A DNA stretch of 64,000 nt from Microbacterium hominis NBRC 15708. Its GTDB lineage: Bacteria > Actinomycetota > Actinomycetes > Actinomycetales > Microbacteriaceae. The stretch covers positions 62,001 through 126,000 of the forward strand of contig NZ_BCWI01000006.1 in NCBI RefSeq assembly GCF_001592125.1, written 5' to 3'. Below, piece by piece: positions 1 through 64,000 of this stretch. The translations under genes were made by a program, and so were the position numbers. Every line of letters begins with the position of its first letter. Positions within the stretch are counted from its first letter, which is position 1. Under the pieces are notes generated by a model. It searched no databases, was not told the origin of the DNA, and saw nothing but the letters and a program-made list of their open reading frames with translations.

Positions 1-130
1 CGGTGCGGGCGCCGGGCCCGGCCTCGATCGCGGCGCGCATGCCGGCGCCGCCGGCGCCCACGATGACGATGTCGAACTCGTGGTAGTACACGCCGTCCTT
101 CAGGACGGCCTCGGGATGCTGGGTAGTCAC
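1..130 (-). CDS. sdhA: Succinate dehydrogenase flavoprotein subunit, N-terminal 43 residues only
   Basis: Only the first 43 codons are in the window; the gene runs off the left edge. The reading starts at a GTG (complement of 128-130) and gives a short lead followed by the Rossmann FAD-binding motif IVIVGAGGAGMRAA, which is how SdhA proteins begin. SdhA oxidises succinate to fumarate using covalent FAD and passes electrons to SdhB in the membrane-associated complex II. It follows sdhC and sdhD on the same strand with a 39-bp gap after the sdhD stop, so it belongs to the same operon. Identification rests on the motif plus position behind two clear membrane-anchor genes. Confidence 0.9.
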   Translation of the reverse strand, partial: MTTQHPEAVLKDGVYYHEFDIVIVGAGGAGMRAAIEAGPGART

Positions 131-169
131 GTCAGGGATGCCTTGTCTTCTGCGTCGTCTTGTGCGGTG

Positions 170-640
170 TCAGCGTGCGGCGCACATCTGGATGAGCCAG
201 TCCGTCGTCGAGTTCTCCACACCCAGGCACGGGTCGAAGGTGAACACGACGAGGGTGCCGAGCAGGATCAGGAACCCTGCGGCGACCCACAGCGCCCAGA
301 CGAGCACCTTGCGGGTGGTGGCGCCGACGACGTAGTCGTTGACGATCGTGCGCATGCCGTTCGCGCCATGGATGAGGGCGAGCCACAGCATCAACACGTC
401 CCAGACCTGCCAGAACGGGCTCGCGAACTTGCCCGCCACGAACGCGAAGTCGATGCCGTGGATGCCTTCGCCCAGCATCAGGTTGACGAAGAGGTGGCCG
501 AAGATGAGCACGACCAGCAGCACGCCGGACACGCGCATGTAGATCCAGCCGGCCTTCTCCAGGTTCGCGCCCTTCTTGCGCACCTGAGGGGTGCGCGGCG
601 CCGGGATGGCCTGCTCGTCGCTCGGGGTGAGGGTGGACAT
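170..640 (-). CDS. sdhD: Succinate dehydrogenase hydrophobic membrane anchor subunit
   Basis: 156 residues. Charged N-terminal 30 residues, then three hydrophobic segments at about 35-55, 77-98 and 110-135, the usual anchor topology. The HGANGMRTIVNDY stretch near residue 91 resembles the conserved helix II region of SdhD, where histidine can serve as heme ligand. With SdhC it anchors the SdhAB dimer and forms the quinone site. The ATG at 640 overlaps the sdhC stop by one base (TGATG), so translation is coupled. Same strand order C-D-A as in mycobacterial complex II operons. Confidence 0.93.
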   Translation of the reverse strand: MSTLTPSDEQAIPAPRTPQVRKKGANLEKAGWIYMRVSGVLLVVLIFGHLFVNLMLGEGIHGIDFAFVAGKFASPFWQVWDVLMLWLALIHGANGMRTIVNDYVVGATTRKVLVWALWVAAGFLILLGTLVVFTFDPCLGVENSTTDWLIQMCAAR

Positions 641-1074
641 CAGTGACCGCCTCCGATGTTCGAGAGCACGATGGGGATGTGGCGTGCGGCGAAGCCGCCC
701 ACGGTCACGACCCACAGGCCCAGCACGCCCCACCACAGCTGACGCTGGTGACGGGTCGCCCACGGCCACAGGTCGACCGCGATGATGCGCAGGCCGTTGA
801 AGGCGTGGTAGACGATCGCCGCGACGAGGGCGACCTCGCCGAAGCCCATGATCGGGTTCTTGTACGTGCCGATGACCGCGTCGTACGCCTCGGGGGAGAG
901 GCGGATCAGCGCGGTGTCGAGCACGTGCACGAGCAGGAAGAAGAAGATGGCGACGCCGGTGATGCGGTGCAGAACCCAGGACCACATGCCCTCGTTGCCG
1001 CGGTAGAGCGTTCCGCGCGGCGTCTTGGACGTGGTCTGTGCTACCGACGGTGTGACGCGTGCTGGTGCAGACAC
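640..1074 (-). CDS. sdhC: Succinate dehydrogenase cytochrome b556 subunit
   Basis: 144 residues read from the GTG at 1074, chosen because a strong ribosome site (AAGGGAGG) lies 6 bases upstream; longer readings in this frame lack one. Three membrane segments at about 36-57, 78-100 and 112-132. The family-typical stretches YRGNEGMWSWVLHRITGVA and VYHAFNGLRII are present, with His residues suited to heme b binding. It is the first gene of the operon, opposite manC. The leader of about 100 bases contains a possible -10 (TAGGAT, complement of 1185-1190). Confidence 0.93.
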   Translation of the reverse strand: MSAPARVTPSVAQTTSKTPRGTLYRGNEGMWSWVLHRITGVAIFFFLLVHVLDTALIRLSPEAYDAVIGTYKNPIMGFGEVALVAAIVYHAFNGLRIIAVDLWPWATRHQRQLWWGVLGLWVVTVGGFAARHIPIVLSNIGGGH

Positions 1075-1230
1075 GGTCGTCCTCCCTTGGTGTGAACGGA
1101 CACCTCGGTACGGCGGGGGCAGGACTTCGGCCCCGGGGTTCACAACGGCACTGGACCCTCGGCGTCGCACACGGGCGCACTCATATCCTAGGTCGGCGTT
1201 CGAGACATGGGCGAGGAAGGCGACCCTAAG

Positions 1231-1250
1231 TTCTCTCGATATCGAGAGAA
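1231..1250. promoter_or_regulatory. Perfect 20-bp palindrome between sdhC and manC
   Basis: TTCTCTCGATATCGAGAGAA is fully self-complementary over 20 bases. It lies in the shared divergent region, about 40 bp upstream of the possible sdh -10 and about 50 bp upstream of the manC -10. A long AT-containing palindrome in high-GC DNA is a good candidate for a dimeric regulator site. Which regulator binds, and which of the two genes it controls, cannot be told from the window. Confidence 0.7.
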
Positions 1251-1301
1251 CCGGAATGAAACCGCCTTCTTTCGGAAACGGGTGCGTCACCCGCCGACGG
1301 C

Positions 1302-1307
1302 TAGCCT
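1302..1307 (+). promoter_or_regulatory. -10 box, leaderless-type promoter of manC
   Basis: TAGCCT followed by exactly 6 bases and the manC ATG at 1314, with no ribosome site between. Transcription would start at or very near the A of ATG. Confidence 0.6.
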
Positions 1308-1313
1308 GTCTGC

Positions 1314-2429
1314 ATGGCCGATCCGATCGACGACTTCTACGCCGTGATCCCCGCGGGGGGTGTCGGCAGCCGCCTGTGGCCCCTCTCCCGCGCGGATGCG
1401 CCCAAGTTCCTGCACGACCTCACCGGGTCGGGCCACTCGCTGCTGCGCGACACGTGGGACCGCCTCGCGCCGCTGTCCGGCGCCGACCGCATCGCGGTCG
1501 TCACGGGGCGCGCGCATCGCGCCGCGGTGGAGGAGCAGCTTCCCGGCATCCCCGACCACAACGTCTTCCTCGAGTCCGAGCCGCGCGACTCGGCGGCCGC
1601 GATCGGCCTGGCCGCGGCGATCCTCCACCGCCGCGAGCCCGACGTGATCATCGGCTCGTTCGCCGCCGACCACGTGATCCGCGGCACGCGCGTGTTCGAG
1701 TTCGCGGTCCGCGACGCCGTCGAGGTCGCGCGCGAGGGCTACATCTGCACCGTCGGAATCGCCCCCTCGGAGCCCGCCGTGGGGTTCGGCTACATCAAGC
1801 GCGGCGGTGAGCTGATCGTCGACGGGGCGCGGGACGCGTCGCTGGTCGAGCGCTTCGTGGAGAAGCCCGACCTCGAGACGGCGAAGAAGTACCTCGCCGA
1901 CCGCGACTACCTCTGGAACGCGGGCATGTTCATCTCGCGCGCCGATGTGCTGCTCGCCGAGATCGCGGCCAACAACCCCGAGCTGCACGCGGGACTGCTC
2001 GAGCTGGCCGAGGCCTGGGACGACCGCGAGCGGCGGGGACCCGCCGTCGACCGGATCTGGCCGAAGCTGCCCAAGATCGCGATCGACTACGTCGTGGCGG
2101 AGCCGGCGGCCGAGAAGGGGCGGCTGGCCGTCGTGCCGGGGCACTTCGACTGGGACGACGTCGGCGACTTCGCCAGCCTCGCCAAGCTCAACAGCGGGGG
2201 ACGCAAGAACGACCTGGCGATCCTGGGCGAGAACGCCCGCATCCTCTCGGATGCCGCGAGCGGCATCGTCGTCAGCCACACCAACCGCGTCATCAGCCTC
2301 ATCGGCGTGAAGGACATCGTCGTCGTCGACACCCCGGACGCGCTCCTGGTGACCACCAGCGAGCACGCCCAGCGCGTCAAGGGCGTCGTCGACGCGTTGA
2401 AGCTGACGGGTCGCGGCGACGTCCTCTGA
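1314..2429 (+). CDS. manC: Mannose-1-phosphate guanylyltransferase
   Basis: 371 residues. Makes GDP-mannose from mannose-1-phosphate and GTP, the donor for mannan, lipomannan and glycoprotein mannosylation. The nucleotide-binding signature AGGVGSRLWPLSR is at residues 14-26; the sugar-binding region with FVEKPD and the later WNAGMF are also typical of the family. There is no C-terminal cupin (phosphomannose isomerase) domain, so this is the single-function form. Start is the ATG at 1314, 6 bases after a TAGCCT -10 box. It stands alone, followed by a separate promoter region for the nucleoside operon. Confidence 0.93.
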   Translation: MADPIDDFYAVIPAGGVGSRLWPLSRADAPKFLHDLTGSGHSLLRDTWDRLAPLSGADRIAVVTGRAHRAAVEEQLPGIPDHNVFLESEPRDSAAAIGLAAAILHRREPDVIIGSFAADHVIRGTRVFEFAVRDAVEVAREGYICTVGIAPSEPAVGFGYIKRGGELIVDGARDASLVERFVEKPDLETAKKYLADRDYLWNAGMFISRADVLLAEIAANNPELHAGLLELAEAWDDRERRGPAVDRIWPKLPKIAIDYVVAEPAAEKGRLAVVPGHFDWDDVGDFASLAKLNSGGRKNDLAILGENARILSDAASGIVVSHTNRVISLIGVKDIVVVDTPDALLVTTSEHAQRVKGVVDALKLTGRGDVL

Positions 2430-2590
2430 GACGCGGCGACGGGCAGGATGCCGCCTGCGTGTCCGCTTGATTGCGTCTTTGTAACCTTTCGCCCGCACCC
2501 GGGTGTGCAGCGTGCAAATCCCACGTCACAGTAGGTAACTTCGATCCGTGCGCCCGCGAAATCCGTGGGTCTATCAATGTGGAGGCTGCA

Positions 2591-3721
2591 TTGACCATCT
2601 CGACCACCAAGAAGCTCGCCGGCATCACAGCTGCCGCGGGGCTCATCATCGCCCTCGCCGGCTGCGGCTCGGCCCCTGACGCCGCGAGCACCGGGACGGG
2701 AGCCGCGGGCGGCACCGTCGTCGACGGTTTCAAGCCCTGCCTGGTCTCGGACGCGGGCGGTTGGGACGACAAGTCGTTCAACGAGTCCGCCAAGAACGGC
2801 ATGGACAAGGCCGTCGGCGAGCTCGGCATCCAGGCCGTCGAGTTCGAGTCGACCAACGACAACGACTACGCGCCGAACATGACGACCGCCATCTCCGAGG
2901 GCTGCACCCTGATCATCTCGGTCGGCTTCAAGCTCGCCGCCGCCACGGTCGAGGCCGCCAAGGCGAACCCGACGCTGGACTTCGCGATCATCGACGACTA
3001 CGCCGACACCGACTTCGACGGCAAGACCGACGCCCCGAACATCAAGCCCCTCGTCTTCAACACCGCCGAGGCGGCCTACCTGGGCGGCTACGCCGCCGCG
3101 GCATGGTCGGCGCAGGCCGGCGTGAACAAGGTCGGCACCTTCGGCGGCATGCAGATCCCCTCCGTCGCGGTCTTCATGGACGGCTACGAGCAGGGCGTGA
3201 AGAAGTACAACGAGGACAAGAGCGCCAACGTCCAGGTCGTCGGTTGGGACAGCGCTGAGCAGAAGGGCTCGTTCACCGGGGCCTTCGACGCCAACGACAC
3301 GGCCAAGCAGACCGCGCAGGGCGTTCTCGACCAGGGCGTCGACGTCATCCTCCCCGTCGGCGGACCCATCTACAAGAGCGCAGCGGCGGCGATCGCCGAC
3401 AGCGGCAAGGACACCCTGATGCTCGGCGTCGACAGCGACCTCGCCGTCGCCGACCCGAACGTCGCCTCGGTCACCCTCGTCTCGATCATGAAGGCCATCG
3501 ACGTCGCCGTGTACGACGCGACGATCGCGGCTTCCAAGGGCGAGTTCGACCCGACCCCCTACGTCGGCACGCTGAAGAACGAGGGCGTCAAGCTCTCGAG
3601 CTTCCACGACTTCGAGTCGAAGCTGCCGGCCGGTCTCACCGACGAGCTGACCAAGCTCCAGGACGACATCATCGCGGGGACCATCAAGGTCGAGTCGAAG
3701 AACTCGCCCGCCGGCTCCTGA
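2591..3721 (+). CDS. BMP-family nucleoside-binding lipoprotein of an ABC importer
   Basis: 376 residues. The start is taken as the TTG at 2591, placed 5 bases after GGAGG. Upstream in-frame codons do not yield a signal peptide directly. Residues 1-25 form a lipoprotein signal with lipobox LAGC, so the protein is anchored outside the membrane. The remainder matches the BMP/PnrA substrate-binding fold (ACLVSDAGGWDDKSFN-like opening, GVDSDLA near the end). Neighbours are one double ATPase and two permeases, then pyrimidine and adenosine catabolic enzymes, so purine/pyrimidine nucleosides are the likely ligands (compare NupN of Bacillus). A hairpin after the gene probably sets its level above the membrane subunits. 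Confidence 0.9.
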   Translation: MTISTTKKLAGITAAAGLIIALAGCGSAPDAASTGTGAAGGTVVDGFKPCLVSDAGGWDDKSFNESAKNGMDKAVGELGIQAVEFESTNDNDYAPNMTTAISEGCTLIISVGFKLAAATVEAAKANPTLDFAIIDDYADTDFDGKTDAPNIKPLVFNTAEAAYLGGYAAAAWSAQAGVNKVGTFGGMQIPSVAVFMDGYEQGVKKYNEDKSANVQVVGWDSAEQKGSFTGAFDANDTAKQTAQGVLDQGVDVILPVGGPIYKSAAAAIADSGKDTLMLGVDSDLAVADPNVASVTLVSIMKAIDVAVYDATIAASKGEFDPTPYVGTLKNEGVKLSSFHDFESKLPAGLTDELTKLQDDIIAGTIKVESKNSPAGS

Positions 3722-3735
3722 TCTGACGCGGACGC

Positions 3736-3772
3736 ACTCGGGGCGAGCAGCCGCAAGCTGCTCGCCCCGAGT
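3736..3772 (+). terminator. Strong hairpin between the binding protein and the ATPase gene
   Basis: A perfect 16-bp stem: arm ACTCGGGGCGAGCAGC, loop CGCAA, then the exact complement ending at 3772, followed by TTCC. It sits 15 bases after the lipoprotein stop. It lacks a long T-run, so it may act as a partial terminator or mRNA stabiliser, a common way to make more binding protein than transporter. Confidence 0.75.
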
Positions 3773-3810
3773 TCCGTTCGTCCGCCTTCCGCCAGAAATT
3801 CCGACCCAGG

Positions 3811-3816
3811 TAGGGT
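3811..3816 (+). promoter_or_regulatory. -10 box, leaderless-type promoter of the ABC ATPase gene
   Basis: TAGGGT, then 6 bases, then the ATG at 3823. It would give the transporter and salvage genes their own transcript beyond the upstream hairpin. Confidence 0.6.
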
Positions 3817-3822
3817 GCATCT

Positions 3823-5337
3823 ATGAAGCTCGAGCTCCGCGGGATCACGAAGAGATTCGGCAGCCTCGTCGCCAACGACCACATCGATCTCGTGGTCGAA
3901 TCCGGGGAGATCCACGCGCTCCTCGGCGAGAACGGCGCCGGCAAGTCCACGCTCATGAACGTGCTGTACGGCCTCTATCGCGCCGACGAGGGCGAGATCC
4001 TCCTCGACGACCAGGCGCAGCACTTCCGCGGCCCCGGCGACGCCATGGCCGCGGGCATCGGCATGGTCCACCAGCACTTCATGCTCATCCCCGTCTTCAC
4101 CGTCGCCGAGAACGTCATGCTCGGCCACGAGGACACCAAGGCCTTCGGCCGCCTCGACCTCAACGCCGCCCGTGCGCACGTGCGCAGCGTCGCGCAGCGC
4201 TTCGGCTTCGAGATCGACCCCGATGCCCTCGTGGGCGACCTCCCCGTCGGCGTGCAGCAGCGCGTCGAGATCATCAAAGCGCTCTCGCGCGACGCGAAGG
4301 TGCTCGTGTTCGACGAGCCGACCGCCGTGCTGACTCCCCAGGAGACCGACGAGCTGATGGCGATCATGCGCCAGCTGCGCGACGAGGGCACCTCCATCGT
4401 CTTCATCACCCACAAGCTGCGTGAGGTCCGCGAAGTGGCGGACCGCATCACCGTCATCCGCCTCGGCAAGGTCGTCGGCGAGGCGTCGCCCACCGCGACG
4501 AACGCCGAGCTCGCCTCCCTCATGGTCGGACGCGCCGTCGAGCTGACCGTGCACAAGGAGGCGCCGCAAACGCGCGAAGGCGGGCTGAGCGTGCGCGGGC
4601 TGCGCGTGCTCACGGCATCCGGTGCGATCGTCGTCGACGACGTCGACCTCGAGGTGCGTCCCGGTGAGGTGCTCGCCGTCGCCGGCGTCCAGGGCAACGG
4701 GCAGACCGAGCTCGTCGAGGCGATCGTCGGGCTGGCCGCCCGCGTCGAGGGCTCCATCAGCCTCGACGGCACCGAACTCGTCGGCAAGAACGTCCGTGCG
4801 ATCCTCGACGAAGGCGTCGGGTTCGTCCCCGAAGACCGCAAGGAGGACGGCCTCGTCGGCGGGTTCTCCGTCGCCGAGAACCTCATCCTGGACCGCTCCG
4901 CGGAGTCGGCCTTCGCCGCCGCCGGCACGCTGCGCCGGGGCGCGATCGACGCGTTCGCCCGCGACCGCATCCAGGAGTACGACATCCGCACGCAGGGACC
5001 GGACACCCTCGCCGGCACCCTCTCGGGCGGAAACCAGCAGAAGGTCGTCATCGCCCGGGAGATGAGCCGCGAGCTCCGCCTGCTCGTCGTCGCCCAGCCG
5101 ACCCGCGGTGTCGACGTCGGCTCGATCGAGTTCATCCACCGTCGCATCATCGAGACGCGCGATTCCGGCATCCCCGTCATCGTCGTCTCCACCGAGCTGG
5201 ACGAGGTCAGCGCGCTCGCCGACCGCATCGCCGTGATGTATCGCGGCACGATCGTCGGCGTCGTCCCCGGTGACACGCCCCGCGACACCCTCGGTCTCAT
5301 GATGGCCGGAGCACACGACCCGGAGGTGGCCGCATGA
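3823..5337 (+). CDS. Nucleoside ABC importer ATPase, two fused nucleotide-binding domains
   Basis: 504 residues. The first ABC domain has a full Walker A (GENGAGKST, residues 35-43), a divergent signature (VGVQQR) and Walker B VFDEPTAVL. The second has a degenerate Walker A (GVQGNGQTE), a normal LSGGNQQK signature and a Walker B whose catalytic glutamate is replaced (VVAQPTRGVD). This asymmetric arrangement is normal for the sugar/nucleoside (RbsA, NupO) class. It energises uptake through the two permeases downstream. The stop overlaps the next ATG (ATGA at 5334), so the three transporter genes are translationally coupled. Confidence 0.93.
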   Translation: MKLELRGITKRFGSLVANDHIDLVVESGEIHALLGENGAGKSTLMNVLYGLYRADEGEILLDDQAQHFRGPGDAMAAGIGMVHQHFMLIPVFTVAENVMLGHEDTKAFGRLDLNAARAHVRSVAQRFGFEIDPDALVGDLPVGVQQRVEIIKALSRDAKVLVFDEPTAVLTPQETDELMAIMRQLRDEGTSIVFITHKLREVREVADRITVIRLGKVVGEASPTATNAELASLMVGRAVELTVHKEAPQTREGGLSVRGLRVLTASGAIVVDDVDLEVRPGEVLAVAGVQGNGQTELVEAIVGLAARVEGSISLDGTELVGKNVRAILDEGVGFVPEDRKEDGLVGGFSVAENLILDRSAESAFAAAGTLRRGAIDAFARDRIQEYDIRTQGPDTLAGTLSGGNQQKVVIAREMSRELRLLVVAQPTRGVDVGSIEFIHRRIIETRDSGIPVIVVSTELDEVSALADRIAVMYRGTIVGVVPGDTPRDTLGLMMAGAHDPEVAA

Positions 5338-6665
5338 GCGGATCGACGCCCATCAACGACGGCACGGGCGCGCCGCACGGCGACGCCGAGCTGCCCCGCG
5401 CGACCGGTCCGCTGACCGGCGAGCCCGCACCCCGCGAGGGAGAGGAGTTCCCTCCGACGCGGTCGGGAGTCTTCCTCAAGGAGCTGCTGCGCGGCAGCGC
5501 GGTGACGACCTTCCTGGCCATCGTGCTCGCCATGATCGTCGGCGGCATCCTCATCGCCGTGACCAACAAGGACGTGCAGGCGGCATCCTCCTACTTCTTC
5601 GCGCGGCCCGGCGACACCCTCGTCGCGATCTGGCAGGCCGTCTACAACGGCTACGAGGCGCTCTTCCGGGGTGCCGTGTTCAACGCCCGCGGCGCCGACT
5701 TCGCGGCGCAGATCCGCCCCCTGACCAACTCGCTCGGGTTCGCGACGCCGCTCATCGCGGCCGGCCTCGGCGTCGCTCTCGCCTTCCGTGCGGGACTGTT
5801 CAACATCGGCGCACGCGGTCAGATGCTCGTCGGTGCGATCTTCGCCGGCCTGTTCGCCTTCAACCTCGATCTGCCGATGTGGCTGCACCTTCCCCTCACG
5901 CTGCTCGCCGGCATCGTCGGCGGTGCGCTCTGGGGCGGCCTCGTGGGCCTGCTGAAGGCCAAGACCGGGGCGCACGAGGTGATCCTCACGATCATGCTCA
6001 ACTACGTCGCGTTCTACCTCCTGCTCTGGATGACGCGCACGCCCGGGCTGCTGCAGGCGCCCGGCACCAACCAGCCGCAGACGAGGCCCACGCCCGCCTC
6101 CGCGCAGTTCCCCGACCTCCTCGGCCCGCTCTTCCCGCAGCTGGACTGGGGCTTCGTCGTGGTGCTCGCGGCCACCGTGTTCGTGTGGTGGCTCATCGAG
6201 CGCTCGAGCCTCGGCCTGCGGCTGCGCGCCGTCGGCGAGAACCCGCGCGCCGCCCGGGCCGCGGGCATGAGCGTGGACCGCCTCTACATCTACGCGATGC
6301 TCTTCGCGGGCGGTCTGGCCGGACTCGCCGCCATGAACCAGGTCCAGGGCACCGTCACCACGGGCTTCGGCGCGACGATCGACGCCGGCATCGGCTTCGA
6401 CGCGATCACCGTCGCCCTCCTCGGGCGCAGCCGCGCGTGGGGGACGCTGGCCGCCGGCATCCTCTTCGGCGCACTCAAGGCGGGATCCTTCTCGATGCAG
6501 GCCCAGGGCATCCCCGTGGACATCGTGCTCGTCGTGCAGTCGCTGATCGTGCTGTTCATCGCGGCGCCGCCGCTGCTGCGCGCCGTGTTCTTCCTTCCCA
6601 AGACCGACGCAGAGAAGGCGGCCAAAGCGCGAGCGAAGGCCGCGAAGAAGGCGGTGGCCGCATGA
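5334..6665 (+). CDS. Nucleoside ABC importer permease subunit 1
   Basis: 443 residues. About 50 polar N-terminal residues, then eight to ten membrane segments. The conserved GLFNIGARGQMLVG and later LRAVGENPRAARAAGM stretches are hallmarks of BMP-type (NupP/YufP) permeases; the latter is the cytoplasmic coupling loop. The C-terminus is lysine/alanine-rich. It pairs with the second permease, which starts inside its stop codon (ATGA at 6662). Confidence 0.92.
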   Translation: MSGSTPINDGTGAPHGDAELPRATGPLTGEPAPREGEEFPPTRSGVFLKELLRGSAVTTFLAIVLAMIVGGILIAVTNKDVQAASSYFFARPGDTLVAIWQAVYNGYEALFRGAVFNARGADFAAQIRPLTNSLGFATPLIAAGLGVALAFRAGLFNIGARGQMLVGAIFAGLFAFNLDLPMWLHLPLTLLAGIVGGALWGGLVGLLKAKTGAHEVILTIMLNYVAFYLLLWMTRTPGLLQAPGTNQPQTRPTPASAQFPDLLGPLFPQLDWGFVVVLAATVFVWWLIERSSLGLRLRAVGENPRAARAAGMSVDRLYIYAMLFAGGLAGLAAMNQVQGTVTTGFGATIDAGIGFDAITVALLGRSRAWGTLAAGILFGALKAGSFSMQAQGIPVDIVLVVQSLIVLFIAAPPLLRAVFFLPKTDAEKAAKARAKAAKKAVAA

Positions 6666-7957
6666 GCGCCTCGACACCGGCAGCCCAGATCGAGCAGAGC
6701 GACGGCACCATCCAGCTGGCCGTCGTCCGGGAGCGCCACTTCAAGGCGCCCATCGTCCTCGCGGTGATCGTCGTGCTGCTGGCGGCGCTGTTCGGCCTGG
6801 CGCCGCGCGACGGCATCTCGACCTTCCGCCTCGGCGACCCGTCGCAGTCCTTCGGCCTGCCCGACGTGGGCGTCCCCACCGCGCCGACCGCCTGGGCGCT
6901 GTGGGCCGTGCTGATCGTGCTGACCCTCGGTGCGGCCTGGCGGGCATGGACCTACCGGCGTCCGTCCCTGTGGCTGACGATCGCGTTCGGCGTCCTCGGC
7001 GTCGTGGCGTTCCTGGTGTGGGCCGCCGCCGACGGGTTCGTGCCCGTCTCGAGCCTGCTGTTCGGCGCCGTCTCGCTCTCGGTGCCCCTCGTCTTCGGTG
7101 CGCTCGGCGGTGTGATCGGCGAACGCGTGGGCGTGGTCAACGTCGCGATCGAAGGGCAGCTGCTGCTCGGCGCGTTCTCGGCCGCCGTGCTCTCCAGCAT
7201 CACGCACAACCCGTTCATCGGGCTGCTCGGGGCCATGGTCGGAGGCGTGCTCGTCTCGTTCGTGCTCGCGGCGTTCGCGATCAAGTACCTCGTCGACCAG
7301 GTCATCGTCGGTGTCGTGCTGAACGTCCTCGTGACCGGTCTGACCGGCTTCCTGTACGGCGCGCTGCTGGCTCCCAACGAGCAGCAGCTCAACACCCCCG
7401 AGCGCTTCGGCCGCATCCAGATCCCGGTGCTGAGCGAGATCCCGATCCTCGGCCCGGTGCTGTTCAACCAGACCTTCATCGTGTACCTCATGTTCGTGAC
7501 GGTGCCGCTCGTGGCCTGGGGCCTCTACCGGACGCGGTGGGGCCTGCGCCTGCGCGCGGTGGGCGAGCACCCGCAGGCGGCCGACACGGTCGGCATCAAG
7601 GTGAACACGTCCCGGTTCTGGAACGTGTCGCTGGCCGGCGCGATCGCCGGCATCGGCGGCGCGTACTTCACGCTCGTCTCGGTGCCGCAGTTCGGCAAGG
7701 ACATGACCGCCGGACTCGGCTTCATCGCCCTCGCGGCGGTCATCTTCGGTCGCTGGGACCCGATCCGCGCGACCCTCGCCGCGCTGCTGTTCGGCTTCGC
7801 GACCAACCTGCAGAACCTGCTGACGATCCTGAAGACACCGATCCCCAGCGAGTTCATGCTCATGCTGCCCTACGTCGTGACGATCCTCGCGGTCGCCGGC
7901 TTCGCCGGCCAGATCCGCGGGCCCGCGGCATCCGGCAAGCCCTATATCAAGGAGTGA
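6662..7957 (+). CDS. Nucleoside ABC importer permease subunit 2
   Basis: 431 residues. Start ATG at 6662 overlaps the stop of the preceding permease by 4 bases. Contains VVNVAIEGQLLLGAF and LRAVGEHPQAADTVGI, the counterparts of the conserved loops in subunit 1, with eight or more membrane spans. It has a longer N-terminal region (about 120 residues with extra hydrophobic segments) than typical NupQ proteins. Followed after 8 bases by cytidine deaminase. Confidence 0.92.
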   Translation: MSASTPAAQIEQSDGTIQLAVVRERHFKAPIVLAVIVVLLAALFGLAPRDGISTFRLGDPSQSFGLPDVGVPTAPTAWALWAVLIVLTLGAAWRAWTYRRPSLWLTIAFGVLGVVAFLVWAAADGFVPVSSLLFGAVSLSVPLVFGALGGVIGERVGVVNVAIEGQLLLGAFSAAVLSSITHNPFIGLLGAMVGGVLVSFVLAAFAIKYLVDQVIVGVVLNVLVTGLTGFLYGALLAPNEQQLNTPERFGRIQIPVLSEIPILGPVLFNQTFIVYLMFVTVPLVAWGLYRTRWGLRLRAVGEHPQAADTVGIKVNTSRFWNVSLAGAIAGIGGAYFTLVSVPQFGKDMTAGLGFIALAAVIFGRWDPIRATLAALLFGFATNLQNLLTILKTPIPSEFMLMLPYVVTILAVAGFAGQIRGPAASGKPYIKE

Positions 7958-7965
7958 CCTCTCAC

Positions 7966-8367
7966 ATGACCGACATCGACTGGGACGAGCTGCGCGCCGT
8001 CGCCACCGACGCGATGCAGCGCGCCTACGCGCCGTACTCCCGCTACCGGGTGGGCGCCGCGGCGCTCGTCAGCGACGGGCGGATCGTGTCGGGATGCAAC
8101 GTCGAGAACGCGTCCTACGGGGTGGGCCTGTGTGCGGAGTGCGCGCTCGTCGGCGATCTGCACATGTCCGGCGGCGGCCAGCTCGTCGCGTTCGTGTGCG
8201 TCAACAACGACGGCGAGACGATCATGCCGTGCGGGCGATGCCGCCAGCTGCTCAACGAGTTCGCCCTTCCCGGCATGCTGCTGGAGACCGTCTCCGGCAT
8301 CCGCACGATCGACGAGGTGCTGCCCGACGCGTTCGGCCCCCGCGACCTCGAGGAGGTGTCGCGATGA
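7966..8367 (+). CDS. cdd: Cytidine deaminase
   Basis: 133 residues, the length of the small tetrameric form. Hydrolyses cytidine and deoxycytidine to (deoxy)uridine plus ammonia. The zinc site is complete: CAE near residue 54 and PCGRC near residue 90; substrate contacts AYAPYSRYRVGAA and NVENASYG are present. RBS (AAGGAG) overlaps the end of the permease gene. The product feeds the phosphorylase encoded immediately downstream (4-base overlap at 8364). Confidence 0.97.
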   Translation: MTDIDWDELRAVATDAMQRAYAPYSRYRVGAAALVSDGRIVSGCNVENASYGVGLCAECALVGDLHMSGGGQLVAFVCVNNDGETIMPCGRCRQLLNEFALPGMLLETVSGIRTIDEVLPDAFGPRDLEEVSR

Positions 8368-9671
8368 GCTCGACGACGGATGCCGCCGTGGAGCCGTTCG
8401 ACGCCGTCGACGTCATCCGCACCAAGCGCGACGGCGGGGCGGTGCCCGAAGACGCCCTGCGCTGGATGATCGACGCCTACACGCGTGAGTACGTCGCCGA
8501 CTCGCAGATGGCCGCGTTCGCGATGGCGGTGCTGCTCAACGGCATGAACCGCGACGAGATCCGCGTCATGACCGACGCGATGATCGCCTCGGGGGAGCGG
8601 ATGAGCTTCGCCGGACTCGGCAAGCGCACCGTCGACAAGCACTCCACCGGCGGGGTCGGCGACAAGATCACCCTGCCGCTCGCGCCGCTCGTCGCCGCCT
8701 TCGGCGTCGCCGTGCCGCAGCTGTCCGGCCGGGGCCTCGGCCACACCGGCGGCACGCTCGACAAGCTCGAGTCCATCCCGGGATGGCGCGCCGCGCTGTC
8801 GAACGAGGAGATGTTCGCGCAGCTGCGCGACGTCGGCGCCGTCATCTGCGCGGCCGGTTCCGGCCTCGCGCCGGCGGACAAGCGGCTGTACGCCCTGCGC
8901 GACGTCACCGGCACGGTCGAGGCCATCCCGCTGATCGCCTCGAGCATCATGTCCAAGAAGATCGCCGAGGGCACCGACGCGCTCGTGCTGGACGTCAAGT
9001 TCGGCTCCGGCGCGTTCATGCGCGACGTCGACAAGGCGCGCGAGCTCGCCCGCACCATGGTGGCCCTGGGCACCGACTCCGGAGTTGCGACCACGGCGCT
9101 GCTCACCGACATGAACACGCCGCTCGGCCTCGCCATCGGCAACGCCAACGAGGTGCGGGAGTCGGTCGAGGTGCTCGCCGGCGGCGGTCCCGCCGACATC
9201 GTCGAGCTGACCGTCGCGCTCGCCCGCGAGATGCTCGCCCTCGCCGGACAGCCCGACGCCGATGTCGAAGCGGCGCTCCGCGACGGCCGGGCCATGGACG
9301 CCTGGCGGGAGATGATCCGCGCCCAGGACGGCGATCCCGACGCGCCGCTGCCGACCCCGCGGGAGACCCACACCGTCACGGCGCCGCGCGACGGGGTGCT
9401 CACCCGTCTGGAGGCGCTGCCTTTCGGGATCGCCGCGTGGCGCCTCGGCGCCGGTCGTGCGCGCGCCCAGGACCCGGTCGTCCACGCGGCCGGCATCGAC
9501 CTGCACGTCAAGCCCGGCGCGCCGATCACCGCCGGTCAGCCGTTGTTCACCCTCCTGGCGGATGATGGGAAGCGCTTCGAGCGCGCCCTCGACGCCCTCG
9601 ATGGCGCCTGGGAGATCGGAACGGACGCCCCGGCATCCGCGCCGATCGTCCTCGAGCGCATCACCGCCTGA
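8364..9671 (+). CDS. deoA: Thymidine / pyrimidine-nucleoside phosphorylase
   Basis: 435 residues. Splits thymidine or uridine with phosphate into base and (deoxy)ribose-1-phosphate. The family signature SGRGLGHTGGTLDKLE and the KHSTGGVGDK phosphate loop are intact; the C-terminal domain carries the mixed alpha/beta fold typical of the class. GGAGG lies just before the ATG, inside cdd. Together with cdd and add it completes nucleoside breakdown after import. Confidence 0.96.
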   Translation: MSSTTDAAVEPFDAVDVIRTKRDGGAVPEDALRWMIDAYTREYVADSQMAAFAMAVLLNGMNRDEIRVMTDAMIASGERMSFAGLGKRTVDKHSTGGVGDKITLPLAPLVAAFGVAVPQLSGRGLGHTGGTLDKLESIPGWRAALSNEEMFAQLRDVGAVICAAGSGLAPADKRLYALRDVTGTVEAIPLIASSIMSKKIAEGTDALVLDVKFGSGAFMRDVDKARELARTMVALGTDSGVATTALLTDMNTPLGLAIGNANEVRESVEVLAGGGPADIVELTVALAREMLALAGQPDADVEAALRDGRAMDAWREMIRAQDGDPDAPLPTPRETHTVTAPRDGVLTRLEALPFGIAAWRLGAGRARAQDPVVHAAGIDLHVKPGAPITAGQPLFTLLADDGKRFERALDALDGAWEIGTDAPASAPIVLERITA

Positions 9672-9713
9672 CCCGTCGCCCCCTCCGCGTCACCCCACCA
9701 GAAGGAAGCCCTC

Positions 9714-10829
9714 ATGGCCATCGACCCGCACGCAGACCCGAAGATCGAAGGCGTCTCGATCCGGTCGCTCCCGAAGGTGTCGCTCCACGACCACCTCGAC
9801 GGCGCCCTGCGCCCCCAGACGATCATCGAGCTCGCCGACGAGATCGGCCTCGACGTCCCGTCGACGGATGCCGACGAGCTCGCCGACTGGTTCGAGGACC
9901 AGAGCGACTCCGGCTCGCTGGTGGAGTACCTGAAGACCTTCGACCTGACGACGGCGGTCATGCAGAGCGCCGACGGGCTGCGGCGCGTCGCGAAGGAGTT
10001 CGTCGAGGACCTCGCCGCCGACGGCGTGATCTACGGCGAGGTGCGGTGGGCTCCCGAGCAGCACCTCGGCGGAGGCCTCAGCCTCGAGGAGGCCGTCGAA
10101 GCCGTGCAGGAGGGCATCGAGGAGGGCGAGGACGCCGTCGACCGCTCGGGTCGCGACATCCGCGTCGGCCAGCTGATCACCGCGATGCGCCACGCCGACC
10201 GGTCGCTGGAGATCGCCCGGCTCGCCGTGGCGTTCCGCGGGCGCGGCGCCGTCGGCTTCGACATCGCGGGAGCGGAGGACGGGTTCCTCCCGTCCCGCCA
10301 CCGCGCCGCGTTCGACTACCTCGCGTCGGAGTTCTTCCCCGTGACGGTGCACGCCGGCGAGGCCGCGGGTCTCGACTCGATCCGCTCAGCGCTGCTGGAC
10401 GGCCGCGCCCTGCGCCTCGGCCACGGCGTGCGCATCGCGGAGGACCTGGAGGTCGTGCAGCAGAAGGGCGAGGAGGTGCTGGTCACCTTCGGCGACCTCG
10501 CCCGGTGGGTGCGCGACCGCGAGATCCCGCTCGAGCTCTCGCCGTCGTCCAACCTGCAGACCGGCGCGATCGCCGCGTGGGGCACGAGCCTGGAGGACCA
10601 CCCGTTCGACCTGCTGTACCAGCTCGGCTTCGCCGTGACGGTCAACGTCGACAACCGCACGATGAGCCGGACCTCGCTGACGCGCGAGCTGGCGCTGCTC
10701 GCGGAGACGTTCGAGTACAGCCTGGAGGACCTCGAGGCGTTCCAGCTCAACGCCGCCGCGGGGGCGTTCCTCTCGGTCGAGGAGCGCGAGGAGCTCATCG
10801 AGCTCATCGGCGAGGGCTTCGACGCCTGA
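9714..10829 (+). CDS. add: Adenosine deaminase
   Basis: 371 residues. Converts (deoxy)adenosine to (deoxy)inosine. Metal ligands and catalytic residues are visible: HDHLDG near residue 24, VHAGE near residue 211, LGHGVRI, and VNVDNRTMS near the C-terminal end, the last in the form used by actinobacterial enzymes rather than the TDDP form. AGAAGGAAG ribosome site 8 bases before ATG. Last gene of the nucleoside operon; inosine produced here could be used by the purine nucleoside phosphorylase at 22.5 kb. Confidence 0.96.
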   Translation: MAIDPHADPKIEGVSIRSLPKVSLHDHLDGALRPQTIIELADEIGLDVPSTDADELADWFEDQSDSGSLVEYLKTFDLTTAVMQSADGLRRVAKEFVEDLAADGVIYGEVRWAPEQHLGGGLSLEEAVEAVQEGIEEGEDAVDRSGRDIRVGQLITAMRHADRSLEIARLAVAFRGRGAVGFDIAGAEDGFLPSRHRAAFDYLASEFFPVTVHAGEAAGLDSIRSALLDGRALRLGHGVRIAEDLEVVQQKGEEVLVTFGDLARWVRDREIPLELSPSSNLQTGAIAAWGTSLEDHPFDLLYQLGFAVTVNVDNRTMSRTSLTRELALLAETFEYSLEDLEAFQLNAAAGAFLSVEEREELIELIGEGFDA

Positions 10830-10866
10830 CCCCGCGGGGCGGGCTCGGCGGCGCTCCGGCGCCCGG

Positions 10867-10947
10867 CCCGCACTCCTCCATCCCTTGGTTCATTCGGCGG
10901 TGGGGGAGGGTCGGCGCCGTGAGCGCCGCGATCTGGAGGAGTTCGGG
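10867..10947. repeat. 81-bp imperfect palindrome, family A, copy 1
   Basis: Outer arms CCCGCACTCCTCCA (10867-10880) and TGGAGGAGTTCGGG (10934-10947) are complementary with one mismatch. Inside is a second short hairpin (GGCGC-CGTGA-GCGCC). A second copy of identical total length lies at 11926-12006. This copy supplies the last 19 codons of the DUF559 gene and continues past its stop. Confidence 0.75.
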
Positions 10948-11804
10948 ACGCCGCGCGCTGACACGGCCCGGGGGTGACGGAGCACGTCGCGCATCGCGGC
11001 CACCAGGTCGTCGTACGCGAACAGGATGTCTTCCGCCAGCGGCCGTACGGTGGTGTACCCGAGTCGCGCCGCCGCGAGGTCACGCCGCAGGTCCCGCCGC
11101 CGCGCGGCCCAGTCCGCATGGAACCCGCGGCTGTCGCACTCGACGATCAGCCATCCGTCCACCAGCAGGTCGACGCGGCCGACGCCGGCGATCTCCACCT
11201 GCACCTGCACGTCGTGACCGAGCGTCCGCAGCAGCAATCGCATGAGGGTCTCCGTCCCCGCCTCGCTCCGCGGGTCGACAAGAGGGCGTAGCGCCCGGTG
11301 CCGGTGGGGGAGGCGCCGGAACACCTCGGCGATGCCGCCCTCGTCGACGAGGCCGTGGTGCCAGGCGGAGTCGAGGGTGGCCACGGCATCCCGCGGGGAC
11401 TGGCAGAGCACGGCTTGGACGAGCGCGCTGACGACATCGACCGTCAGCGCGCCCTCGCCGTCGGCATCCGCTTCGCGCCAGTGCGCGACGATGCGCGCGT
11501 CGCGCGGGGGCAGGCGACTCGCTCCGCGATCGATGTGCACATGCAGGGTCGCCGTGTCGCGCACGAAGACGCCGAGCGCCGACAGCAGCGAGATGCAGCC
11601 GAGCCGGGCTCCGAGCCGGGCCGCCGCGACCAGGGCGGGATCGGTGTCGGCCGGGACGTAGCGTCCCTGCCGCACGCGAAGGATCGCTCCGCCGTCGACC
11701 ATGCGGCGCAGATCGCGTTTGCCGAAGCCGTACCGACGCAACTGCGCGGTGGTCCAGCTGCGGCTGCGGAGGAGGACTGATGCGAGGTCGCGAGGCGAGG
11801 GCAT
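10890..11804 (-). CDS. DUF559 nuclease-like protein with N-terminal AbiEi-type winged helix
   Basis: 304 residues. Residues 10-55 look like the winged-helix found in AbiEi-type antitoxin-like proteins (WTTAQLRRYGFGKRDLRRMV). Residues 180-260 match the DUF559 PD-(D/E)XK nuclease fold of the Vsr type, with E181/E184, D212 in GRVDLLVDG and E222-x-D224 followed by H229. Such proteins are common in Microbacteriaceae and their role is unknown; no partner toxin gene is adjacent. The last 19 residues (Arg/Ser-rich) are encoded by repeat family A, suggesting the element landed in the 3' end. No ribosome site is evident before the ATG at 11804, so the start is less certain. Confidence 0.8.
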   Translation of the reverse strand: MPSPRDLASVLLRSRSWTTAQLRRYGFGKRDLRRMVDGGAILRVRQGRYVPADTDPALVAAARLGARLGCISLLSALGVFVRDTATLHVHIDRGASRLPPRDARIVAHWREADADGEGALTVDVVSALVQAVLCQSPRDAVATLDSAWHHGLVDEGGIAEVFRRLPHRHRALRPLVDPRSEAGTETLMRLLLRTLGHDVQVQVEIAGVGRVDLLVDGWLIVECDSRGFHADWAARRRDLRRDLAAARLGYTTVRPLAEDILFAYDDLVAAMRDVLRHPRAVSARGVPNSSRSRRSRRRPSPTAE

Positions 11805-11925
11805 CCCGTCAGCGCACCACGGCGGTCGCCGCGGAGAAGCGCCCCGGCGTGATCTGTGGACAGCCCCGCGGTGCTCGGCCGTGGGGAGGAGACTTCGAGG
11901 TAGGGGTGTCGGGAGCGCTGCCGGG

Positions 11926-12006
11926 CCCGAACTCCTCCAGCAGGTCCGTCTCCGGGGCCGTGCCGGCCCCGGGCGGCCGTTGCCGCGCGAGATGGAGGAG
12001 TTCGGG
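11926..12006. repeat. 81-bp imperfect palindrome, family A, copy 2
   Basis: Arms CCCGAACTCCTCCA (11926-11939) and TGGAGGAGTTCGGG (11993-12006) are perfectly complementary. An inner hairpin (GGGGCC-GTGCC-GGCCCC) fills the middle. It lies in the 294-bp region upstream of the DUF559 gene. The rest of that region (12007-12098) is very GC-rich with a duplicated GGGGAGGCCGCG word; I see no gene there. Confidence 0.8.
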
Positions 12007-12098
12007 CCGCGCCGGGCCGGGGAGGCCGCGGCGGGGCGGGGAGGCCGCGCCGGGCCGGGCCGGGCAGGGGCGGCGAGCGCCCAGGCTCGAGGGGCGGG

Positions 12099-12848
12099 TC
12101 AGCGGAGGGCGCGGGCCAGCTCGCCCACCTGCGGGACCACGACGGCCTCCACCTCGGCCGCGGTGGCCGTCGGGGTGCCGTCGCCGGCCTGGGGGCCGTA
12201 GGCGCCGAACGACGCGTGCGCGGCGCCCGGGATCTCGACCATCACGGCGTCGGCGGGGAGGTTCGGGCGGGCGTCGGCGATCTTCTGCGGCGTCGACAAG
12301 CCGTCCTCGGAGCCGCTGATGCTCACGACGGGCAGTCCCGACTGCGACAGGTCGTTCGCGCAGTACGAGCCGAACAGCACGAGTCCGGCGGCATCGGGGG
12401 CGAGCTGGCAGGCGCGCACGCCGCCGAGCGAATGCCCTCCGACCAGCCAGCTGCCCACGCCCGGGGCCAGATCGGTGAACGTCGACAGGGAACGCGGATC
12501 GAAGAACGCCAGGTTCAGCCACGGTTTCGTGATCACGACGGTCAGTTCGTCGTCGGTGACCAGCCCGGACAGGATCGCGGCGTACGCCCACGGGTCGACC
12601 TTGGCACCGGGGATGAACACGAGGCCCTCGCCGCTCGCGCCGGATGCCGGGGCCAGCACGATCCCGGCGGCGTCGTCGCTGATGGCGATGCGCTCATCCG
12701 CGCGCACGGCGGCGAGTGGTTCGGCCTCGGCGGCCATGACGCCCACCTGGCTCCACACCAGCACGCCGGCGACGGCGGCGACCACGAGGCCGCCCAGGAT
12801 GCCGAAGACCCACCGCCACACGCGGCGGCGGCGGGTCCGGGCAGTCAT
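12099..12848 (-). CDS. Membrane-anchored alpha/beta hydrolase
   Basis: 249 residues. A charged N-terminus (MTARTRRRR) and one hydrophobic helix at 12-35 suggest an uncleaved anchor with the enzyme outside the membrane. The catalytic triad of the alpha/beta hydrolase fold is visible: nucleophile elbow GGHSLGG, acid in SGSEDGLS and histidine in GAAHASFG. Substrate unknown; the family includes esterases and dienelactone-hydrolase-like enzymes. The start is supported by TAGACT with a 6-base gap to ATG. It stands alone, downstream of the mannitol operon on the same strand. Confidence 0.85.
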   Translation of the reverse strand: MTARTRRRRVWRWVFGILGGLVVAAVAGVLVWSQVGVMAAEAEPLAAVRADERIAISDDAAGIVLAPASGASGEGLVFIPGAKVDPWAYAAILSGLVTDDELTVVITKPWLNLAFFDPRSLSTFTDLAPGVGSWLVGGHSLGGVRACQLAPDAAGLVLFGSYCANDLSQSGLPVVSISGSEDGLSTPQKIADARPNLPADAVMVEIPGAAHASFGAYGPQAGDGTPTATAAEVEAVVVPQVGELARALR

Positions 12849-12854
12849 GCGTCC

Positions 12855-12860
12855 AGTCTA
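12855..12860 (-). promoter_or_regulatory. -10 box, leaderless-type promoter of the hydrolase gene
   Basis: TAGACT on the minus strand, 6 bases before the ATG at 12848, no ribosome site. Confidence 0.6.
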
Positions 12861-12893
12861 GGCGGGACCTGCCGGCGCGATCGGCGGGTCAGG

Positions 12894-14042
12894 TCAGAGC
12901 TGCGCCTGCCGCGCGCGCACCACGTCCTCGACCGATGCGAAGAGGGGATGCGTGGGCTCGAGGCCCGTCACCCCGGCGGTGAACGTCGCGGGGTCCTCCT
13001 CGCGGAGCCGTCGCTGCAGCTCCACGGACTGCTCGTCGTCGGCGACGTCGAACTCGAGGGCGGCGGCCATCGCCGCGACGAGCGCCGACGTCGACAGCCC
13101 TCGTTCCGCCGCCGCGGCGGCCGGACCGACGAAACGCTCGTGGCGCGACAGCTTGCGCAGCGGCTGGCGTCCGACGCGGCCGACCGTGTCGGGCAGGGCC
13201 GGGTTGGCGAACCGACGGAGGATCGTCGCCCGGTAGTCGGCGAGGTCCGCGGCATCCCAGCCGTGGACGGCCACCAGCAGCGCCGAGGTCTCCTCGAGAG
13301 CGGCGGCGACCTTCGCGGCGATGACCGGCTCGGCCAGTGCGTCGGAGATCTTGTCGACGCCGGCCTGGGCGCCGAAGTACGCGGTGGCGGCGTGGCCGGT
13401 GTTCACGGTGAACAGCTTGCGCTCGATGTACGGCGCGAGGTCGTCCACGAAATGCGCCCCGGGGATGTGCGGCGGGTCGTCGCCGAACGGCGGGCGCTCG
13501 ATCGCCCACTCGAAGAAGGGCTCGACGGTCACGTCGATCCCCGCCCCCTCCGGCTGGGCCGGCACGATGCGGTCCACTGCGGTGTTGGCGAAGACCGCGC
13601 GTCCCGAGATCGCATCCCAGGCGTCGGCGGCCTGCGCCCGGATCTCGTCGCGCAGCGTGTCGGTGGCGCCGATCGCGTTCTCGCACGCCATGACCTGAAG
13701 CGGCGGCAACGCGGGGTCGCGCAGGGCGAGTCCCGCGAGGATGTGCGGGGCGACGAAGCGGAGGATCGTCGGGCCGACCGCGGTCGTCACGACGTCGGCC
13801 GTCGCGATCTCGTCGATGAGCGCCTGGGCGTCGTTCGCGCTGTCGATCGCGCGGAAGCCGGTCACCACGGTGTCGCGGCCGCCGTCGCCCACCTCGTGGA
13901 CGGTGTACTCGTCGGCCGCGTTGATGGCGTCGACGAGGGATGCCGCGACATCCGAGAACACGAGCTCGTAGCCGCCCTCGTGCAGGAGGAGGCCCACGAA
14001 GCCGCGGCCGATGTTGCCGGCGCCGAAGTGGACGGCCTTCAT
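12894..14042 (-). CDS. mtlD: Mannitol-1-phosphate 5-dehydrogenase
   Basis: 382 residues, the family's usual length. Oxidises mannitol-1-phosphate to fructose-6-phosphate with NAD. The N-terminal nucleotide-binding motif [14 protein letters not shown] and the long-chain mannitol dehydrogenase signature around [16 protein letters not shown] (catalytic lysine region follows) are clear. The ATG at 14042 overlaps the stop of the EIIA gene (ATGA). Last gene of the six-gene PTS operon running leftward from 18614. Confidence 0.96.
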
Positions 14043-14479
14043 CAGTCGTTCACCGATGCCAGGAGCCCGAAGAGCTCCTCGGGGCTGCCGGCGGCCTTCA
14101 GCCGGGCGACCTCCTCGTCCTCCGAGAAGATGAGGGCGATCTGCGACAGGATGTCGAGGTGCTCGTCGCCCTTGCCGGCGATGCCGACCACGAAGCTGAC
14201 CTTCTCGCCGTCCCAGTCCACGCCGCCGTCGTAGCGGACGAACGACAGCGCGGAGGCGAGGATCGCATCCTTCGTCTCGTTCGTGCCGTGGGGGATGGCC
14301 AGCTCGTTGCCCATGTAGGTGGACACGGTCTGCTCGCGCTGGCGCATCGCATCGAAGTAGGCGTCGGTGACCGCCCCGGCGGCTTCGAGGATGTCGGCCG
14401 CCTCGCGCATGGCTTCCTCCTTGGTGACCGATCCGGGGTGGATCCGGACCTGGCCGGCGTTCAGTACGTCGCGTGACAT
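14042..14479 (-). CDS. mtlF: PTS mannitol-specific EIIA component
   Basis: 145 residues from the ATG at 14479; a further upstream in-frame ATG (14536) would only add an acidic, low-complexity lead, so the inner start is preferred (GAGGACGAC precedes it). Active-site histidine is H64 in AIPHGT, the EIIA-Mtl/Fru pattern. It receives phosphate from HPr and passes it to the EIIB domain of MtlA. As in Gram-positives, EIIA is a separate protein rather than fused to EIICB. Confidence 0.94.
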
Positions 14480-14609
14480 GTCGTCCTCGTCTCTGTTCGT
14501 GTCGTCGTCCCGGTCATCGTATGCCGGGGCGATCATGTATCGGGCGAGAGCCGCGGGGACGGGGCATCACGCCTGCCGTCCCCGCGGCGGTCGCGGGGGT
14601 CTGACGCGT

Positions 14610-16280
14610 TCAGGCCCCGTTCTCGTGCTGCCGCACGACCAGGTCCACGACCTCGTCGTACTTCGGCGAGTTCATGAAGTTGTCCACCGAGACGTGCGTC
14701 GCGTTCGGTGTGCGCCCGCGGGCGCGGTCGGTCAGCTGCTGCTGGGTGATGACGAGGTCCTCGCTGCCGTCGAGGTTCGCGATCGCCTTGTTGGTGACCG
14801 AGACGTCGTCGACGCCGGCCTTCTTGATCTTGTTGCGCAGCACGCTCGCGCCCATCGCCGAGGAGCCCATGCCGGCGTCGCAGGCGAACACGATGTTCGT
14901 CACCCGACCGGTGGGGGCCAGCGTCCCCGTCGCGACGGCGTCGGCGGCGCGGTCGGCGGCGAGCGTCGACGTGTCGCCCTCGAGCCCCGCGTTCGACGCG
15001 GCACCCGCACGCAGGTTCGCGAGCGTCGCCGAGCTCTTGCCCTTGTTCGCCTCGGTCTGCGCTATGGCCGCCTCGAAGGAGGCGCTGGAGGTCGCTTCGG
15101 CCGCGAGGTCGCGCTTGCGCGAGGCCCGCAGGATGACGCCGGTCACGAGGAAGGTCACCGCCGCCGCGAGGACCACCGACAGGTAGACCACGAGGAGGTT
15201 GCCGACGCCGCCGGCCTCGGGGGTCAGCGCCGCCGCGGTCACCGCGATGATGCTGCCCGGAGCCGCCGGGAAGGCGAGGCCGCCGTTGAAGATCATGTTG
15301 GTGGTGACACCGGTCGCACCGCCCGCGATGAGGGCGAGGATCGTCATCGGCTTGCTCAGCGCGTACGGGAAGTAGATCTCGTGGATGCCGCCGAAGAACT
15401 GGATGATGATCGCGCCCGGGGCCGAGGCCTTCGCCGCGCCGACGCCGAAGAACGTGAAGGCGAGCAGCAGACCCACACCGGGGCCGGGGTTGGCCTCGAT
15501 GAGGAACAGGATCGACTTGCCCGCCTCGGTCGCCTGCTGGATGCCGAGCGGGGTGAAGACGCCGTGGTTGATCGCGTTGTTGAGGAACAGCACCTTCGCC
15601 GGCTCGACGATCACCGACAGCACGGGCAGCAGGTGGAGGTCGACGAGCCACCCGACGATGCCGCCGAGGAACGTGCTCACGCCCAGCATCACCGGGCCGA
15701 ACGCGAAGAACCCGAAGATCGCGAGGAGCATGCCCAGGATGCCGGCGGAGAAGTTGTTCACCAGCATCTCGAACCCGGGGCGGATCTTGCCGTCCCAGAG
15801 CTTGTCCATCTGCTTGGTGATCCAGGCGGCCAGCGGCCCCATGATCATCGCGCCGAGGAACATGGGGATGTTCGTGCCGACGATGACACCCATCGTCGCG
15901 ATCGTGGCCACGACGCCGCCGCGCTCGCCGTAGACCATCCGACCGCCGGTGTTGGCGATCAGCAGGGGCAGCAGATAGGTGACCATCGGGCCGACCAGGC
16001 CGACGAACGTCGTGAACGTCGCGCCGTCCTTGTCCTGGGCGAGGGCGGTCATCGCGCCCTGCCAGTTGATGGTCGCCGCGTCGCCGAAACCGCCGAGCAG
16101 GTTGGCGACGGGGAACCAGCCGCCCAACCAGCCCGCGGAGATGAAGAGCATCGTGATGAAGCCCCACGCGATGAATGCCGCGATGTTGGGCATGATCATG
16201 CCCGACAGGAAGGTGCCGAACCGCTGCACGCCGACGCGCGCGCGGTTCACCCCCGTCGAGGTCGTAGACGCCGTTGTCAT
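14610..16280 (-). CDS. mtlA: PTS mannitol-specific EIICB component
   Basis: 556 residues. EIIC membrane domain at residues 20-385 with the transport motif GGIHEIYFPY (298-307). A long Ala/Ser-rich linker occupies 390-460, followed by a EIIB domain whose phosphocysteine is C467 (FACDAGMGSSAMG). Imports and phosphorylates mannitol. RBS GAAGGGAAC precedes the ATG. Lies between ptsI and mtlF on one transcript. Confidence 0.96.
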   Translation of the reverse strand: MTTASTTSTGVNRARVGVQRFGTFLSGMIMPNIAAFIAWGFITMLFISAGWLGGWFPVANLLGGFGDAATINWQGAMTALAQDKDGATFTTFVGLVGPMVTYLLPLLIANTGGRMVYGERGGVVATIATMGVIVGTNIPMFLGAMIMGPLAAWITKQMDKLWDGKIRPGFEMLVNNFSAGILGMLLAIFGFFAFGPVMLGVSTFLGGIVGWLVDLHLLPVLSVIVEPAKVLFLNNAINHGVFTPLGIQQATEAGKSILFLIEANPGPGVGLLLAFTFFGVGAAKASAPGAIIIQFFGGIHEIYFPYALSKPMTILALIAGGATGVTTNMIFNGGLAFPAAPGSIIAVTAAALTPEAGGVGNLLVVYLSVVLAAAVTFLVTGVILRASRKRDLAAEATSSASFEAAIAQTEANKGKSSATLANLRAGAASNAGLEGDTSTLAADRAADAVATGTLAPTGRVTNIVFACDAGMGSSAMGASVLRNKIKKAGVDDVSVTNKAIANLDGSEDLVITQQQLTDRARGRTPNATHVSVDNFMNSPKYDEVVDLVVRQHENGA

Positions 16281-16312
16281 TGTCGTGTGTTCCCTTCGGG
16301 TGTGCTCCGCCG

Positions 16313-17977
16313 TCAGCCGGCGGAGTTCTCAGCGGCGGCCTGTGCCGCCGATCGTGCGGATGCCGCGTCATCGGCGGCGAGGGCGGCCGCGGCGATGCGC
16401 TCGGCATCCTCGCGGGTGTACTGCAGGAGCGACGCGCGCACGTCCGCGAGCGCCGTGGGCGCCATGGAGAGCGTGGTCGCACCGAGGCCGACGAGCACGA
16501 CGGCCAGCAGCGGGTCGGCGGCGGCCTCGCCGCAGATGCCCACCGGCTTGCCGTTCGCCTTGCCGCCGTCGGCGGTCATCTTGATCAGCTGGAGGACGGC
16601 GGGGTGCCAGGGGTCCTGATACGACGCGACCGAGCCGAGCAGCCGGTCGGCGGCCAGCGTGTACTGGGTGAGGTCGTTCGTGCCGATCGAGGCGAAGTCC
16701 GCGAGCTGCAGGATCCGCGCGGCCTGGATCGCCGACGACGGCACCTCGACCATGACACCCGCGGTCTTGATGCCGTACTCCTTCGCGAGGGTGACGAAGT
16801 ACTCCGTCTCCTCGACCGTCGAGACCATCGGCGCCATGACCCACAGGTCCGCGTCGCTCGCGGCATCCGCGTTGGCGAGGGCCGTCAGCTGCTCGCGCAG
16901 GATGTCCTCGCTCGCGCGGAGGGCGCGCAGGCCCCGGAGCCCCAGCGCCGGGTTGTCCTCGTGCGCGTCGTTGAGGAACGCGAGCGGCTTGTCGGCGCCC
17001 GCGTCGAGCGCCCGGACCACGACCTTCTTGCCGGGGAACGCCTGCAGCAGCTCGGTGTACGACGCGGTCTGCTCCTCGACGGTGGGGGCCTGTGTCGCGG
17101 AGAGGAACAGGAACTCGGTGCGGAACAATCCGACGCCCTCGGCGCCCAGCTCGACGGCCTGAGCGGCCCCGCCCGGCTTGCCGAGGTTGGCCAGCAGCGG
17201 CACGGCGTGGCCGTCCTTCAGCGCGCCCGGGGTGAGCGGTGCCGAGCCGGCGGCCGCGCGGGTGTCGGCGCGGTGCTGGGCCTGGGCGAGCTCGTCCGAG
17301 GTGGGGTCGGTCGTGACGACGCCCTTCGCGGCATCCACGATGACGGTCTGGCCGTCGACCAGGTCCTTCGCCGCGGCGGCGCCGACGACGGCGACGATGG
17401 ACTTCTCGCGCGCCAGGATCGCGGTGTGCGACGTGGGGCCGCCGTCGGTCGTGACGAGGGCGAGCACCTGGTCGAGGTCGAGCAGGGCGGTGTCGGCGGG
17501 AGCGAGGTCCTTCGCGACGAGCACGAACGGGTGGCCGGGGTCGGGGACGCCCGGTGCGGGCAGCCCGCGCAGTCGGGCGATGACCCGCTGTGCGACGTCG
17601 TCGAGGTCCGCGGCGCGCTCGCCGAGGTAGCCGCCCATCGCGGCCAGGCTGTCACGGAAGCTCGCGAACGCCTCGTGGACGGCGAACTCGCCGGTCTTGC
17701 CGGCGTTCACCCGCGTGGAGACCTCCGCGTCGAGCGTCGGGTCCTCGGCCATCATCGCCTGCGCCTCCAGGACGTCGCGGGCGAGGCCGCCGGCCTTCGA
17801 ACCGCGGTCCTCCAGCTCGCGGGCCACCGCCGCGACCGCCTCGCGCACGCGGGCGAGCTCCTCGTCGGGGGTGAGGGTGCTGGGGACGTCCGCGGGGGCC
17901 GGCAGCGGGTCCGCCATGCGGGCCACGGGGCCCTGTGCGACGCCCAGTCCGATACCCACTCCACGCAGTTCGCTCAT
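16313..17977 (-). CDS. ptsI: PTS enzyme I (phosphoenolpyruvate-protein phosphotransferase)
   Basis: 554 residues. Starts the PTS relay by autophosphorylation from PEP. Active-site histidine H184 in TTDGGPTSHTAILA. The PEP-binding barrel shows EFLFL near GVGLFRTEF, VRALDAGADKP, and the signature GTNDLTQYTLAADR. Start ATG at 17977 shortly after the HPr stop. That the general PTS enzymes are inside the mannitol operon suggests mannitol (or a few polyols) is the main PTS substrate here. Confidence 0.96.
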   Translation of the reverse strand: MSELRGVGIGLGVAQGPVARMADPLPAPADVPSTLTPDEELARVREAVAAVARELEDRGSKAGGLARDVLEAQAMMAEDPTLDAEVSTRVNAGKTGEFAVHEAFASFRDSLAAMGGYLGERAADLDDVAQRVIARLRGLPAPGVPDPGHPFVLVAKDLAPADTALLDLDQVLALVTTDGGPTSHTAILAREKSIVAVVGAAAAKDLVDGQTVIVDAAKGVVTTDPTSDELAQAQHRADTRAAAGSAPLTPGALKDGHAVPLLANLGKPGGAAQAVELGAEGVGLFRTEFLFLSATQAPTVEEQTASYTELLQAFPGKKVVVRALDAGADKPLAFLNDAHEDNPALGLRGLRALRASEDILREQLTALANADAASDADLWVMAPMVSTVEETEYFVTLAKEYGIKTAGVMVEVPSSAIQAARILQLADFASIGTNDLTQYTLAADRLLGSVASYQDPWHPAVLQLIKMTADGGKANGKPVGICGEAAADPLLAVVLVGLGATTLSMAPTALADVRASLLQYTREDAERIAAAALAADDAASARSAAQAAAENSAG

Positions 17978-17997
17978 CTTCAGATCTCTCTTTCGGT

Positions 17998-18273
17998 TCA
18001 GTTCTCGTCGTGGTCGGTCGTGAGCAGCTCGGCCAGGGTGTCGAGCACGGCGTTCGCGCTGTCGCCCTCCGCGGCCAGGGTGACGTAGTCGCCCTTCTCG
18101 GCGCCCAGCGAGATGACGCCGAGGATGCTGGCGGCGTTGACCGGCGCGCCCGAGCCCTTCGAGATGGTCACGGACAGGCCCGAGTCCTTGACGGCCTGGG
18201 CGAAGAGCTTGGCCGGGCGGGCGTGCAATCCATTGGACGATCCGATGCGGATCGTGCGGGTCACGGTGCTCAT
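17998..18273 (-). CDS. ptsH: PTS phosphocarrier protein HPr
   Basis: 91 residues. Phosphoryl carrier between enzyme I and EIIA proteins. Active histidine H17 in SNGLHARPA. The regulatory-serine region reads VNAASILGVISLGA with a serine at 49, near the Ser46 position of Firmicute HPr; whether it is phosphorylated here is unknown because actinobacteria often lack HPr kinase. ATG at 18273 overlaps the upstream EIIB stop (ATGA). Confidence 0.96.
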   Translation of the reverse strand: MSTVTRTIRIGSSNGLHARPAKLFAQAVKDSGLSVTISKGSGAPVNAASILGVISLGAEKGDYVTLAAEGDSANAVLDTLAELLTTDHDEN

Positions 18274-18614
18274 GCGGGGTTCCTCTCCGTCGGGGCGGTC
18301 TGTTCTCGGCCGGTCGCCAGCACCTCGTCGACGAGCGCGAGGGTGCGCGTGCCGTGGAGGTCGCTGTAGATGTCGGGGGGAAGGAGGACGACCCGCGCGC
18401 GACGCGTCTCCGCTTCGCGACGGATGCGGTCCAGGCTGTCCTGCAGGTGGGGGCCCACGAGCACGACGTCTGCGGCAGCGATGTCGATCGGGAGCGACTG
18501 CTCGGTGCCGGCGACGGCGCTGAGCTCGCGCCCGGCCGCCTGCGCCGCGTGTCGGACACGCTGCGCCACGAACGTGCTCGACGCTCCCGCGCCGCACACA
18601 ACGAGGATCCTCAT
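18270..18614 (-). CDS. Stand-alone PTS EIIB protein (lactose/cellobiose-type fold)
   Basis: 114 residues from the ATG at 18614, which is preceded by GGAGGCGG. A phosphocysteine loop is seen at residue 7 (VVCGAGASST), typical of small cytosolic EIIB proteins. No cognate EIIC or EIIA for a second sugar is in the window, so its partner is unknown. As first gene of the mannitol/general PTS operon it could act as a signalling EIIB, for instance toward the divergently encoded PRD regulator. That is inference. Confidence 0.85.
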   Translation of the reverse strand: MRILVVCGAGASSTFVAQRVRHAAQAAGRELSAVAGTEQSLPIDIAAADVVLVGPHLQDSLDRIRREAETRRARVVLLPPDIYSDLHGTRTLALVDEVLATGREQTAPTERNPA

Positions 18615-18671
18615 CGATCCGCCTCCTTCTCCGCCATTCTTGTGAAAGGCCTGGGAGGCGACAACCACACC

Positions 18672-18693
18672 TGTTTCCGCGGGGGCGGAAACA
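18672..18693. promoter_or_regulatory. Inverted repeat, probable operator of the PTS operon
   Basis: TGTTTCCGC-GGGG-GCGGAAACA, two perfect 9-bp arms around a 4-bp spacer, in the 109-bp region between the EIIB gene and the divergent PRD regulator. Placement and symmetry fit a binding site for that regulator or another sugar-responsive factor. Confidence 0.65.
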
Positions 18694-18723
18694 CCCGACG
18701 GTGGGCATGGTTGACTGGAACAC

Positions 18724-20649
18724 GTGAGCAGAGCGCGACAGGACCGTGTCATCGCGCTCCTCGCGCGGGAGGGCGACTGGCTGACCGCCGGCGAGCTGGC
18801 CGACATCGTTGGCGTCACGCCGCGCAGCATCCGCAGCTACGTCACGGCCCTGAACGCCCGCGTCCCCGGCGGAGGGGTCGTGGAGTCGGGGCCGCTCGGC
18901 TACCGTGCGGGCGCCGAGGCGCCGCTCGCGCTGCGTGCCGCCGTCGACACCGCGACGCCGCGCGAGCGCGTCCATCGGCTGGTGCGGAGCCTGCTGTCGG
19001 GTCGTGAGGGCATCGACGTGTACGAGACGGCCGACGGGTTCCACGTGAGTCCGGCGACCCTGGAGGGCGATCTCGCCCGCGTCCGCGCCCTGCTGGGCGA
19101 CACCGAGCTGACCCTCGAACGCACCGGCTCGCGCGCGCGCCTGCGCGGCACGGAGATGGCCCAGCGCCGTCTGCTCAGCCGGCTCGCCCACGACGAGACC
19201 GACGACGGCGCGTTCGACCTCGACGCGCTCCGGCGCAGCCTGGGCGCGGGGTCCATCGGCGAAGCGGTGTTCGGTCCCTTCAAGGCCGACCTCGTGGCGG
19301 GGCTGCGCGACCTCGGCTTCTTCGTCAACGAGTTCGGCATCGGCGACGTCATGATGCACGTCGCGATCACCGCCGACCGCGTGGCCCACGACTGTGCCCT
19401 CGAGACCGCCGCGGTCGACGCGGCCACACCGGCACAGGAGCAGGTGGGCGACCTGCTCGACGCGCTGTGCGGCCACCACCTCGGGCTGCGGCTCGGCGCG
19501 GGCGACCGCCGCCACCTCGCCGCGCTCGTCCTCGGCCGTGTCGTGGCGCCGGGTCCGGGTGAAGCGGCATCCGTCACCCGCGCCGGGCTGCAGCCCGACG
19601 TCGAGAGCGCCGTCCGCGACGTGGTGCACCGTGCGGCGGCGGAGTTCCTCGTCGACATCGAGCACGAGGACTTCGTGCTGCGTCTCGCGCTGCACGTGCA
19701 GAACCTGCGACTGCGCGCCCAGGAGCAGGCATGGTCGCGCAACCCCCTCACCCGATCGCTCAAGGCGACCTATCCGATGATCTTCGAGGTCGCGGTCTTC
19801 ATCGCCGACGGCTTGCGGGGGCTCCTCGGCATCCCGCTTCTCGACGACGAGATCGCCTACATCGCGATGCACGTCGGAGGACAGCTGGAGCGCAGCCGGC
19901 ACGCCGGGACGGTGCTGACGGCGACCATCGTGTGCCCCGGGTACTACGAGCTGCACGAGCTGCTGCGCTCGAGCGTCGACCGTTCCCTCGGCCAGTCGGT
20001 CGACGTCGTCGGCGTCGACACGCGAGCCGATCCCGACTGGAGCGCGATCCACACCGACCTCATCCTGACCACGATCGACCCGCCCTTCGCGGGCGACGGC
20101 ATCGTGCGCATCCAGCCGTTCCTCACCGAGTCGGACATCGAGCGGGTGCAGGCCGCGGCGGGGCGCGTGCGGCGGGGACGGCGTCTGGCCCGGCTTCGCG
20201 ACGAGCTCGGGCGCTACTTCTCGGCCGACGCCTTCGTGGGGCGGGTCGATGCGGATGCCGACGAGGAGAGCGTCATCCGCGACCTCGGCGCCCGGCTGGT
20301 CGCGCAGGGCGTGATCGACGACGACTACGTCACGCGCACCCTCGAGCGGGAGCGTCTGTCATCGACCGCGTTCACCGACGCGCTGGCCGTGCCGCACGCG
20401 ATCGGGATGACCGCGACCCGCACGGCGATCGCCGTCGCGATCGCCGACCCGTCGATGGCGTGGGGCGAGGGGCGTGTGCAGGTGATCGCGATGGTCGCCT
20501 TCTCGGAGAGCGACCGCGAGGCGTTCCAGACCGTGTTCGAGCAGCTCGTCGAGGTGTTCAGCGAACGCGACAGCGTGCAGCGCATCGTCCGCCGCGGCAC
20601 CACCTTCACCCCCTTCCTGGACGAGCTCGTCGCCGTCGTAGACGGCTAG
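18724..20649 (+). CDS. PRD-containing PTS-controlled transcription regulator (MtlR/BglG type)
   Basis: 641 residues from GTG 18724. In order: a helix-turn-helix at 1-45 (DRVIALLAREGDWLTAGELADIVGVTPRSIRSYV), a middle winged region, two PTS-regulation domains at about 175-285 and 295-395 with candidate phosphohistidines H212, H324 and H383, an EIIB-like domain with C404 (TIVCPGYYE), and an EIIA domain at about 505-641 with H558 (AVPHAIG). This is the DNA-binding activator layout, not an RNA-binding antiterminator (no CAT domain). Transcribed away from the mannitol operon, which it presumably controls. Confidence 0.9.
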   Translation: MSRARQDRVIALLAREGDWLTAGELADIVGVTPRSIRSYVTALNARVPGGGVVESGPLGYRAGAEAPLALRAAVDTATPRERVHRLVRSLLSGREGIDVYETADGFHVSPATLEGDLARVRALLGDTELTLERTGSRARLRGTEMAQRRLLSRLAHDETDDGAFDLDALRRSLGAGSIGEAVFGPFKADLVAGLRDLGFFVNEFGIGDVMMHVAITADRVAHDCALETAAVDAATPAQEQVGDLLDALCGHHLGLRLGAGDRRHLAALVLGRVVAPGPGEAASVTRAGLQPDVESAVRDVVHRAAAEFLVDIEHEDFVLRLALHVQNLRLRAQEQAWSRNPLTRSLKATYPMIFEVAVFIADGLRGLLGIPLLDDEIAYIAMHVGGQLERSRHAGTVLTATIVCPGYYELHELLRSSVDRSLGQSVDVVGVDTRADPDWSAIHTDLILTTIDPPFAGDGIVRIQPFLTESDIERVQAAAGRVRRGRRLARLRDELGRYFSADAFVGRVDADADEESVIRDLGARLVAQGVIDDDYVTRTLERERLSSTAFTDALAVPHAIGMTATRTAIAVAIADPSMAWGEGRVQVIAMVAFSESDREAFQTVFEQLVEVFSERDSVQRIVRRGTTFTPFLDELVAVVDG

Positions 20650-20678
20650 CTCTCCCCTCTTCTTCTTCTTCTCCCTCC
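20650..20678 (+). other. 29-base pyrimidine-only run after the PRD regulator stop
   Basis: Directly after the TAG stop there are 29 bases of only C and T (four CTT-like steps in the middle), then the family B repeat. Such a run is conspicuous in this sequence; function unknown, possibly Rho-related termination. Confidence 0.5.
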
Positions 20679-20681
20679 GCC

Positions 20682-20772
20682 CTCCCGCGAGCCGCCACGA
20701 CCCGGCCGGGCCGCCATGGCGCGGCCCGCCCGGGGCGTGGCGGCTCGCACGGGGGATGGCGGCTCGCGGGAG
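20682..20772. repeat. 91-bp imperfect palindrome, family B
   Basis: Outer arms CTCCCGCGAGCCGCCA (20682-20697) and TGGCGGCTCGCGGGAG (20757-20772) are perfectly complementary over 16 bp. The word GTGGCGGCTCGC is repeated at 20737-20748, and an inner hairpin pairs CGGGCCGC with GCGGCCCG around CATGGC. It lies between the convergent regulator and phosphohexomutase genes and ends one base from the latter's stop. Confidence 0.8.
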
Positions 20773-22464
20773 TCAGGAGCGGGCGGCGATGAGGGCGCGG
20801 GTGGCGGCGTCGAGGGCGGCGAGGCGGGCCTGGGCGTCGGCGGCCGACGTGCCGCGCACGTCGAGGTACGCCTTCAGCTTGGGCTCGGTGCCGCTCGGGC
20901 GCACGATCAGTCGCGAGCCGTCGTCGAGCCAGAGGCGGAGCACGTCGCCGGGCGGGAACCCGTCGACGCCCGTCAGCAGATCATCGATCCGCTCGACCGC
21001 GACCTCCCCGAGCCGTGTCGGCGGGGCGGCGCGCAGAGCGGACATGATGCGCCCGATGACCGACAGGTCGTCGACGCGCAGCGAGACCTGGCCCGAGGCG
21101 AAGAAGCCGAACGTGTCCTGGAAGCGCCGCAGCAGATCGCCCAGCCCCTCGCCCCGCTCGCGCGCCTCGGCGATCATGCCGAGGATCGCGATCGCCGCCG
21201 AGATGCCGTCCTTGTCGCGCACCGTCTCCGGGTTGACGAGGTAGCCCAGGGCCTCCTCGAACCCGAAGAGGATGCCGGGAGCGCGGGAGATCCACTTGAA
21301 ACCGGTGAGGGTCGCGTGGAAATCCAGTCCGTAGTGCTCGGCGACCGCATGCAGTCCGGGAGAGGAGACGAGCGAGCACGCGAGCGACCCCGTCTCCCCG
21401 CGTTCGGCCGCCCGGGCGGCCGCGCGCCAGCCGAGCAGCAGCCCGATCTCGTTGCCGGTGAGCGCCCGCCACCCGCCGTCCGCGGACGGGTCGGGGAGGG
21501 CGACCGCGAGACGGTCGGCGTCGGGGTCGTTGGCGATGACGAACTCGGCATCCGCCGCCCGTGCCGTCTCGAACGCGAGGTCCATCGCACCCGGCTCCTC
21601 CGGGTTGGGGAACGCGACGGTGGGGAAGCGGCCGTCCGGAGCGATCTGCGCCTCGACGACCGTCGGCCGCGGGTATCCCGCGAGCTCGAGGATGGCGTGC
21701 AGCGTCTCGGAGCCGACGCCGTGCATCGCCGTGTAGACCCAGGTCATCCCGGCCGCGCCGGCCGTCGCGGGTGCGACCGCTGCGGTCGCGGCGACATATG
21801 CCTCGACGACGCTCTCCTCGGCGATCTCGTACGTTCCGCGCGGCAGGTCGGGCACCGCCGCGCCGGCGGCGACGCGGTCGATGTGCGCCGCGATCTCGGC
21901 GTCGGCGGGGGAGACGATCTGCGACCCCTCGTCCGCGCCGCCCAGGTACACCTTGTAGCCGTTGTCGTCCGGCGGGTTGTGCGAGGCCGTGACCATCACG
22001 CCGGCGGCGGCGCCGAGGTGACGCACGGCGAACGCCAGCACGGGCGTGGGGAGCATCCGCGGCAGCAGCACCGCGCGCAGCCCCGCTCCCGCGAACAGCT
22101 CGGCGGAGTCGCGCGCGAACACGTCGGAGTTGCGGCGGCCGTCGTAGCCGATCACGACGAGCGGTGCCGCGTCGGGGCCGGCCTTCTCCCGCAGGTACGC
22201 GGCGAAGCCGCCCGCGGCCTGCGAGACGAGCACGCGGTTCATGCGGTTGCTGCCGGCGCCCAGACGCCCGCGCAGCCCCGCCGTGCCGAACTGCAGGCGC
22301 GCGCCGAAGCGGTCGGCCAGATCGGCGGATGCCGCGGCATCCCCCGCCGCGGCGGCGTCCAGCAGCGCGGTCAGCTCGGCGCGGGTCTCGGGGTCGGGAT
22401 CCTGGGCGAGCCAGGCGCGGGCCGCGTCGAGGACCGCGGTGCCCGCGGCATCCGCCCCGCTCAC
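20773..22464 (-). CDS. Phosphohexomutase (phosphoglucomutase/phosphomannomutase family)
   Basis: 563 residues from GTG 22464, which overlaps the stop of the phosphorylase gene (GTGA). Catalytic serine loop VTASHNPPDDNGYKVY, metal-binding NDPDADRLAV and phosphate-binding RPSGTEPKLKAY are all intact. Equivalent to PmmB next to the purine nucleoside phosphorylase in mycobacteria. In that context it may interconvert pentose-1- and 5-phosphates as well as hexose phosphates; the true substrate cannot be read from sequence. Confidence 0.92.
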   Translation of the reverse strand: MSGADAAGTAVLDAARAWLAQDPDPETRAELTALLDAAAAGDAAASADLADRFGARLQFGTAGLRGRLGAGSNRMNRVLVSQAAGGFAAYLREKAGPDAAPLVVIGYDGRRNSDVFARDSAELFAGAGLRAVLLPRMLPTPVLAFAVRHLGAAAGVMVTASHNPPDDNGYKVYLGGADEGSQIVSPADAEIAAHIDRVAAGAAVPDLPRGTYEIAEESVVEAYVAATAAVAPATAGAAGMTWVYTAMHGVGSETLHAILELAGYPRPTVVEAQIAPDGRFPTVAFPNPEEPGAMDLAFETARAADAEFVIANDPDADRLAVALPDPSADGGWRALTGNEIGLLLGWRAAARAAERGETGSLACSLVSSPGLHAVAEHYGLDFHATLTGFKWISRAPGILFGFEEALGYLVNPETVRDKDGISAAIAILGMIAEARERGEGLGDLLRRFQDTFGFFASGQVSLRVDDLSVIGRIMSALRAAPPTRLGEVAVERIDDLLTGVDGFPPGDVLRLWLDDGSRLIVRPSGTEPKLKAYLDVRGTSAADAQARLAALDAATRALIAARS

Positions 22465-23285
22465 AGCCGACCGATCACGCGGGCGAGCAGGGCGGAGATC
22501 ACCGGCTCGGCGGCCTGGCCGGCCTCGATGACCTCGGCGTGGCTGAGCGGGGTCTTCTGGATGCCGGCGGCGAGGTTCGTGATGAGCGAGAAGCCGAGTA
22601 CCTCCATGCCCGCCTGCCGGGCGGCGATGGCCTCCAGGGCCGTCGACATGCCGACGATGTGGCCGCCGATCGCCTTCGCCATCTGCACCTCGGCCGGCGT
22701 CTCGTAGTGCGGTCCGCGGAACTGGCAGTAGACGCCCTCGTCGAGGGTCGGGTCGACGCTGCGGGCGATCTCGCGCAGGCGCGAGGAGTACAGGTCGGTG
22801 AGGTCGATGAAGGTCGCGCCCTCCAGGGGCGAGTCCGCCGTGAGGTTGATGTGGTCGCTGATGAGCACGGGGGTTCCCGGCGTCCACGTCTGCTTGATGC
22901 CGCCGGCGCCGTTGGTGAGCACCATCGTCTTCGCGCCGGTCGCCGCCGCGGTGCGGACGCTGTGCACGACGCGACGTACGCCGTGGCCCTCGTAGTAGTG
23001 GGTGCGGGCCCCGATGACGAGCACGCGCGTGCCGGTCGGCGTGAGGATGCTGCGGATCGATCCGACGTGTCCGGCCAGCGCCGGTGCGCTGAACCCCGTG
23101 ATCTCGGTGGCCGGAACGGTCGCGGTCGTCTCGCCCACGAGGTCGGCGGCCTTGCCCCAGCCGCTGCCGAGCGTGAGGGCGATGTCGTGGTGCTCGACGC
23201 CCGTGAGGCGGGCGATGTCGCCCGCGGCGCGCGCCGCGATCTCGAAGGGGTCGGCGGCGGGATCGTCGAGCGGATTGCTGTTCAT
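22461..23285 (-). CDS. punA: Purine nucleoside phosphorylase
   Basis: 274 residues from the ATG at 23285. An ATG nine bases earlier (23294) abuts the GGGAGG ribosome site, so the inner ATG with 9-base spacing is the better start. Trimeric PNP family: LGSGWGKAA phosphate loop, TNGAGGIKQ, and GVYCQFRGPHYETPAE purine-site signature. Cleaves (deoxy)inosine and guanosine with phosphate. Forms a two-gene unit with the phosphohexomutase downstream, which can use the sugar-1-phosphate released. Confidence 0.95.
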   Translation of the reverse strand: MNSNPLDDPAADPFEIAARAAGDIARLTGVEHHDIALTLGSGWGKAADLVGETTATVPATEITGFSAPALAGHVGSIRSILTPTGTRVLVIGARTHYYEGHGVRRVVHSVRTAAATGAKTMVLTNGAGGIKQTWTPGTPVLISDHINLTADSPLEGATFIDLTDLYSSRLREIARSVDPTLDEGVYCQFRGPHYETPAEVQMAKAIGGHIVGMSTALEAIAARQAGMEVLGFSLITNLAAGIQKTPLSHAEVIEAGQAAEPVISALLARVIGRL

Positions 23286-23389
23286 GTCGGACATCCTCCC
23301 ACTCTAGGAACACGGACCGCCCCGGGCCACTCGCTCCGCCGCAGCCGGCCCCGTCGCCGGCGGGCGACATTCCGGATGCCGGCGCCTGA

Positions 23390-23395
23390 GAGAAT
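23390..23395 (+). promoter_or_regulatory. -10 box, leaderless-type promoter of lpdA
   Basis: GAGAAT, 6 bases before the ATG at 23402. Weaker match than the TAGGGT-type boxes elsewhere. Confidence 0.45.
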
Positions 23396-23401
23396 GGAGC
23401 A

Positions 23402-24853
23402 ATGTCGTCGAGCTTCGTGAACACCCAGTCCGTCGCCGTCCTCGGCGGCGGCCCCGGCGGCTACGAGGCGGCGCTCGCCGCAGCGCAGCTCGGCGCGGAC
23501 GTCACCCTCGTCGAGCGCGCGGGTGTCGGCGGTGCCGCCGTGATCACCGACGTGGTCCCCTCGAAGAGCCTCATCGCCACGGCCGATGCCGCGGTCGCGA
23601 TCTCCGAGGCGTCCGACCTCGGGGTCCAGTTCTTCGCGAAGGGGGAGAGCGGCGTCGCGCTCAAGCCCGAGGTCGCGATCAATCTCGCCGCCGTCAACAA
23701 GCGCCTGCTGTCGCTGGCCCGACAGCAGTCCGACGACATGCGGGCCCAGCTCGTCGATGCGGGCGTGCGGATCATCTCCGGCCACGGACGCCTCGACGGC
23801 CATCATGCCCTCGTGGTCGCCACAGGCCCCGGCGGCACCGACTTCGACCGCGTCGAGGCGGACACGCTCGTCGTCGCCGTGGGCGCCTCGCCGCGCGAGC
23901 TGCCGACGGCCAAGCCCGACGGCCAGCGCATCCTCACGTGGACCCAGCTCTACGACATGAAGGCGCTTCCCGAGCACCTCATCGTCGTCGGCTCGGGCGT
24001 CACCGGCGCGGAGTTCGCGTCGGCCTACATGAACCTCGGCGCCAAGGTCACGCTCATCTCCAGTCGCGATCAGGTGCTGCCCGGCGAGGATGCCGACGCC
24101 GCCGCCGTCCTGGAGAAGGTGTTCACCCGCGGCGGGATGACTGTGCTCTCGAAGTCGCGCGCCGACAGTGTGCAGCGCGCCGGCGACGGCGTGGTCGTGA
24201 CCCTCTCGGACGGGCGCACCGTCGAAGGCAGCCACTGCCTGCTCGCCGTCGGATCGATCCCGAACACCGCCGGCATCGGCCTCGAGGATGCCGGCGTGCA
24301 GCTGACCGACTCGGGTCACATCCGCGTCAACCGGGTCGCGCGCACGTCGGTTCCCAACATCTACGCCGCCGGCGACTGCACGACCTTCGTCCCGCTCGCC
24401 TCCGTCGCCTCGATGCAGGGGCGCACCGCGATCTTCCACGCCCTAGGCGACACCGTCATCCCGCTGGAGCGCCGCCGGATCACCGCGAACATCTTCACGG
24501 CGCCGGAGATCGCGACCGTCGGACGGCAGGAGAAGGACCTGGAGACCGGCGCGATCAACGGCTACGTCTACAAGCTCCCGCTGACCGCCAACGCGCGCGC
24601 GAAGATGATGGGGATCAAGGACGGCTTCGTCAAGATCATCGCGCGCGAGGGCAGCGGCACCGTGATCGGCGGCGTGATCGTCGCCCCGCGGGCGTCGGAG
24701 CTGATCTACCCCATCGCGATCGCCGTCGAGCGGCGCCTGACCGTCGATCAGGTCTCGCGCGTGTTCGCGGTGTTCCCCTCGTTGAGCGGCTCGATCACCG
24801 ACGCCACGCGCGCGATGCACCTCGTCAACCGCGACGACGACTTCTTCGGCTGA
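23402..24853 (+). CDS. lpdA: NAD(P)H-quinone dehydrogenase-type flavoprotein (LpdA, dihydrolipoamide dehydrogenase fold)
   Basis: 483 residues. FAD motif LGGGPGGYEAALAAAQLG near the N-terminus, NAD motif VVGSGVTGAEFASAYMNLGA near residue 200, second FAD motif IYAAGDCT near residue 322. The CxxxxC redox pair of true lipoamide dehydrogenases is absent: the corresponding region reads GVGGAAVITDVVPSKSL. This loss, and the neighbourhood of punA/pmmB, matches M. tuberculosis LpdA (Rv3303c), an NAD(P)H:quinone reductase. Divergent from punA. Confidence 0.9.
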   Translation: MSSSFVNTQSVAVLGGGPGGYEAALAAAQLGADVTLVERAGVGGAAVITDVVPSKSLIATADAAVAISEASDLGVQFFAKGESGVALKPEVAINLAAVNKRLLSLARQQSDDMRAQLVDAGVRIISGHGRLDGHHALVVATGPGGTDFDRVEADTLVVAVGASPRELPTAKPDGQRILTWTQLYDMKALPEHLIVVGSGVTGAEFASAYMNLGAKVTLISSRDQVLPGEDADAAAVLEKVFTRGGMTVLSKSRADSVQRAGDGVVVTLSDGRTVEGSHCLLAVGSIPNTAGIGLEDAGVQLTDSGHIRVNRVARTSVPNIYAAGDCTTFVPLASVASMQGRTAIFHALGDTVIPLERRRITANIFTAPEIATVGRQEKDLETGAINGYVYKLPLTANARAKMMGIKDGFVKIIAREGSGTVIGGVIVAPRASELIYPIAIAVERRLTVDQVSRVFAVFPSLSGSITDATRAMHLVNRDDDFFG

Positions 24854-24907
24854 CCGGCTGGGGGCCGGCATCCGCCTGCGCCGCCCGCCGCGGGGTGAAC
24901 GCGACGG

Positions 24908-25354
24908 CTAGTGCTGCACCTGGGCGGTCCACATGCCGGTGCCCTCGGGAGAGGTCGCCGACACGCTGACGGCCGTCAGGTTCTGCACGGCGGTGGGGAT
25001 CGCGATGGGCGTGCGCAGGGCGCCCTGCTGGCAGACGATGTCCTGGGTGGTGCTGAGGGTCTGTCCGCCCGCCGTGTAGACGAGGGCGAACTGTGCGCGG
25101 TCGGCGCCGATGCAGCGCAGCTCCACCGCGCGGAACGGGCTCGGCTCGGCGAAGTCCAGCGTCGCCGCGGGCCCGCCCTCGACCGCCGCGAGCATGCCGC
25201 CGACGGCCGTGTCCGGCGCCGAGCCGATGACCGACTCCGACCAGGCCGACCATGCCGCGCGGTCCGCGTCGGAGGGGCCCGCGCTGCAGCCGACGAGCAC
25301 GACGGCGGATGCCGCGGCCGCGACCAGGGCGACACGGCGGCGACGGGCGGTCAT
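24908..25354 (-). CDS. Small secreted lipoprotein of unknown function
   Basis: 148 residues. N-terminal MTARRRR, hydrophobic stretch and lipobox VLVGC (Cys23) indicate a lipid-anchored protein outside the membrane. The mature part is a small domain with two further cysteines (C81 and C108 region: LRCIGAD, IVCQQG) that could form a disulphide. No family recognised. It starts one base after the stop of the carboxylase alpha gene on the same strand, so it is probably cotranscribed. Confidence 0.8.
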   Translation of the reverse strand: MTARRRRVALVAAAASAVVLVGCSAGPSDADRAAWSAWSESVIGSAPDTAVGGMLAAVEGGPAATLDFAEPSPFRAVELRCIGADRAQFALVYTAGGQTLSTTQDIVCQQGALRTPIAIPTAVQNLTAVSVSATSPEGTGMWTAQVQH

Positions 25355-25355
25355 G

Positions 25356-27152
25356 TCAGGAGATCGTGAGCAGCTGGTGGCCGGCGGACACGGTGGTTCC
25401 CGGGTCGGCGTTGATGGCGCCGACGACGCCGTCCTTGTGTGCCTGGATCGGCTGCTCCATCTTCATGGCCTCGAGGACCACGACGAGGTCGCCCTTGACG
25501 ACGGGCTGCCCGTCCTCGACCGCGACCTTGACGATCGTGGCCTGCATCGGCGCCTTGACGGCGTCGCCCGACGCGCCCGAGGACACCGACGGGGCGTGCG
25601 AGCGGCGCGACGGCGGCACGGCGACCGGGCGACCGATCTTCGCGGGAGCGACCGCGATGCGGTCGGGAAGGCTCACCTCGAGACGCTTGCCCGACACCTC
25701 GACGACGACGGTGTGGCGCGGCTCGGCCTCCGCCGGGGACTCCGCCTCGCCGTCCCACGGGGCGATGTCGTTGACGAACTCGGTCTCGATCCAGCGCGTG
25801 AACACGCCGAAGCGGCCGTCCTCCGCGGTGAAGGCGGGGTCGCGCACCACCTTGCGGTGGAAGGGCAGCACGGTGGGCATGCCGGCGACCTCGAACTCGT
25901 CGAGCGCGCGGCGCGAACGCTCGAGCGCCTCCGCGCGGTCGCGGCCGGTGACGATCAGCTTGCCGAGCAGCGAGTCGAACGCGCCCGAGACGCTGTCGCC
26001 GGCGGTGACGCCGGAGTCCAGACGGATGCCGGGGCCGCCGAAGGTCTTGAACTGGTGGATGCGGCCGGGCTGGGGGAGGAAGCCGCGCCCCGGGTCTTCG
26101 CCGTTGATGCGGAACTCGATCGAGTGGCCGGTCGGCTGGGGGTCGTCGTAGTCGAGCACACCGCCCTCGGCGAGGCGGAACTGCTCGCGAACGAGATCGA
26201 TGCCGGTGACCTCCTCGGACACGGGGTGCTCCACCTGCAGCCGGGTGTTGACCTCGAGGAACGAGATCGTGCCGTCGGCGCCGATGAGGAACTCGCACGT
26301 TCCCGCGCCCACGTAGCCGACTTCGCGCAGGATCGCCTTGGAGGAGTCGTAGAGCGTGCGGTTCTGCTCCTGGGTGAGGAACGGCGCCGGCGCCTCCTCC
26401 ACGAGCTTCTGGTGACGGCGCTGCAGCGAGCAGTCGCGCGTCGAGACCACGACGACGTTGCCCTCGGCATCCGCGAGGCACTGGGTCTCGACGTGACGGG
26501 GCTTGTCGAGGTACTTCTCCACGAAGCACTCGCCGCGGCCGAAGGCGGCGACCGCCTCGCGCGTGGCCGACTCGAACAGCTCGGCGACCTCGTCCAGCTC
26601 GCGGGCGACCTTTAGCCCGCGTCCGCCGCCGCCGTAGGCGGCCTTGATCGCGATCGGCAGGCCGACCTGCTCGGCGAACGCGATGACCTCGTCGGCTCCG
26701 GCTACGGGCCCGGGCGTGCCCGGCGCCAGCGGGGCGCCGACCTTCTCGGCGACGTGGCGGGCGGTGACCTTGTCGCCGAGCGCCTCGATGGCCTCGGGCG
26801 ACGGGCCGATCCAGACGAGGCCCGCGGCGATCACGGCGCGGGCGAACTCGGCGTTCTCGGCGAGGAAGCCGTAGCCGGGGTGCACCGCGTCGGCGCCGGA
26901 GCGGCGGGCGACGGAGAGGATCTTCTCGATCGAGAGGTAGGTGTCCGCGCTCGTGGCGCCCTCGAGGGCGTAGGCCTCGTCCGCGAGCTTCGCGTGCATC
27001 GCGTCGCGGTCCTGATCGGCGTACACCGCCACCGACCCGCGGCCGGAGTCGCGGGCGGCCCGGATCACCCGGACGGCGATCTCGCCGCGGTTCGCAATGA
27101 GCACTTTGGTGATCTGCGGGCGCGCGGCCGCCAGGTCCAGTGAGCGTGGCAT
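25356..27152 (-). CDS. accA3: Acyl-CoA carboxylase alpha subunit (biotin carboxylase + biotin carrier)
   Basis: 598 residues from ATG 27152; the start is supported by a TAGGCT box 7 bases upstream, and a GTG at 27170 upstream of that box is unlikely. Biotin carboxylase domain at 15-460 with ATP-grasp loop [10 protein letters not shown] and the EFLIG / [12 protein letters not shown] catalytic region; then a linker, then a biotinyl domain with the target lysine in LEAMKMEQP. Carboxylates biotin for acetyl-/propionyl-CoA carboxylase; the beta and epsilon subunits are at 32.7-34.6 kb. The symbol follows the mycobacterial orthologue. Confidence 0.94.
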
Positions 27153-27159
27153 GGATGTC

Positions 27160-27165
27160 AGCCTA
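27160..27165 (-). promoter_or_regulatory. -10 box, leaderless-type promoter of the carboxylase alpha gene
   Basis: TAGGCT on the minus strand, 7 bases before the ATG at 27152. Confidence 0.6.
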
Positions 27166-27230
27166 CCCACGTCCGACCCCCCGCATTTGGATCACCCGCA
27201 CAAGATCGTCGGGAAATCGTGTGCGAGAGC

Positions 27231-27908
27231 CTACGAAGACGCCGCCGCCTCCGGCGCCTGCTCGGGCGGTGCCCACAGATCGGTCCAGACGACCCCGAGC
27301 CGCGCGCAGAGCCGGCGGACGGTCGACAGCGACATCCCGACGACCGTGGAGGGGTCGCCCTCGACCCGGTCGATGAACGGACCGCCGAGGCTGTCGACGG
27401 TGAACGCCCCCGCCACCTGCAACGGCTCGCCGGTCGCGACGTAGGCGGCGATCTCGGCGTCGGAGACGTCGGCGACGAAACCCACCGACGCCGCGGCGAC
27501 GGCGTGCTCCTCGCGCGGCGGCATCCCCGGGGCCACCCGGATGACGCTGTGCCCCGAGTGCAGGATGCCGGTGCGTCCTCTCATCTGCTCCCACCGTGCG
27601 ACCGCGACCTCCGGCCGCAGCGGCTTGCCGAGCACCTGGCCGTCGATCTCGAACATCGAATCGCCCCCGACGATGAGTCCGTCGAAGTCGGGATCGTCGC
27701 GCACGAGCGCGGCCGCGACGTCGGCCGCCTTGCGCCGGGCCAGCAGCAGCACGTGCTCGTCCGGCGGCAGCACCCGGTGCTCGCTCGCCTCGACCGCGGC
27801 GATGACGGCCTCCTCGTCCACCTGCGGGGCGCGCAGGATCGGTTCGATCCCCGCCTGCCGCATGAGCATCAGGCGGGCGGGCGAGGTGGAGGCCAGGCAG
27901 ACGCGCAT
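27231..27908 (-). CDS. maf: Maf family nucleoside triphosphate pyrophosphatase
   Basis: 225 residues. Starts with the family motif LASTSPAR; the catalytic region GGDSMFEIDG and GKP follow, with the TG..HSGHSV and FIDRVEGDPSTVVG motifs later. Maf proteins hydrolyse non-canonical or selected NTPs to monophosphates and can affect septum formation. A TACCCT box lies 7 bases before the ATG. In mycobacteria maf lies next to accE/accD; here other genes intervene. Confidence 0.94.
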   Translation of the reverse strand: MRVCLASTSPARLMLMRQAGIEPILRAPQVDEEAVIAAVEASEHRVLPPDEHVLLLARRKAADVAAALVRDDPDFDGLIVGGDSMFEIDGQVLGKPLRPEVAVARWEQMRGRTGILHSGHSVIRVAPGMPPREEHAVAAASVGFVADVSDAEIAAYVATGEPLQVAGAFTVDSLGGPFIDRVEGDPSTVVGMSLSTVRRLCARLGVVWTDLWAPPEQAPEAAASS

Positions 27909-27915
27909 GCCGTCA

Positions 27916-27921
27916 AGGGTA
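27916..27921 (-). promoter_or_regulatory. -10 box, leaderless-type promoter of maf
   Basis: TACCCT on the minus strand, 7 bases before ATG 27908. Confidence 0.55.
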
Positions 27922-27992
27922 CGGTCCCCGCCGCGGCACCCGCCCCCCGCCGGCCCCGGCCCCGCCCCGCCGGCGCCCGCCCGGCCCCGCTC

Positions 27993-28077
27993 GTGACGAA
28001 CGTCGGAGTTTCCACTGCGCGCGAGCCGGACGCGCGGCCGATCGCCGGAGGACGGACAAGAATCCGACGATCATCAC
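27993..28077. repeat. 85-bp imperfect palindrome, family C, copy 1
   Basis: Left arm GTGACGAACGTCGGA (27993-28007) and right arm TCCGACGATCATCAC (28063-28077) are complementary at 13 of 15 positions. The left arm is identical to that of a second element at 37448-37533. It lies between the divergent maf and RNA methyltransferase genes. The rest of this 211-bp intergenic stretch (27922-27992) is C/G-rich without a visible gene. Confidence 0.7.
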
Positions 28078-28119
28078 CGGCGGTCGGCGCGCGCTCGGCC
28101 GACGTGACAGCATCGGAGG

Positions 28120-29463
28120 ATGGACTCCGGCGACCTCATCGACCTCGACATCACCGACGTGGCGCACGGCGGTGTGTTCGTCGCCCGCCACGAGGGACGC
28201 GTCGTGTTCGTCGCCGACGCCATCCCGGGCGAACGGGTGCGCGCCCGTCTCACCGACACCGCGAAGTCGTCGTTCTGGCGCGCGGCCACGGTCGAGGTGC
28301 TCGACGCCTCGCCCGATCGGCGCGCCCACGTCTGGGCGGCGGCCGACCTGGACGTCGACCCCGACCTGCGCCCCGGCGGTGCCGACTTCGGCCACATCAC
28401 CCTCGAGCGCCAGCGCGCGTTGAAGCAGCAGGTGCTCCGCGACGCCCTCGAGCGCTTCGGCGGGCTGACCGGTCCCGAGGTGGCCGTCTCGGGCGCGGCG
28501 GCGCTGCACGGTGCGGACGGCGAGGTGCTCGCCGCGGAGTCGGAGGATGCGACCGGCTGGCGCACCCGGGTCAGCCTCCACGTCGACGCGGACGGACGCG
28601 TCGGACCCTACGCGGCGCGCAGCCACCGCGTCGTGCCGGTCGACGACCTGCCGCTGGCGACGGCGGAGATCGCGCGCGCCGCGCGGGAGCTGACCGCCCA
28701 GCCCGGTCGGGTGGACCTCGTCCAGCCCGCCGACGGGCGGGTGCGGATCGTGCCGCGTCCCGAAGCGGAACGCGCCGGACGCGGGAGGGGTCGCGGCCGC
28801 AACCGCGCCGGAGCGTCTGCCTCCGCGGGCCCCGGCCGGGCGGATGCCGCCGCCGAGGTGGTCTGGGAGGAGGCGGCCGGACGGCGCTTCCGCGTCGACG
28901 CGGGCGGATTCTGGCAGGTGCACCGCCTCGCGGCGCACACCCTGACCGCCGTCGTGGCCGAGGCGCTGCGAGAGCTGGGCGGCATCGACGACACCGCCCA
29001 GCATCTGGACCTCTACGGCGGCGTCGGGCTCTTCGCCGCCACCCTCGGCGAGCTCGGCGGCGCCGCCACCCGGGTGACCTCGGTGGAATCCGATCCGCGC
29101 GCGACCGAGCACGCCGGCGAGAACCTCGCCGACTGGGTCGGTGCGCGCGCCGAGACGGCGCGGACCGACCGCTTCCTCGCCCGGCTGAACGCCGACGCCG
29201 GCGCCGCCGAGCGCGCGCGGCTGAGCCGCGGCGTCATCCTCCTCGACCCGCCGCGGGCGGGAGCGGGCCGCGCGGTCGTCGACGGCATCGCGGCGTTGGC
29301 CCCGGCATCCGTCGTGTACGTCGCCTGCGATCCGGTCGCCCTCGCGCGCGACCTCGGCAGCTTCCGTGAGCACGGCTACGAGCCGCGTCGCATCGAGGCG
29401 CGCGACCTGTTCCCGCACTCGCATCACGTCGAAGCGGTGGCGGTCCTGCAACGCGCCGAGTGA
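28120..29463 (+). CDS. TRAM-domain class I RNA 5-methyluridine methyltransferase-like protein
   Basis: 447 residues. Residues 1-60 form a TRAM RNA-binding domain (DITDVAHGGVFVARHEGRVVFV...). The C-terminal half is a SAM-dependent methyltransferase of the TrmA/RlmD class: DLYGGVGLFAATL for SAM binding, LLDPPRAGAG and the nucleophile-bearing VYVACDPVALARDL near residue 405. The cysteine cluster that holds an iron-sulphur centre in RlmD is missing between residues 68 and 88. Target (rRNA or tRNA uridine) unknown. The Arg/Gly-rich insert at 220-238 is unusual. GGAGG abuts the ATG. Confidence 0.87.
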   Translation: MDSGDLIDLDITDVAHGGVFVARHEGRVVFVADAIPGERVRARLTDTAKSSFWRAATVEVLDASPDRRAHVWAAADLDVDPDLRPGGADFGHITLERQRALKQQVLRDALERFGGLTGPEVAVSGAAALHGADGEVLAAESEDATGWRTRVSLHVDADGRVGPYAARSHRVVPVDDLPLATAEIARAARELTAQPGRVDLVQPADGRVRIVPRPEAERAGRGRGRGRNRAGASASAGPGRADAAAEVVWEEAAGRRFRVDAGGFWQVHRLAAHTLTAVVAEALRELGGIDDTAQHLDLYGGVGLFAATLGELGGAATRVTSVESDPRATEHAGENLADWVGARAETARTDRFLARLNADAGAAERARLSRGVILLDPPRAGAGRAVVDGIAALAPASVVYVACDPVALARDLGSFREHGYEPRRIEARDLFPHSHHVEAVAVLQRAE

Positions 29464-29520
29464 GCCGACGGCGCCGCGGAACTCACCCGTTCGGCGGATG
29501 TCGGCGCCACGCGTCATGGT

Positions 29521-29526
29521 TAGGCT
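29521..29526 (+). promoter_or_regulatory. -10 box, leaderless-type promoter of the response-regulator operon
   Basis: TAGGCT, 6 bases before ATG 29533. Confidence 0.6.
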
Positions 29527-29532
29527 GACCCC

Positions 29533-30201
29533 ATGACGCGTGTGGCTCTCATCGACGACCACGAGTCCGTGCGGCTCGGGCTCGAGGCCGCGTGTGCACG
29601 CGCCGTGACCAAGGACGTCGTGTTCTCCGGCAGCAGTGTGCGCGCCTACCTGGAATGGCGGCAGCGATCCGGAGCGGCCCCCGCCGACATCGTCGTGCTG
29701 GATCTGACCCTGGGTGACGGGACGACCGTCACGGAGAACGTCTCCAGCCTGGTCGCCGACGGATCGCCCGTGCTGATCCACAGCGTCGCCGACCGTCCCG
29801 GGGCCGTGCGCGAGGCGCTCGCCGCCGGCGCCGCCGGCGTCATCAGCAAGGCGTCCCGCATCGACGACGTCATCGCGGCGATCCGCACGGTGGCGCGCGG
29901 AGAGGCGCTCGACAACGTGGAGTGGGCGAGCGCGGTGGACGGCGACCGCGCGTTCGCCGACGCCCAGCTCTCCAAGCGCGAGCGCGACGTCCTGCGCCTG
30001 TACGCCGCCGGCCTTCCGCTGAAGGCGGTCGCCGACCGTCTCGGCATCGCCTACTCCACGGCCAAGGAGAACATCACCCGGGTGCGCGTGAAGTACGTCG
30101 AGGTCGGCCGTCCCGCACCCACGAAGGTCGATCTCCTGCGCCGAGCGATGGAAGACGGCCTCATGCCCGGCCACGCCGGAGCGGGCGCCGGTGGCGACTG
30201 A
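29533..30201 (+). CDS. NarL/LuxR-family response regulator
   Basis: 222 residues. Receiver domain with acidic pair D8/D9, phospho-acceptor D57 (VVLDLTLGDG) and a lysine near 105 (GVISKAS). Then a LuxR-type helix-turn-helix from about residue 145 (LSKRERDVLRLYAAGLPLKAVADRLGI), where the usual TVK is replaced by STAKENI. First gene of a three-gene operon; the partner kinase gene starts 11 bases before its stop. Confidence 0.92.
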   Translation: MTRVALIDDHESVRLGLEAACARAVTKDVVFSGSSVRAYLEWRQRSGAAPADIVVLDLTLGDGTTVTENVSSLVADGSPVLIHSVADRPGAVREALAAGAAGVISKASRIDDVIAAIRTVARGEALDNVEWASAVDGDRAFADAQLSKRERDVLRLYAAGLPLKAVADRLGIAYSTAKENITRVRVKYVEVGRPAPTKVDLLRRAMEDGLMPGHAGAGAGGD

Positions 30202-31447
30202 CGGGTCGTCACCGGCCGGTGTGCCGCCGATCGCCGTCGATCCGGCGGTGCGTCGCCCGCTCGGCGACATCGCGGCCGGCGCCGAGCGTTTCACGCAGGC
30301 GCGGGTCGAGCGGATCATCCGTGTCGTGGTGGCGCTGGGGTGCGCCGTGCTGGGGGCGCAGTCGTTCCTGAACGCCCTCGCCTCCCGTCAGGAGGCTCCG
30401 GCCGCCCATCTGCCGCTGCTGCTGGCCGTCTTCATCCCGCTCGGGGTGATGATCGCGGCGTGCGTCGCCGGAGTGGGGGTGCGCACCGCGGCGGGCGTCT
30501 TCGCGGTCGTGTTCCCGGTCGCGCTGCTGTGCTGGCCGCTGGTGACGCAGGGCCGTGCCGAGGAGGCGGCGGGTGCGCCGTGGATCTGGTACCTCCTGAA
30601 CGTCGCGACCTCCGCCGCCGTCCTCGCCTTCCGGCTGCCGGTTCAGATCGCGTGGGCGGCCCTCGTGCCGCTGCTCTATGCGATCGCGCGCGTGACGCAG
30701 CTGGGCGCCGACGCCGCCCAGACCGTCGACGTCGTGCGCGACGCCGTCTTCGCTGCCATCCTGGCCGCCGTCGTGATCACGCTCGGCTGGCTGCTGCGCA
30801 GCGTGGCCGTGGGGATCGACGGCGCCCGCAGCGACGCGGTCGCCTCCTACGCCGAGGCCGCCGCGGCCAACGCGGCCGAGACCGAACGGGTGGCCGTCGC
30901 CGCCCTCATGCACGACAGCGTGCTGGCCGCCCTCATCGCCGCCGAGCGCGCCGGCACACCGCGCGAAGAGGCGCTGGCCGCCGCGATGGCGCGCGAGGCG
31001 CTGACCCGCCTCGCCAACACCGACCAGGACTCCGGCGAGGGTCCCGACGAGCCCGTCGCGGCCGCCGCGGTTGCGGCGACCCTCCGCGCCGTGGTCGCCG
31101 AGCTCGACGGGGCCGCCCCGGTCGCGGGGGAGGTCGCCGCCGACGCCCCGGTGCTGCCGGGGCGGGTGGCCCGGGCGCTCGTGCTCGCGGCGACGCAGGC
31201 GGTGAGCAACGCGATCGACCACGCCCACGGGCGCGGGCTGCAGGTGTCGCTGCGCGCGGATGCCGCTCGTGTGCGAGTGCAGATCGTCGATCGCGGACCG
31301 GGCTTCGATCCGGCCGCCATCCCCGACGACCGCCTCGGCATCCGCGGATCGATCGTCGCGCGGATGGCCGCCGTCGGCGGCCGGGCCCGCGTGCGGACCA
31401 CCGCCGCCGGAACCGTCGTCACCCTCGACTGGGAGTACCCGCGATGA
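30191..31447 (+). CDS. Sensor histidine kinase, NarX/DesK class
   Basis: 418 residues from GTG 30191. Five or six membrane helices fill residues 42-205 with no large outside domain, so the signal is likely sensed in or at the membrane. Dimerisation/phosphorylation helix with H241 in ALMHDSVLAAL (HisKA_3 class). ATPase domain: N-box QAVSNAIDHA near 340, G-box DRGPGFDPAAIPDDRLGIRG near 375. Overlaps the regulator gene by 11 bases and the next gene by 4 (ATGA). Confidence 0.9.
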   Translation: MATDGSSPAGVPPIAVDPAVRRPLGDIAAGAERFTQARVERIIRVVVALGCAVLGAQSFLNALASRQEAPAAHLPLLLAVFIPLGVMIAACVAGVGVRTAAGVFAVVFPVALLCWPLVTQGRAEEAAGAPWIWYLLNVATSAAVLAFRLPVQIAWAALVPLLYAIARVTQLGADAAQTVDVVRDAVFAAILAAVVITLGWLLRSVAVGIDGARSDAVASYAEAAAANAAETERVAVAALMHDSVLAALIAAERAGTPREEALAAAMAREALTRLANTDQDSGEGPDEPVAAAAVAATLRAVVAELDGAAPVAGEVAADAPVLPGRVARALVLAATQAVSNAIDHAHGRGLQVSLRADAARVRVQIVDRGPGFDPAAIPDDRLGIRGSIVARMAAVGGRARVRTTAAGTVVTLDWEYPR

Positions 31448-32481
31448 ACCTGCGGGTGCGCGCCACGCTCTCGGTGCTCGCGATCGCCTTCACCTCCTAC
31501 CTCGCCGCGGGCGCCGTGCTGTGGTCGAGCCCGCCGCCGCACGTCGCGGTGCAGCTGGTCGCCGTGGCGCTCTACCTCGCGACCACCTGGGTGTGCGTCT
31601 TCTGGAACTCCGGATCCAAGCCGTCGCGACGAGACCCGATCACCGGCGACCTCGGACACCGCTCGGTGCTGCCGGCATGGGCCGCGGTGCTGGCGCTGGC
31701 GACGGCGGTGCTCGTGCCGAACGCGAGCTGGGTCGCCGTGGGGACGGAGGCGCGACGCACCGACATCGGCACCTGGAGCGTGGGGGCGGTCGGGGCGCTG
31801 CTGGCCATCGTCATGGTGCGCCGACGTCCGTGGGTCGCGTGGGTCGGCGTGCTCCTTCTGGCCGCGGAGGCGACCCTGTGGATCGGGCCGGTCGACGCGC
31901 TGGCGCTCGGCGTCGTGGGCGCCGTGCTGTGGGTGGGGGTGGCGCAGCTGCTGACCTGGCTCGTCGACCGCGCGGCATCCGACACGGCGGAACTGACCGC
32001 ATTGCAGCGCGCGGCGTCCGAATGGCTCGCGGCTCAGGAGGGGACGCGGCGCGAGCGGCGCACACAGGTGCAGCGCGCGCTCGCGCTGGCGGGGCCCGTG
32101 CTCACCCGGACGATCGAGACCCGGGGGCGCCTGACGGAGGGCGAGCGACGAGCGGCCCGTATCGCGGAGGAGGCGCTGCGCGACGAGCTTCGCGGATCGG
32201 CGCTGCTGGACGAGGCCGTCCGCGCCGCCCTGTCCGCCGCCCGGGAGCGCGGAACCATCGTCTCGGTGCTGGACGAGGGCGGACTGGACGGGCTGTCGCC
32301 CGCCGAGCGCGCGGTGATCCGTGCACGCCTGGCGGAGGTGCTGGCCGATGCCGACTCGGAACGCGTCTACGTGCGCGCGGCCGCGCACGAGGAGATCGCC
32401 GTCACCGTCGTGGGGCGGACCCCGTCCGACGACGGTGAGGACCAGGTGGACCTCTGGAGCGAGATCCCGCGCCGCGGGTGA
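31444..32481 (+). CDS. Membrane protein of unknown function, third member of the two-component operon
   Basis: 345 residues. Five membrane helices within residues 5-175, then a soluble, Arg/Glu-rich, helical part and a small end domain. The soluble half has the general size and helix content of a histidine-kinase core (ETRGRLTEGERRAARIAEEALRDE, later IVSVLDEGG) but no recognisable phosphorylatable His box, N-box or G-box. It may be a degenerate kinase acting as co-sensor. Start ATG 31444 overlaps the kinase stop, so the three proteins are made together. Confidence 0.75.
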   Translation: MNLRVRATLSVLAIAFTSYLAAGAVLWSSPPPHVAVQLVAVALYLATTWVCVFWNSGSKPSRRDPITGDLGHRSVLPAWAAVLALATAVLVPNASWVAVGTEARRTDIGTWSVGAVGALLAIVMVRRRPWVAWVGVLLLAAEATLWIGPVDALALGVVGAVLWVGVAQLLTWLVDRAASDTAELTALQRAASEWLAAQEGTRRERRTQVQRALALAGPVLTRTIETRGRLTEGERRAARIAEEALRDELRGSALLDEAVRAALSAARERGTIVSVLDEGGLDGLSPAERAVIRARLAEVLADADSERVYVRAAAHEEIAVTVVGRTPSDDGEDQVDLWSEIPRRG

Positions 32482-32486
32482 GGCCG

Positions 32487-32538
32487 GCGGCCCGAGACAG
32501 CGGCCCGAGGGAGCGGCCCGAGACAGCGGCTCGAGAGA
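32487..32538 (+). repeat. Four tandem 13-bp units
   Basis: GCGGCCCGAGACA, GCGGCCCGAGGGA, GCGGCCCGAGACA, GCGGCTCGAGAGA in direct succession, beginning 5 bases after the stop of the membrane protein gene. Units 1 and 3 are identical. Confidence 0.85.
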
Positions 32539-32545
32539 AAGAGGA

Positions 32546-32578
32546 GGCGAGGGGCGGCGAAGCCGCCCGCCCCTCGCC
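32546..32578. terminator. Hairpin between convergent kinase operon and carboxylase epsilon gene
   Basis: GGCGAGGGGC pairs with GCCCCTCGCC over 10 bp, with an inner GGC-GAA-GCC. No T-run follows on either strand. Position between convergent genes fits a terminator working for the kinase operon. Confidence 0.55.
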
Positions 32579-32580
32579 AT

Positions 32581-32718
32581 GCGAGTGGTTACCCGAAAAC
32601 CGACTCGCGAAGGGCCGATCCGCTCATCAAGCGGAACCGACCGAACGCAGAAGCGTTCCAGCGATATCGATTCTTCCGGCTCCGAGAAGCTGTGTCTGTA
32701 GGTATTTTGGGGGACAAA
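32581..32718. other. Multi-hairpin, AT-richer intergenic patch, possible small RNA
   Basis: Three small stem-loops follow each other: 32581-32608 (GCGAGTGGTT with AACC-G-ACTCGC, one bulge), 32619-32635 (TCCGCT-CATCA-AGCGGA) and 32643-32658 (GAACGC-AGAA-GCGTTC). A fourth weaker pairing joins GCTGTGTCT near 32690 with AGACAGC near 32718. No convincing protein is encoded. It may be a structured 3' end of the epsilon-subunit mRNA or an independent RNA. Confidence 0.4.
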
Positions 32719-32727
32719 GACAGCGGG

Positions 32728-32982
32728 TCAGCCCGCGAAGCGTCCCCAGCCGATCTCGCGCCGCAGGGGCGCGCGCAGGTTCCGGGCCGAGAGCTCCCAG
32801 GCCGATCGCCGCGGGGTCTCGTCGGCGACGGCGTCGGCGGCCTCGCGCTCGTAGGCCTCGGTGACCACCGCGAGCACGGCGGCCAGCTCCTCCGGGGTGG
32901 GGTCGCCGCGGCGGACATCGATGCGCACGGCATCCGCACCGGCGGCGGCCGCGCTCGGCGGCGGCGTGGCGGACGCGGTCAT
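32728..32982 (-). CDS. accE: Acyl-CoA carboxylase epsilon subunit
   Basis: 84 residues, very small as in the family. The Ala/Pro-rich start is followed by [20 protein letters not shown] and a C-terminal [19 protein letters not shown] pattern, the conserved features of actinobacterial epsilon subunits that stabilise the AccA3-AccD complex. The ATG overlaps the beta-subunit stop by 4 bases (32979-32982). Confidence 0.9.
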
Positions 32983-34622
32983 AGCGGGATGTTACCGTGC
33001 TTCTTCGCGGGCAGGCTGGCCCGCTTCCCGCGCAGCGACCGCAGTGCCTTGGCGACCGCGACGCGGGTCTGGGCGGGCTCGATGATGCCGTCGAGCTCGC
33101 CGCGCTCGGCGGCCAGGAACGGCGACGCGACGTTGTAGGTGTACTCGTTCGCGAGGCGCTGACGCACCGCCGCGACGTCTTCGCCGGCCTCCTCCGCCTT
33201 GCGGATCTCGCCGCGGTAGAGGATGTTGACGGCGCCCTGGCCGCCCATGACAGCGATCTCGGCGGTCGGCCAGGCGAGGTTGACGTCGGCGCCCAGCTGC
33301 TTGGAGCCCATCACGATGTAGGCGCCGCCGTAGGCCTTGCGCAGGATGACCGTGACGAGCGGGACAGTCGCCTCGGCGTACGCGTACAGCAGCTTGGCGC
33401 CGCGGCGGATGACGCCGGTCCACTCCTGGTCGGTGCCGGGCAGGTAGCCCGGGACGTCGACGAGGGTGAGGATCGGGATGGAGAACGCGTCGCAGAAGCG
33501 GACGAACCGGCTCGCCTTCTCGCCCGCCTCGATGTTCAGGGTGCCGGCCATCTGCGACGGCTGGTTGGCGATGATGCCGACGGTGCGGCCCTCGACACGG
33601 CCGAGGCCGATGACGATGTTCGGCGCGAACAGCGGCTGCACCTCGAGGAAGTCCCCAGCATCCACGATGTGGGAGATCACCTGGTGGATGTCGTACGGCT
33701 GGTTGGGGGAGTCGGGCACGACCGTGTTGAGCGTCCGGTCGGCGTCGGTGGTCTCCCACTCGAACTCGTTCTCGTAGACGGGGATCTCGGCCATGTTGTT
33801 GTCGGGCAGGAAGCCGACCATCGAGCGGACGTAGTCGATCGCGTCGTCCTCGTCCTCGGCCAGGTAGTGCGCCACGCCGGAGCGGGTGTTGTGCGTGTAG
33901 GCGCCGCCGAGCTCCTCCATGCCGACGTCCTCGCCGGTGACCGTCTTGATCACGTCGGGACCCGTCACGAACATCTGGCTGGTCTTGTCGACCATGACGA
34001 CGAAGTCGGTGAGCGCGGGAGAGTACACCGCGCCGCCGGCCGCCGGGCCCATGATGATCGAGATCTGCGGGATGACGCCGGAGGCCGCCGTGTTCAGGCG
34101 GAAGATCTCGCCGTACTTGCCGAGGGCGACCACGCCCTCCTGGATGCGGGCGCCGCCGGAGTCGAGGATGCCGATGATGGGCATGCCGCCGCGCAGCGCG
34201 AACTCCATGATCTTGATGATCTTGTCGCCGGCCACCTCGCCGAGCGACCCGCCGAAGGTCGTGAAGTCCTGCGCGTAGACGGCGACCGTGCGGCCGTGGA
34301 TCGTGCCGACGCCGGTCACCACCGAGTCGCCGTACGGGCGGGAGCGGTCCATGCCGAAGGCCGTCGTGCGGTGACGCACGTACTCGTCGAACTCGACGAA
34401 GGTCCCGGGGTCCACGAGCATCTCGATGCGCTCGCGCGCCGTGAGCTTGCCCTTCGCGTGCTGCTTGTCGCGCGCGGTGGCCTCGGCATCCACGACGGCC
34501 GCCTGGTAGCGGGCGCGGAGGTCGGCGATCTTGCCGGCCGTCGTCGACAGGTCGGGCTGCGCGGAGTGGTCTGGCTGCACGGTTTCGTCTGGCTGCACGG
34601 TTTCGTCTGGCTGCTCTGGCAC
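32979..34622 (-). CDS. accD5: Acyl-CoA carboxylase beta subunit (carboxyltransferase)
   Basis: 547 residues from GTG 34622, preferred because TAGGGT lies 7 bases upstream; a GTG 9 bases earlier falls inside that box. Two crotonase-fold halves: the N-terminal half has [30 protein letters not shown] and the GGARIQEG oxyanion loop; the C-terminal half has [13 protein letters not shown] and [13 protein letters not shown]. Transfers the carboxyl group from biotin to acetyl/propionyl-CoA. The N-terminus contains the duplicated hexapeptide QPDETV, from an 18-bp tandem repeat. Divergent from birA, whose product biotinylates the alpha subunit. The symbol is by orthology to the mycobacterial locus. Confidence 0.94.
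34570..34614. repeat. 18-bp tandem repeat in the start of the carboxylase beta gene
   Basis: TCTGGCTGCACGGTTTCG occurs twice (34570-34587, 34588-34605), followed by its first half (34606-34614). In frame it encodes QPDETV twice; gain or loss of units would only lengthen or shorten the unstructured N-terminus. Confidence 0.9.
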
Positions 34623-34629
34623 GCCTCCC

Positions 34630-34635
34630 ACCCTA
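34630..34635 (-). promoter_or_regulatory. -10 box, leaderless-type promoter of the carboxylase beta gene
   Basis: TAGGGT on the minus strand, 7 bases before GTG 34622. Confidence 0.55.
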
Positions 34636-34738
34636 GCGACCGCCCCCGTGCGTCGGTTGGGGGACGCTCACAACGAGACGGCGATTCGATTGTGGGATGC
34701 CGCGGAACGACGCGCCGTCCGGCCTCGCGGGTGCGGCG

Positions 34739-34744
34739 TAGGGT
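34739..34744 (+). promoter_or_regulatory. -10 box, leaderless-type promoter of birA
   Basis: TAGGGT, 6 bases before ATG 34751. The two -10 boxes of birA and the carboxylase gene share a region of about 100 bp. Confidence 0.6.
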
Positions 34745-34750
34745 GACGCT

Positions 34751-35530
34751 ATGTCGATTCCCACCGAGGGCTATCCCCTGACGGCCGCTGTCTCGCCCCG
34801 CGTTCACGTCATCGACACCGTCGACTCCACCAACGCCAAGCTCGTCCGCGATGCCGAGGACGATCCGGACGGGCATCCGCACCTGTCGGTGCTGCTCACC
34901 CGCGACCAGCGCGCCGGCCGCGGCCGGCTCAGCCGCACCTGGGTGACGCCCCCCGGATCGGCCCTCGCGGTGTCGGTGCTGCTGCGCGTCGGCGCCGTCG
35001 CCGTGCACGACCGGGGCTGGATCCCGCTCGTCGCGGGCGCCGCGATGGTCGACGCGATCGCCGCCCAGCTGCCCGCCCACGACGTCGCGGTGAAGTGGCC
35101 GAACGACGTGCTCGTCGACGGCCGCAAGATCTGCGGCATCCTCGTCGAGGTCGTTCCCTCGGATCCGCACACGGTCGTCGTCGGCGCCGGTGTGAACACG
35201 ACGATGTCCGAGGCGGAGCTGCCCGTGCCCACGGCGACCTCGTTCGCCGCCCTGCGGGCCGTCGCCGACGAGGACCGGCTCGTCGCGGCGTTCCTCGACG
35301 CGCTCCGCGACCGCATCGCCCGCCTGGCCGTCGGTGGGGGTGCCGCGGTGGCCTCCGACGTCGTCGCGCGCTGCGGCACGCTCGGCACGCGGGTGACCGT
35401 CTCGCTGCCCGACGGCGGGGTCATCGAAGGCACGGCCGCGCGGCTGGACGCCGACGGTCGGCTCGTCGTCGCGACCGACGACGGCCCGGAGAGCGTCGTG
35501 GGCGCCGGTGACGTCGTGCACGTGCGCTGA
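34751..35530 (+). CDS. birA: Biotin-[acetyl-CoA-carboxylase] ligase
   Basis: 259 residues. Attaches biotin to the carrier lysine of the alpha subunit. Biotin-AMP site RDQRAGRGRLSRTW, catalytic KWPNDVLVDGRKICGILVE and a small C-terminal domain are present. There is no N-terminal DNA-binding domain, so it is the monofunctional class. Encoded divergently from the carboxylase beta gene, as in mycobacteria. Confidence 0.96.
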   Translation: MSIPTEGYPLTAAVSPRVHVIDTVDSTNAKLVRDAEDDPDGHPHLSVLLTRDQRAGRGRLSRTWVTPPGSALAVSVLLRVGAVAVHDRGWIPLVAGAAMVDAIAAQLPAHDVAVKWPNDVLVDGRKICGILVEVVPSDPHTVVVGAGVNTTMSEAELPVPTATSFAALRAVADEDRLVAAFLDALRDRIARLAVGGGAAVASDVVARCGTLGTRVTVSLPDGGVIEGTAARLDADGRLVVATDDGPESVVGAGDVVHVR

Positions 35531-35596
35531 TCGCGCCGGCGGCGGGCGAATCGCGGACCTCGGCCCGGTCACGCCCCGTTTCGGCGCGGTGACCGG

Positions 35597-35602
35597 CACA
35601 AT
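35597..35602 (+). promoter_or_regulatory. -10 box, leaderless-type promoter of the PH-domain gene
   Basis: CACAAT, 6 bases before GTG 35609. Confidence 0.5.
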
Positions 35603-35608
35603 GAGAGC

Positions 35609-36181
35609 GTGACCTCGCCGACCGCGTACCCCGGGCGACCCGCCACGCCCGCGCCGGGCGCGCCGACACCCGAGCGCCGCATCGCGCGCGTGCGCGGACA
35701 CGCGCGCCGGCTGTTCTGGTCGGCGCTCGTCCTCATCGTCGCCGCCGGAGCCGCCGGCTACTTCACGGGCAATCTCCCCGCTCCGTTCGAGGACTGGATG
35801 CTGTGGGCGACGGCGGGCGCCGTCGTCCTCCTGCTGGTCGTCCTCCCGTACCTGCGGTGGCTGTCGCACACCTACACGGTCACGACGCGGCGCGTCGTCG
35901 AGCAGTCCGGGACCTTCGGCCAGCGCCGCCGTGAGCTCCTGCACGCGCGCGGCTACACGATCGCGGAGCGCCGCGGTCCGCTGCAGCGGCTGTGGGGCGC
36001 CGGAACGCTGGTGCTCTCCAACGGCGTCGACGAGCCCCTCCGGCTCGTGAACGTCCCCGCGGTCCGCCTCCTGCACGAGGCGCTGTCCGACCAGGTCGAG
36101 GTGAGCCAGATCCTGGCCCATCGCGACGCCCGGTGGGATGCCGCGACCACGGTCATCCCGGACCCGCCCCCGCTTCCGTAG
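35609..36181 (+). CDS. Membrane protein with bacterial PH domain
   Basis: 190 residues from GTG 35609. Two membrane helices at about 35-55 and 68-90, followed by a bacterial pleckstrin-homology domain (YTVTTRRVVEQSGTFGQRRRELLHARG...), the pattern of YdbS-like proteins. A protein of this kind occurs at the same place between birA and purK in mycobacteria. Its function is unknown. Confidence 0.85.
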   Translation: MTSPTAYPGRPATPAPGAPTPERRIARVRGHARRLFWSALVLIVAAGAAGYFTGNLPAPFEDWMLWATAGAVVLLLVVLPYLRWLSHTYTVTTRRVVEQSGTFGQRRRELLHARGYTIAERRGPLQRLWGAGTLVLSNGVDEPLRLVNVPAVRLLHEALSDQVEVSQILAHRDARWDAATTVIPDPPPLP

Positions 36182-36273
36182 CCCCGTGCGGCCCGGCCGG
36201 CGGACGGCGCGGCCGCGGTGGCGGAGCGCCCTCTCGCCGACCTGAGAAGATGGAGCGGACGAAAGGGAGCACC

Positions 36274-37389
36274 ATGGCACTCACCCTCGGAATCGTCGGC
36301 GGCGGTCAGCTGGCGCGGATGATGATCGCGCCGGCCGTCGAGCTGGGCGTGCAGGTGCGGGTGCTCGCCGAGGAGCCCGGGATGGCCGCCGCGATCGCCG
36401 CGACCGCGACCGGCGACTACCGCGACCTCGAGACCGTGCGGGCGTTCGCGCGCGACGTCGACGTGCTCACCTTCGATCACGAGCACGTGCCCCAGGAGGT
36501 GCTGCGCGCGCTCATGGACGACGGTGTGCGCGTGCACCCCGGGCCCGACGCGCTGCAGTTCGCGCAGGACAAGCTCGCGATGCGTGCCCGCCTCGACGAG
36601 CTCGGGATGCCGCAGCCCGATTGGGCGGCCGTGGCCGATGCCGAGGCGCTGCGGGCGTTCCTCGACACCCACGGCGGCCGCGCCGTCGTCAAGACGCCCC
36701 GGGGCGGCTACGACGGCAAGGGCGTGCGCGTCGTCAGCGACCCGGCGGAGGTCGCGGACTGGTTCGACGGCGGCGCGCTGCTGGCGGAGGAGCTCGTGGA
36801 CTTCTCCCGCGAACTCGCCCAGCAGGTGGCGCGACGACCGTCGGGTGCGCTGCTCGCCTATCCCGTGGTCGAGACGGTGCAGCGCGACGGCGTGTGCGCC
36901 GAGGCGATCGCGCCCGCCCCGCGCGGCGGCGCGCGTCTGGCCGAGGTCGCGGCCGAGATCGGAACCGCGATCGCGGAGGGTCTCGGCGTGACGGGCATGC
37001 TCGCCGTCGAGTTGTTCGAGACGACCGACGAGCGGCTGCTGGTCAACGAGCTCGCGATGCGCCCGCACAACAGCGGCCACTGGAGCCAGGACGGCGCCGT
37101 CACCGGACAGTTCGAGCAGCACGTGCGTGCGGTCCTCGACCTTCCGCTGGGCGACTCGTCCCCGCGGCAGCCGTGGGCGGTCATGGTGAACATCCTCGGC
37201 GGTCCGCAGCACGACACGCTCGAGAGTCGATTCCCCGCGGTGCTCGAGGCCCATCCCGCTGTGAAGGTGCACACCTACGGCAAGGCGCCCCGCCCCGGGC
37301 GCAAGGTCGGGCACGTCAACGCCGTCGGCGACGATCTCGATGCCGTGGTGTACGAGGCCCGCGCGGCGGCGGCCTTCTTCGCCGACTGA
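36274..37389 (+). CDS. purK: N5-carboxyaminoimidazole ribonucleotide synthase
   Basis: 371 residues; start ATG 36274 has AAGGGAG 6 bases upstream. ATP-grasp enzyme of purine synthesis: LGIVGGGQLARMM at the N-terminus, VVKTPRGGYDGKGV ATP loop near residue 143, and NELAMRPHNSGHW near residue 255. Converts AIR, ATP and bicarbonate to N5-CAIR. Its product is used by PurE encoded 204 bp downstream; the gap holds a family C repeat. Confidence 0.96.
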   Translation: MALTLGIVGGGQLARMMIAPAVELGVQVRVLAEEPGMAAAIAATATGDYRDLETVRAFARDVDVLTFDHEHVPQEVLRALMDDGVRVHPGPDALQFAQDKLAMRARLDELGMPQPDWAAVADAEALRAFLDTHGGRAVVKTPRGGYDGKGVRVVSDPAEVADWFDGGALLAEELVDFSRELAQQVARRPSGALLAYPVVETVQRDGVCAEAIAPAPRGGARLAEVAAEIGTAIAEGLGVTGMLAVELFETTDERLLVNELAMRPHNSGHWSQDGAVTGQFEQHVRAVLDLPLGDSSPRQPWAVMVNILGGPQHDTLESRFPAVLEAHPAVKVHTYGKAPRPGRKVGHVNAVGDDLDAVVYEARAAAAFFAD

Positions 37390-37447
37390 CGCGCCCCTCC
37401 GCCCTCCGGCCCGCGCCCGATCGTGGGGGTGGGTCGGCGGTTGCTGC

Positions 37448-37533
37448 GTGACGAACGTCGGACCATCGGTGGGCATGGGCGTGCGTGCGGGTGATGTCGA
37501 CGGGTATGAGGGCATGACTCCGACGCTCGTCAC
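37448..37533. repeat. 86-bp imperfect palindrome, family C, copy 2
   Basis: Left arm GTGACGAACGTCGGA (37448-37462), identical to copy 1; right arm TCCGACGCTCGTCAC (37519-37533), complementary at 14 of 15 positions. It sits between purK and purE, about 50 bp upstream of the purE -10 box. Confidence 0.78.
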
Positions 37534-37581
37534 CGACGGCTCTCGAGCGTGGCGTTCCGGGGTTCTTCCAGGGTGCCGCCA

Positions 37582-37587
37582 TAGCCT
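37582..37587 (+). promoter_or_regulatory. -10 box, leaderless-type promoter of purE
   Basis: TAGCCT, 6 bases before GTG 37594; indicates purE is transcribed separately from purK. Confidence 0.6.
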
Positions 37588-37593
37588 TGTCGG

Positions 37594-38109
37594 GTGACAA
37601 GACCCCTGCATTCCTCGGCATCCCCTCTCGTCGGCGTGGTCATGGGGTCGGACTCCGACTGGCGGGTCATGAGCGACGCCTCGCAGGTGCTCAGCGAGTT
37701 CACGATCCCGCACGAGGTCGAGGTGGTCTCGGCCCACCGCACGCCCGACAAGCTCCTGCGGTACGGCCGTGAGGCGCGCGGCCGCGGCCTCCGCGCGATC
37801 ATCGCCGGAGCCGGCGGCGCGGCGCACCTGCCCGGCATGCTGGCGTCGGTCACCTCCCTCCCCGTCATCGGTGTGCCGGTGCAGCTCGCGACGCTCGACG
37901 GGCTGGACTCCCTGCTCAGCATCGTGCAGATGCCCGCGGGCATCCCGGTGGCGACCGTGTCCATCAACGGCGCCAAGAACGCCGGACTGCTCGCGGCCCG
38001 CATCCTCGGCTCGTCCGACCCGCGACTGGCCGACCGTGTCGAGCAGTACGCGCAGACCCTCGAGGAGCAGGTCGAGGAGAAGAACCTGCGTCTGAAGGAA
38101 TCGCTGTGA
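37594..38109 (+). CDS. purE: N5-carboxyaminoimidazole ribonucleotide mutase
   Basis: 171 residues from GTG 37594. Class I Pur[13 protein letters not shown] phosphate-binding loop, SAHRTPDKL with the catalytic His, and [14 protein letters not shown]. Converts N5-CAIR to CAIR. A 15-residue N-terminal extension precedes the core. The stop overlaps the GTG of the LCP gene by 4 bases, linking purine synthesis to the envelope locus in one transcript. Confidence 0.96.
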
Positions 38110-39581
38110 GCATCGCCGCCCCGCCGCGTCCGCCCCGTGGCGCGGGAGGCGGTGCCGGGGGAGGCGTGATCGTCGGCGAGCAGCCGATGCGTCGTCCCGA
38201 CACCCGCTCGCCGCAGGTCATGACGCGGCGCGCCTGGTGGCTCCTGGCCCTCAACTTCCTCCTGCCCGGCTCGGCTCAGGCCCTCGCCGGCAGCCGTCGC
38301 CTCGGGCGGGTGGGCCTGACGGCGACCCTGCTCATGTGGGTGGTCGTCGTGCTCGCCGGCGTCGCCGCGCTGATCTGGCCGTCGCTGCTCTTCACGATCG
38401 GCACGAACGGGTTCGCGCTGCTCGTCATCCAGCTCGTGCTCCTGGCGTACGCCGTGCTGTGGGTCGTGCTCACGATCGACACGCTCCGGCTGATCCGGCT
38501 GGTGAACGTCCGCCGCGGCTCGCGGCCGATCGTCGCGGCGCTCGCGATCCTCAGCCTCGTCGTCGGCAGCGGCGGCGCCGTGTACGCCGCGCAGCAGCTG
38601 CTGGCTCCGGCTCGCGAGGCGATCGCGGCGATCTTCACGAACAACGCCCCGCCGGTGCCGCCCTCCGACGGGTACTACAACTTCCTGCTCCTCGGCGCCG
38701 ACAGCGGCCTGGGCCGCGATTCGATGCGGTTCGACAGCATCTCGGTGGTCTCGGTCAACGCCGAGACCGGCGCCGTGCACATCACCGGCATCCCGCGCGA
38801 CCTCGCCTACGCGCCGTTCGCCGACGGACCCATGCACGACCGCTATCCCGACGGGTTCGAGGGCCACCCCTCGCAGACGTGCGGCTGGGGCCCGGGCATC
38901 AACCAGCTCATGAACGCCGTCGAGATCTGCCAGCCCGACGGAGGCGCGGAGATCTACCCCGACGCCGCCGCGCAGAGCTCCACCCCTGCCATCGAGGCGA
39001 CGAAGGATGCCGCGGAGGGCATCCTCGGCATCCAGATCCCGTACTACGTGTTCGTCGACATGAAGGGGTTCGCCGACATCGTCGACGCACTCGGCGGCGT
39101 GGACATCACCGTCCAGGAGCGGCTGCCCAAGGGCGGCGGTCCCACCTACGAGGGGGAGCCGGCGGAGGACTGGGCGATCGGCTGGATCGAGGCCGGAGCG
39201 CAGCACATGGACGGCGACACGGCGCAGTGGTACGCGCGGTCGCGGTACACCACGAGCGACTGGGACCGCATGCGCCGTCAGCGGGAGCTGCAGCAGGCGA
39301 TCCTGGCGCAGGCGAACCCCGCGAACGTCCTCAGCCGCTTCCAGGCGGTCGCCGCGGCGGGCGAGGACCTCGTGAAGACCGACATCCCCGATTCGATGCT
39401 GGGGTATCTGGTGCAGCTCGGCGTCAAGGCGAAGGAGCAGCCCGTGCAGACGCTCGAGCTGACGCCCGAGGGCGCCGGCATCGACACGGACGAGCCGACG
39501 GCCGACGAGTACGCGCACGTGCGCGACCTCATCCAGCAGGCGCTCTACCCGCCCTCGCCCACGCCGACCCCGGAGGGCTGA
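38106..39581 (+). CDS. LytR-CpsA-Psr (LCP) family glycopolymer ligase
   Basis: 491 residues from GTG 38106. Proline/glycine-rich cytoplasmic start (1-45), four membrane helices between about 45 and 170, then an extracellular LCP domain (about 190-400) with [14 protein letters not shown], the phosphate-binding arginine in TGIPRDLAY, and [20 protein letters not shown] enzymes transfer polyprenyl-linked glycopolymers to peptidoglycan. As the first gene of the envelope cluster it likely attaches the polymer assembled by the genes downstream. Confidence 0.93.
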
Positions 39582-39585
39582 GGTC

Positions 39586-40707
39586 ATGACCGCCACCCTC
39601 CGCCTGGTGCTGGATCAGATCGTCGCCGCGACCGACGCCGATCTCGCGATCGCCACCCGCGAGATCGCCCGCGCCCTCGTGACGACCGCGCCGTCGGGGT
39701 GCGACGTCGCCGCGATCGTGCCGTCGGTGCCCGACGCGGCCGCCGCGCTGGAGGCCGCCGTTCCCGGCCTCGTCGATGTCACTCGCGCCTCGCTGCCGCG
39801 CCGTGAGCTCGCCGCCTCGTGGCAGCTCGGGATCGCACCGGGCATCGGGGGAGGGATGATCCACTCGCCCACCTCCCTCGCGCCCCTGGTGAAGCACGAT
39901 CGGGTGCACGAGAACGATCAGACGGTCGTCACGATGTGGGATCTCGCCGCGTGGGAGCGCGCCGCGGAGATGTCGCGTCCCGCCGTCGCGTGGCATCGGG
40001 CGATGCTCAAGCGCGCCGTCAAGCATGCCGACGCCGTCGTGGTGCCCACCCATGCGATGGCGGAGAGGCTCGCGGAGATCGCCCCCCTGGGCGACCGCCT
40101 CCGCGTCATCGCCGGCGCCGCACCCGCACGCTTCGCCGTCCCCACCGACGAGGTGGGTCGACGCCGCGCGCTCGACATCCCGGACGGGTGCCTCGTCATG
40201 TCCGGTTCCGCGGCGGCATCCGCGGGTCTCTCCGACGCCTTCACGGCGATCGCGGCCTCGGGAGCCGACCTGCCCGTCGTCGTCCTCGACGCCCCCGAGG
40301 GGGAGGAGCCCGCGCTCGCCGAGCAGGCCGCGGCATCCGGTCTGGCGGAGGGCCGCGTGCACGTGCGGGGGACGCTCGAGGATGCCGATCGTGCGGCCGT
40401 CCTCGGGGGCGCCGTCGCGCTGCTGGCGCCGAGCCGGCTCGCGGGCTTCCCGTGGCGGGTCGTCGAGGCGCTCGCCGTCGGCGTGCCCGTCATCGCCGCG
40501 GACTCGCCGACGCACCGCGAGATCGTGTGGGACGGCGGCGTGCTGGTGCCGGCGGACGAGGAGGGCGCCTTCGCGGACGCGCTCGCGGGCCTGCTGTCGT
40601 CGACGGCCGTCGTCGAGCGGCAGGCCGTGCTCGCCGCCGACCGCGGACGCGCCTTCTCCTGGCTCAGCGCGGCCGAGCGGGTCTGGCAGCTGCACGCCGA
40701 CCTGTGA
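39586..40707 (+). CDS. GT4-type glycosyltransferase
   Basis: 373 residues, 4 bases after the LCP stop. GT-B fold; the C-terminal donor half contains GTLEDADRAAVLGGAVALLAPS and FPWRVVEALAVGVPVIAADSPTH, the GT4 family pattern with the catalytic-glutamate region partly altered. Donor and acceptor sugars unknown; likely acts on the cytosolic, lipid-linked polymer. Confidence 0.85.
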   Translation: MTATLRLVLDQIVAATDADLAIATREIARALVTTAPSGCDVAAIVPSVPDAAAALEAAVPGLVDVTRASLPRRELAASWQLGIAPGIGGGMIHSPTSLAPLVKHDRVHENDQTVVTMWDLAAWERAAEMSRPAVAWHRAMLKRAVKHADAVVVPTHAMAERLAEIAPLGDRLRVIAGAAPARFAVPTDEVGRRRALDIPDGCLVMSGSAAASAGLSDAFTAIAASGADLPVVVLDAPEGEEPALAEQAAASGLAEGRVHVRGTLEDADRAAVLGGAVALLAPSRLAGFPWRVVEALAVGVPVIAADSPTHREIVWDGGVLVPADEEGAFADALAGLLSSTAVVERQAVLAADRGRAFSWLSAAERVWQLHADL

Positions 40708-40732
40708 GGACGCGCGAGGACGCGCGCGGTTC

Positions 40733-40738
40733 TAGGGT
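40733..40738 (+). promoter_or_regulatory. -10 box, leaderless-type promoter of the GT2 gene at 40.7 kb
   Basis: TAGGGT, 7 bases before ATG 40746. Confidence 0.6.
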
Positions 40739-40745
40739 GTAAGTC

Positions 40746-41666
40746 ATGCCTCCTCGTGTCACCGTGATCGTGCGGACGAAGAACCGACCGGAGTTCTTGA
40801 CGAGGTCTCTCGCTGACATCTCGGCACAGACCTTCCGTGACGTCGGCATCGTCGTCGTCAATGACGGCGGCGACCGCGCCGTGGCCGCGCAGATCGTGTC
40901 CTCCGCCGGCGTCGATTCCCGACTGATCGACACCGCCGCACCGGGCGGGCGGTGCGTCGCCGCGAACACCGGAGTCGCGGCGGCCGACGGGAGCGAGTTC
41001 GTCGTCCTCCACGACGACGACGACCTGTGGGACCCGCGCTTCCTGGAGCGCACGGTCGCCTGGCTCGACGCGCACCCGGAGGACGTGGGCGTCGCCGTCG
41101 CCACCGCGATCGCCTACGAGCAGAACGTCGGCGGCGTATGGGTCGAGGCCTCACGGGTGCCGTTCTGGGAAGGGATGACCCGCGTCTCCTTGACCGACAT
41201 GCTCGATCGCAATCGCGTCGTCCCGATCTCGTTGCTCTACCGACGTCGGGTCCACGACGAGGTCGGCGGTTACGACGAGCGACTGGGCACCGTCGAGGAC
41301 TGGGAGTTCCTGCTGCGGGTGCTCGCTCGACACTCGGTGGGGTTCATCCCCGGTGCTCCCCTCGCGATATGGACCCAACGCCCTTCCGCCACCGGAGTGG
41401 CGTCCAACAGCATGTTCGCCCTCGAGGATCGACACGCCGAAGACGACGCCCTCGTGCGCGATCGCGAGCTCGCCGCCTGGACGTCCGCCAACGGAATGGG
41501 CCTTCCGCTGTACCTGGCGGGGATGGAGAGGCGGCTGGCGGACCACGTCGATGCGTCGGCCGACCGCCTCCGGGAGCAGATCCGTGCTGACATCGATTCT
41601 CATCAGCCCATCGCTTCGCGTCTGCGGCGTCTGCGACGACGTCTGGGCGGCCGAGGCGACTCGTGA
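40746..41666 (+). CDS. GT2 family glycosyltransferase
   Basis: 306 residues. GT-A fold: VTVIVRTKNRPEFLTRSL at the N-terminus, nucleotide site VVVNDGGD, metal-binding LHDDDDLWD, and an EDWEFLLR catalytic-base region at about 185. The C-terminal 60 residues are helical and basic. Specificity unknown. The next gene's ATG overlaps its stop by 4 bases. Confidence 0.88.
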   Translation: MPPRVTVIVRTKNRPEFLTRSLADISAQTFRDVGIVVVNDGGDRAVAAQIVSSAGVDSRLIDTAAPGGRCVAANTGVAAADGSEFVVLHDDDDLWDPRFLERTVAWLDAHPEDVGVAVATAIAYEQNVGGVWVEASRVPFWEGMTRVSLTDMLDRNRVVPISLLYRRRVHDEVGGYDERLGTVEDWEFLLRVLARHSVGFIPGAPLAIWTQRPSATGVASNSMFALEDRHAEDDALVRDRELAAWTSANGMGLPLYLAGMERRLADHVDASADRLREQIRADIDSHQPIASRLRRLRRRLGGRGDS

Positions 41667-43960
41667 TGACCGCTTCCCGATCGCGTCTGCGCGCCGCCTG
41701 GCGTCGCGTCAGGGGCGCTCCGGTGGCCGGCGCGCTCGTCAGGGCCGCGGACCGTCTGCTGTGGTGGCGGGTCATCCGCCGCTCCGGCCTGGTGGACGCG
41801 CAGTATTACGCCGCACAGCGCGGATGGCGCCGTGCCGGTGACGCGCGGGCGATCGTGGACTACGTCACGCGCGGATTCAGATCCGGCCTCAGCCTGAATC
41901 CGCTGTTCGACGAGCTCGTCGCCGGGCGGGCGCTGCCCGAGCCCGATCGGGTCCCCGCGCTCTACGCCTACCTCGTGAGCGATCGACGCACGGTGTCCGT
42001 CCATCCCTGGTGGGACGCGCCGGCCGACGCCCACCGGGCCGAGGGCGTTGCGCCACTGGACGACGTCTGGGCGCGCCGGGAGAGCGCGATCGTCGAGGTT
42101 CGGATCGGCGAACGGTCGCGGTCCGTGCCGGTGATGCAGCTGCGCGCCTGGGCGATGGAGGCCGCGCAAGAGTGGCGACGGGGGACGCGCGCACCCGCCG
42201 GGGACGCAGATCGAGCCGACCTGGTCGTTCGGATCCTCCAGCGGCGGGATCGCGATTACCCCCGTCGCGTCCTCGAGGTCACCCCCCTGGCCCACACGGA
42301 TGACGTGGTCGTCGTCGCGGTCGGATGCGAAGCCGGTCAGTGGATCGGGCTCGACGTCGCCGCACGGCTGTTCCCGTCGTTGCGGCGAGTGATCGTTCCG
42401 CGCGCCGCGTCCTATCGGGATGCCGTCCGCAGCGCCGACGCCGCGCCCCGACGCGGATCGGGCACGATCACGATCGTCGGCCCGCGATCGGACCTCACCA
42501 CGGCCGAGATCCGCGCACTGCGGGAAGGCGTCGTGCCGGGCCGGGCGGTCGCACCCGTGGAGATCGCGCCCGACGGAACCGTCGCGGCCTTCGGCGCGGC
42601 CGGCACCGGCGGGACCGTGCCCTACGCGATTCTCAGCGGCCATCCCCGCGAAGACCTCGATCTCCTCGGGACGTCGCGCATCGAAGTGCCCCTTCTGGCC
42701 GGTCCCACGTTCGCGATGGCTCGTGAGGATTGGTCCGCGATCGGCGGGTTCGACGGTGTCTCGGCGGGAGCGGCCGTGCCTGCCCTCAGCGCCGCCCTGC
42801 GTGCTCGAGTTCCCGGCTTCGTCTGCCAGATCGACGCGGGCATCCGGAGCACGTCGTACGCGCGCCACACCGCGTTCCGGACGGAGGAACCCGCCGCGGC
42901 GCCCTTCTCCGACGAGCGCCGTCGCGCCGAAGAGATCCTCCGTGCAGCGGGCTTCCGGGTGACGGCCTGGCGCCCTGCGCTCACGCCGTCCGCCGCACCG
43001 CTGCCCGAGCTCGAGTGGCGACGCCCGGAGCCGGCGGCCTTGCGGTGGGCCATCAAGATCTGCGCACCGCCCGGTCCCCTCGGCGCCGTCTGGGGCGACA
43101 CGCACTTCGCCGACGGACTCGCCAAGGCCCTCAGACGACGCGGACACTTCGTGGCCGTGGACAGCTTCGATGCCCGGGACCGGTGGACGTCTGCCCTCGA
43201 CGACGTGACGCTGGTGGTGCGAGGTCCGTACCGCATCTCTCCCCCGACGACGGGTACCCGCGTCGAGTGGATCATCAGCCACCCCGACCAGATCACGCGA
43301 GCCGAGGTGGACGACTTCGACATCGTCTACGCGGCATCCGATCTGTGGAGTGCAGCGGCCTCCGAGCGGTGGAACATCACCGTCTCGCCGCTGCTGGAGT
43401 GCACCGACGCCGATCAGTTCTACCCGCGTGGCCTGGCGCGCACCGACGAGATCGTCTTCGTCGGCACCGCGCGAGGAATCGCTCGGCCCAGCGTCGTCGT
43501 GCCACTGGCGGCGGGCATCCCGGTGCGCGTCTACGGACCGGATTGGCGCACCTACATCCCCGCCTCGGCCATCGCGGCGGAGAACCTTCCGAACGACCGG
43601 CTCAGCGAGCGCTATGAGACGGCCTCCATCGTCCTCAACGACCAATGGCCGGCGATGCGGCAAGAAGGGTTCATCGCCATGCGGCCGTTCGACGTCGTGG
43701 CCGCCGGCGGGCGGGTGATCAGCGAGGACGTCGACGGTATCGACCGCGTGTTCGGTGACGCCGTGCCCGTGTTCCGAACGGACGAGGAACTGCTCGAGCT
43801 GCTGGCACGCGACCCCGCCGATCTGTTCCCGGATGCGGAGGGGCTCGCGGCCGCGTCCGAGCGCATCCGACGGGATCATTCCTTCGACGCGCGGGCCGGA
43901 CGTATCGTCGACGACGTCCTCCGCCACCGCGCCGCGGGGGCGGCGCCGCGTGAGCAGTAG
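41663..43960 (+). CDS. Large two-part glycosyltransferase
   Basis: 765 residues. Residues 1-200 contain a basic start and a helical region (DAQYYAAQRGWRRAGDARAIVDYVTRG). Residues 205-400 resemble a divergent GT2 domain (VVVAVGCEAGQWIGLD..., AMAREDWSAIGGFDGVS) without a clear DXD. Residues 440-765 resemble a GT-B, CgeB-like glycosyltransferase (FADGLAKALRRRGHFVAV, FVGTARGIARPSVV, RPFDVVAAGGRVISED). Probably one active and one degenerate or structural domain. It sits within the glycosyltransferase run before the heptose genes. Confidence 0.75.
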   Translation: MMTASRSRLRAAWRRVRGAPVAGALVRAADRLLWWRVIRRSGLVDAQYYAAQRGWRRAGDARAIVDYVTRGFRSGLSLNPLFDELVAGRALPEPDRVPALYAYLVSDRRTVSVHPWWDAPADAHRAEGVAPLDDVWARRESAIVEVRIGERSRSVPVMQLRAWAMEAAQEWRRGTRAPAGDADRADLVVRILQRRDRDYPRRVLEVTPLAHTDDVVVVAVGCEAGQWIGLDVAARLFPSLRRVIVPRAASYRDAVRSADAAPRRGSGTITIVGPRSDLTTAEIRALREGVVPGRAVAPVEIAPDGTVAAFGAAGTGGTVPYAILSGHPREDLDLLGTSRIEVPLLAGPTFAMAREDWSAIGGFDGVSAGAAVPALSAALRARVPGFVCQIDAGIRSTSYARHTAFRTEEPAAAPFSDERRRAEEILRAAGFRVTAWRPALTPSAAPLPELEWRRPEPAALRWAIKICAPPGPLGAVWGDTHFADGLAKALRRRGHFVAVDSFDARDRWTSALDDVTLVVRGPYRISPPTTGTRVEWIISHPDQITRAEVDDFDIVYAASDLWSAAASERWNITVSPLLECTDADQFYPRGLARTDEIVFVGTARGIARPSVVVPLAAGIPVRVYGPDWRTYIPASAIAAENLPNDRLSERYETASIVLNDQWPAMRQEGFIAMRPFDVVAAGGRVISEDVDGIDRVFGDAVPVFRTDEELLELLARDPADLFPDAEGLAAASERIRRDHSFDARAGRIVDDVLRHRAAGAAPREQ

Positions 43961-43963
43961 AAT
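43958..43963 (+). promoter_or_regulatory. -10 box of the heptose gene group
   Basis: TAGAAT, a near-consensus -10, overlapping the stop of the upstream gene and 7 bases before ATG 43971. Confidence 0.65.
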
Positions 43964-43970
43964 GGCTCGG

Positions 43971-45242
43971 ATGAACGCGCGTTCCTTGCTTCACCGCGTC
44001 CAGTGGGAGATCAATGCCATCCGGCATCGCGATCCTCTGTCGCCACGGCGGTTTGTCCGGTTGTTCGGTTCGCGCCGGCGGCGCTCCTGGGACCCGACGC
44101 AGGAGCCGCGCCGGGTCGTCATCCTCCGCAGCGACGAGATCGGCGACACCGTCAGCACGTTGACGCTGCTGGACGCCATGCGTCGCCAGTGGCCCTCCGC
44201 GAAACTGCACCTCGTGGTCAAGCCGGGCCCGGGGTCCGCTTTCCATGCCGCCCCCAGCGTCGACCGTCTGATCTTCTGGTCGCCGATCACGGAGGGCTCG
44301 GCGTTGAAGCGGCAGATCCTCACGGTTCGGCAGGCTCTGCGCCGGTTCGGGCTCCGCGGCTACGATCTGGCGGTCCTGCCGCGCTGGGACTTCGACGACA
44401 CCCCGATCCGGTACCTCGCGGTCGCCGCCCGTGCGCGCTCGGTCGTCGGCTTCACCCCCGTCCCCCAGCGCGAGCCCGACTGGCTCGGCGACCAGAGCGC
44501 GCTCTTCACCGATGAGCTCCCGCGCGGAAACGACCCCCTGCTGACCGTCGCTCAGCTGCGCCGCCTGGCGGACTGGCTCGGGCTGGCATGGACCCATCCG
44601 GGCGCCCGGCCGGTGGGACGAGCCCTGTTCGACGCCGCCGACGCGGCGCGCGCAGAAGCCCGCGCCTCCTTGCCCGGTGAGAGCGGACGGGTCATCGGCC
44701 TCGGCATCGGCGCACGGGACGCGAAGCGTCAGTGGCCCGTCGAACGTCTGACCGAGGCCGTCGTCGAGATCGCGAAGAGCGGGCCGGTCCGCGTCCGCAT
44801 CCTCGGAGGCCCGACCGACCGCGAGCGTGCGGCCGAACTCGTGGGGCTTCTCCGCGACCGCGGGATCGCGGCCGTGGATCTCGCGGGCGAACTCTCCTTG
44901 AGCGAGAGCGCCGCGGCGATCTCGCAGTGCGACCTCTTCATCGGCAACGACTCCGGTCTGCAGCACATCTCGAGCTCTCTCGACGTTCCCACCGTCGTCG
45001 TCACCTGCCATCCCGCGACGGGCTCGCCCTGGAGCGACAATGCGCCGGAGCGATTCGGCCCGTGGTCGCGTCAGCGAGCGGTTCTCCAGCCGGAACGGCC
45101 CGCACCCGGATGCGGCGAGGAGTGCTCGTCCCGCGAGCCGCACTGCATCCTCGCCGTCGACTCCGCCGATGTCGCCGGCGCCGCCCTCGCGCTCATCGGT
45201 GAGTCCTCTCGTCCTTCCGAGACACCGGCGTCCGCGGGCTGA
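43971..45242 (+). CDS. GT9 family heptosyltransferase-like glycosyltransferase
   Basis: 423 residues from ATG 43971, chosen from the TAGAAT box 7 bases upstream (an ATG 9 bases earlier overlaps that box). ADP-heptose:LPS heptosyltransferase fold: VVILRSDEIGDTVSTL near residue 45, LGIGARDAKRQWPVERLTE, and the conserved FIGNDSGLQHISSSL. A C-terminal cysteine cluster (CGEECSSREPHC) resembles that of heptosyltransferases. With HldE and GmhA directly downstream it most likely transfers a heptose, in an organism without LPS; the acceptor is presumably a wall polymer. Confidence 0.88.
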   Translation: MNARSLLHRVQWEINAIRHRDPLSPRRFVRLFGSRRRRSWDPTQEPRRVVILRSDEIGDTVSTLTLLDAMRRQWPSAKLHLVVKPGPGSAFHAAPSVDRLIFWSPITEGSALKRQILTVRQALRRFGLRGYDLAVLPRWDFDDTPIRYLAVAARARSVVGFTPVPQREPDWLGDQSALFTDELPRGNDPLLTVAQLRRLADWLGLAWTHPGARPVGRALFDAADAARAEARASLPGESGRVIGLGIGARDAKRQWPVERLTEAVVEIAKSGPVRVRILGGPTDRERAAELVGLLRDRGIAAVDLAGELSLSESAAAISQCDLFIGNDSGLQHISSSLDVPTVVVTCHPATGSPWSDNAPERFGPWSRQRAVLQPERPAPGCGEECSSREPHCILAVDSADVAGAALALIGESSRPSETPASAG

Positions 45243-45279
45243 ACCGCGTCCTGTCTCCGTCACTGATCTGGAACCCGCC

Positions 45280-46764
45280 ATGACTTCTCTTCCCCTCATC
45301 ACTCCTCACGACGTCCTCGGGTTCCAGGCGGTGCATGTGGTCGTCGTCGGCGACGCGATGCTCGATCGGTACGTCGAGGGCGCGGTGCACCGCATCTCTC
45401 CGGAAGCGCCGATCCCCGTGCTCCGCGTCGCCCAGGACCGCTCGGTGGCCGGAGGCGCCGCGAACGCGGCAATGAACATCGCGGGGCTCGGCGCCGCGGC
45501 GACTCTCATCGCGGCGTGGGCCGAGGACGAGGCGGGCCGGGAGCTCGAGAGACTGCTCGCGGCCGCCGGCGTCCAGGCGCGCCGCGTCGCCCGAGGCGAT
45601 GCCCCCACGATCGAGAAGCTGCGGGTCGTGGCCGGGCAGCAGCAGATCGTGCGCATCGATCGCGAGGACACGTCGTCGCTGGATGCGGCCGGTGCGGATG
45701 CCGTGCTCAGCGCTGTGCGCGATGCCGTCGAGGGGCACGACCATCGGTGCGTCATCGTCCTCTCCGACTACGCGAAGGGCATGCTCGACGAGGCGGTCGT
45801 GCAGCGCGTGATCGCCTTCGCCCGAGAGCGCTCCCTGCCCGTCGTCGTCGACCCGAAGTCGGCGGACATCCGCAAGTACAGCGGCGCGACGGTCGTGAAG
45901 CCCAACTTCGCCGAGGCGGCCCTCATGGCGGGGGTGTCGGCGACCGCGCCGACCGAGGAGGTGCTCGCGCAGATCGCCGAGGCGATGGCCGTCCCGGATG
46001 TGTCGGCCGTCGCGATCTCCCTGTCCGCGCTGGGCGTCGAGGTCGTCGAGGGCGGCGCGCGCACGCGGCTTCCCACGCGCGCCCGTCTCGTCGCCGACGT
46101 CTCCGGTGCCGGTGACTCCATGATCGCGGGTCTCGCAGTGGGCCTCGGCAGCGGCCTGTCCACCCTGAAGGCCGTGCAGGTCGGAAACCTGGCCGCCGGC
46201 ATCGCCTGCGCCCGTCCGGGCACCGCGGTGGTGACCTCGGCCGACCTCCTCAACGAACTGCTGATCGATTCCTCTCCCGCCCACCGGCCGGGCACGATCG
46301 AGGACTGGGATGAGCTGGCGCGACTGGTGCGGGTGGAGAAGGACGCGGGCCGGACGGTGGTCTTCGCGAACGGAGTCTTCGACCTCCTGCACGCCGGCCA
46401 TGTCGCTCTCCTCAAGGAGGCCCGTTCGCTCGGCGACGTGCTCGTCGTGGGAGTGAACTCGGATGCCTCGACGGCGCGACTCAAAGGACCGTCGCGACCG
46501 CTGCAACCGCAGGCGGACCGCATGGCGGTGCTGGACGCCGTACGCTACGTGGATTTCGTCACCGTGTTCGAGCAGGACACTCCCCGCGAGCTGATCCGGG
46601 CCATCCAGCCGGACGTCATCGTGAAAGGATCGGACTACCGACCCGATCAGGTCGTCGGGGGAGACGATGCCAAGGCCTGGGGCGGCAGAGTCCATATCGT
46701 GACCCTCCTCGACGGTGTCTCGACGACGAAGCTGTCGCAGGGCGAACAGGTGCGTCGCGGCTGA
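45280..46764 (+). CDS. hldE: Bifunctional heptose-7-phosphate kinase / heptose-1-phosphate adenylyltransferase
   Basis: 494 residues. N-terminal PfkB-type kinase (1-325) with VVGDAMLDRYVEG, GGAANAAMNIAGLGA and the catalytic DVSGAGDSMIAG. C-terminal nucleotidyltransferase (345-494) with FANGVFDLLHAGHVALL (HxGH motif), VGVNSD and VKGSDY. Both activities are needed to make ADP-D-glycero-beta-D-manno-heptose, with GmhB acting between them. The full fused length matches Gram-negative HldE. Weak ribosome site; 37-bp gap from the GT9 gene. Confidence 0.94.
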   Translation: MTSLPLITPHDVLGFQAVHVVVVGDAMLDRYVEGAVHRISPEAPIPVLRVAQDRSVAGGAANAAMNIAGLGAAATLIAAWAEDEAGRELERLLAAAGVQARRVARGDAPTIEKLRVVAGQQQIVRIDREDTSSLDAAGADAVLSAVRDAVEGHDHRCVIVLSDYAKGMLDEAVVQRVIAFARERSLPVVVDPKSADIRKYSGATVVKPNFAEAALMAGVSATAPTEEVLAQIAEAMAVPDVSAVAISLSALGVEVVEGGARTRLPTRARLVADVSGAGDSMIAGLAVGLGSGLSTLKAVQVGNLAAGIACARPGTAVVTSADLLNELLIDSSPAHRPGTIEDWDELARLVRVEKDAGRTVVFANGVFDLLHAGHVALLKEARSLGDVLVVGVNSDASTARLKGPSRPLQPQADRMAVLDAVRYVDFVTVFEQDTPRELIRAIQPDVIVKGSDYRPDQVVGGDDAKAWGGRVHIVTLLDGVSTTKLSQGEQVRRG

Positions 46765-46788
46765 GCCGCGCGGGAGAGGAATCACAAG

Positions 46789-47370
46789 ATGAACATCGTT
46801 CAGGAGAACCTGCTCGAGAACGCACGCCGGATGTCGGCCCTCGCGGAGGACGAGCGCTTCGGAGCGTCGTTCGCGGCCGCGGCGGAGACCATGGTGACCT
46901 CACTGCGCGGGGGAGGGACGCTGTTCGCCTGCGGCAACGGCGGTTCGATGACCAACGCTCAGCACTTCGCCGAGGAACTCACCGGCAGGTTCCGTGGGAA
47001 TCGGCCGCCGCTGCGCGCGATGGCGATCTCCGACCCGTCCCACCTCACCTGCGTCGCCAACGACTACGGCTACGAGTTCGTGTTCTCCAAGTTCGTCGAG
47101 GCGTTCGCTCGCCCCGGCGACGTCCTGCTCGCGCTCAGCACGAGCGGCAAGTCACCGAACGTGCTCCGCGCGGCGGAGGCGATGAAGGCGGCGGGAGGCA
47201 AGGTCGTGGCCTCGTCGGGCACGGCCGAGAGCCCGATCGGGGCGTTGGCCGATGTGACGATCGCCCTCGGCGCCAGTCGCTGGGCCGACCGCATCCAGGA
47301 GTCGGAGCTCGTCGTCATCCACTCGCTGATGCAGGCCATCGAGGACGGGTTCGGCTACTCCGCGGAGTGA
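46789..47370 (+). CDS. gmhA: Phosphoheptose isomerase
   Basis: 193 residues, the family's usual length. SIS-domain enzyme converting sedoheptulose-7-phosphate to D-glycero-D-manno-heptose-7-phosphate. Active-site features are intact: ACGNGGSMTNAQHFAEELTG, STSGKSPNV phosphate loop and the C-terminal HSLMQAIE histidine. RBS GAGAGGAA 8 bases before ATG. Its 3' end overlaps that of the convergent gmhB by 16 bp. Confidence 0.95.
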   Translation: MNIVQENLLENARRMSALAEDERFGASFAAAAETMVTSLRGGGTLFACGNGGSMTNAQHFAEELTGRFRGNRPPLRAMAISDPSHLTCVANDYGYEFVFSKFVEAFARPGDVLLALSTSGKSPNVLRAAEAMKAAGGKVVASSGTAESPIGALADVTIALGASRWADRIQESELVVIHSLMQAIEDGFGYSAE

Positions 47371-47948
47371 TCCGGCCCCGCGGCGGCGGCGGCGAATGCC
47401 GCCAACGTCGGGAACGTGACGTCGGCGTGCGGATCGTCCACGGCATCGATGCGCACGGTCATCGTGCCGCCGGTGCGCGCTCCCAGTCGCCGTCCCATCT
47501 CGATGTCCGACTCCGTGTCGCCCACCATGACCGACAGTGCCGCATCGACCTCCGGATGCTGGGCGAGGTAGCTCAGCGCCATCCCGGGAGCAGGCTTGCG
47601 GCAGTCGCAGTCCGCGCCGACGAGGTGGGGGCACACGCGGATGTCGTCGATCCGCCCTCCCGCCCCTTCGATCTCGAGGCGCATCCGCCGATGGATGTCG
47701 TCGAGGTCGGCAGCCGTCATGAGCCCCTTGCCCACGCCCTGCTGGTTCGTCACGACCACGATGCGCGGTGCCCACTGCGCGAGGACTGCCAGGGCCTCGA
47801 GTGCCCCGGGTTCGAACGCGAACTGCTCCCACGTGCGCACATAGCCGTCGATGATGCGGGTGTTGATCACGCCGTCGCGGTCGAGGAAGAGACACCACTG
47901 CCGACCCGAGGTGTTTCGGCGTCGTGTCTCCTGCGTGAGCGTGTCCAC
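47355..47948 (-). CDS. gmhB: D-glycero-D-manno-heptose 1,7-bisphosphate phosphatase
   Basis: 197 residues from GTG 47948. HAD-family phosphatase: nucleophile loop FLDRDGVINT, VVTNQQGVGKG, the zinc-binding CPHLVGADCDCRKPAPGM insert typical of GmhB, and MVGDTESDIEMG. Removes the C7 phosphate between the two HldE reactions. Anomer preference cannot be read. Encoded opposite to gmhA, overlapping tail to tail. Confidence 0.94.
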   Translation of the reverse strand: MDTLTQETRRRNTSGRQWCLFLDRDGVINTRIIDGYVRTWEQFAFEPGALEALAVLAQWAPRIVVVTNQQGVGKGLMTAADLDDIHRRMRLEIEGAGGRIDDIRVCPHLVGADCDCRKPAPGMALSYLAQHPEVDAALSVMVGDTESDIEMGRRLGARTGGTMTVRIDAVDDPHADVTFPTLAAFAAAAAGPDHSAE

Positions 47949-47954
47949 CCGGCG

Positions 47955-47960
47955 ACGCTA
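47955..47960 (-). promoter_or_regulatory. -10 box, leaderless-type promoter of gmhB
   Basis: TAGCGT on the minus strand, 6 bases before GTG 47948. Confidence 0.55.
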
Positions 47961-48089
47961 TCGCACCCGGGCGGCGAAGGCGGCACGTGATCGGGGGCGT
48001 GGACGGCGGTGACGCCCTCGGCGGATCCCGGAAGAACGGTAGCGTGTGGTCGAGGCGCGGGAGACGAGCCGTCTGCGGGATGAAAGGAC

Positions 48090-49490
48090 ATGACTGTGCA
48101 GTCGAATCCATTGGTGTCCATGGTCGGGGCGCGAAGGCGGCGGGGGCGCCTTTCTCTGTTCAGCGCGGTCTGCGCAGCCCTGGTCGTGGTGATCGTCGCC
48201 GCAGGAGCGGGCACCGGTGCGTACGCCGCGCCCGTGGACGCCGCGCCCGCACGTATCGCCGGCTCGACGGCGTCGAGCGCACCGGCTGCCTCGACCGACA
48301 TCCCGGTGCACCCGTGGTTCGAACCGACGTACACCGAATTGGGCGGAACCGGCGGCGTCCTCGGCGCACCCCTGCACCCGATGCAGTGTCAGTCGAGCTC
48401 GTGCTGGCAGGAGTTCGCCGGCGGAGTGCTCACGTCCGATGGGACCCGGATCGTCAAGCTCTCCACCGAGTACGTCTCGACATGGCTCGCGGCCGGAGGC
48501 CCGGACGGCGGGCTCGGGCTGGTCGCGGGCCCGGAATCCTGCTTCGGTACGTACTGCGCCACTCCGTTCACCCACGGTGTCGCACGGTGGACGCCCGGCG
48601 TCGGGGTTCAGGTGATCCTCGTGCACCCGTGGTTCGAAGAGGCGTGGAAGCGGCTCGGTGCGGTCACCGGAGAGATCGGCATCCCGCTCAACGGCCTCAC
48701 GTGCCAGTCGTCCTCGTGCTGGCAGGAGTTCGTGGGTGGCGTGCTCACCTCGGACGGCACCCAGATCGTGAAACTCTCCAGCTCCTATGTGCGCACGTGG
48801 CTTGCGTGGGGCGGACCGGACGGCGACATCGGTCTGGTCTCGGGGCCCGAGAAGTGCTACGGGTGGTACTGCGAGGCTTCGTTCACGGGTGGTGTCATCG
48901 TCTGGAATCCGGGCGGCTACGGCGTGACGTTCCCCGTCACGAAGCGCTGGTTCTACGGCGACTGGATCGCCCGAGGAGGGGGCGGTGGCTCTCTCGGTGT
49001 TCCGCTCGGTGCGATGGAGTGTCAACGAGCGGCGTGTTATCAGCAGTTCAGTAGAGGCACGCTGACGTCGTCGTCCACGGGGATCGTGTCGCTCTCCACG
49101 GCGTACGTCGACCATTGGCTCTATCGCGAAGGTGGGCCCGACGGTCACCTCGGTCTCGTCGAGGGGCCCGAGTCGTGCTTCAGCGGCCAGTGCCAGGTTC
49201 CGTTCCAGCACGGCCTCATGGTGTGGCAGCCCGGTGGAGGCGTACGGGTGCTCACGGGAGCCGAGGCCGATGCGTGGCGGGCCAGCTATCCCCTGCCGGG
49301 CTCCGCGCCGTCGACGGGCGGCTCGTCCGGCGGCGGGACGCCCGCCAACCCCGGCGATACGGTCAACTGCGACGATTTTGACACGCAGGCGCAAGCGCAG
49401 GCATGGTTCGACAAGTACAAGCCGTACTACGGCGATGTCGCCAGGCTTGACCGCGACAACAACGGGATCGCTTGCGAGTCGCGTCCGTGA
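48090..49490 (+). CDS. Secreted LGFP-module protein with C-terminal excalibur calcium-binding domain
   Basis: 466 residues from ATG 48090; AAAGGAC abuts it, so the GTG at 48096 is an alternative. Signal peptide in the first 48 residues ending ...AYAAPV. Six LGFP-type modules of about 50 residues follow as three pairs of alternating types, each with a CX4C pair (CQSSSC, CFGTYC, CQSSSC, CYGWYC, CQRAAC, CFSGQC) that could form a disulphide. A Ser/Gly linker leads to an excalibur domain (NCDDF..., LDRDNNGIACE). LGFP repeats are thought to bind wall polysaccharide, so this is probably a wall-associated structural or adhesive protein. Confidence 0.88.
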   Translation: MTVQSNPLVSMVGARRRRGRLSLFSAVCAALVVVIVAAGAGTGAYAAPVDAAPARIAGSTASSAPAASTDIPVHPWFEPTYTELGGTGGVLGAPLHPMQCQSSSCWQEFAGGVLTSDGTRIVKLSTEYVSTWLAAGGPDGGLGLVAGPESCFGTYCATPFTHGVARWTPGVGVQVILVHPWFEEAWKRLGAVTGEIGIPLNGLTCQSSSCWQEFVGGVLTSDGTQIVKLSSSYVRTWLAWGGPDGDIGLVSGPEKCYGWYCEASFTGGVIVWNPGGYGVTFPVTKRWFYGDWIARGGGGGSLGVPLGAMECQRAACYQQFSRGTLTSSSTGIVSLSTAYVDHWLYREGGPDGHLGLVEGPESCFSGQCQVPFQHGLMVWQPGGGVRVLTGAEADAWRASYPLPGSAPSTGGSSGGGTPANPGDTVNCDDFDTQAQAQAWFDKYKPYYGDVARLDRDNNGIACESRP

Positions 49491-49533
49491 AGGGCACGCG
49501 GGCTGATCTCGACCATTCTCGCCAACTGTGGTT

Positions 49534-49539
49534 GATACT
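49534..49539 (+). promoter_or_regulatory. -10 box of the lipoprotein/LGFP gene pair
   Basis: GATACT, 6 bases before GTG 49546. Confidence 0.45.
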
Positions 49540-49545
49540 GAGGGA

Positions 49546-50085
49546 GTGAACTACGGTCAACGAGTGCAGCCTGGTCTCGGCGAGCGGCGCGACGCGATGA
49601 GGCGCGTCGGTTTCGGCGCGCTGGTGTCGGTCGGCGCGATGATGTCCCTCGTCGCATGCGCGACCGGCTCCGCAGGCTCGCCGGGCTCGACGACGACCGC
49701 TCCGGTTCCTCCCACTAGCGCGACCGTTGCCGTGCCGACGCCGACGTCCTCTGCGACCCCGGCGACGCCCTCTCCGATCGCGTCGCCGACGCCCGGCGCC
49801 ACGGCGACGGTCACGATCGTCAGCTCGGGAGCGGACGGGGAGGACGTCTTCGCATCGGGCCTCGTCACGGGAGACGCCGACGAGGAGGGGACGTGCTCGC
49901 TGACCGCCACATCGGCGACGGGTCGCGTCCTCACCGCCCAGACAGAGGCCCACGCCACGCCCGCAGCCGTGAACTGCGGGCTGATCAAGATCGCGGCCGA
50001 GCCCGGCGACTGGACGCTCGTTCTGAGCTTCACCTCGCCGACCTCGGCCGGCTCGTCCGCATCGGTGCTGGTCCATCAGCCGTGA
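49546..50085 (+). CDS. Secreted lipoprotein with Ser/Thr/Pro-rich stalk
   Basis: 179 residues from GTG 49546 (an inner ATG at 49597 is an alternative). Signal and lipobox SLVAC put the lipidated cysteine at about residue 38. A flexible low-complexity stretch of T, P, S and A covers about 45-90, followed by a small beta-type domain with two cysteines (GTCSLTA, VNCGL). No family recognised. The stop overlaps the GTG of the large LGFP gene by 4 bases, so the two are coexpressed. Confidence 0.78.
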   Translation: MNYGQRVQPGLGERRDAMRRVGFGALVSVGAMMSLVACATGSAGSPGSTTTAPVPPTSATVAVPTPTSSATPATPSPIASPTPGATATVTIVSSGADGEDVFASGLVTGDADEEGTCSLTATSATGRVLTAQTEAHATPAAVNCGLIKIAAEPGDWTLVLSFTSPTSAGSSASVLVHQP

Positions 50086-52454
50086 GTGAAGCCCCGCGGA
50101 CCCTCCGCCGTCGTCTCCTCTCGATGCTGGTCGTCGTTGCGGCGGTGTTCTCGGGACTCGTCGGAGTCGTCGCACCGCTGCAACCGCCGGCCGCGGACGC
50201 CGCGACCGCGAGCAGCTTCCAGGCCGGCTATCTGATCTCCGACAGCAACTTCTTCGATTCGGGGTCGCTCTCGGCATCCGACATCCAGAGCTTCCTGAAC
50301 TCGAAGGTGTCGAACTGTCGGCCGTTGTACGGCATGCCGTGCATGCGCGACTATGTCGCGCAGTCGACGCCGGCGCTCGCGGCGAACGCCTACTGCAGTG
50401 CGTTCCCGGGCGGCTCGATGACCGCCGCCCAGTTGATCTCGGCCGTCGCCCAGTCGTGCGGAATCAACCCCAAGGTGATTCTCGTGATGCTGCAGAAGGA
50501 GCAGAGCCTCGTCACGGACCCGTCGCCGTACGAGGTGCAGTACAGTGCGGCGCTCGGGCAGGGATGCCCCGACGGGGCCGCCTGCGACCCCGACTATGCG
50601 GGCTTCTTCTACCAGCTGTACGGCGCGGCTCGGCAGATGCAGATCTACATCAAGAACCCGAGTTGGTTCGGCTACCAGCTGGGGTGGAACAACATCCTGT
50701 ATCAGGCCAACCCTCCGGACACGAAGGGCATCTGCGGAACCAAGCGCGTCTACATCCAGAACGATGCCACGCGCGCGCTGTACGTCTACACGCCGTACAC
50801 ACCCAATCAGGCCGCGCTCGACAACCTCTACAGCACCGGTGACTTCTGCTCGTCCTACGGCAACCGCAACTTCTGGCGTCTGTACACCGACTGGTTCGGC
50901 GACCCGACCGCAGAGCAGGTCACGGGGGAGTACGCCGCGGTGTGGAAGTCCCTCGGCGGAGCTTCCGGAATCCTCGGCGCGCCGAGGAGCGTCGTCGTCT
51001 GCATTGACAACCGCTACTGCCAGCAGTCGTTCGCCGGCGGGACGATCTTCTGGTTCCCCTCGCGGGGCGTGTTCGGTGTCCCGTCGGTCGTCGAGTCGAT
51101 GTGGCGGAACCTCGGGTTCATCGATGGCAAGCCGGGATTGCCGACGGGCGTGCCGGTCTGTGCCGCTGACTCGACCTGCGCGCAGTCGTTCGACGGCGGG
51201 GTGATCGCGGCGGACTCGGTCGGCGGGTCGCTGGTGGGACAGCACATCCAGTACACCTGGCTGGCGGCGGGCGGTGTCGCCCTCGGCGGCGCGCGCGGCC
51301 CGGAGGTCTGCTCGGCCGGTGACAAGTGCGCCCAGACCTTCGCCCGGGCGGCGTTCTTCTCCGGCGGGGGTGCGACTGCGGTCGTGGGCGGGATCTTCCA
51401 GGCGTGGAGCGCGAACGGCATGTCGGCGGGCGCGATGGGGTATCCCCAGAGCGATGCGGTGTGCGCCGGCGGCGGGTGCACGCAGCGGTTCGACGGCGGC
51501 CTCATCGTGGCGGCCGGTTCGAACGCCCAGGCGATTCCGACCGCGATCGCGACACCGTACCTCGCGGCGGGGGGATATGCCGCCCTGGGCGCACCGGTCG
51601 CTCCCGCAACGTGCGGCGCAGGCACCTCCTGCTCGCAGCTGTTCGAGCGGGCGCGCATCGACGTCTCCACGGCGCGGGGCACGATCATCACCACCGGGCT
51701 GTTCCTCTCCGCCTGGGCGGCCCGCGGCTATGACCAGGGTGTTCTGGGTGCGCCGACGGCGGCGGCGGTGTGCACGGCGGTGACGTGTTCGCAGTCGTTC
51801 CAGGGCGGTCTGCTGGTCGGTTCGCCGTCGAACGGCGTCGTCGCCGTGACGGGACAGTACCGTGACGTGTGGCTCGCGACGGGCGGCGTCACGGGCTCGC
51901 TGGGTCTGCCGCTGGGCAACGACTCGTGTGACGGCAAGAGCTGTTCGCAGGCTTTCCAGCGCGGTGTCCTGGCGTGGACGCCGACGTACGGGATGGTGAC
52001 GGTGTCGGGCTGGTTCCTGCAGCCGTGGCAGGCGCAGGGTGCGGGCGGCGGGGCGTTGGGTGCGCCGACGGCGGCGGCGGTGTGCACGGCGGTGACGTGT
52101 TCGCAGTCGTTCCAGGGCGGTGTGCTCTCGGGGTCTCCCTCCAACGGCGTGATCGCCGTCCTCGGCGAATACCGTGATCTCTGGATGGCGGCGGGTGGTC
52201 CCACCGGCACGCTCGGGCGCGTGCTCGCCGCCGCCACCTGCAACGGGAAATGGTGCGGGGTCGACTTCGACAACGGATCCATCGTCTGGTCGCCGGCAAC
52301 GGGTGCCAACGTCGTGTCGGCGCCGATCTACAGCCGGTGGATCGCCGCCGGGGGAGCGAACGGGCGTTACGGACTTCCGTTGCGCGCGGCCAAGAACGTT
52401 TCGGGGGGCACGGCTCAGGACTTCCAGTTCGGCACGATCTCGGTGGGGCCGTGA
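50082..52454 (+). CDS. Large secreted protein: lysozyme-like N-terminal region plus about ten LGFP modules
   Basis: 790 residues from GTG 50082. Signal peptide to about residue 40 (VVAPLQPPAADAAT). Residues 45-290 form a distinct domain; the stretch GINPKVILVMLQKEQSL recalls the helix bearing the catalytic glutamate of lytic transglycosylases, but this is tentative. From about 295 to the end come ten LGFP-like modules of about 50 residues, nine with a CX4C or CX5C pair. Two modules share an identical 65-bp DNA segment. Likely binds, and possibly remodels, the cell wall. Confidence 0.82.
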   Translation: MSEAPRTLRRRLLSMLVVVAAVFSGLVGVVAPLQPPAADAATASSFQAGYLISDSNFFDSGSLSASDIQSFLNSKVSNCRPLYGMPCMRDYVAQSTPALAANAYCSAFPGGSMTAAQLISAVAQSCGINPKVILVMLQKEQSLVTDPSPYEVQYSAALGQGCPDGAACDPDYAGFFYQLYGAARQMQIYIKNPSWFGYQLGWNNILYQANPPDTKGICGTKRVYIQNDATRALYVYTPYTPNQAALDNLYSTGDFCSSYGNRNFWRLYTDWFGDPTAEQVTGEYAAVWKSLGGASGILGAPRSVVVCIDNRYCQQSFAGGTIFWFPSRGVFGVPSVVESMWRNLGFIDGKPGLPTGVPVCAADSTCAQSFDGGVIAADSVGGSLVGQHIQYTWLAAGGVALGGARGPEVCSAGDKCAQTFARAAFFSGGGATAVVGGIFQAWSANGMSAGAMGYPQSDAVCAGGGCTQRFDGGLIVAAGSNAQAIPTAIATPYLAAGGYAALGAPVAPATCGAGTSCSQLFERARIDVSTARGTIITTGLFLSAWAARGYDQGVLGAPTAAAVCTAVTCSQSFQGGLLVGSPSNGVVAVTGQYRDVWLATGGVTGSLGLPLGNDSCDGKSCSQAFQRGVLAWTPTYGMVTVSGWFLQPWQAQGAGGGALGAPTAAAVCTAVTCSQSFQGGVLSGSPSNGVIAVLGEYRDLWMAAGGPTGTLGRVLAAATCNGKWCGVDFDNGSIVWSPATGANVVSAPIYSRWIAAGGANGRYGLPLRAAKNVSGGTAQDFQFGTISVGP
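51745..52121 (+). repeat. Perfect 65-bp direct repeat inside the large LGFP gene
   Basis: 51745-51809 and 52057-52121 are identical. The 312-bp offset equals 104 codons (two LGFP modules), so recombination between copies would remove or add exactly two modules in frame. Confidence 0.85.
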
Positions 52455-52668
52455 CGGTCGGTCGTCGCGAAGAGTCCACGGCGATGGATGCTAATCTGCT
52501 GGGGGCGGGGGAGATCGCCGGCGGGCGATATCGAACCCGCGGCGTCCTGATCGCCACCGAGTCCGCTGCAGCGCCTGCCGGGGCGGGCTCATCTGAGGCC
52601 GGTCGTGCTCCCCGGTGAGAACCCGGCCCCACGTCCCCTCGCCGAGGGTACTGACGAGAGGATTCCAG
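52455..52668 (+). other. Intergenic leader with possible promoter
   Basis: TAATCT at about 52489-52494 could be a -10, giving a leader of about 165 bases before the small coiled-coil gene. The leader has several short GC-rich complementary segments (CCGGCGGGCGATATCG, GGCAGGCGCTGCAGCG on the opposite strand) but matches no riboswitch I know. No protein is evident. Confidence 0.35.
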
Positions 52669-52935
52669 ATGACCGATGACCGTGTGCTGTCCGCGGATGC
52701 CGTCGATTCCGTCTCGCTCGAGCGTGCGCTCAAGGACGTCGAGGTCGCGAACGCACGGGTCATCGAGCTGACTCGCGGCATGCTGGAGCGCGAGAAGCGG
52801 ATCACCGAGCTCGAGGCCGAAGTCGTCCAGCTCAAGCTCATGCTGGATCCGCGGCGCAAGATCGAGCACGTGTTCCGCAAGAACCACACCCTGTACGTCA
52901 TCGGTCGTCGCGCCAAGCGGATGATGGGCCGGTGA
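52669..52935 (+). CDS. Small coiled-coil protein
   Basis: 88 residues from ATG 52669, with GAGAGGA 7 bases upstream. Residues 20-60 are a heptad-patterned coiled coil (LERALKDVEVANARVIELT, REKRITELEAEVVQLKLML), followed by a basic tail (RRKIEHVFRKN, GRRAKRMMGR). No known family. Overlaps the GT2 gene by 4 bases, so it may scaffold or anchor that enzyme at the membrane. Confidence 0.78.
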   Translation: MTDDRVLSADAVDSVSLERALKDVEVANARVIELTRGMLEREKRITELEAEVVQLKLMLDPRRKIEHVFRKNHTLYVIGRRAKRMMGR

Positions 52936-54059
52936 GCGCGCCCACGAGGCCGCGCGTCCTCCTGGCGGTCACCTTCTACAACGGCCGCGATTTCGCCGAG
53001 CGGACGATGGACTCGATCGCGGCCATAGAGCACGATGGCTTCGATCTCGATGTGCTCGTGCTCGACGACGCGAGCCCGGAGCCGGGCTTCAGCGACCATC
53101 TGGCGGAGATCTCGGATCGCAAGGGCGCGACGTACTACCGCGCCACGCGCAACCTCGGCATCCCGCGGAACGTGAACCTGGGCCTCGCGACGGCGCAGAA
53201 GCTGCAGTACGACTACGTCGTGATCTCCAACTCCGACGTCATCTACTCCAAGAACTCGGTGAGCGTGCTGCTGGAGGCGCTGCGCGGGCACGACGACGTC
53301 GCATCGGCGACGGCATGGTCGACCAACGTCGAGCCGTACTCGTTGCCCTGCGGTGTGGAGCTGTATCCGGAGGAGCAGGACGTCGCCGATCTCATCGGAA
53401 CCGCCCTCCACAACCGTTTCGGGACGGAGGCGATCGACATCCCCGCGGGCATCTCGTTCGCCATGATGGTGCCCGTGCCGCGACTGGAGGTCGTCGGACT
53501 CATGGATCCCGTCTTCGGGCGGGGCTACGGCGAGGAGTCGGACTGGTCCGCACGGGCGACGAGCGCCGGGTATCGGCACCTTCTCGTCCAGGGGGCGTAC
53601 GTCTACCACGCCGGACGTGGCTCGACTCTCGCGGCCGGGGTGGTGTCGCAGTCCGATATCGCCGACTGGACGAATCAAGCGATCGTCGAGCACCGCTCAC
53701 CGATGTTCCGCTGGAGCGTCGATGCCTTCATGCGCTCCGGGGTCATGGACGACGCGCGCCCGGAGGCGGTGGCGGCGATCATCGCGCACGCTGCCGCTGT
53801 CAACGGCTATGCGCTCGTCAACGCGGCATCCGACTGGGACGATGTCGACCCGCGGGTGGTGACCGTGACCCTGCGGTCCGAGGCCGATGAGATGTGCATG
53901 GCTCAGTGGTGCGGCTTCACGACGGAGATCGACACCGATCAGATCGACGTCGTCGACGCGGTGGTCGCCTACTTCGGCGGGCAGCGCCCTGTTGCGACCA
54001 ACCTCCGCCCGGCGATCTGGGAGGGCGCCGACACGTTCGGCTATCCCGTCGGATTGTGA
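52932..54059 (+). CDS. GT2 family glycosyltransferase
   Basis: 375 residues from GTG 52932. GT-A domain: VLLAVTFYNGRDFAERTM, VLVLDDASPE nucleotide site, VISNSDVIY metal site, and a FGRGYGEESDWSARA catalytic region near residue 195. A C-terminal helical region of about 120 residues has no clear relative. Donor unknown; dTDP-rhamnose is possible given the rml genes nearby. Confidence 0.87.
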   Translation: MSAPTRPRVLLAVTFYNGRDFAERTMDSIAAIEHDGFDLDVLVLDDASPEPGFSDHLAEISDRKGATYYRATRNLGIPRNVNLGLATAQKLQYDYVVISNSDVIYSKNSVSVLLEALRGHDDVASATAWSTNVEPYSLPCGVELYPEEQDVADLIGTALHNRFGTEAIDIPAGISFAMMVPVPRLEVVGLMDPVFGRGYGEESDWSARATSAGYRHLLVQGAYVYHAGRGSTLAAGVVSQSDIADWTNQAIVEHRSPMFRWSVDAFMRSGVMDDARPEAVAAIIAHAAAVNGYALVNAASDWDDVDPRVVTVTLRSEADEMCMAQWCGFTTEIDTDQIDVVDAVVAYFGGQRPVATNLRPAIWEGADTFGYPVGL

Positions 54060-54066
54060 GCGCGGA

Positions 54067-55299
54067 TTGACGAGTCTCGCTGTCGCCTTCGACACCCGTA
54101 AGAACTCCATCGGCTTTCTTCGCTGGCTGATGGCCTTCATGGTCATCTTCTCGCACGCGGGACCCGTCGCCGGTCTCTTCGGCGGCGTGGACATCGGCGC
54201 CCAGTGGGGCGCGGAGACGTCGCTGGGCGGAGTGGCCGTCACGGGCTTCTTCTTCCTGTCGGGAATGCTCATCACCCGCAGCATGATGAACAGCTCCTCC
54301 CCGGTGCGCTTCCTGTGGCATCGCGTCGTCCGCATCTTCCCGGCCTGGTTCCTCGTCCTCGTCATCACGGCATTCGTGTTCGCGCCCCTGGCGTGGTGGC
54401 ACGAGCGCGGGACCGTTCGCGGCTTCTTCTCCGTCGCATCGGATTCCCCGTGGGATTACGTGGCGCGCAACTTCACCTTGATCCTCGGACAGTGGTCGAT
54501 CGCCGGCACGGGCTCCGGCGTTCACGCGGTGCTGGAGGGGTACAACACCTGGAACGGCTCCGCATGGACCCTGATGTGGGAGTTCGGCTGCTACCTGGGG
54601 GTCCTGGCGCTCGGCGTCGTGGGCGCCCTGGCCGGGCGCATCGTGGGTGCGGCCTTCGCGGTGCTGATTCTCGCGCTCAGCATGCTGCAGGCTCTGCACG
54701 TCGGCGACCTGGCGTCGACGTTCCAGCTGCTCGGCAACCCGCAGGTTCTGCAGCTCGCCGCCCCGTTCGCCTTCGGCACACTGGTCCAGCTCTTCATCGA
54801 CAATGTCCCCTTCGATGATCGGCTCGGGATCGGGATGCTCGTTCTGGCCGCGTTGTGCTGGTGGCGCGGTGGATGGTTCGTCGTCGGCCAGTACGCCTTC
54901 GCCTACGGTCTGATCTGGTTCGGCAGTCGGGTGAAGGTCCTTGCCAACTGGGACCGGAGGGCGGACCTCTCGTACGGCATCTACATCGCCGGATGGCCCG
55001 TCATGTTCCTTGCGGCGGTCTTCGGCGTCGAGAAGTGGGGAACGGTGGCGTACCTCGCCGTGGTCATCGTGGTCGTGCACCTGTATGCGCTCGCGAGCTA
55101 CATGCTCATCGAGAAGCCGGCGTTGGACTTGAAGCACTGGATGCCGCGCGGCGTCGCCGTCCTGGGAGGCTGGAAGCCGGTGCCGCCGAAGGCGAGCTCG
55201 TCGAGCGTCCCCTCGTGGCTCAGGATGACGCCGCTCGTGCTTCTGCTCCTCGTGACGGGAGCGCTGGTCATTGTCGGGGCCCTGAGAGGAGCGATCTAG
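54067..55299 (+). CDS. Membrane-bound acyltransferase (acyltransferase 3 family)
   Basis: 410 residues from TTG 54067, 7 bases after the GT2 stop; no stronger in-frame start exists before the first helix. About ten membrane helices. RKNSIGFLRWLMAFMVIFSHAG contains the conserved early histidine of the family, and FFFLSGMLITRS and VRIFPAWF are the next family motifs. Such proteins O-acetylate or succinylate sugars of exported polymers. Confidence 0.88.
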   Translation: MTSLAVAFDTRKNSIGFLRWLMAFMVIFSHAGPVAGLFGGVDIGAQWGAETSLGGVAVTGFFFLSGMLITRSMMNSSSPVRFLWHRVVRIFPAWFLVLVITAFVFAPLAWWHERGTVRGFFSVASDSPWDYVARNFTLILGQWSIAGTGSGVHAVLEGYNTWNGSAWTLMWEFGCYLGVLALGVVGALAGRIVGAAFAVLILALSMLQALHVGDLASTFQLLGNPQVLQLAAPFAFGTLVQLFIDNVPFDDRLGIGMLVLAALCWWRGGWFVVGQYAFAYGLIWFGSRVKVLANWDRRADLSYGIYIAGWPVMFLAAVFGVEKWGTVAYLAVVIVVVHLYALASYMLIEKPALDLKHWMPRGVAVLGGWKPVPPKASSSSVPSWLRMTPLVLLLLVTGALVIVGALRGAI

Positions 55300-55303
55300 G
55301 ACT

Positions 55304-56173
55304 ATGGCGGGATCATCGGTCATCATCACCGGAGCGGCTGGATACGTCGGAAGGCATGTCGTCACGGCGGTCGCCGACCTCGGCTTCGAGCCGATCGCCG
55401 TCGTGCGACCCGGCTCCGACGCGGCCATCGACCCCCGGGCACGTGTCTTCGAGGCAGACATCCTCACAGAGGGTGCGGATGTGCTCCGGGCCGTCGGGGT
55501 CGGCGACGTCGCGGCGGTCATCCACCTCGCGTGGCAGGACGGTTTCGTGCACAACGCGCCGTCCCACATGGCGCAACTGTCACGTCACTACGCGTTTCTG
55601 ACGGGCCTCGCCGATGCCGGTGTTCCGCGCATCGCCGCGCTCGGGACCATGCACGAGATCGGCTACTGGGAGGGGCCGGTGACCGCCGACACCCCCACCA
55701 ATCCGCTCACGCTGTACGGCGTCGCGAAGGATGCCCTGCGACGCTCGACGACCATCGCCATCGGTGAGCGTTCCGAGTACGTCTGGCTGCGGGCCTATTA
55801 CATCCTGGGTGATGATCGACGAAACCGTTCGATCTTCGCCAAACTGCTCGAGGCGGCAGATCGAGGGGAGACGGTCTTCCCGTTCACGACCGGAAAGACC
55901 CTGTACGACTTCATCGATGTGGTGGAGCTCGGCCGGCAGATCGCCGTCGCCGCCGTCTCTCCCGGTGTCACCGGGGTTCTCAACGTCGCGAGCGGCGCCC
56001 CGGAGTCGCTGGCGAGCCGAGTGGAGAGGTTCATCGCCGACAACGGTCTGGGGCTCACGCTCGAGTACGGAGCCTTTCCCGACCGCCCCTATGATTCCCC
56101 CGGAACGTGGGCCGATGCAGAAGCCATATCTGCGCTCATGTCCGCCTCCCCCTTCGCCAAGGAGAATTCGTGA
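55304..56173 (+). CDS. NAD-dependent sugar epimerase/dehydratase family protein
   Basis: 289 residues. Extended SDR: ITGAAGYVGRHVV cofactor motif at the N-terminus and catalytic YGVAK near residue 142. GAGAGGAGC lies upstream of the ATG. It precedes an rmlC-type gene with a 4-base overlap, so it probably reduces or epimerises a nucleotide-activated sugar in the same pathway; the role of RmlD (4-keto reductase) is a possibility, since no separate rmlD is seen in the window. Specificity unproven. Confidence 0.82.
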   Translation: MAGSSVIITGAAGYVGRHVVTAVADLGFEPIAVVRPGSDAAIDPRARVFEADILTEGADVLRAVGVGDVAAVIHLAWQDGFVHNAPSHMAQLSRHYAFLTGLADAGVPRIAALGTMHEIGYWEGPVTADTPTNPLTLYGVAKDALRRSTTIAIGERSEYVWLRAYYILGDDRRNRSIFAKLLEAADRGETVFPFTTGKTLYDFIDVVELGRQIAVAAVSPGVTGVLNVASGAPESLASRVERFIADNGLGLTLEYGAFPDRPYDSPGTWADAEAISALMSASPFAKENS

Positions 56174-56733
56174 CCATCGAGTACGGCAAATCGCTCGCCG
56201 CCCGCACCACGCCGATACCCGGGCTCCTCCTCGTCGATCTGCCCGTCCACGGCGACAACCGCGGATGGTTCAAGGAGAACTGGCAGCGCGAGAAGATGAT
56301 GGAGCTGGGTATTCCGGACTTCGGTCCGGTGCAGAACAACATCTCGTTCAACGACGCCGTCGGCACGACGCGCGGCATCCATGCCGAACCGTGGGACAAG
56401 TTCATCTCGATCGGCTTCGGATCCGTCTTCGGCGCGTGGGTGGATCTTCGCGCCGGTGAGAGCTTCGGCACCGTCTTCACGGCGGAGCTCGACCCGTCGA
56501 CCGCGATCTTCGTTCCGCGCGGGGTGGGCAACTCCTACCAGACGCTCGAGCCCAACACGGTCTACACCTACCTCGTGAACGACCATTGGAGCCCCGAGAA
56601 GCTCGGCGAATACTCCTTCGTGAACCTCGCCGATGAGACCGCCGACATCCCGTGGCCGATTCCGCTCGCGGACGTCGAGTTGTCCGACAAGGACCGACAG
56701 CACCCCCGGTTGGGGGAGGTCACGCCCCTCTGA
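56170..56733 (+). CDS. rmlC: dTDP-4-dehydrorhamnose 3,5-epimerase family protein
   Basis: 187 residues from GTG 56170, preceded by AAGGAG. Cupin fold. TTRGIHAEPWDKFI holds the catalytic histidine (normally RGLHYQ); VDLRAGESFGT and YLVNDHWSPE follow the family. The usual AHGF strand reads GVGNSYQTL, a substitution of a normally conserved His, so the exact sugar may differ from rhamnose. RmlB and RmlA are encoded 4-6 kb downstream on the other strand. Confidence 0.85.
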   Translation: MTIEYGKSLAARTTPIPGLLLVDLPVHGDNRGWFKENWQREKMMELGIPDFGPVQNNISFNDAVGTTRGIHAEPWDKFISIGFGSVFGAWVDLRAGESFGTVFTAELDPSTAIFVPRGVGNSYQTLEPNTVYTYLVNDHWSPEKLGEYSFVNLADETADIPWPIPLADVELSDKDRQHPRLGEVTPL

Positions 56734-56739
56734 GCGAGA

Positions 56740-58251
56740 TCACCGACGGCGATCTCGAAGAGCGCGCAGACGGCGCGCGACGGCCCGGACGGGCCTCGTC
56801 GCCCGCCATGCGCGGCTCTGCTCGATGCGCTGGAGTCGTGACCGGGTCTCCCGCAGCTCCGATCGCGCATCGTCGAGCTCGCGGGCCGTGCCCATCAACT
56901 GCTCATACGTCTCGGTGAACTCCGCGGTGGCGGCGTCGCGCTCTGCCGTGCGGATGCGGGCCAGGCGGTCCAGCTGCAGGATGTTCCACTCCGTCTCCGC
57001 TTTCGGGACCAGCTCCAGATGGAACGAGATCTCCAGGGTTCCCGCCACCGGCGCCGACGACAGGTACCACGGGTTCGTCGTGAGGAAGGTGTCGACGCCG
57101 TCCGCGGACGACGCGCCCTCGGCAACGAGCGCTGCGTCGCCGAGGTCCGACACCGCGGAGAGCACCGAGATCCGGCTGACCCATCCGTCCAGGGGGTGGA
57201 AGCGGACGCTGTCGATGTTCGTGTAGGCGGAGAGATCGAACGTCACCGTCATCCGGTCGTCGCCGAACACGTTGTTCGTGGCGTCGATACGCTGGTCGTC
57301 CGTGAATCCGGCTCCGGTGTCGATCAACAGCTTGGAGGCCACCATGTCCCCCGGCAGAAGCCGGAGATCGCGTGCGCGCTGCTCGGCCTCGGCCGCCCGC
57401 GTCGCCAGATCGTAGGCGTCCCAAGGTGTGACGCCCTCGGGCACGTGTGCGCGGACGACGGCGAGGACCTCCTCCAGGAAGAGATCGGTCTTCTCGATGC
57501 AGGCGTCCAGGACGTCGTAGGGGCGCGCTCTCCTCGCCGCATCCTCGAGATCCTCGCCCGGATCGATGAACGTCGGCGGGTACTCGAACCCGTCGAACTT
57601 CGTGGAGAAGCCTCCGGGGCTCAGGCAGCGCTTGCCCATCAAGGTCGCCCAGTAGATCATGTGATAGCTGTTGGACACGACGATCTCGCTCTCACCGATG
57701 AAGGTGAGGATCTCCTCCACGCTCGCCTCATTGGAGATCGCGTCATGGCCGGGGAAGTCCAGCGGGAAGTCCTTGTGGTGCGCGACTCCGAACCGCCTGC
57801 GGATCTCGTGCGTCGTCCGCAGCTGCGGCATCACGCACGTCACATCCGGGAGGTAGGGGATGCCGTGCTCGTTCTCGAAGTCGCGGACCGTGAGGATCGT
57901 GAATCGATCGAAGTCGATCGGCGTCCGGAACGAGGGGGACAGGCCGAAGTGCGTGTTGAACCCCGGCGCCCACGCGATGACGGGCGCACCGACGCGAAGG
58001 AGCCGATTGATCGCGCGGTTCATGAACTCGGTGTGGTCGAACATGCCGCCGCCGCCGAGGATCACGACGTCGTCGTCGCGGATGGCGTCCCAGTCGATGT
58101 AGCGGATGTCATGGCGTCGGAAGGGGAAGGCGGCGAACCGCTCGGCGTAGTGGGTGAGCGGGCTCGCCACGCGGTCACCGGCGTTGCTGTCGTCGACTCG
58201 GCTGACGAAATGCAGCATGCGGCGCCGGGTGGTGGCTGGCGAGAGGGACAT
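56740..58251 (-). CDS. Polysaccharide pyruvyl transferase family protein with C-terminal coiled coil
   Basis: 503 residues. Residues 1-280 match the pyruvyl transferase family: opening HFVSRVDDSNAGDRVASPL, ILGGGGMFDHTEF, IVVSNSYHMIYWATLMGK. A middle beta-rich domain (about 295-430) is unassigned. The end (435-490) is a coiled coil plus basic tail (RELDDARSELRETRSRLQRI, RAVARRLRALRDRRR), likely for membrane or partner binding. Adds pyruvate ketals to a wall polymer, giving it negative charge. Convergent with rmlC, 6 bp apart. Confidence 0.86.
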   Translation of the reverse strand: MSLSPATTRRRMLHFVSRVDDSNAGDRVASPLTHYAERFAAFPFRRHDIRYIDWDAIRDDDVVILGGGGMFDHTEFMNRAINRLLRVGAPVIAWAPGFNTHFGLSPSFRTPIDFDRFTILTVRDFENEHGIPYLPDVTCVMPQLRTTHEIRRRFGVAHHKDFPLDFPGHDAISNEASVEEILTFIGESEIVVSNSYHMIYWATLMGKRCLSPGGFSTKFDGFEYPPTFIDPGEDLEDAARRARPYDVLDACIEKTDLFLEEVLAVVRAHVPEGVTPWDAYDLATRAAEAEQRARDLRLLPGDMVASKLLIDTGAGFTDDQRIDATNNVFGDDRMTVTFDLSAYTNIDSVRFHPLDGWVSRISVLSAVSDLGDAALVAEGASSADGVDTFLTTNPWYLSSAPVAGTLEISFHLELVPKAETEWNILQLDRLARIRTAERDAATAEFTETYEQLMGTARELDDARSELRETRSRLQRIEQSRAWRATRPVRAVARRLRALRDRRR

Positions 58252-58257
58252 CGACCT

Positions 58258-58263
58258 ACCCTA
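58258..58263 (-). promoter_or_regulatory. -10 box, leaderless-type promoter of the pyruvyl transferase gene
   Basis: TAGGGT on the minus strand, 6 bases before ATG 58251. Confidence 0.6.
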
Positions 58264-58289
58264 TCCGTTTCCTCGGCGGGGCATCGGCC

Positions 58290-59513
58290 TCACCGACCTG
58301 CAGCCGATGCCTCCACGGGGATGCTCAAGAATCCGATGGCGTGGGGGTCGGCTTCGACGTTGAACGACGTCGCCTGCATCACGTTGTGCAGGGTCTGACC
58401 CTGGTCGTTCAGCAGCGCCGCGTTGACGAAGTACTTTCCACCGCCGAACGCGGGTGCGCGCAGGAGGAAGCGCACCTCCCGCTCCCCGGACAGCGGCTCC
58501 TGCGCCACTCCCAGCCAGTCCGTTCCGGTGACATAGACCTTCTGGCCCATCTTGTCGTCGATCTGAATTCGGCAGGCCCAGTCGTCGAGGTGGTCGGCGG
58601 CGACCGTGACCACGATCTCCAGGTCGTCACCGCGCCGCAGCGCTCCTCCGGAGCGGGGATCGCCCGCACGTGCGACGACCGTCGTGACGGCTGCGCCACC
58701 CGTCCGCGCGTTGGCCGCATCCGTCGCCCGTTCCTCCAGACGCCGTTCCTCGAGGAGGTCTCGGAACTTGGCGACCGCGATGGTGGGGTTGCCGTCGTAG
58801 ACGATCTTCCCGTGATCCAGCAGGACGGAGCGTCCGCACAGATCCACCACCTGATCCAACGAGTGGCTGACGAGGATGATCGTGCGTCCCTCGTGCTGGA
58901 ACTGCCGGATGCGGTCCATGCACTTGCGCTGGAAGGCCTCATCCCCGACGGCCAACACCTCGTCGACGAGCAGGATGTCGGGGTCGGTGTGCACCGCCAC
59001 GGCGAACGCCAGACGCACGTACATGCCCGATGAGTAGAACTTGACCTGCGTATCGATGAAATCGCCGATGTTGGCGAAAGCGACGATGTCGTCGAACTGC
59101 GCCTCGGTCTCCTCACGGCTCAGCCCCAGCACCGAGGCGTTGAGGAAGACGTTCTCGCGGCCGGTGAGATCCGGATGGAAGCCGGCGCCCAGCTCGAGCA
59201 GCGCCGCGAGGCGACCCCGTTCGCGCACCGTTCCCGATGTCGGTTCGATGATCCCGCCGATCATCTTCAGCAGTGTGCTCTTGCCGGACCCGTTGTGACC
59301 GATCAGTCCGATCGTCTCGCCGGCGCGGATGTCGAGCGTCACGTCGTCGAGGGCCCAGAAGCTCTGCCGATGGCGCCTGCCCGCCCTGCCGAGTGTGACG
59401 ATGCGCTCCTTGATGGAGGAGTCCTTGCGGATGACGAATCGCTTCGAGACGTGCTCGACGGATGCCACCACGGGAGGCGTGACGTCGTCCTGGTCGCGGG
59501 ATGAGGAAGGCAT
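58290..59513 (-). CDS. Polysaccharide ABC exporter ATPase (Wzt/TagH type)
   Basis: 407 residues. ATPase domain 15-245: Walker A GHNGSGKST, the shortened signature region KFYSSGMYVRLAFAVAV, and Walker B ILLVDEVLAVGDE, the pattern of polysaccharide/teichoic-acid exporters. A C-terminal beta-sandwich (about 285-400) of the Wzt-C type, which in O-antigen exporters recognises the finished glycan end. Works with the permease encoded just upstream (7-bp gap). Confidence 0.92.
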   Translation of the reverse strand: MPSSSRDQDDVTPPVVASVEHVSKRFVIRKDSSIKERIVTLGRAGRRHRQSFWALDDVTLDIRAGETIGLIGHNGSGKSTLLKMIGGIIEPTSGTVRERGRLAALLELGAGFHPDLTGRENVFLNASVLGLSREETEAQFDDIVAFANIGDFIDTQVKFYSSGMYVRLAFAVAVHTDPDILLVDEVLAVGDEAFQRKCMDRIRQFQHEGRTIILVSHSLDQVVDLCGRSVLLDHGKIVYDGNPTIAVAKFRDLLEERRLEERATDAANARTGGAAVTTVVARAGDPRSGGALRRGDDLEIVVTVAADHLDDWACRIQIDDKMGQKVYVTGTDWLGVAQEPLSGEREVRFLLRAPAFGGGKYFVNAALLNDQGQTLHNVMQATSFNVEADPHAIGFLSIPVEASAAGR

Positions 59514-59520
59514 GGCCGGC

Positions 59521-60432
59521 TCAGAGCTCCTGGGCGAAGTTGCCCTGCAGGCGAACGAAGGTGCGGTGACAGAAGACGAGGAGGACGAGCCCGATCCCGA
59601 GCGCGACGAGGAGGCGCAGCATGAGTTCGCCGGGCCACACGTGCGCTTCACCGGCGACCCAGAACGCGCGCTGGAATCCGAGGACGGCGAGCGTCAGCGG
59701 GTTGTTGGTGTACACCTCGAGGAGCAGCGGGCTCGAGATCAGGTTGCGCACCATCTCCCACGAGTACACGACCGGGCTCGCCCAGAACAGCAGCATCGTC
59801 ACGACCTCGACGAGGTACTGCGTGTCGCGCAGGTACACGTTGACCGCGCTGAACAGCAGCCCGAACGCGGTCGCGTAGACGACGAGGACCAGGAGAGCGG
59901 GGAAGAAGTAGAGGAACTGGAGGTGCAGCGGCGGCTTCGCCACGAGCAGGGTCGCGCCGAGGAGGATCACCAGCTGGATGCCGAAGTTGAACAACGCCGA
60001 TCCGACGCTCGAGAGCGGGAAGATCTCTCGCGGCAGGTAGACCTTCTTCACCAGGCCGCCATTGTTCAGGATCGAGCTCGTCGCTCCGGTGATGATCTCC
60101 GTGAACAGTCCGATGGCCGACAGGCCGGCGAAGACGTACACGGCGAAATCGGGGATGCTCTTGGCCGCCTGGAGGAACTGCCCCATGACGACGAAGTAGA
60201 TCGCGAGCTGGATGAGGGGCCGGGCGGTCGACCAGAAGAAGCCGAGGGTCGAGTCCTTGTAGCGGGCCTTGAGGTCGCGGCGAATGAGCAGACCGAGCAT
60301 CTCACGCCGGGACAGCACGTTGCGCAGGGCTCCGACGGATGAGCGGCGGCCGTGGGATCCGCCGACCTCCTCGAGCGGCATCGCCGCGAGGCGGCGCATC
60401 CGCTCACCAGCATCCCGGTCTGAAGCAAACAT
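59521..60432 (-). CDS. Polysaccharide ABC exporter permease (Wzm/TagG type, ABC-2 family)
   Basis: 303 residues from ATG 60432. Cytoplasmic start to about residue 60 including the amphipathic LGLLIRRDLKARYKDSTLGF segment characteristic of the family, then six membrane helices. Exports the lipid-linked polymer made by the cluster. The promoter is a TAGACT box 7 bases before the ATG. Forms a two-gene operon with the ATPase. Confidence 0.92.
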   Translation of the reverse strand: MFASDRDAGERMRRLAAMPLEEVGGSHGRRSSVGALRNVLSRREMLGLLIRRDLKARYKDSTLGFFWSTARPLIQLAIYFVVMGQFLQAAKSIPDFAVYVFAGLSAIGLFTEIITGATSSILNNGGLVKKVYLPREIFPLSSVGSALFNFGIQLVILLGATLLVAKPPLHLQFLYFFPALLVLVVYATAFGLLFSAVNVYLRDTQYLVEVVTMLLFWASPVVYSWEMVRNLISSPLLLEVYTNNPLTLAVLGFQRAFWVAGEAHVWPGELMLRLLVALGIGLVLLVFCHRTFVRLQGNFAQEL

Positions 60433-60439
60433 CCTTGCG

Positions 60440-60445
60440 AGTCTA
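60440..60445 (-). promoter_or_regulatory. -10 box of the ABC exporter operon
   Basis: TAGACT on the minus strand, 7 bases before ATG 60432; an AAGG also precedes the ATG. Confidence 0.55.
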
Positions 60446-60491
60446 CCTGGTGGGGCCTGTGCGCCAGCCTGAGAACGAGGCCGTCCGCGGG

Positions 60492-62362
<1,871 letters not shown>

Positions 62363-62506
62363 GGTCTCCCATCCTGCCAGACGGCGGTCGTCTCTCTCCG
62401 CAGAACGTGCGGACGCGGCGCGCGTCGGTGTTCTTCCAGGCCGCACGATTAGTGTGGATGGGATCCGCGAGAATCGAGCGGACACGACTCCCGAGGACTT
62501 CACCCC

Positions 62507-64000
62507 GTGACCTGGCTTTTGCTCGCTGTTGCCGTGCTCGCTGCCCTCGCCGTCCTCGCCGTCGTCGGCGGCGTGCTCTCCTGGGCGGTGGGCCTGCGCG
62601 GACTGTGGGCGTGTGCCGCGGCTCCGGCATTCGCCCTGACGGCGATCGCGCTCGCCTCCGTCACCGCGCCGTGGGTCGGGTTGGTCTGGTCGCCCGTCCC
62701 CCTCATCCTGCTCACTGCGATTCTGGCCGTTGCACTGACGCTGATCCGCCGGAGGTGGGTGCGACCGTCGACGGAGGCGGGGGGTTCGCGCCCCGACTTC
62801 TGGGTGCTGGCCGCGATCGTGCTGGGCAGCGGCTTTCTCGTCTGGCGGGTCTGCGTCGCGATCGGGGAGCCGACCAACTTCTCGCAGACCTTCGACAACA
62901 TCTTCCATCTCAACGGTGTCCGATATGTCCTGGACACGGGAAACGCTTCGTCGTTCAACCTCGGACGGATGACGAACCCGGGGGGCACGCTGCCGTTCTA
63001 TCCGGCGGCGTGGCACGCTCTCGTCTCGCTCGTGATCACGCTGACCGGTGTGGCCATCCCGATCGGCGTGAACGCCGTCACCCTGGTCGTCTCGGCCGTC
63101 ATCTGGCCGCTCGGCGCCCTCCTGCTCACCCGCACGCTCCTGGGGACGGGGCGGGTGCTGTCTGTCGCCGCGGTGGTCGCCGCCGTGGGGGTGCCCGCCT
63201 TCCCCTTCCTGCTGATGGACTACGGCGTCCTCTTCCCCTTCCAGCTGGGTCTCGCTCTCGTGCCGGTGGCGCTCGCGGCGGCCGTGCAGGCGCTCGGCTT
63301 CGGTGCGCGGACGACGATGCCGCGGACCTGGTGGTCGCTCATTTTCCTCGGCACGCTCCCGGGGCTGTCACTGGCGCACCCCGGTGCGTTCGTCGTCGTC
63401 CTGGCGCTGACCCTGCCCATGGTCACCCTCTTCGCGTGGCGGCTCTTCCGGCGGACCGCGGGGCGTCGGCGCATCCTGGTCGTGCTCGGCTTCGTGGCCT
63501 ATGCAGGCGTCGGTCTCCTGCTGCTCAAGGTGCTGCGACCGCCGGCAGACGCCCGTGGATGGCCCCCGACGCTGTCGATCCCGGATGCCGTCGGCCAAGT
63601 GCTGACGGCATCGATGTGGTACGCGTCGCCCTCCGTCGTCGTGGCGGTCGCGGTGCTCGCCGGGATCGTCGCCACGGCCGTGTCGCGCCGTCCGGAGGCT
63701 TTCGTCGCGCTGTCGATGTACGTGGTCGCGGCCGGGCTGTTCGTCGTGGTCTCATCGTTCACCTATCAACCGCTGCGAGACGTCCTCACAGGGAGCTGGT
63801 ACAACAACATCCCGCGTCTCGCCGCGATCGTTCCGATGACGATGGTGCCGCTGGCGGCCCTCGGAACGGAGTGGGTCTGGAGGATGCTCAAGCGGCCGGC
63901 CGATGCCTCGGGGGTGCGCGTCGGACGCGCCGTGCGCGCCGTGGGGAGCGTGGCGGGCGTCGCCGCGATCGCCCTGGTCCTCACGGGCCCCGTCGCGACG
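62507..64000 (+). CDS. Large multi-span membrane protein (DUF6541-like), C-terminus beyond window
   Basis: 498 codons are visible from GTG 62507 with no stop, so the gene continues past the right edge. At least ten membrane helices begin at residue 3. The loops [18 protein letters not shown] and [15 protein letters not shown] resemble the conserved outside loops of a family of actinobacterial membrane proteins related to GT-C glycosyltransferases; an Asp in such a loop is often catalytic in that fold. Likely uses a polyprenyl-phosphate sugar donor to decorate the polymer outside the membrane. A weak TAGTGT lies about 55 bases upstream. Family assignment is from memory. Confidence 0.75.

Follow-up and report, generated by a model that had tools for sequence, protein, structure and literature searches.

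Genes predicted to make ADP-heptose form a variable block in a wall-polymer locus of Microbacterium

Introduction

Among the closest described counterparts of the locus analyzed here is the lipopolysaccharide (LPS) pathway of Gram-negative bacteria, represented by GmhA, HldE, GmhB, WaaC, and WaaF of E. coli. One study gives ADP-linked L,D-heptose as reported in Gammaproteobacteria only (PMC7725333), and another states that Gram-positive bacteria also produce heptose derivatives for the envelope, the pathway being found in some of them (PMC10269868). Three further papers deal with NDP-heptose enzymes across kingdoms and with septacidin in Streptomyces (PMC11461863, PMC11573728, and PMC10948575). 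Manno-heptose in S-layer glycans and a heptosyltransferase annotation in Frankia appear in PMC2943079 and PMC5563000, respectively.

We analyzed a 64,000-nucleotide stretch of the Microbacterium hominis NBRC 15708 genome (the window). A block of four genes in the window shares with the Gram-negative pathway the three biosynthetic proteins, including a fused HldE, as well as the GT9 fold and most of the motifs. An unrooted tree places the window HldE on the same side as its E. coli counterpart and apart from the commoner actinobacterial types. Unlike the Gram-negative case, the window genome holds no HldD over the family cut-off and no LpxC, and the genes lie in a locus with LCP (LytR-CpsA-Psr) and Wzm/Wzt genes. 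The NDP-heptose synthetases and the septacidin system of Tang and co-workers also place heptose-nucleotide enzymes in Gram-positive actinobacteria. However, those systems are described as tridomain or feed antibiotics, whereas the window has a two-domain HldE without the STTR5 arginine, a separate GmhA, a GT9 protein, and a wall locus. The S-layer glycan of Bacillus/Aneurinibacillus thermoaerophilus likewise puts manno-heptose on a Gram-positive surface, but the carrier there is an S-layer glycoprotein, while the window points to a predicted LCP-ligated wall polymer. The heptose donor pathway of the A. thermoaerophilus S-layer is GDP-linked. Heptose-nucleotide enzymes of actinobacteria are already known, and what is distinctive here is the wall-locus setting. 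In the literature searched, which was mostly without subscription papers, we found no report of an ADP-heptose-fed (heptose-containing) wall glycopolymer in Microbacteriaceae.

The four-gene block and its active-site motifs

A first-pass annotation of the window had placed a GT9 glycosyltransferase, a fused HldE, GmhA, and GmhB within 4 kb, and matches to Pfam and NCBIfam families together with alignments to E. coli proteins bore this out (Table 1). Open reading frames were chosen with a simple codon-position script and no gene finder; the gmhA and gmhB genes lie tail to tail, with ends that overlap by 16 bp.

Table 1. Genes of the wall-polymer locus in the window
Feature	Positions	Strand	Details
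LCP (LytR-CpsA-Psr) glycopolymer transferase	38106..39581	+	PF03816 4e-23; after purE; conserved anchor
GT4-type glycosyltransferase, left edge of variable region	39586..40707	+	PF13692 6.7e-16
GT2 glycosyltransferase, co-travels with heptose block	40746..41666	+	PF13641 3.3e-17
Large protein, predicted GT-A-like and C-terminal GT-B (GT4-like) parts	41663..43960	+	PF13524, residues 617-749
GT9 glycosyltransferase, predicted heptosyltransferase	43971..45242	+	ATG 43971, stop 45242, 423 aa; PF01075 E 4.6e-18 (longer ORF used)
HldE, predicted heptose 7-phosphate kinase / heptose 1-phosphate adenylyltransferase	45280..46764	+	494 aa, ATG 45280; two-domain, kinase and nucleotidyltransferase; NF008454 443 bits, E 9.5e-133
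GmhA, predicted sedoheptulose 7-phosphate isomerase	46789..47370	+	193 aa; NF001628 9e-55
GmhB, predicted heptose 1,7-bisphosphate 7-phosphatase	47355..47948	-	197 aa; NF006506 6.3e-39, TIGR01656 2.4e-42
LGFP-repeat and Excalibur protein, right edge of block	48090..49490	+	PF08310, PF05901
LGFP-repeat protein	49893..52454	+	PF08310 1.4e-60, six stretches
GT2 glycosyltransferase	52932..54059	+	PF00535 3.2e-13
Acyltransferase 3 family protein	53887..55299	+	PF01757 5e-14; start likely later, about 54019
SDR, weakly HldD-like	55304..56173	+	TIGR02197 29.8 bits
RmlC-like dTDP-sugar epimerase	56107..56733	+	PF00908 7.2e-36; TIGR01221 77 bits, under cut-off
Protein with polysaccharide pyruvyl transferase match	56740..58251	-	PF04230 2.4e-09, profile end only
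Wzt, ABC exporter ATPase with Wzt_C domain	58290..59651	-	PF00005, PF14524
Wzm, ABC-2 exporter permease	59521..60549	-	PF01061 5.3e-16
RmlB dTDP-glucose 4,6-dehydratase	60492..61706	-	TIGR01181 458.9 bits, above cut-off
RmlA glucose-1-phosphate thymidylyltransferase	61493..63016	-	TIGR01207 472.7 bits, above cut-off

Identity to the E. coli K-12 proteins was 41% for HldE (482 aligned positions), 44% for GmhA (184 positions), and 36% for GmhB (161 positions). The GT9 protein aligned weakly in sequence with WaaF and WaaC; the structural alignment gave about 18% identity to them, and the folds closest to its predicted model were those of solved GT9 proteins/heptosyltransferases. A sequence search of the PDB returned as top matches a heptose 7-phosphate kinase for HldE, a phosphoheptose isomerase for GmhA, and a D,D-heptose 1,7-bisphosphate phosphatase for GmhB (110.6 bits, with HisB second at 89.4). 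With GT9 as the query, an entry named "glycosyl transferase family 9" came first and heptosyltransferases I and II of E. coli came next.

None of the four proteins reached its NCBIfam equivalog cut-off (HldE, 443 versus 521; GmhA, 185 versus 265; GmhB, 133 versus 178; GT9, 51.6 versus 134.6), and they are therefore divergent members of their families. HldE came to 181.3 against a cut-off of 181.5 for TIGR02199 and was clearly under the cut-offs of TIGR02198 and NF008454.

The active-site motifs had been described as intact. This held for most of the known catalytic and metal-site residues, which aligned, but not for two substituted positions in GT9. Residues H59, E63, Q170, and H178 of GmhA align with H61, E65, Q172, and H180 of the E. 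coli protein and are presumably the metal-site residues. HldE contains SGAGD and NGVFDLLHAGH, and the SGAGD and HAGH regions align with E. coli HldE. In GmhB, D23 and D25, which we take to be the HAD aspartates, and C106, H108, C114, and C116, which we take to be the Cys/His zinc site, match the E. coli positions. For WaaC, we assumed that D13 is the catalytic Asp and that K192, E222, D261, and H266 are donor-site residues; at these sites GT9 conserves D59, D327, and H332, while K192 and E222 are replaced by R253 and D283.

The scores below cut-off and the arginine in place of the donor-site lysine would also suit enzymes that act on a different sugar phosphate, of seven or six carbons, and a GT9 with another donor, by which a different sugar would enter the same polymer; related Streptomyces enzymes supply antibiotic pathways (PMC11461863 and PMC10948575). 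However, three proteins of one pathway and a GT9 stand in a single block with their catalytic residues aligned, and arginine at the lysine position is common in distant GT9 proteins (41 of 44). We consider the other-sugar alternative improbable and, judging from sequence, the ADP-heptose pathway the likely assignment of the block.

PMC11573728 ties the STTR5 arginine, in the motif (F/L)XXGRSTT, to the use of CTP and UTP beside ATP, and PMC11461863 notes that STTR5 is not strictly required for promiscuity. The motif of the window-type HldE is LLDGVSTT, with V where STTR5 has R, in all 12 rows (the window and 11 relatives). The arginine was present in 5/5 readable HldE proteins of type C and 2/13 of type B (both types are described below), in 11/14 from other Actinomycetia, and in 11/25 database rows. 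Since the window HldE lacks the arginine, it would be expected to favor ATP; an NTP-promiscuous (STTR5) enzyme found no support in any of the 12 rows.

Position of the block in the wall-polymer locus

The block had been reported to lie between an LCP gene and a Wzm/Wzt exporter, and both were found at its flanks (Table 1). Together with the glycosyltransferases, they form one cluster of the kind that defines a locus for an LCP-ligated, ABC-exported wall glycopolymer. The predicted model of the large transferase was moderate (pLDDT 75) and serves for a broad statement of fold only, its Foldseek matches being PimA/BshA/SenB and GalNAc-transferases.

We compared the window with 31 purE-anchored loci, of which 8 came from carriers of the block, 22 from further members of the genus, and one from G132, which belongs to another genus. 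The 22 genomes were picked for lacking window-type HldE; therefore, the absence of HldE from them reflects the selection, and the informative point is what they hold in its place. An LCP match followed purE in 31/31 loci, and a GT4 match lay inside the first 7 kb in 29 of them. The block was in this purE-LCP-GT4 wall locus in all nine genus carriers. The order in the 8 carrier loci was GT4, then GT2, the large transferase, GT9, HldE, GmhA, and GmhB, with GT2 after GT4 in 8/8. As exceptions, G660 has no large transferase there, G589 shows two match pieces, and G600 stops at a contig end, which cuts its GmhB. The large transferase was missing at that place in the loci L014 and L195. A 39-40% match to it follows the LGFP gene in G660; most carriers keep the large transferase with the block.

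In the stretch read of the 22 non-carrier loci, there was no match to GT9, HldE, GmhA, or GmhB. The purE-LCP pair was conserved in all 22, and GT4 lay within 7 kb of purE in 21. Among these 21, an LGFP match started no more than 470 bp after GT4 in 16, other genes stood there in 5, and the LCP-GT4 gap was 1.9-2.9 kb in 7. In G132, the block is inverted and about 21 kb away from purE. By this comparison of carriers and non-carriers, the predicted heptose genes form a block that varies between genomes within a wall-polymer locus that is itself conserved, and since few relatives have the block, heptose is likely a variable component of the wall coat in Microbacterium. The 31 loci thus strengthened the link to a wall glycopolymer that the first-pass annotation had drawn. 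A gain/loss count on a PurE tree gave 4 changes, but because only 1 of the 29 inner branches was well supported, we make no claim on gains or losses.

The genes that adjoin the block also include the LGFP-repeat proteins. GT9 could place heptose on a lipid or a protein of the cell surface, such as these LGFP neighbors, as TibC/Aah do on E. coli autotransporters. We regard this as unlikely and prefer the wall polymer as the acceptor.

Beyond the window, on the same contig, the genome carries genes for a UDP-galactopyranose mutase, a GlfT2-like galactofuranosyltransferase, and another ABC-2 permease (L122:8236-13271), which suggests that a galactofuran polymer may be made near the wall locus.

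Search for HldD and LpxC

HldD had been noted as missing from the window, and the search of the whole genome extended this result: the genome gave seven weak TIGR02197 matches, the best of which scored 96.6 bits where the family cut-off is 274.6. None of 16 genomes (its own and 15 relatives; ten carriers) held an HldD over the cut-off. An HldD in the window or genome was therefore rejected at the TIGR02197 family cut-off.

A divergent short-chain dehydrogenase, such as the SDR of Table 1, might still epimerize the heptose to the L,D form. TIGR02197 is the top NCBIfam match of this SDR, though a weak one, and of the 8 carrier loci, 5 show matches to the SDR downstream of the block and three end before reaching that point. 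However, its 29.8 bits fall far from the 274.6 required, it is 21% identical to E. coli HldD, and the count of 0 in 16 genomes also speaks against an epimerase. Since the gene stands beside RmlC and near RmlA/RmlB, a deoxyhexose role explains it better. From its sequence and neighbors, the SDR is more likely a deoxyhexose 4-ketoreductase than HldD, and we find epimerization by such an enzyme very doubtful.

LpxC had no match in the window genome, while 4 of the 14 named genomes, including that of E. coli, gave the match expected of the control. The absence of LpxC agrees with the earlier view that the organism has no LPS. Readings of the block as LPS genes or as contamination were rejected: LpxC is absent, the GC content in 2-kb windows across the block (0.69-0.72) resembles that of the adjoining windows, and relatives have the block in a syntenic arrangement.

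Proposed function of the block

Taken as a whole, it appears quite probable to us that the block provides ADP-heptose in the D,D form for a wall polymer that is exported by Wzm/Wzt and ligated by the LCP protein. GmhA, HldE, and GmhB would convert sedoheptulose 7-phosphate to ADP-heptose, which would keep the D,D form because no HldD-like gene passes the cut-off. GT9 would then add the heptose to the wall polymer, the Wzm/Wzt pair would export the polymer, and the LCP protein would ligate it to peptidoglycan. This proposal draws on the aligned motifs, the GT9 fold, the fact that HldE and GT9 of this type occur together or are missing together in the genus, and the place of the block after GT4.

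If so, a hallmark sugar of the LPS core would also be a variable wall-polymer component in a Gram-positive genus, and the heptose-nucleotide enzymes of actinobacteria would gain a use. Carriers and non-carriers would offer a ready comparison and a place to seek heptose in Gram-positive walls, where it would be a likely determinant of recognition by phages and antibodies. The fuller reading, in which the carriers, though Gram-positive, would also produce ADP-heptose as a ligand of ALPK1, we favor only slightly. ALPK1 sensing would be a corollary only; it would allow a test of whether Gram-positive cells feed ALPK1.

Distribution and lineages of HldE

Of the 247 genomes available for the genus, 9 had window-type HldE (74-100% identity), and exactly these nine had window-type GT9 (66-100% identity). 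At the thresholds used, one genome of the 247 had a GT9-like match but no HldE match (G623:C22:53156-53941). A different HldE-like protein (35-43% identity) occurred in 11 further genomes of the genus and in two of the nine carriers.

GT9, HldE, GmhA, and GmhB are adjacent in the window, in the 8 other carriers, and in G132; within the genus, the block is restricted to 9/247 genomes. Its gene order recurred in 6/6 close loci found, four of them in genomes already counted among the carriers, with L014 as an exception in that the large transferase is not there. A record named Sphingomonas sp. G5 (P0041) holds an HldE 76% identical to that of the window and is probably a misnamed Microbacterium.

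HldE-like proteins at E <= 1e-40 were present in 63 of 296 Actinomycetia genomes, with 35-42% identity apart from the window. Among 299 Microbacteriaceae genomes, 284 had a match at E <= 0.001, mostly weak, and 53, by hand count from the match listing, had one at E <= 1e-40. Only the window and G132 reached 443 bits; 28 other loci were 35-39% identical to the window. These counts reject the idea that the genes are unique in actinobacteria, and to call them unexpected in a Gram-positive actinobacterium, as was done at first, is too strong.

An HldE tree of 72 rows was built by a quick method; it is unrooted and was drawn with a midpoint root. It includes 25 of 120 listed database hits, and the L170 row was dropped, having no usable frame. 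The 12 window-type rows formed a single group (support, 100) inside a set that also contained database hits and the E. coli HldE (98). Separate from this set were type B together with other Actinomycetia (99) and type C, which was joined by three rows from other Actinomycetia (100). Since the long branches of E. coli and L015 join each other, we claim no donor lineage.

Types B and C belong to a second, commoner heptose-like cluster of Microbacteriaceae (L126:10716-17284, L127:3526-14590, L129:8553-19390, and L168-L177). Like the window block, this cluster combines HldE with GT9; unlike it, it lies elsewhere in the genome, is commoner across the family, and has HldE proteins that are 33-43% identical to that of the window (tblastn and HMMER) and fall in separate tree groups. 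Often two HldE-like proteins stand a few kilobases apart, with GT9 and a short-chain dehydrogenase. L126 also has an aldehyde dehydrogenase and GT4, and L127 and L129 have GmhB-like genes. GmhA adjoins the type C HldE in 8/8 loci (L170-L177), and G589, G651, and G132 carry an HldE of the second cluster in addition to the window-type block.
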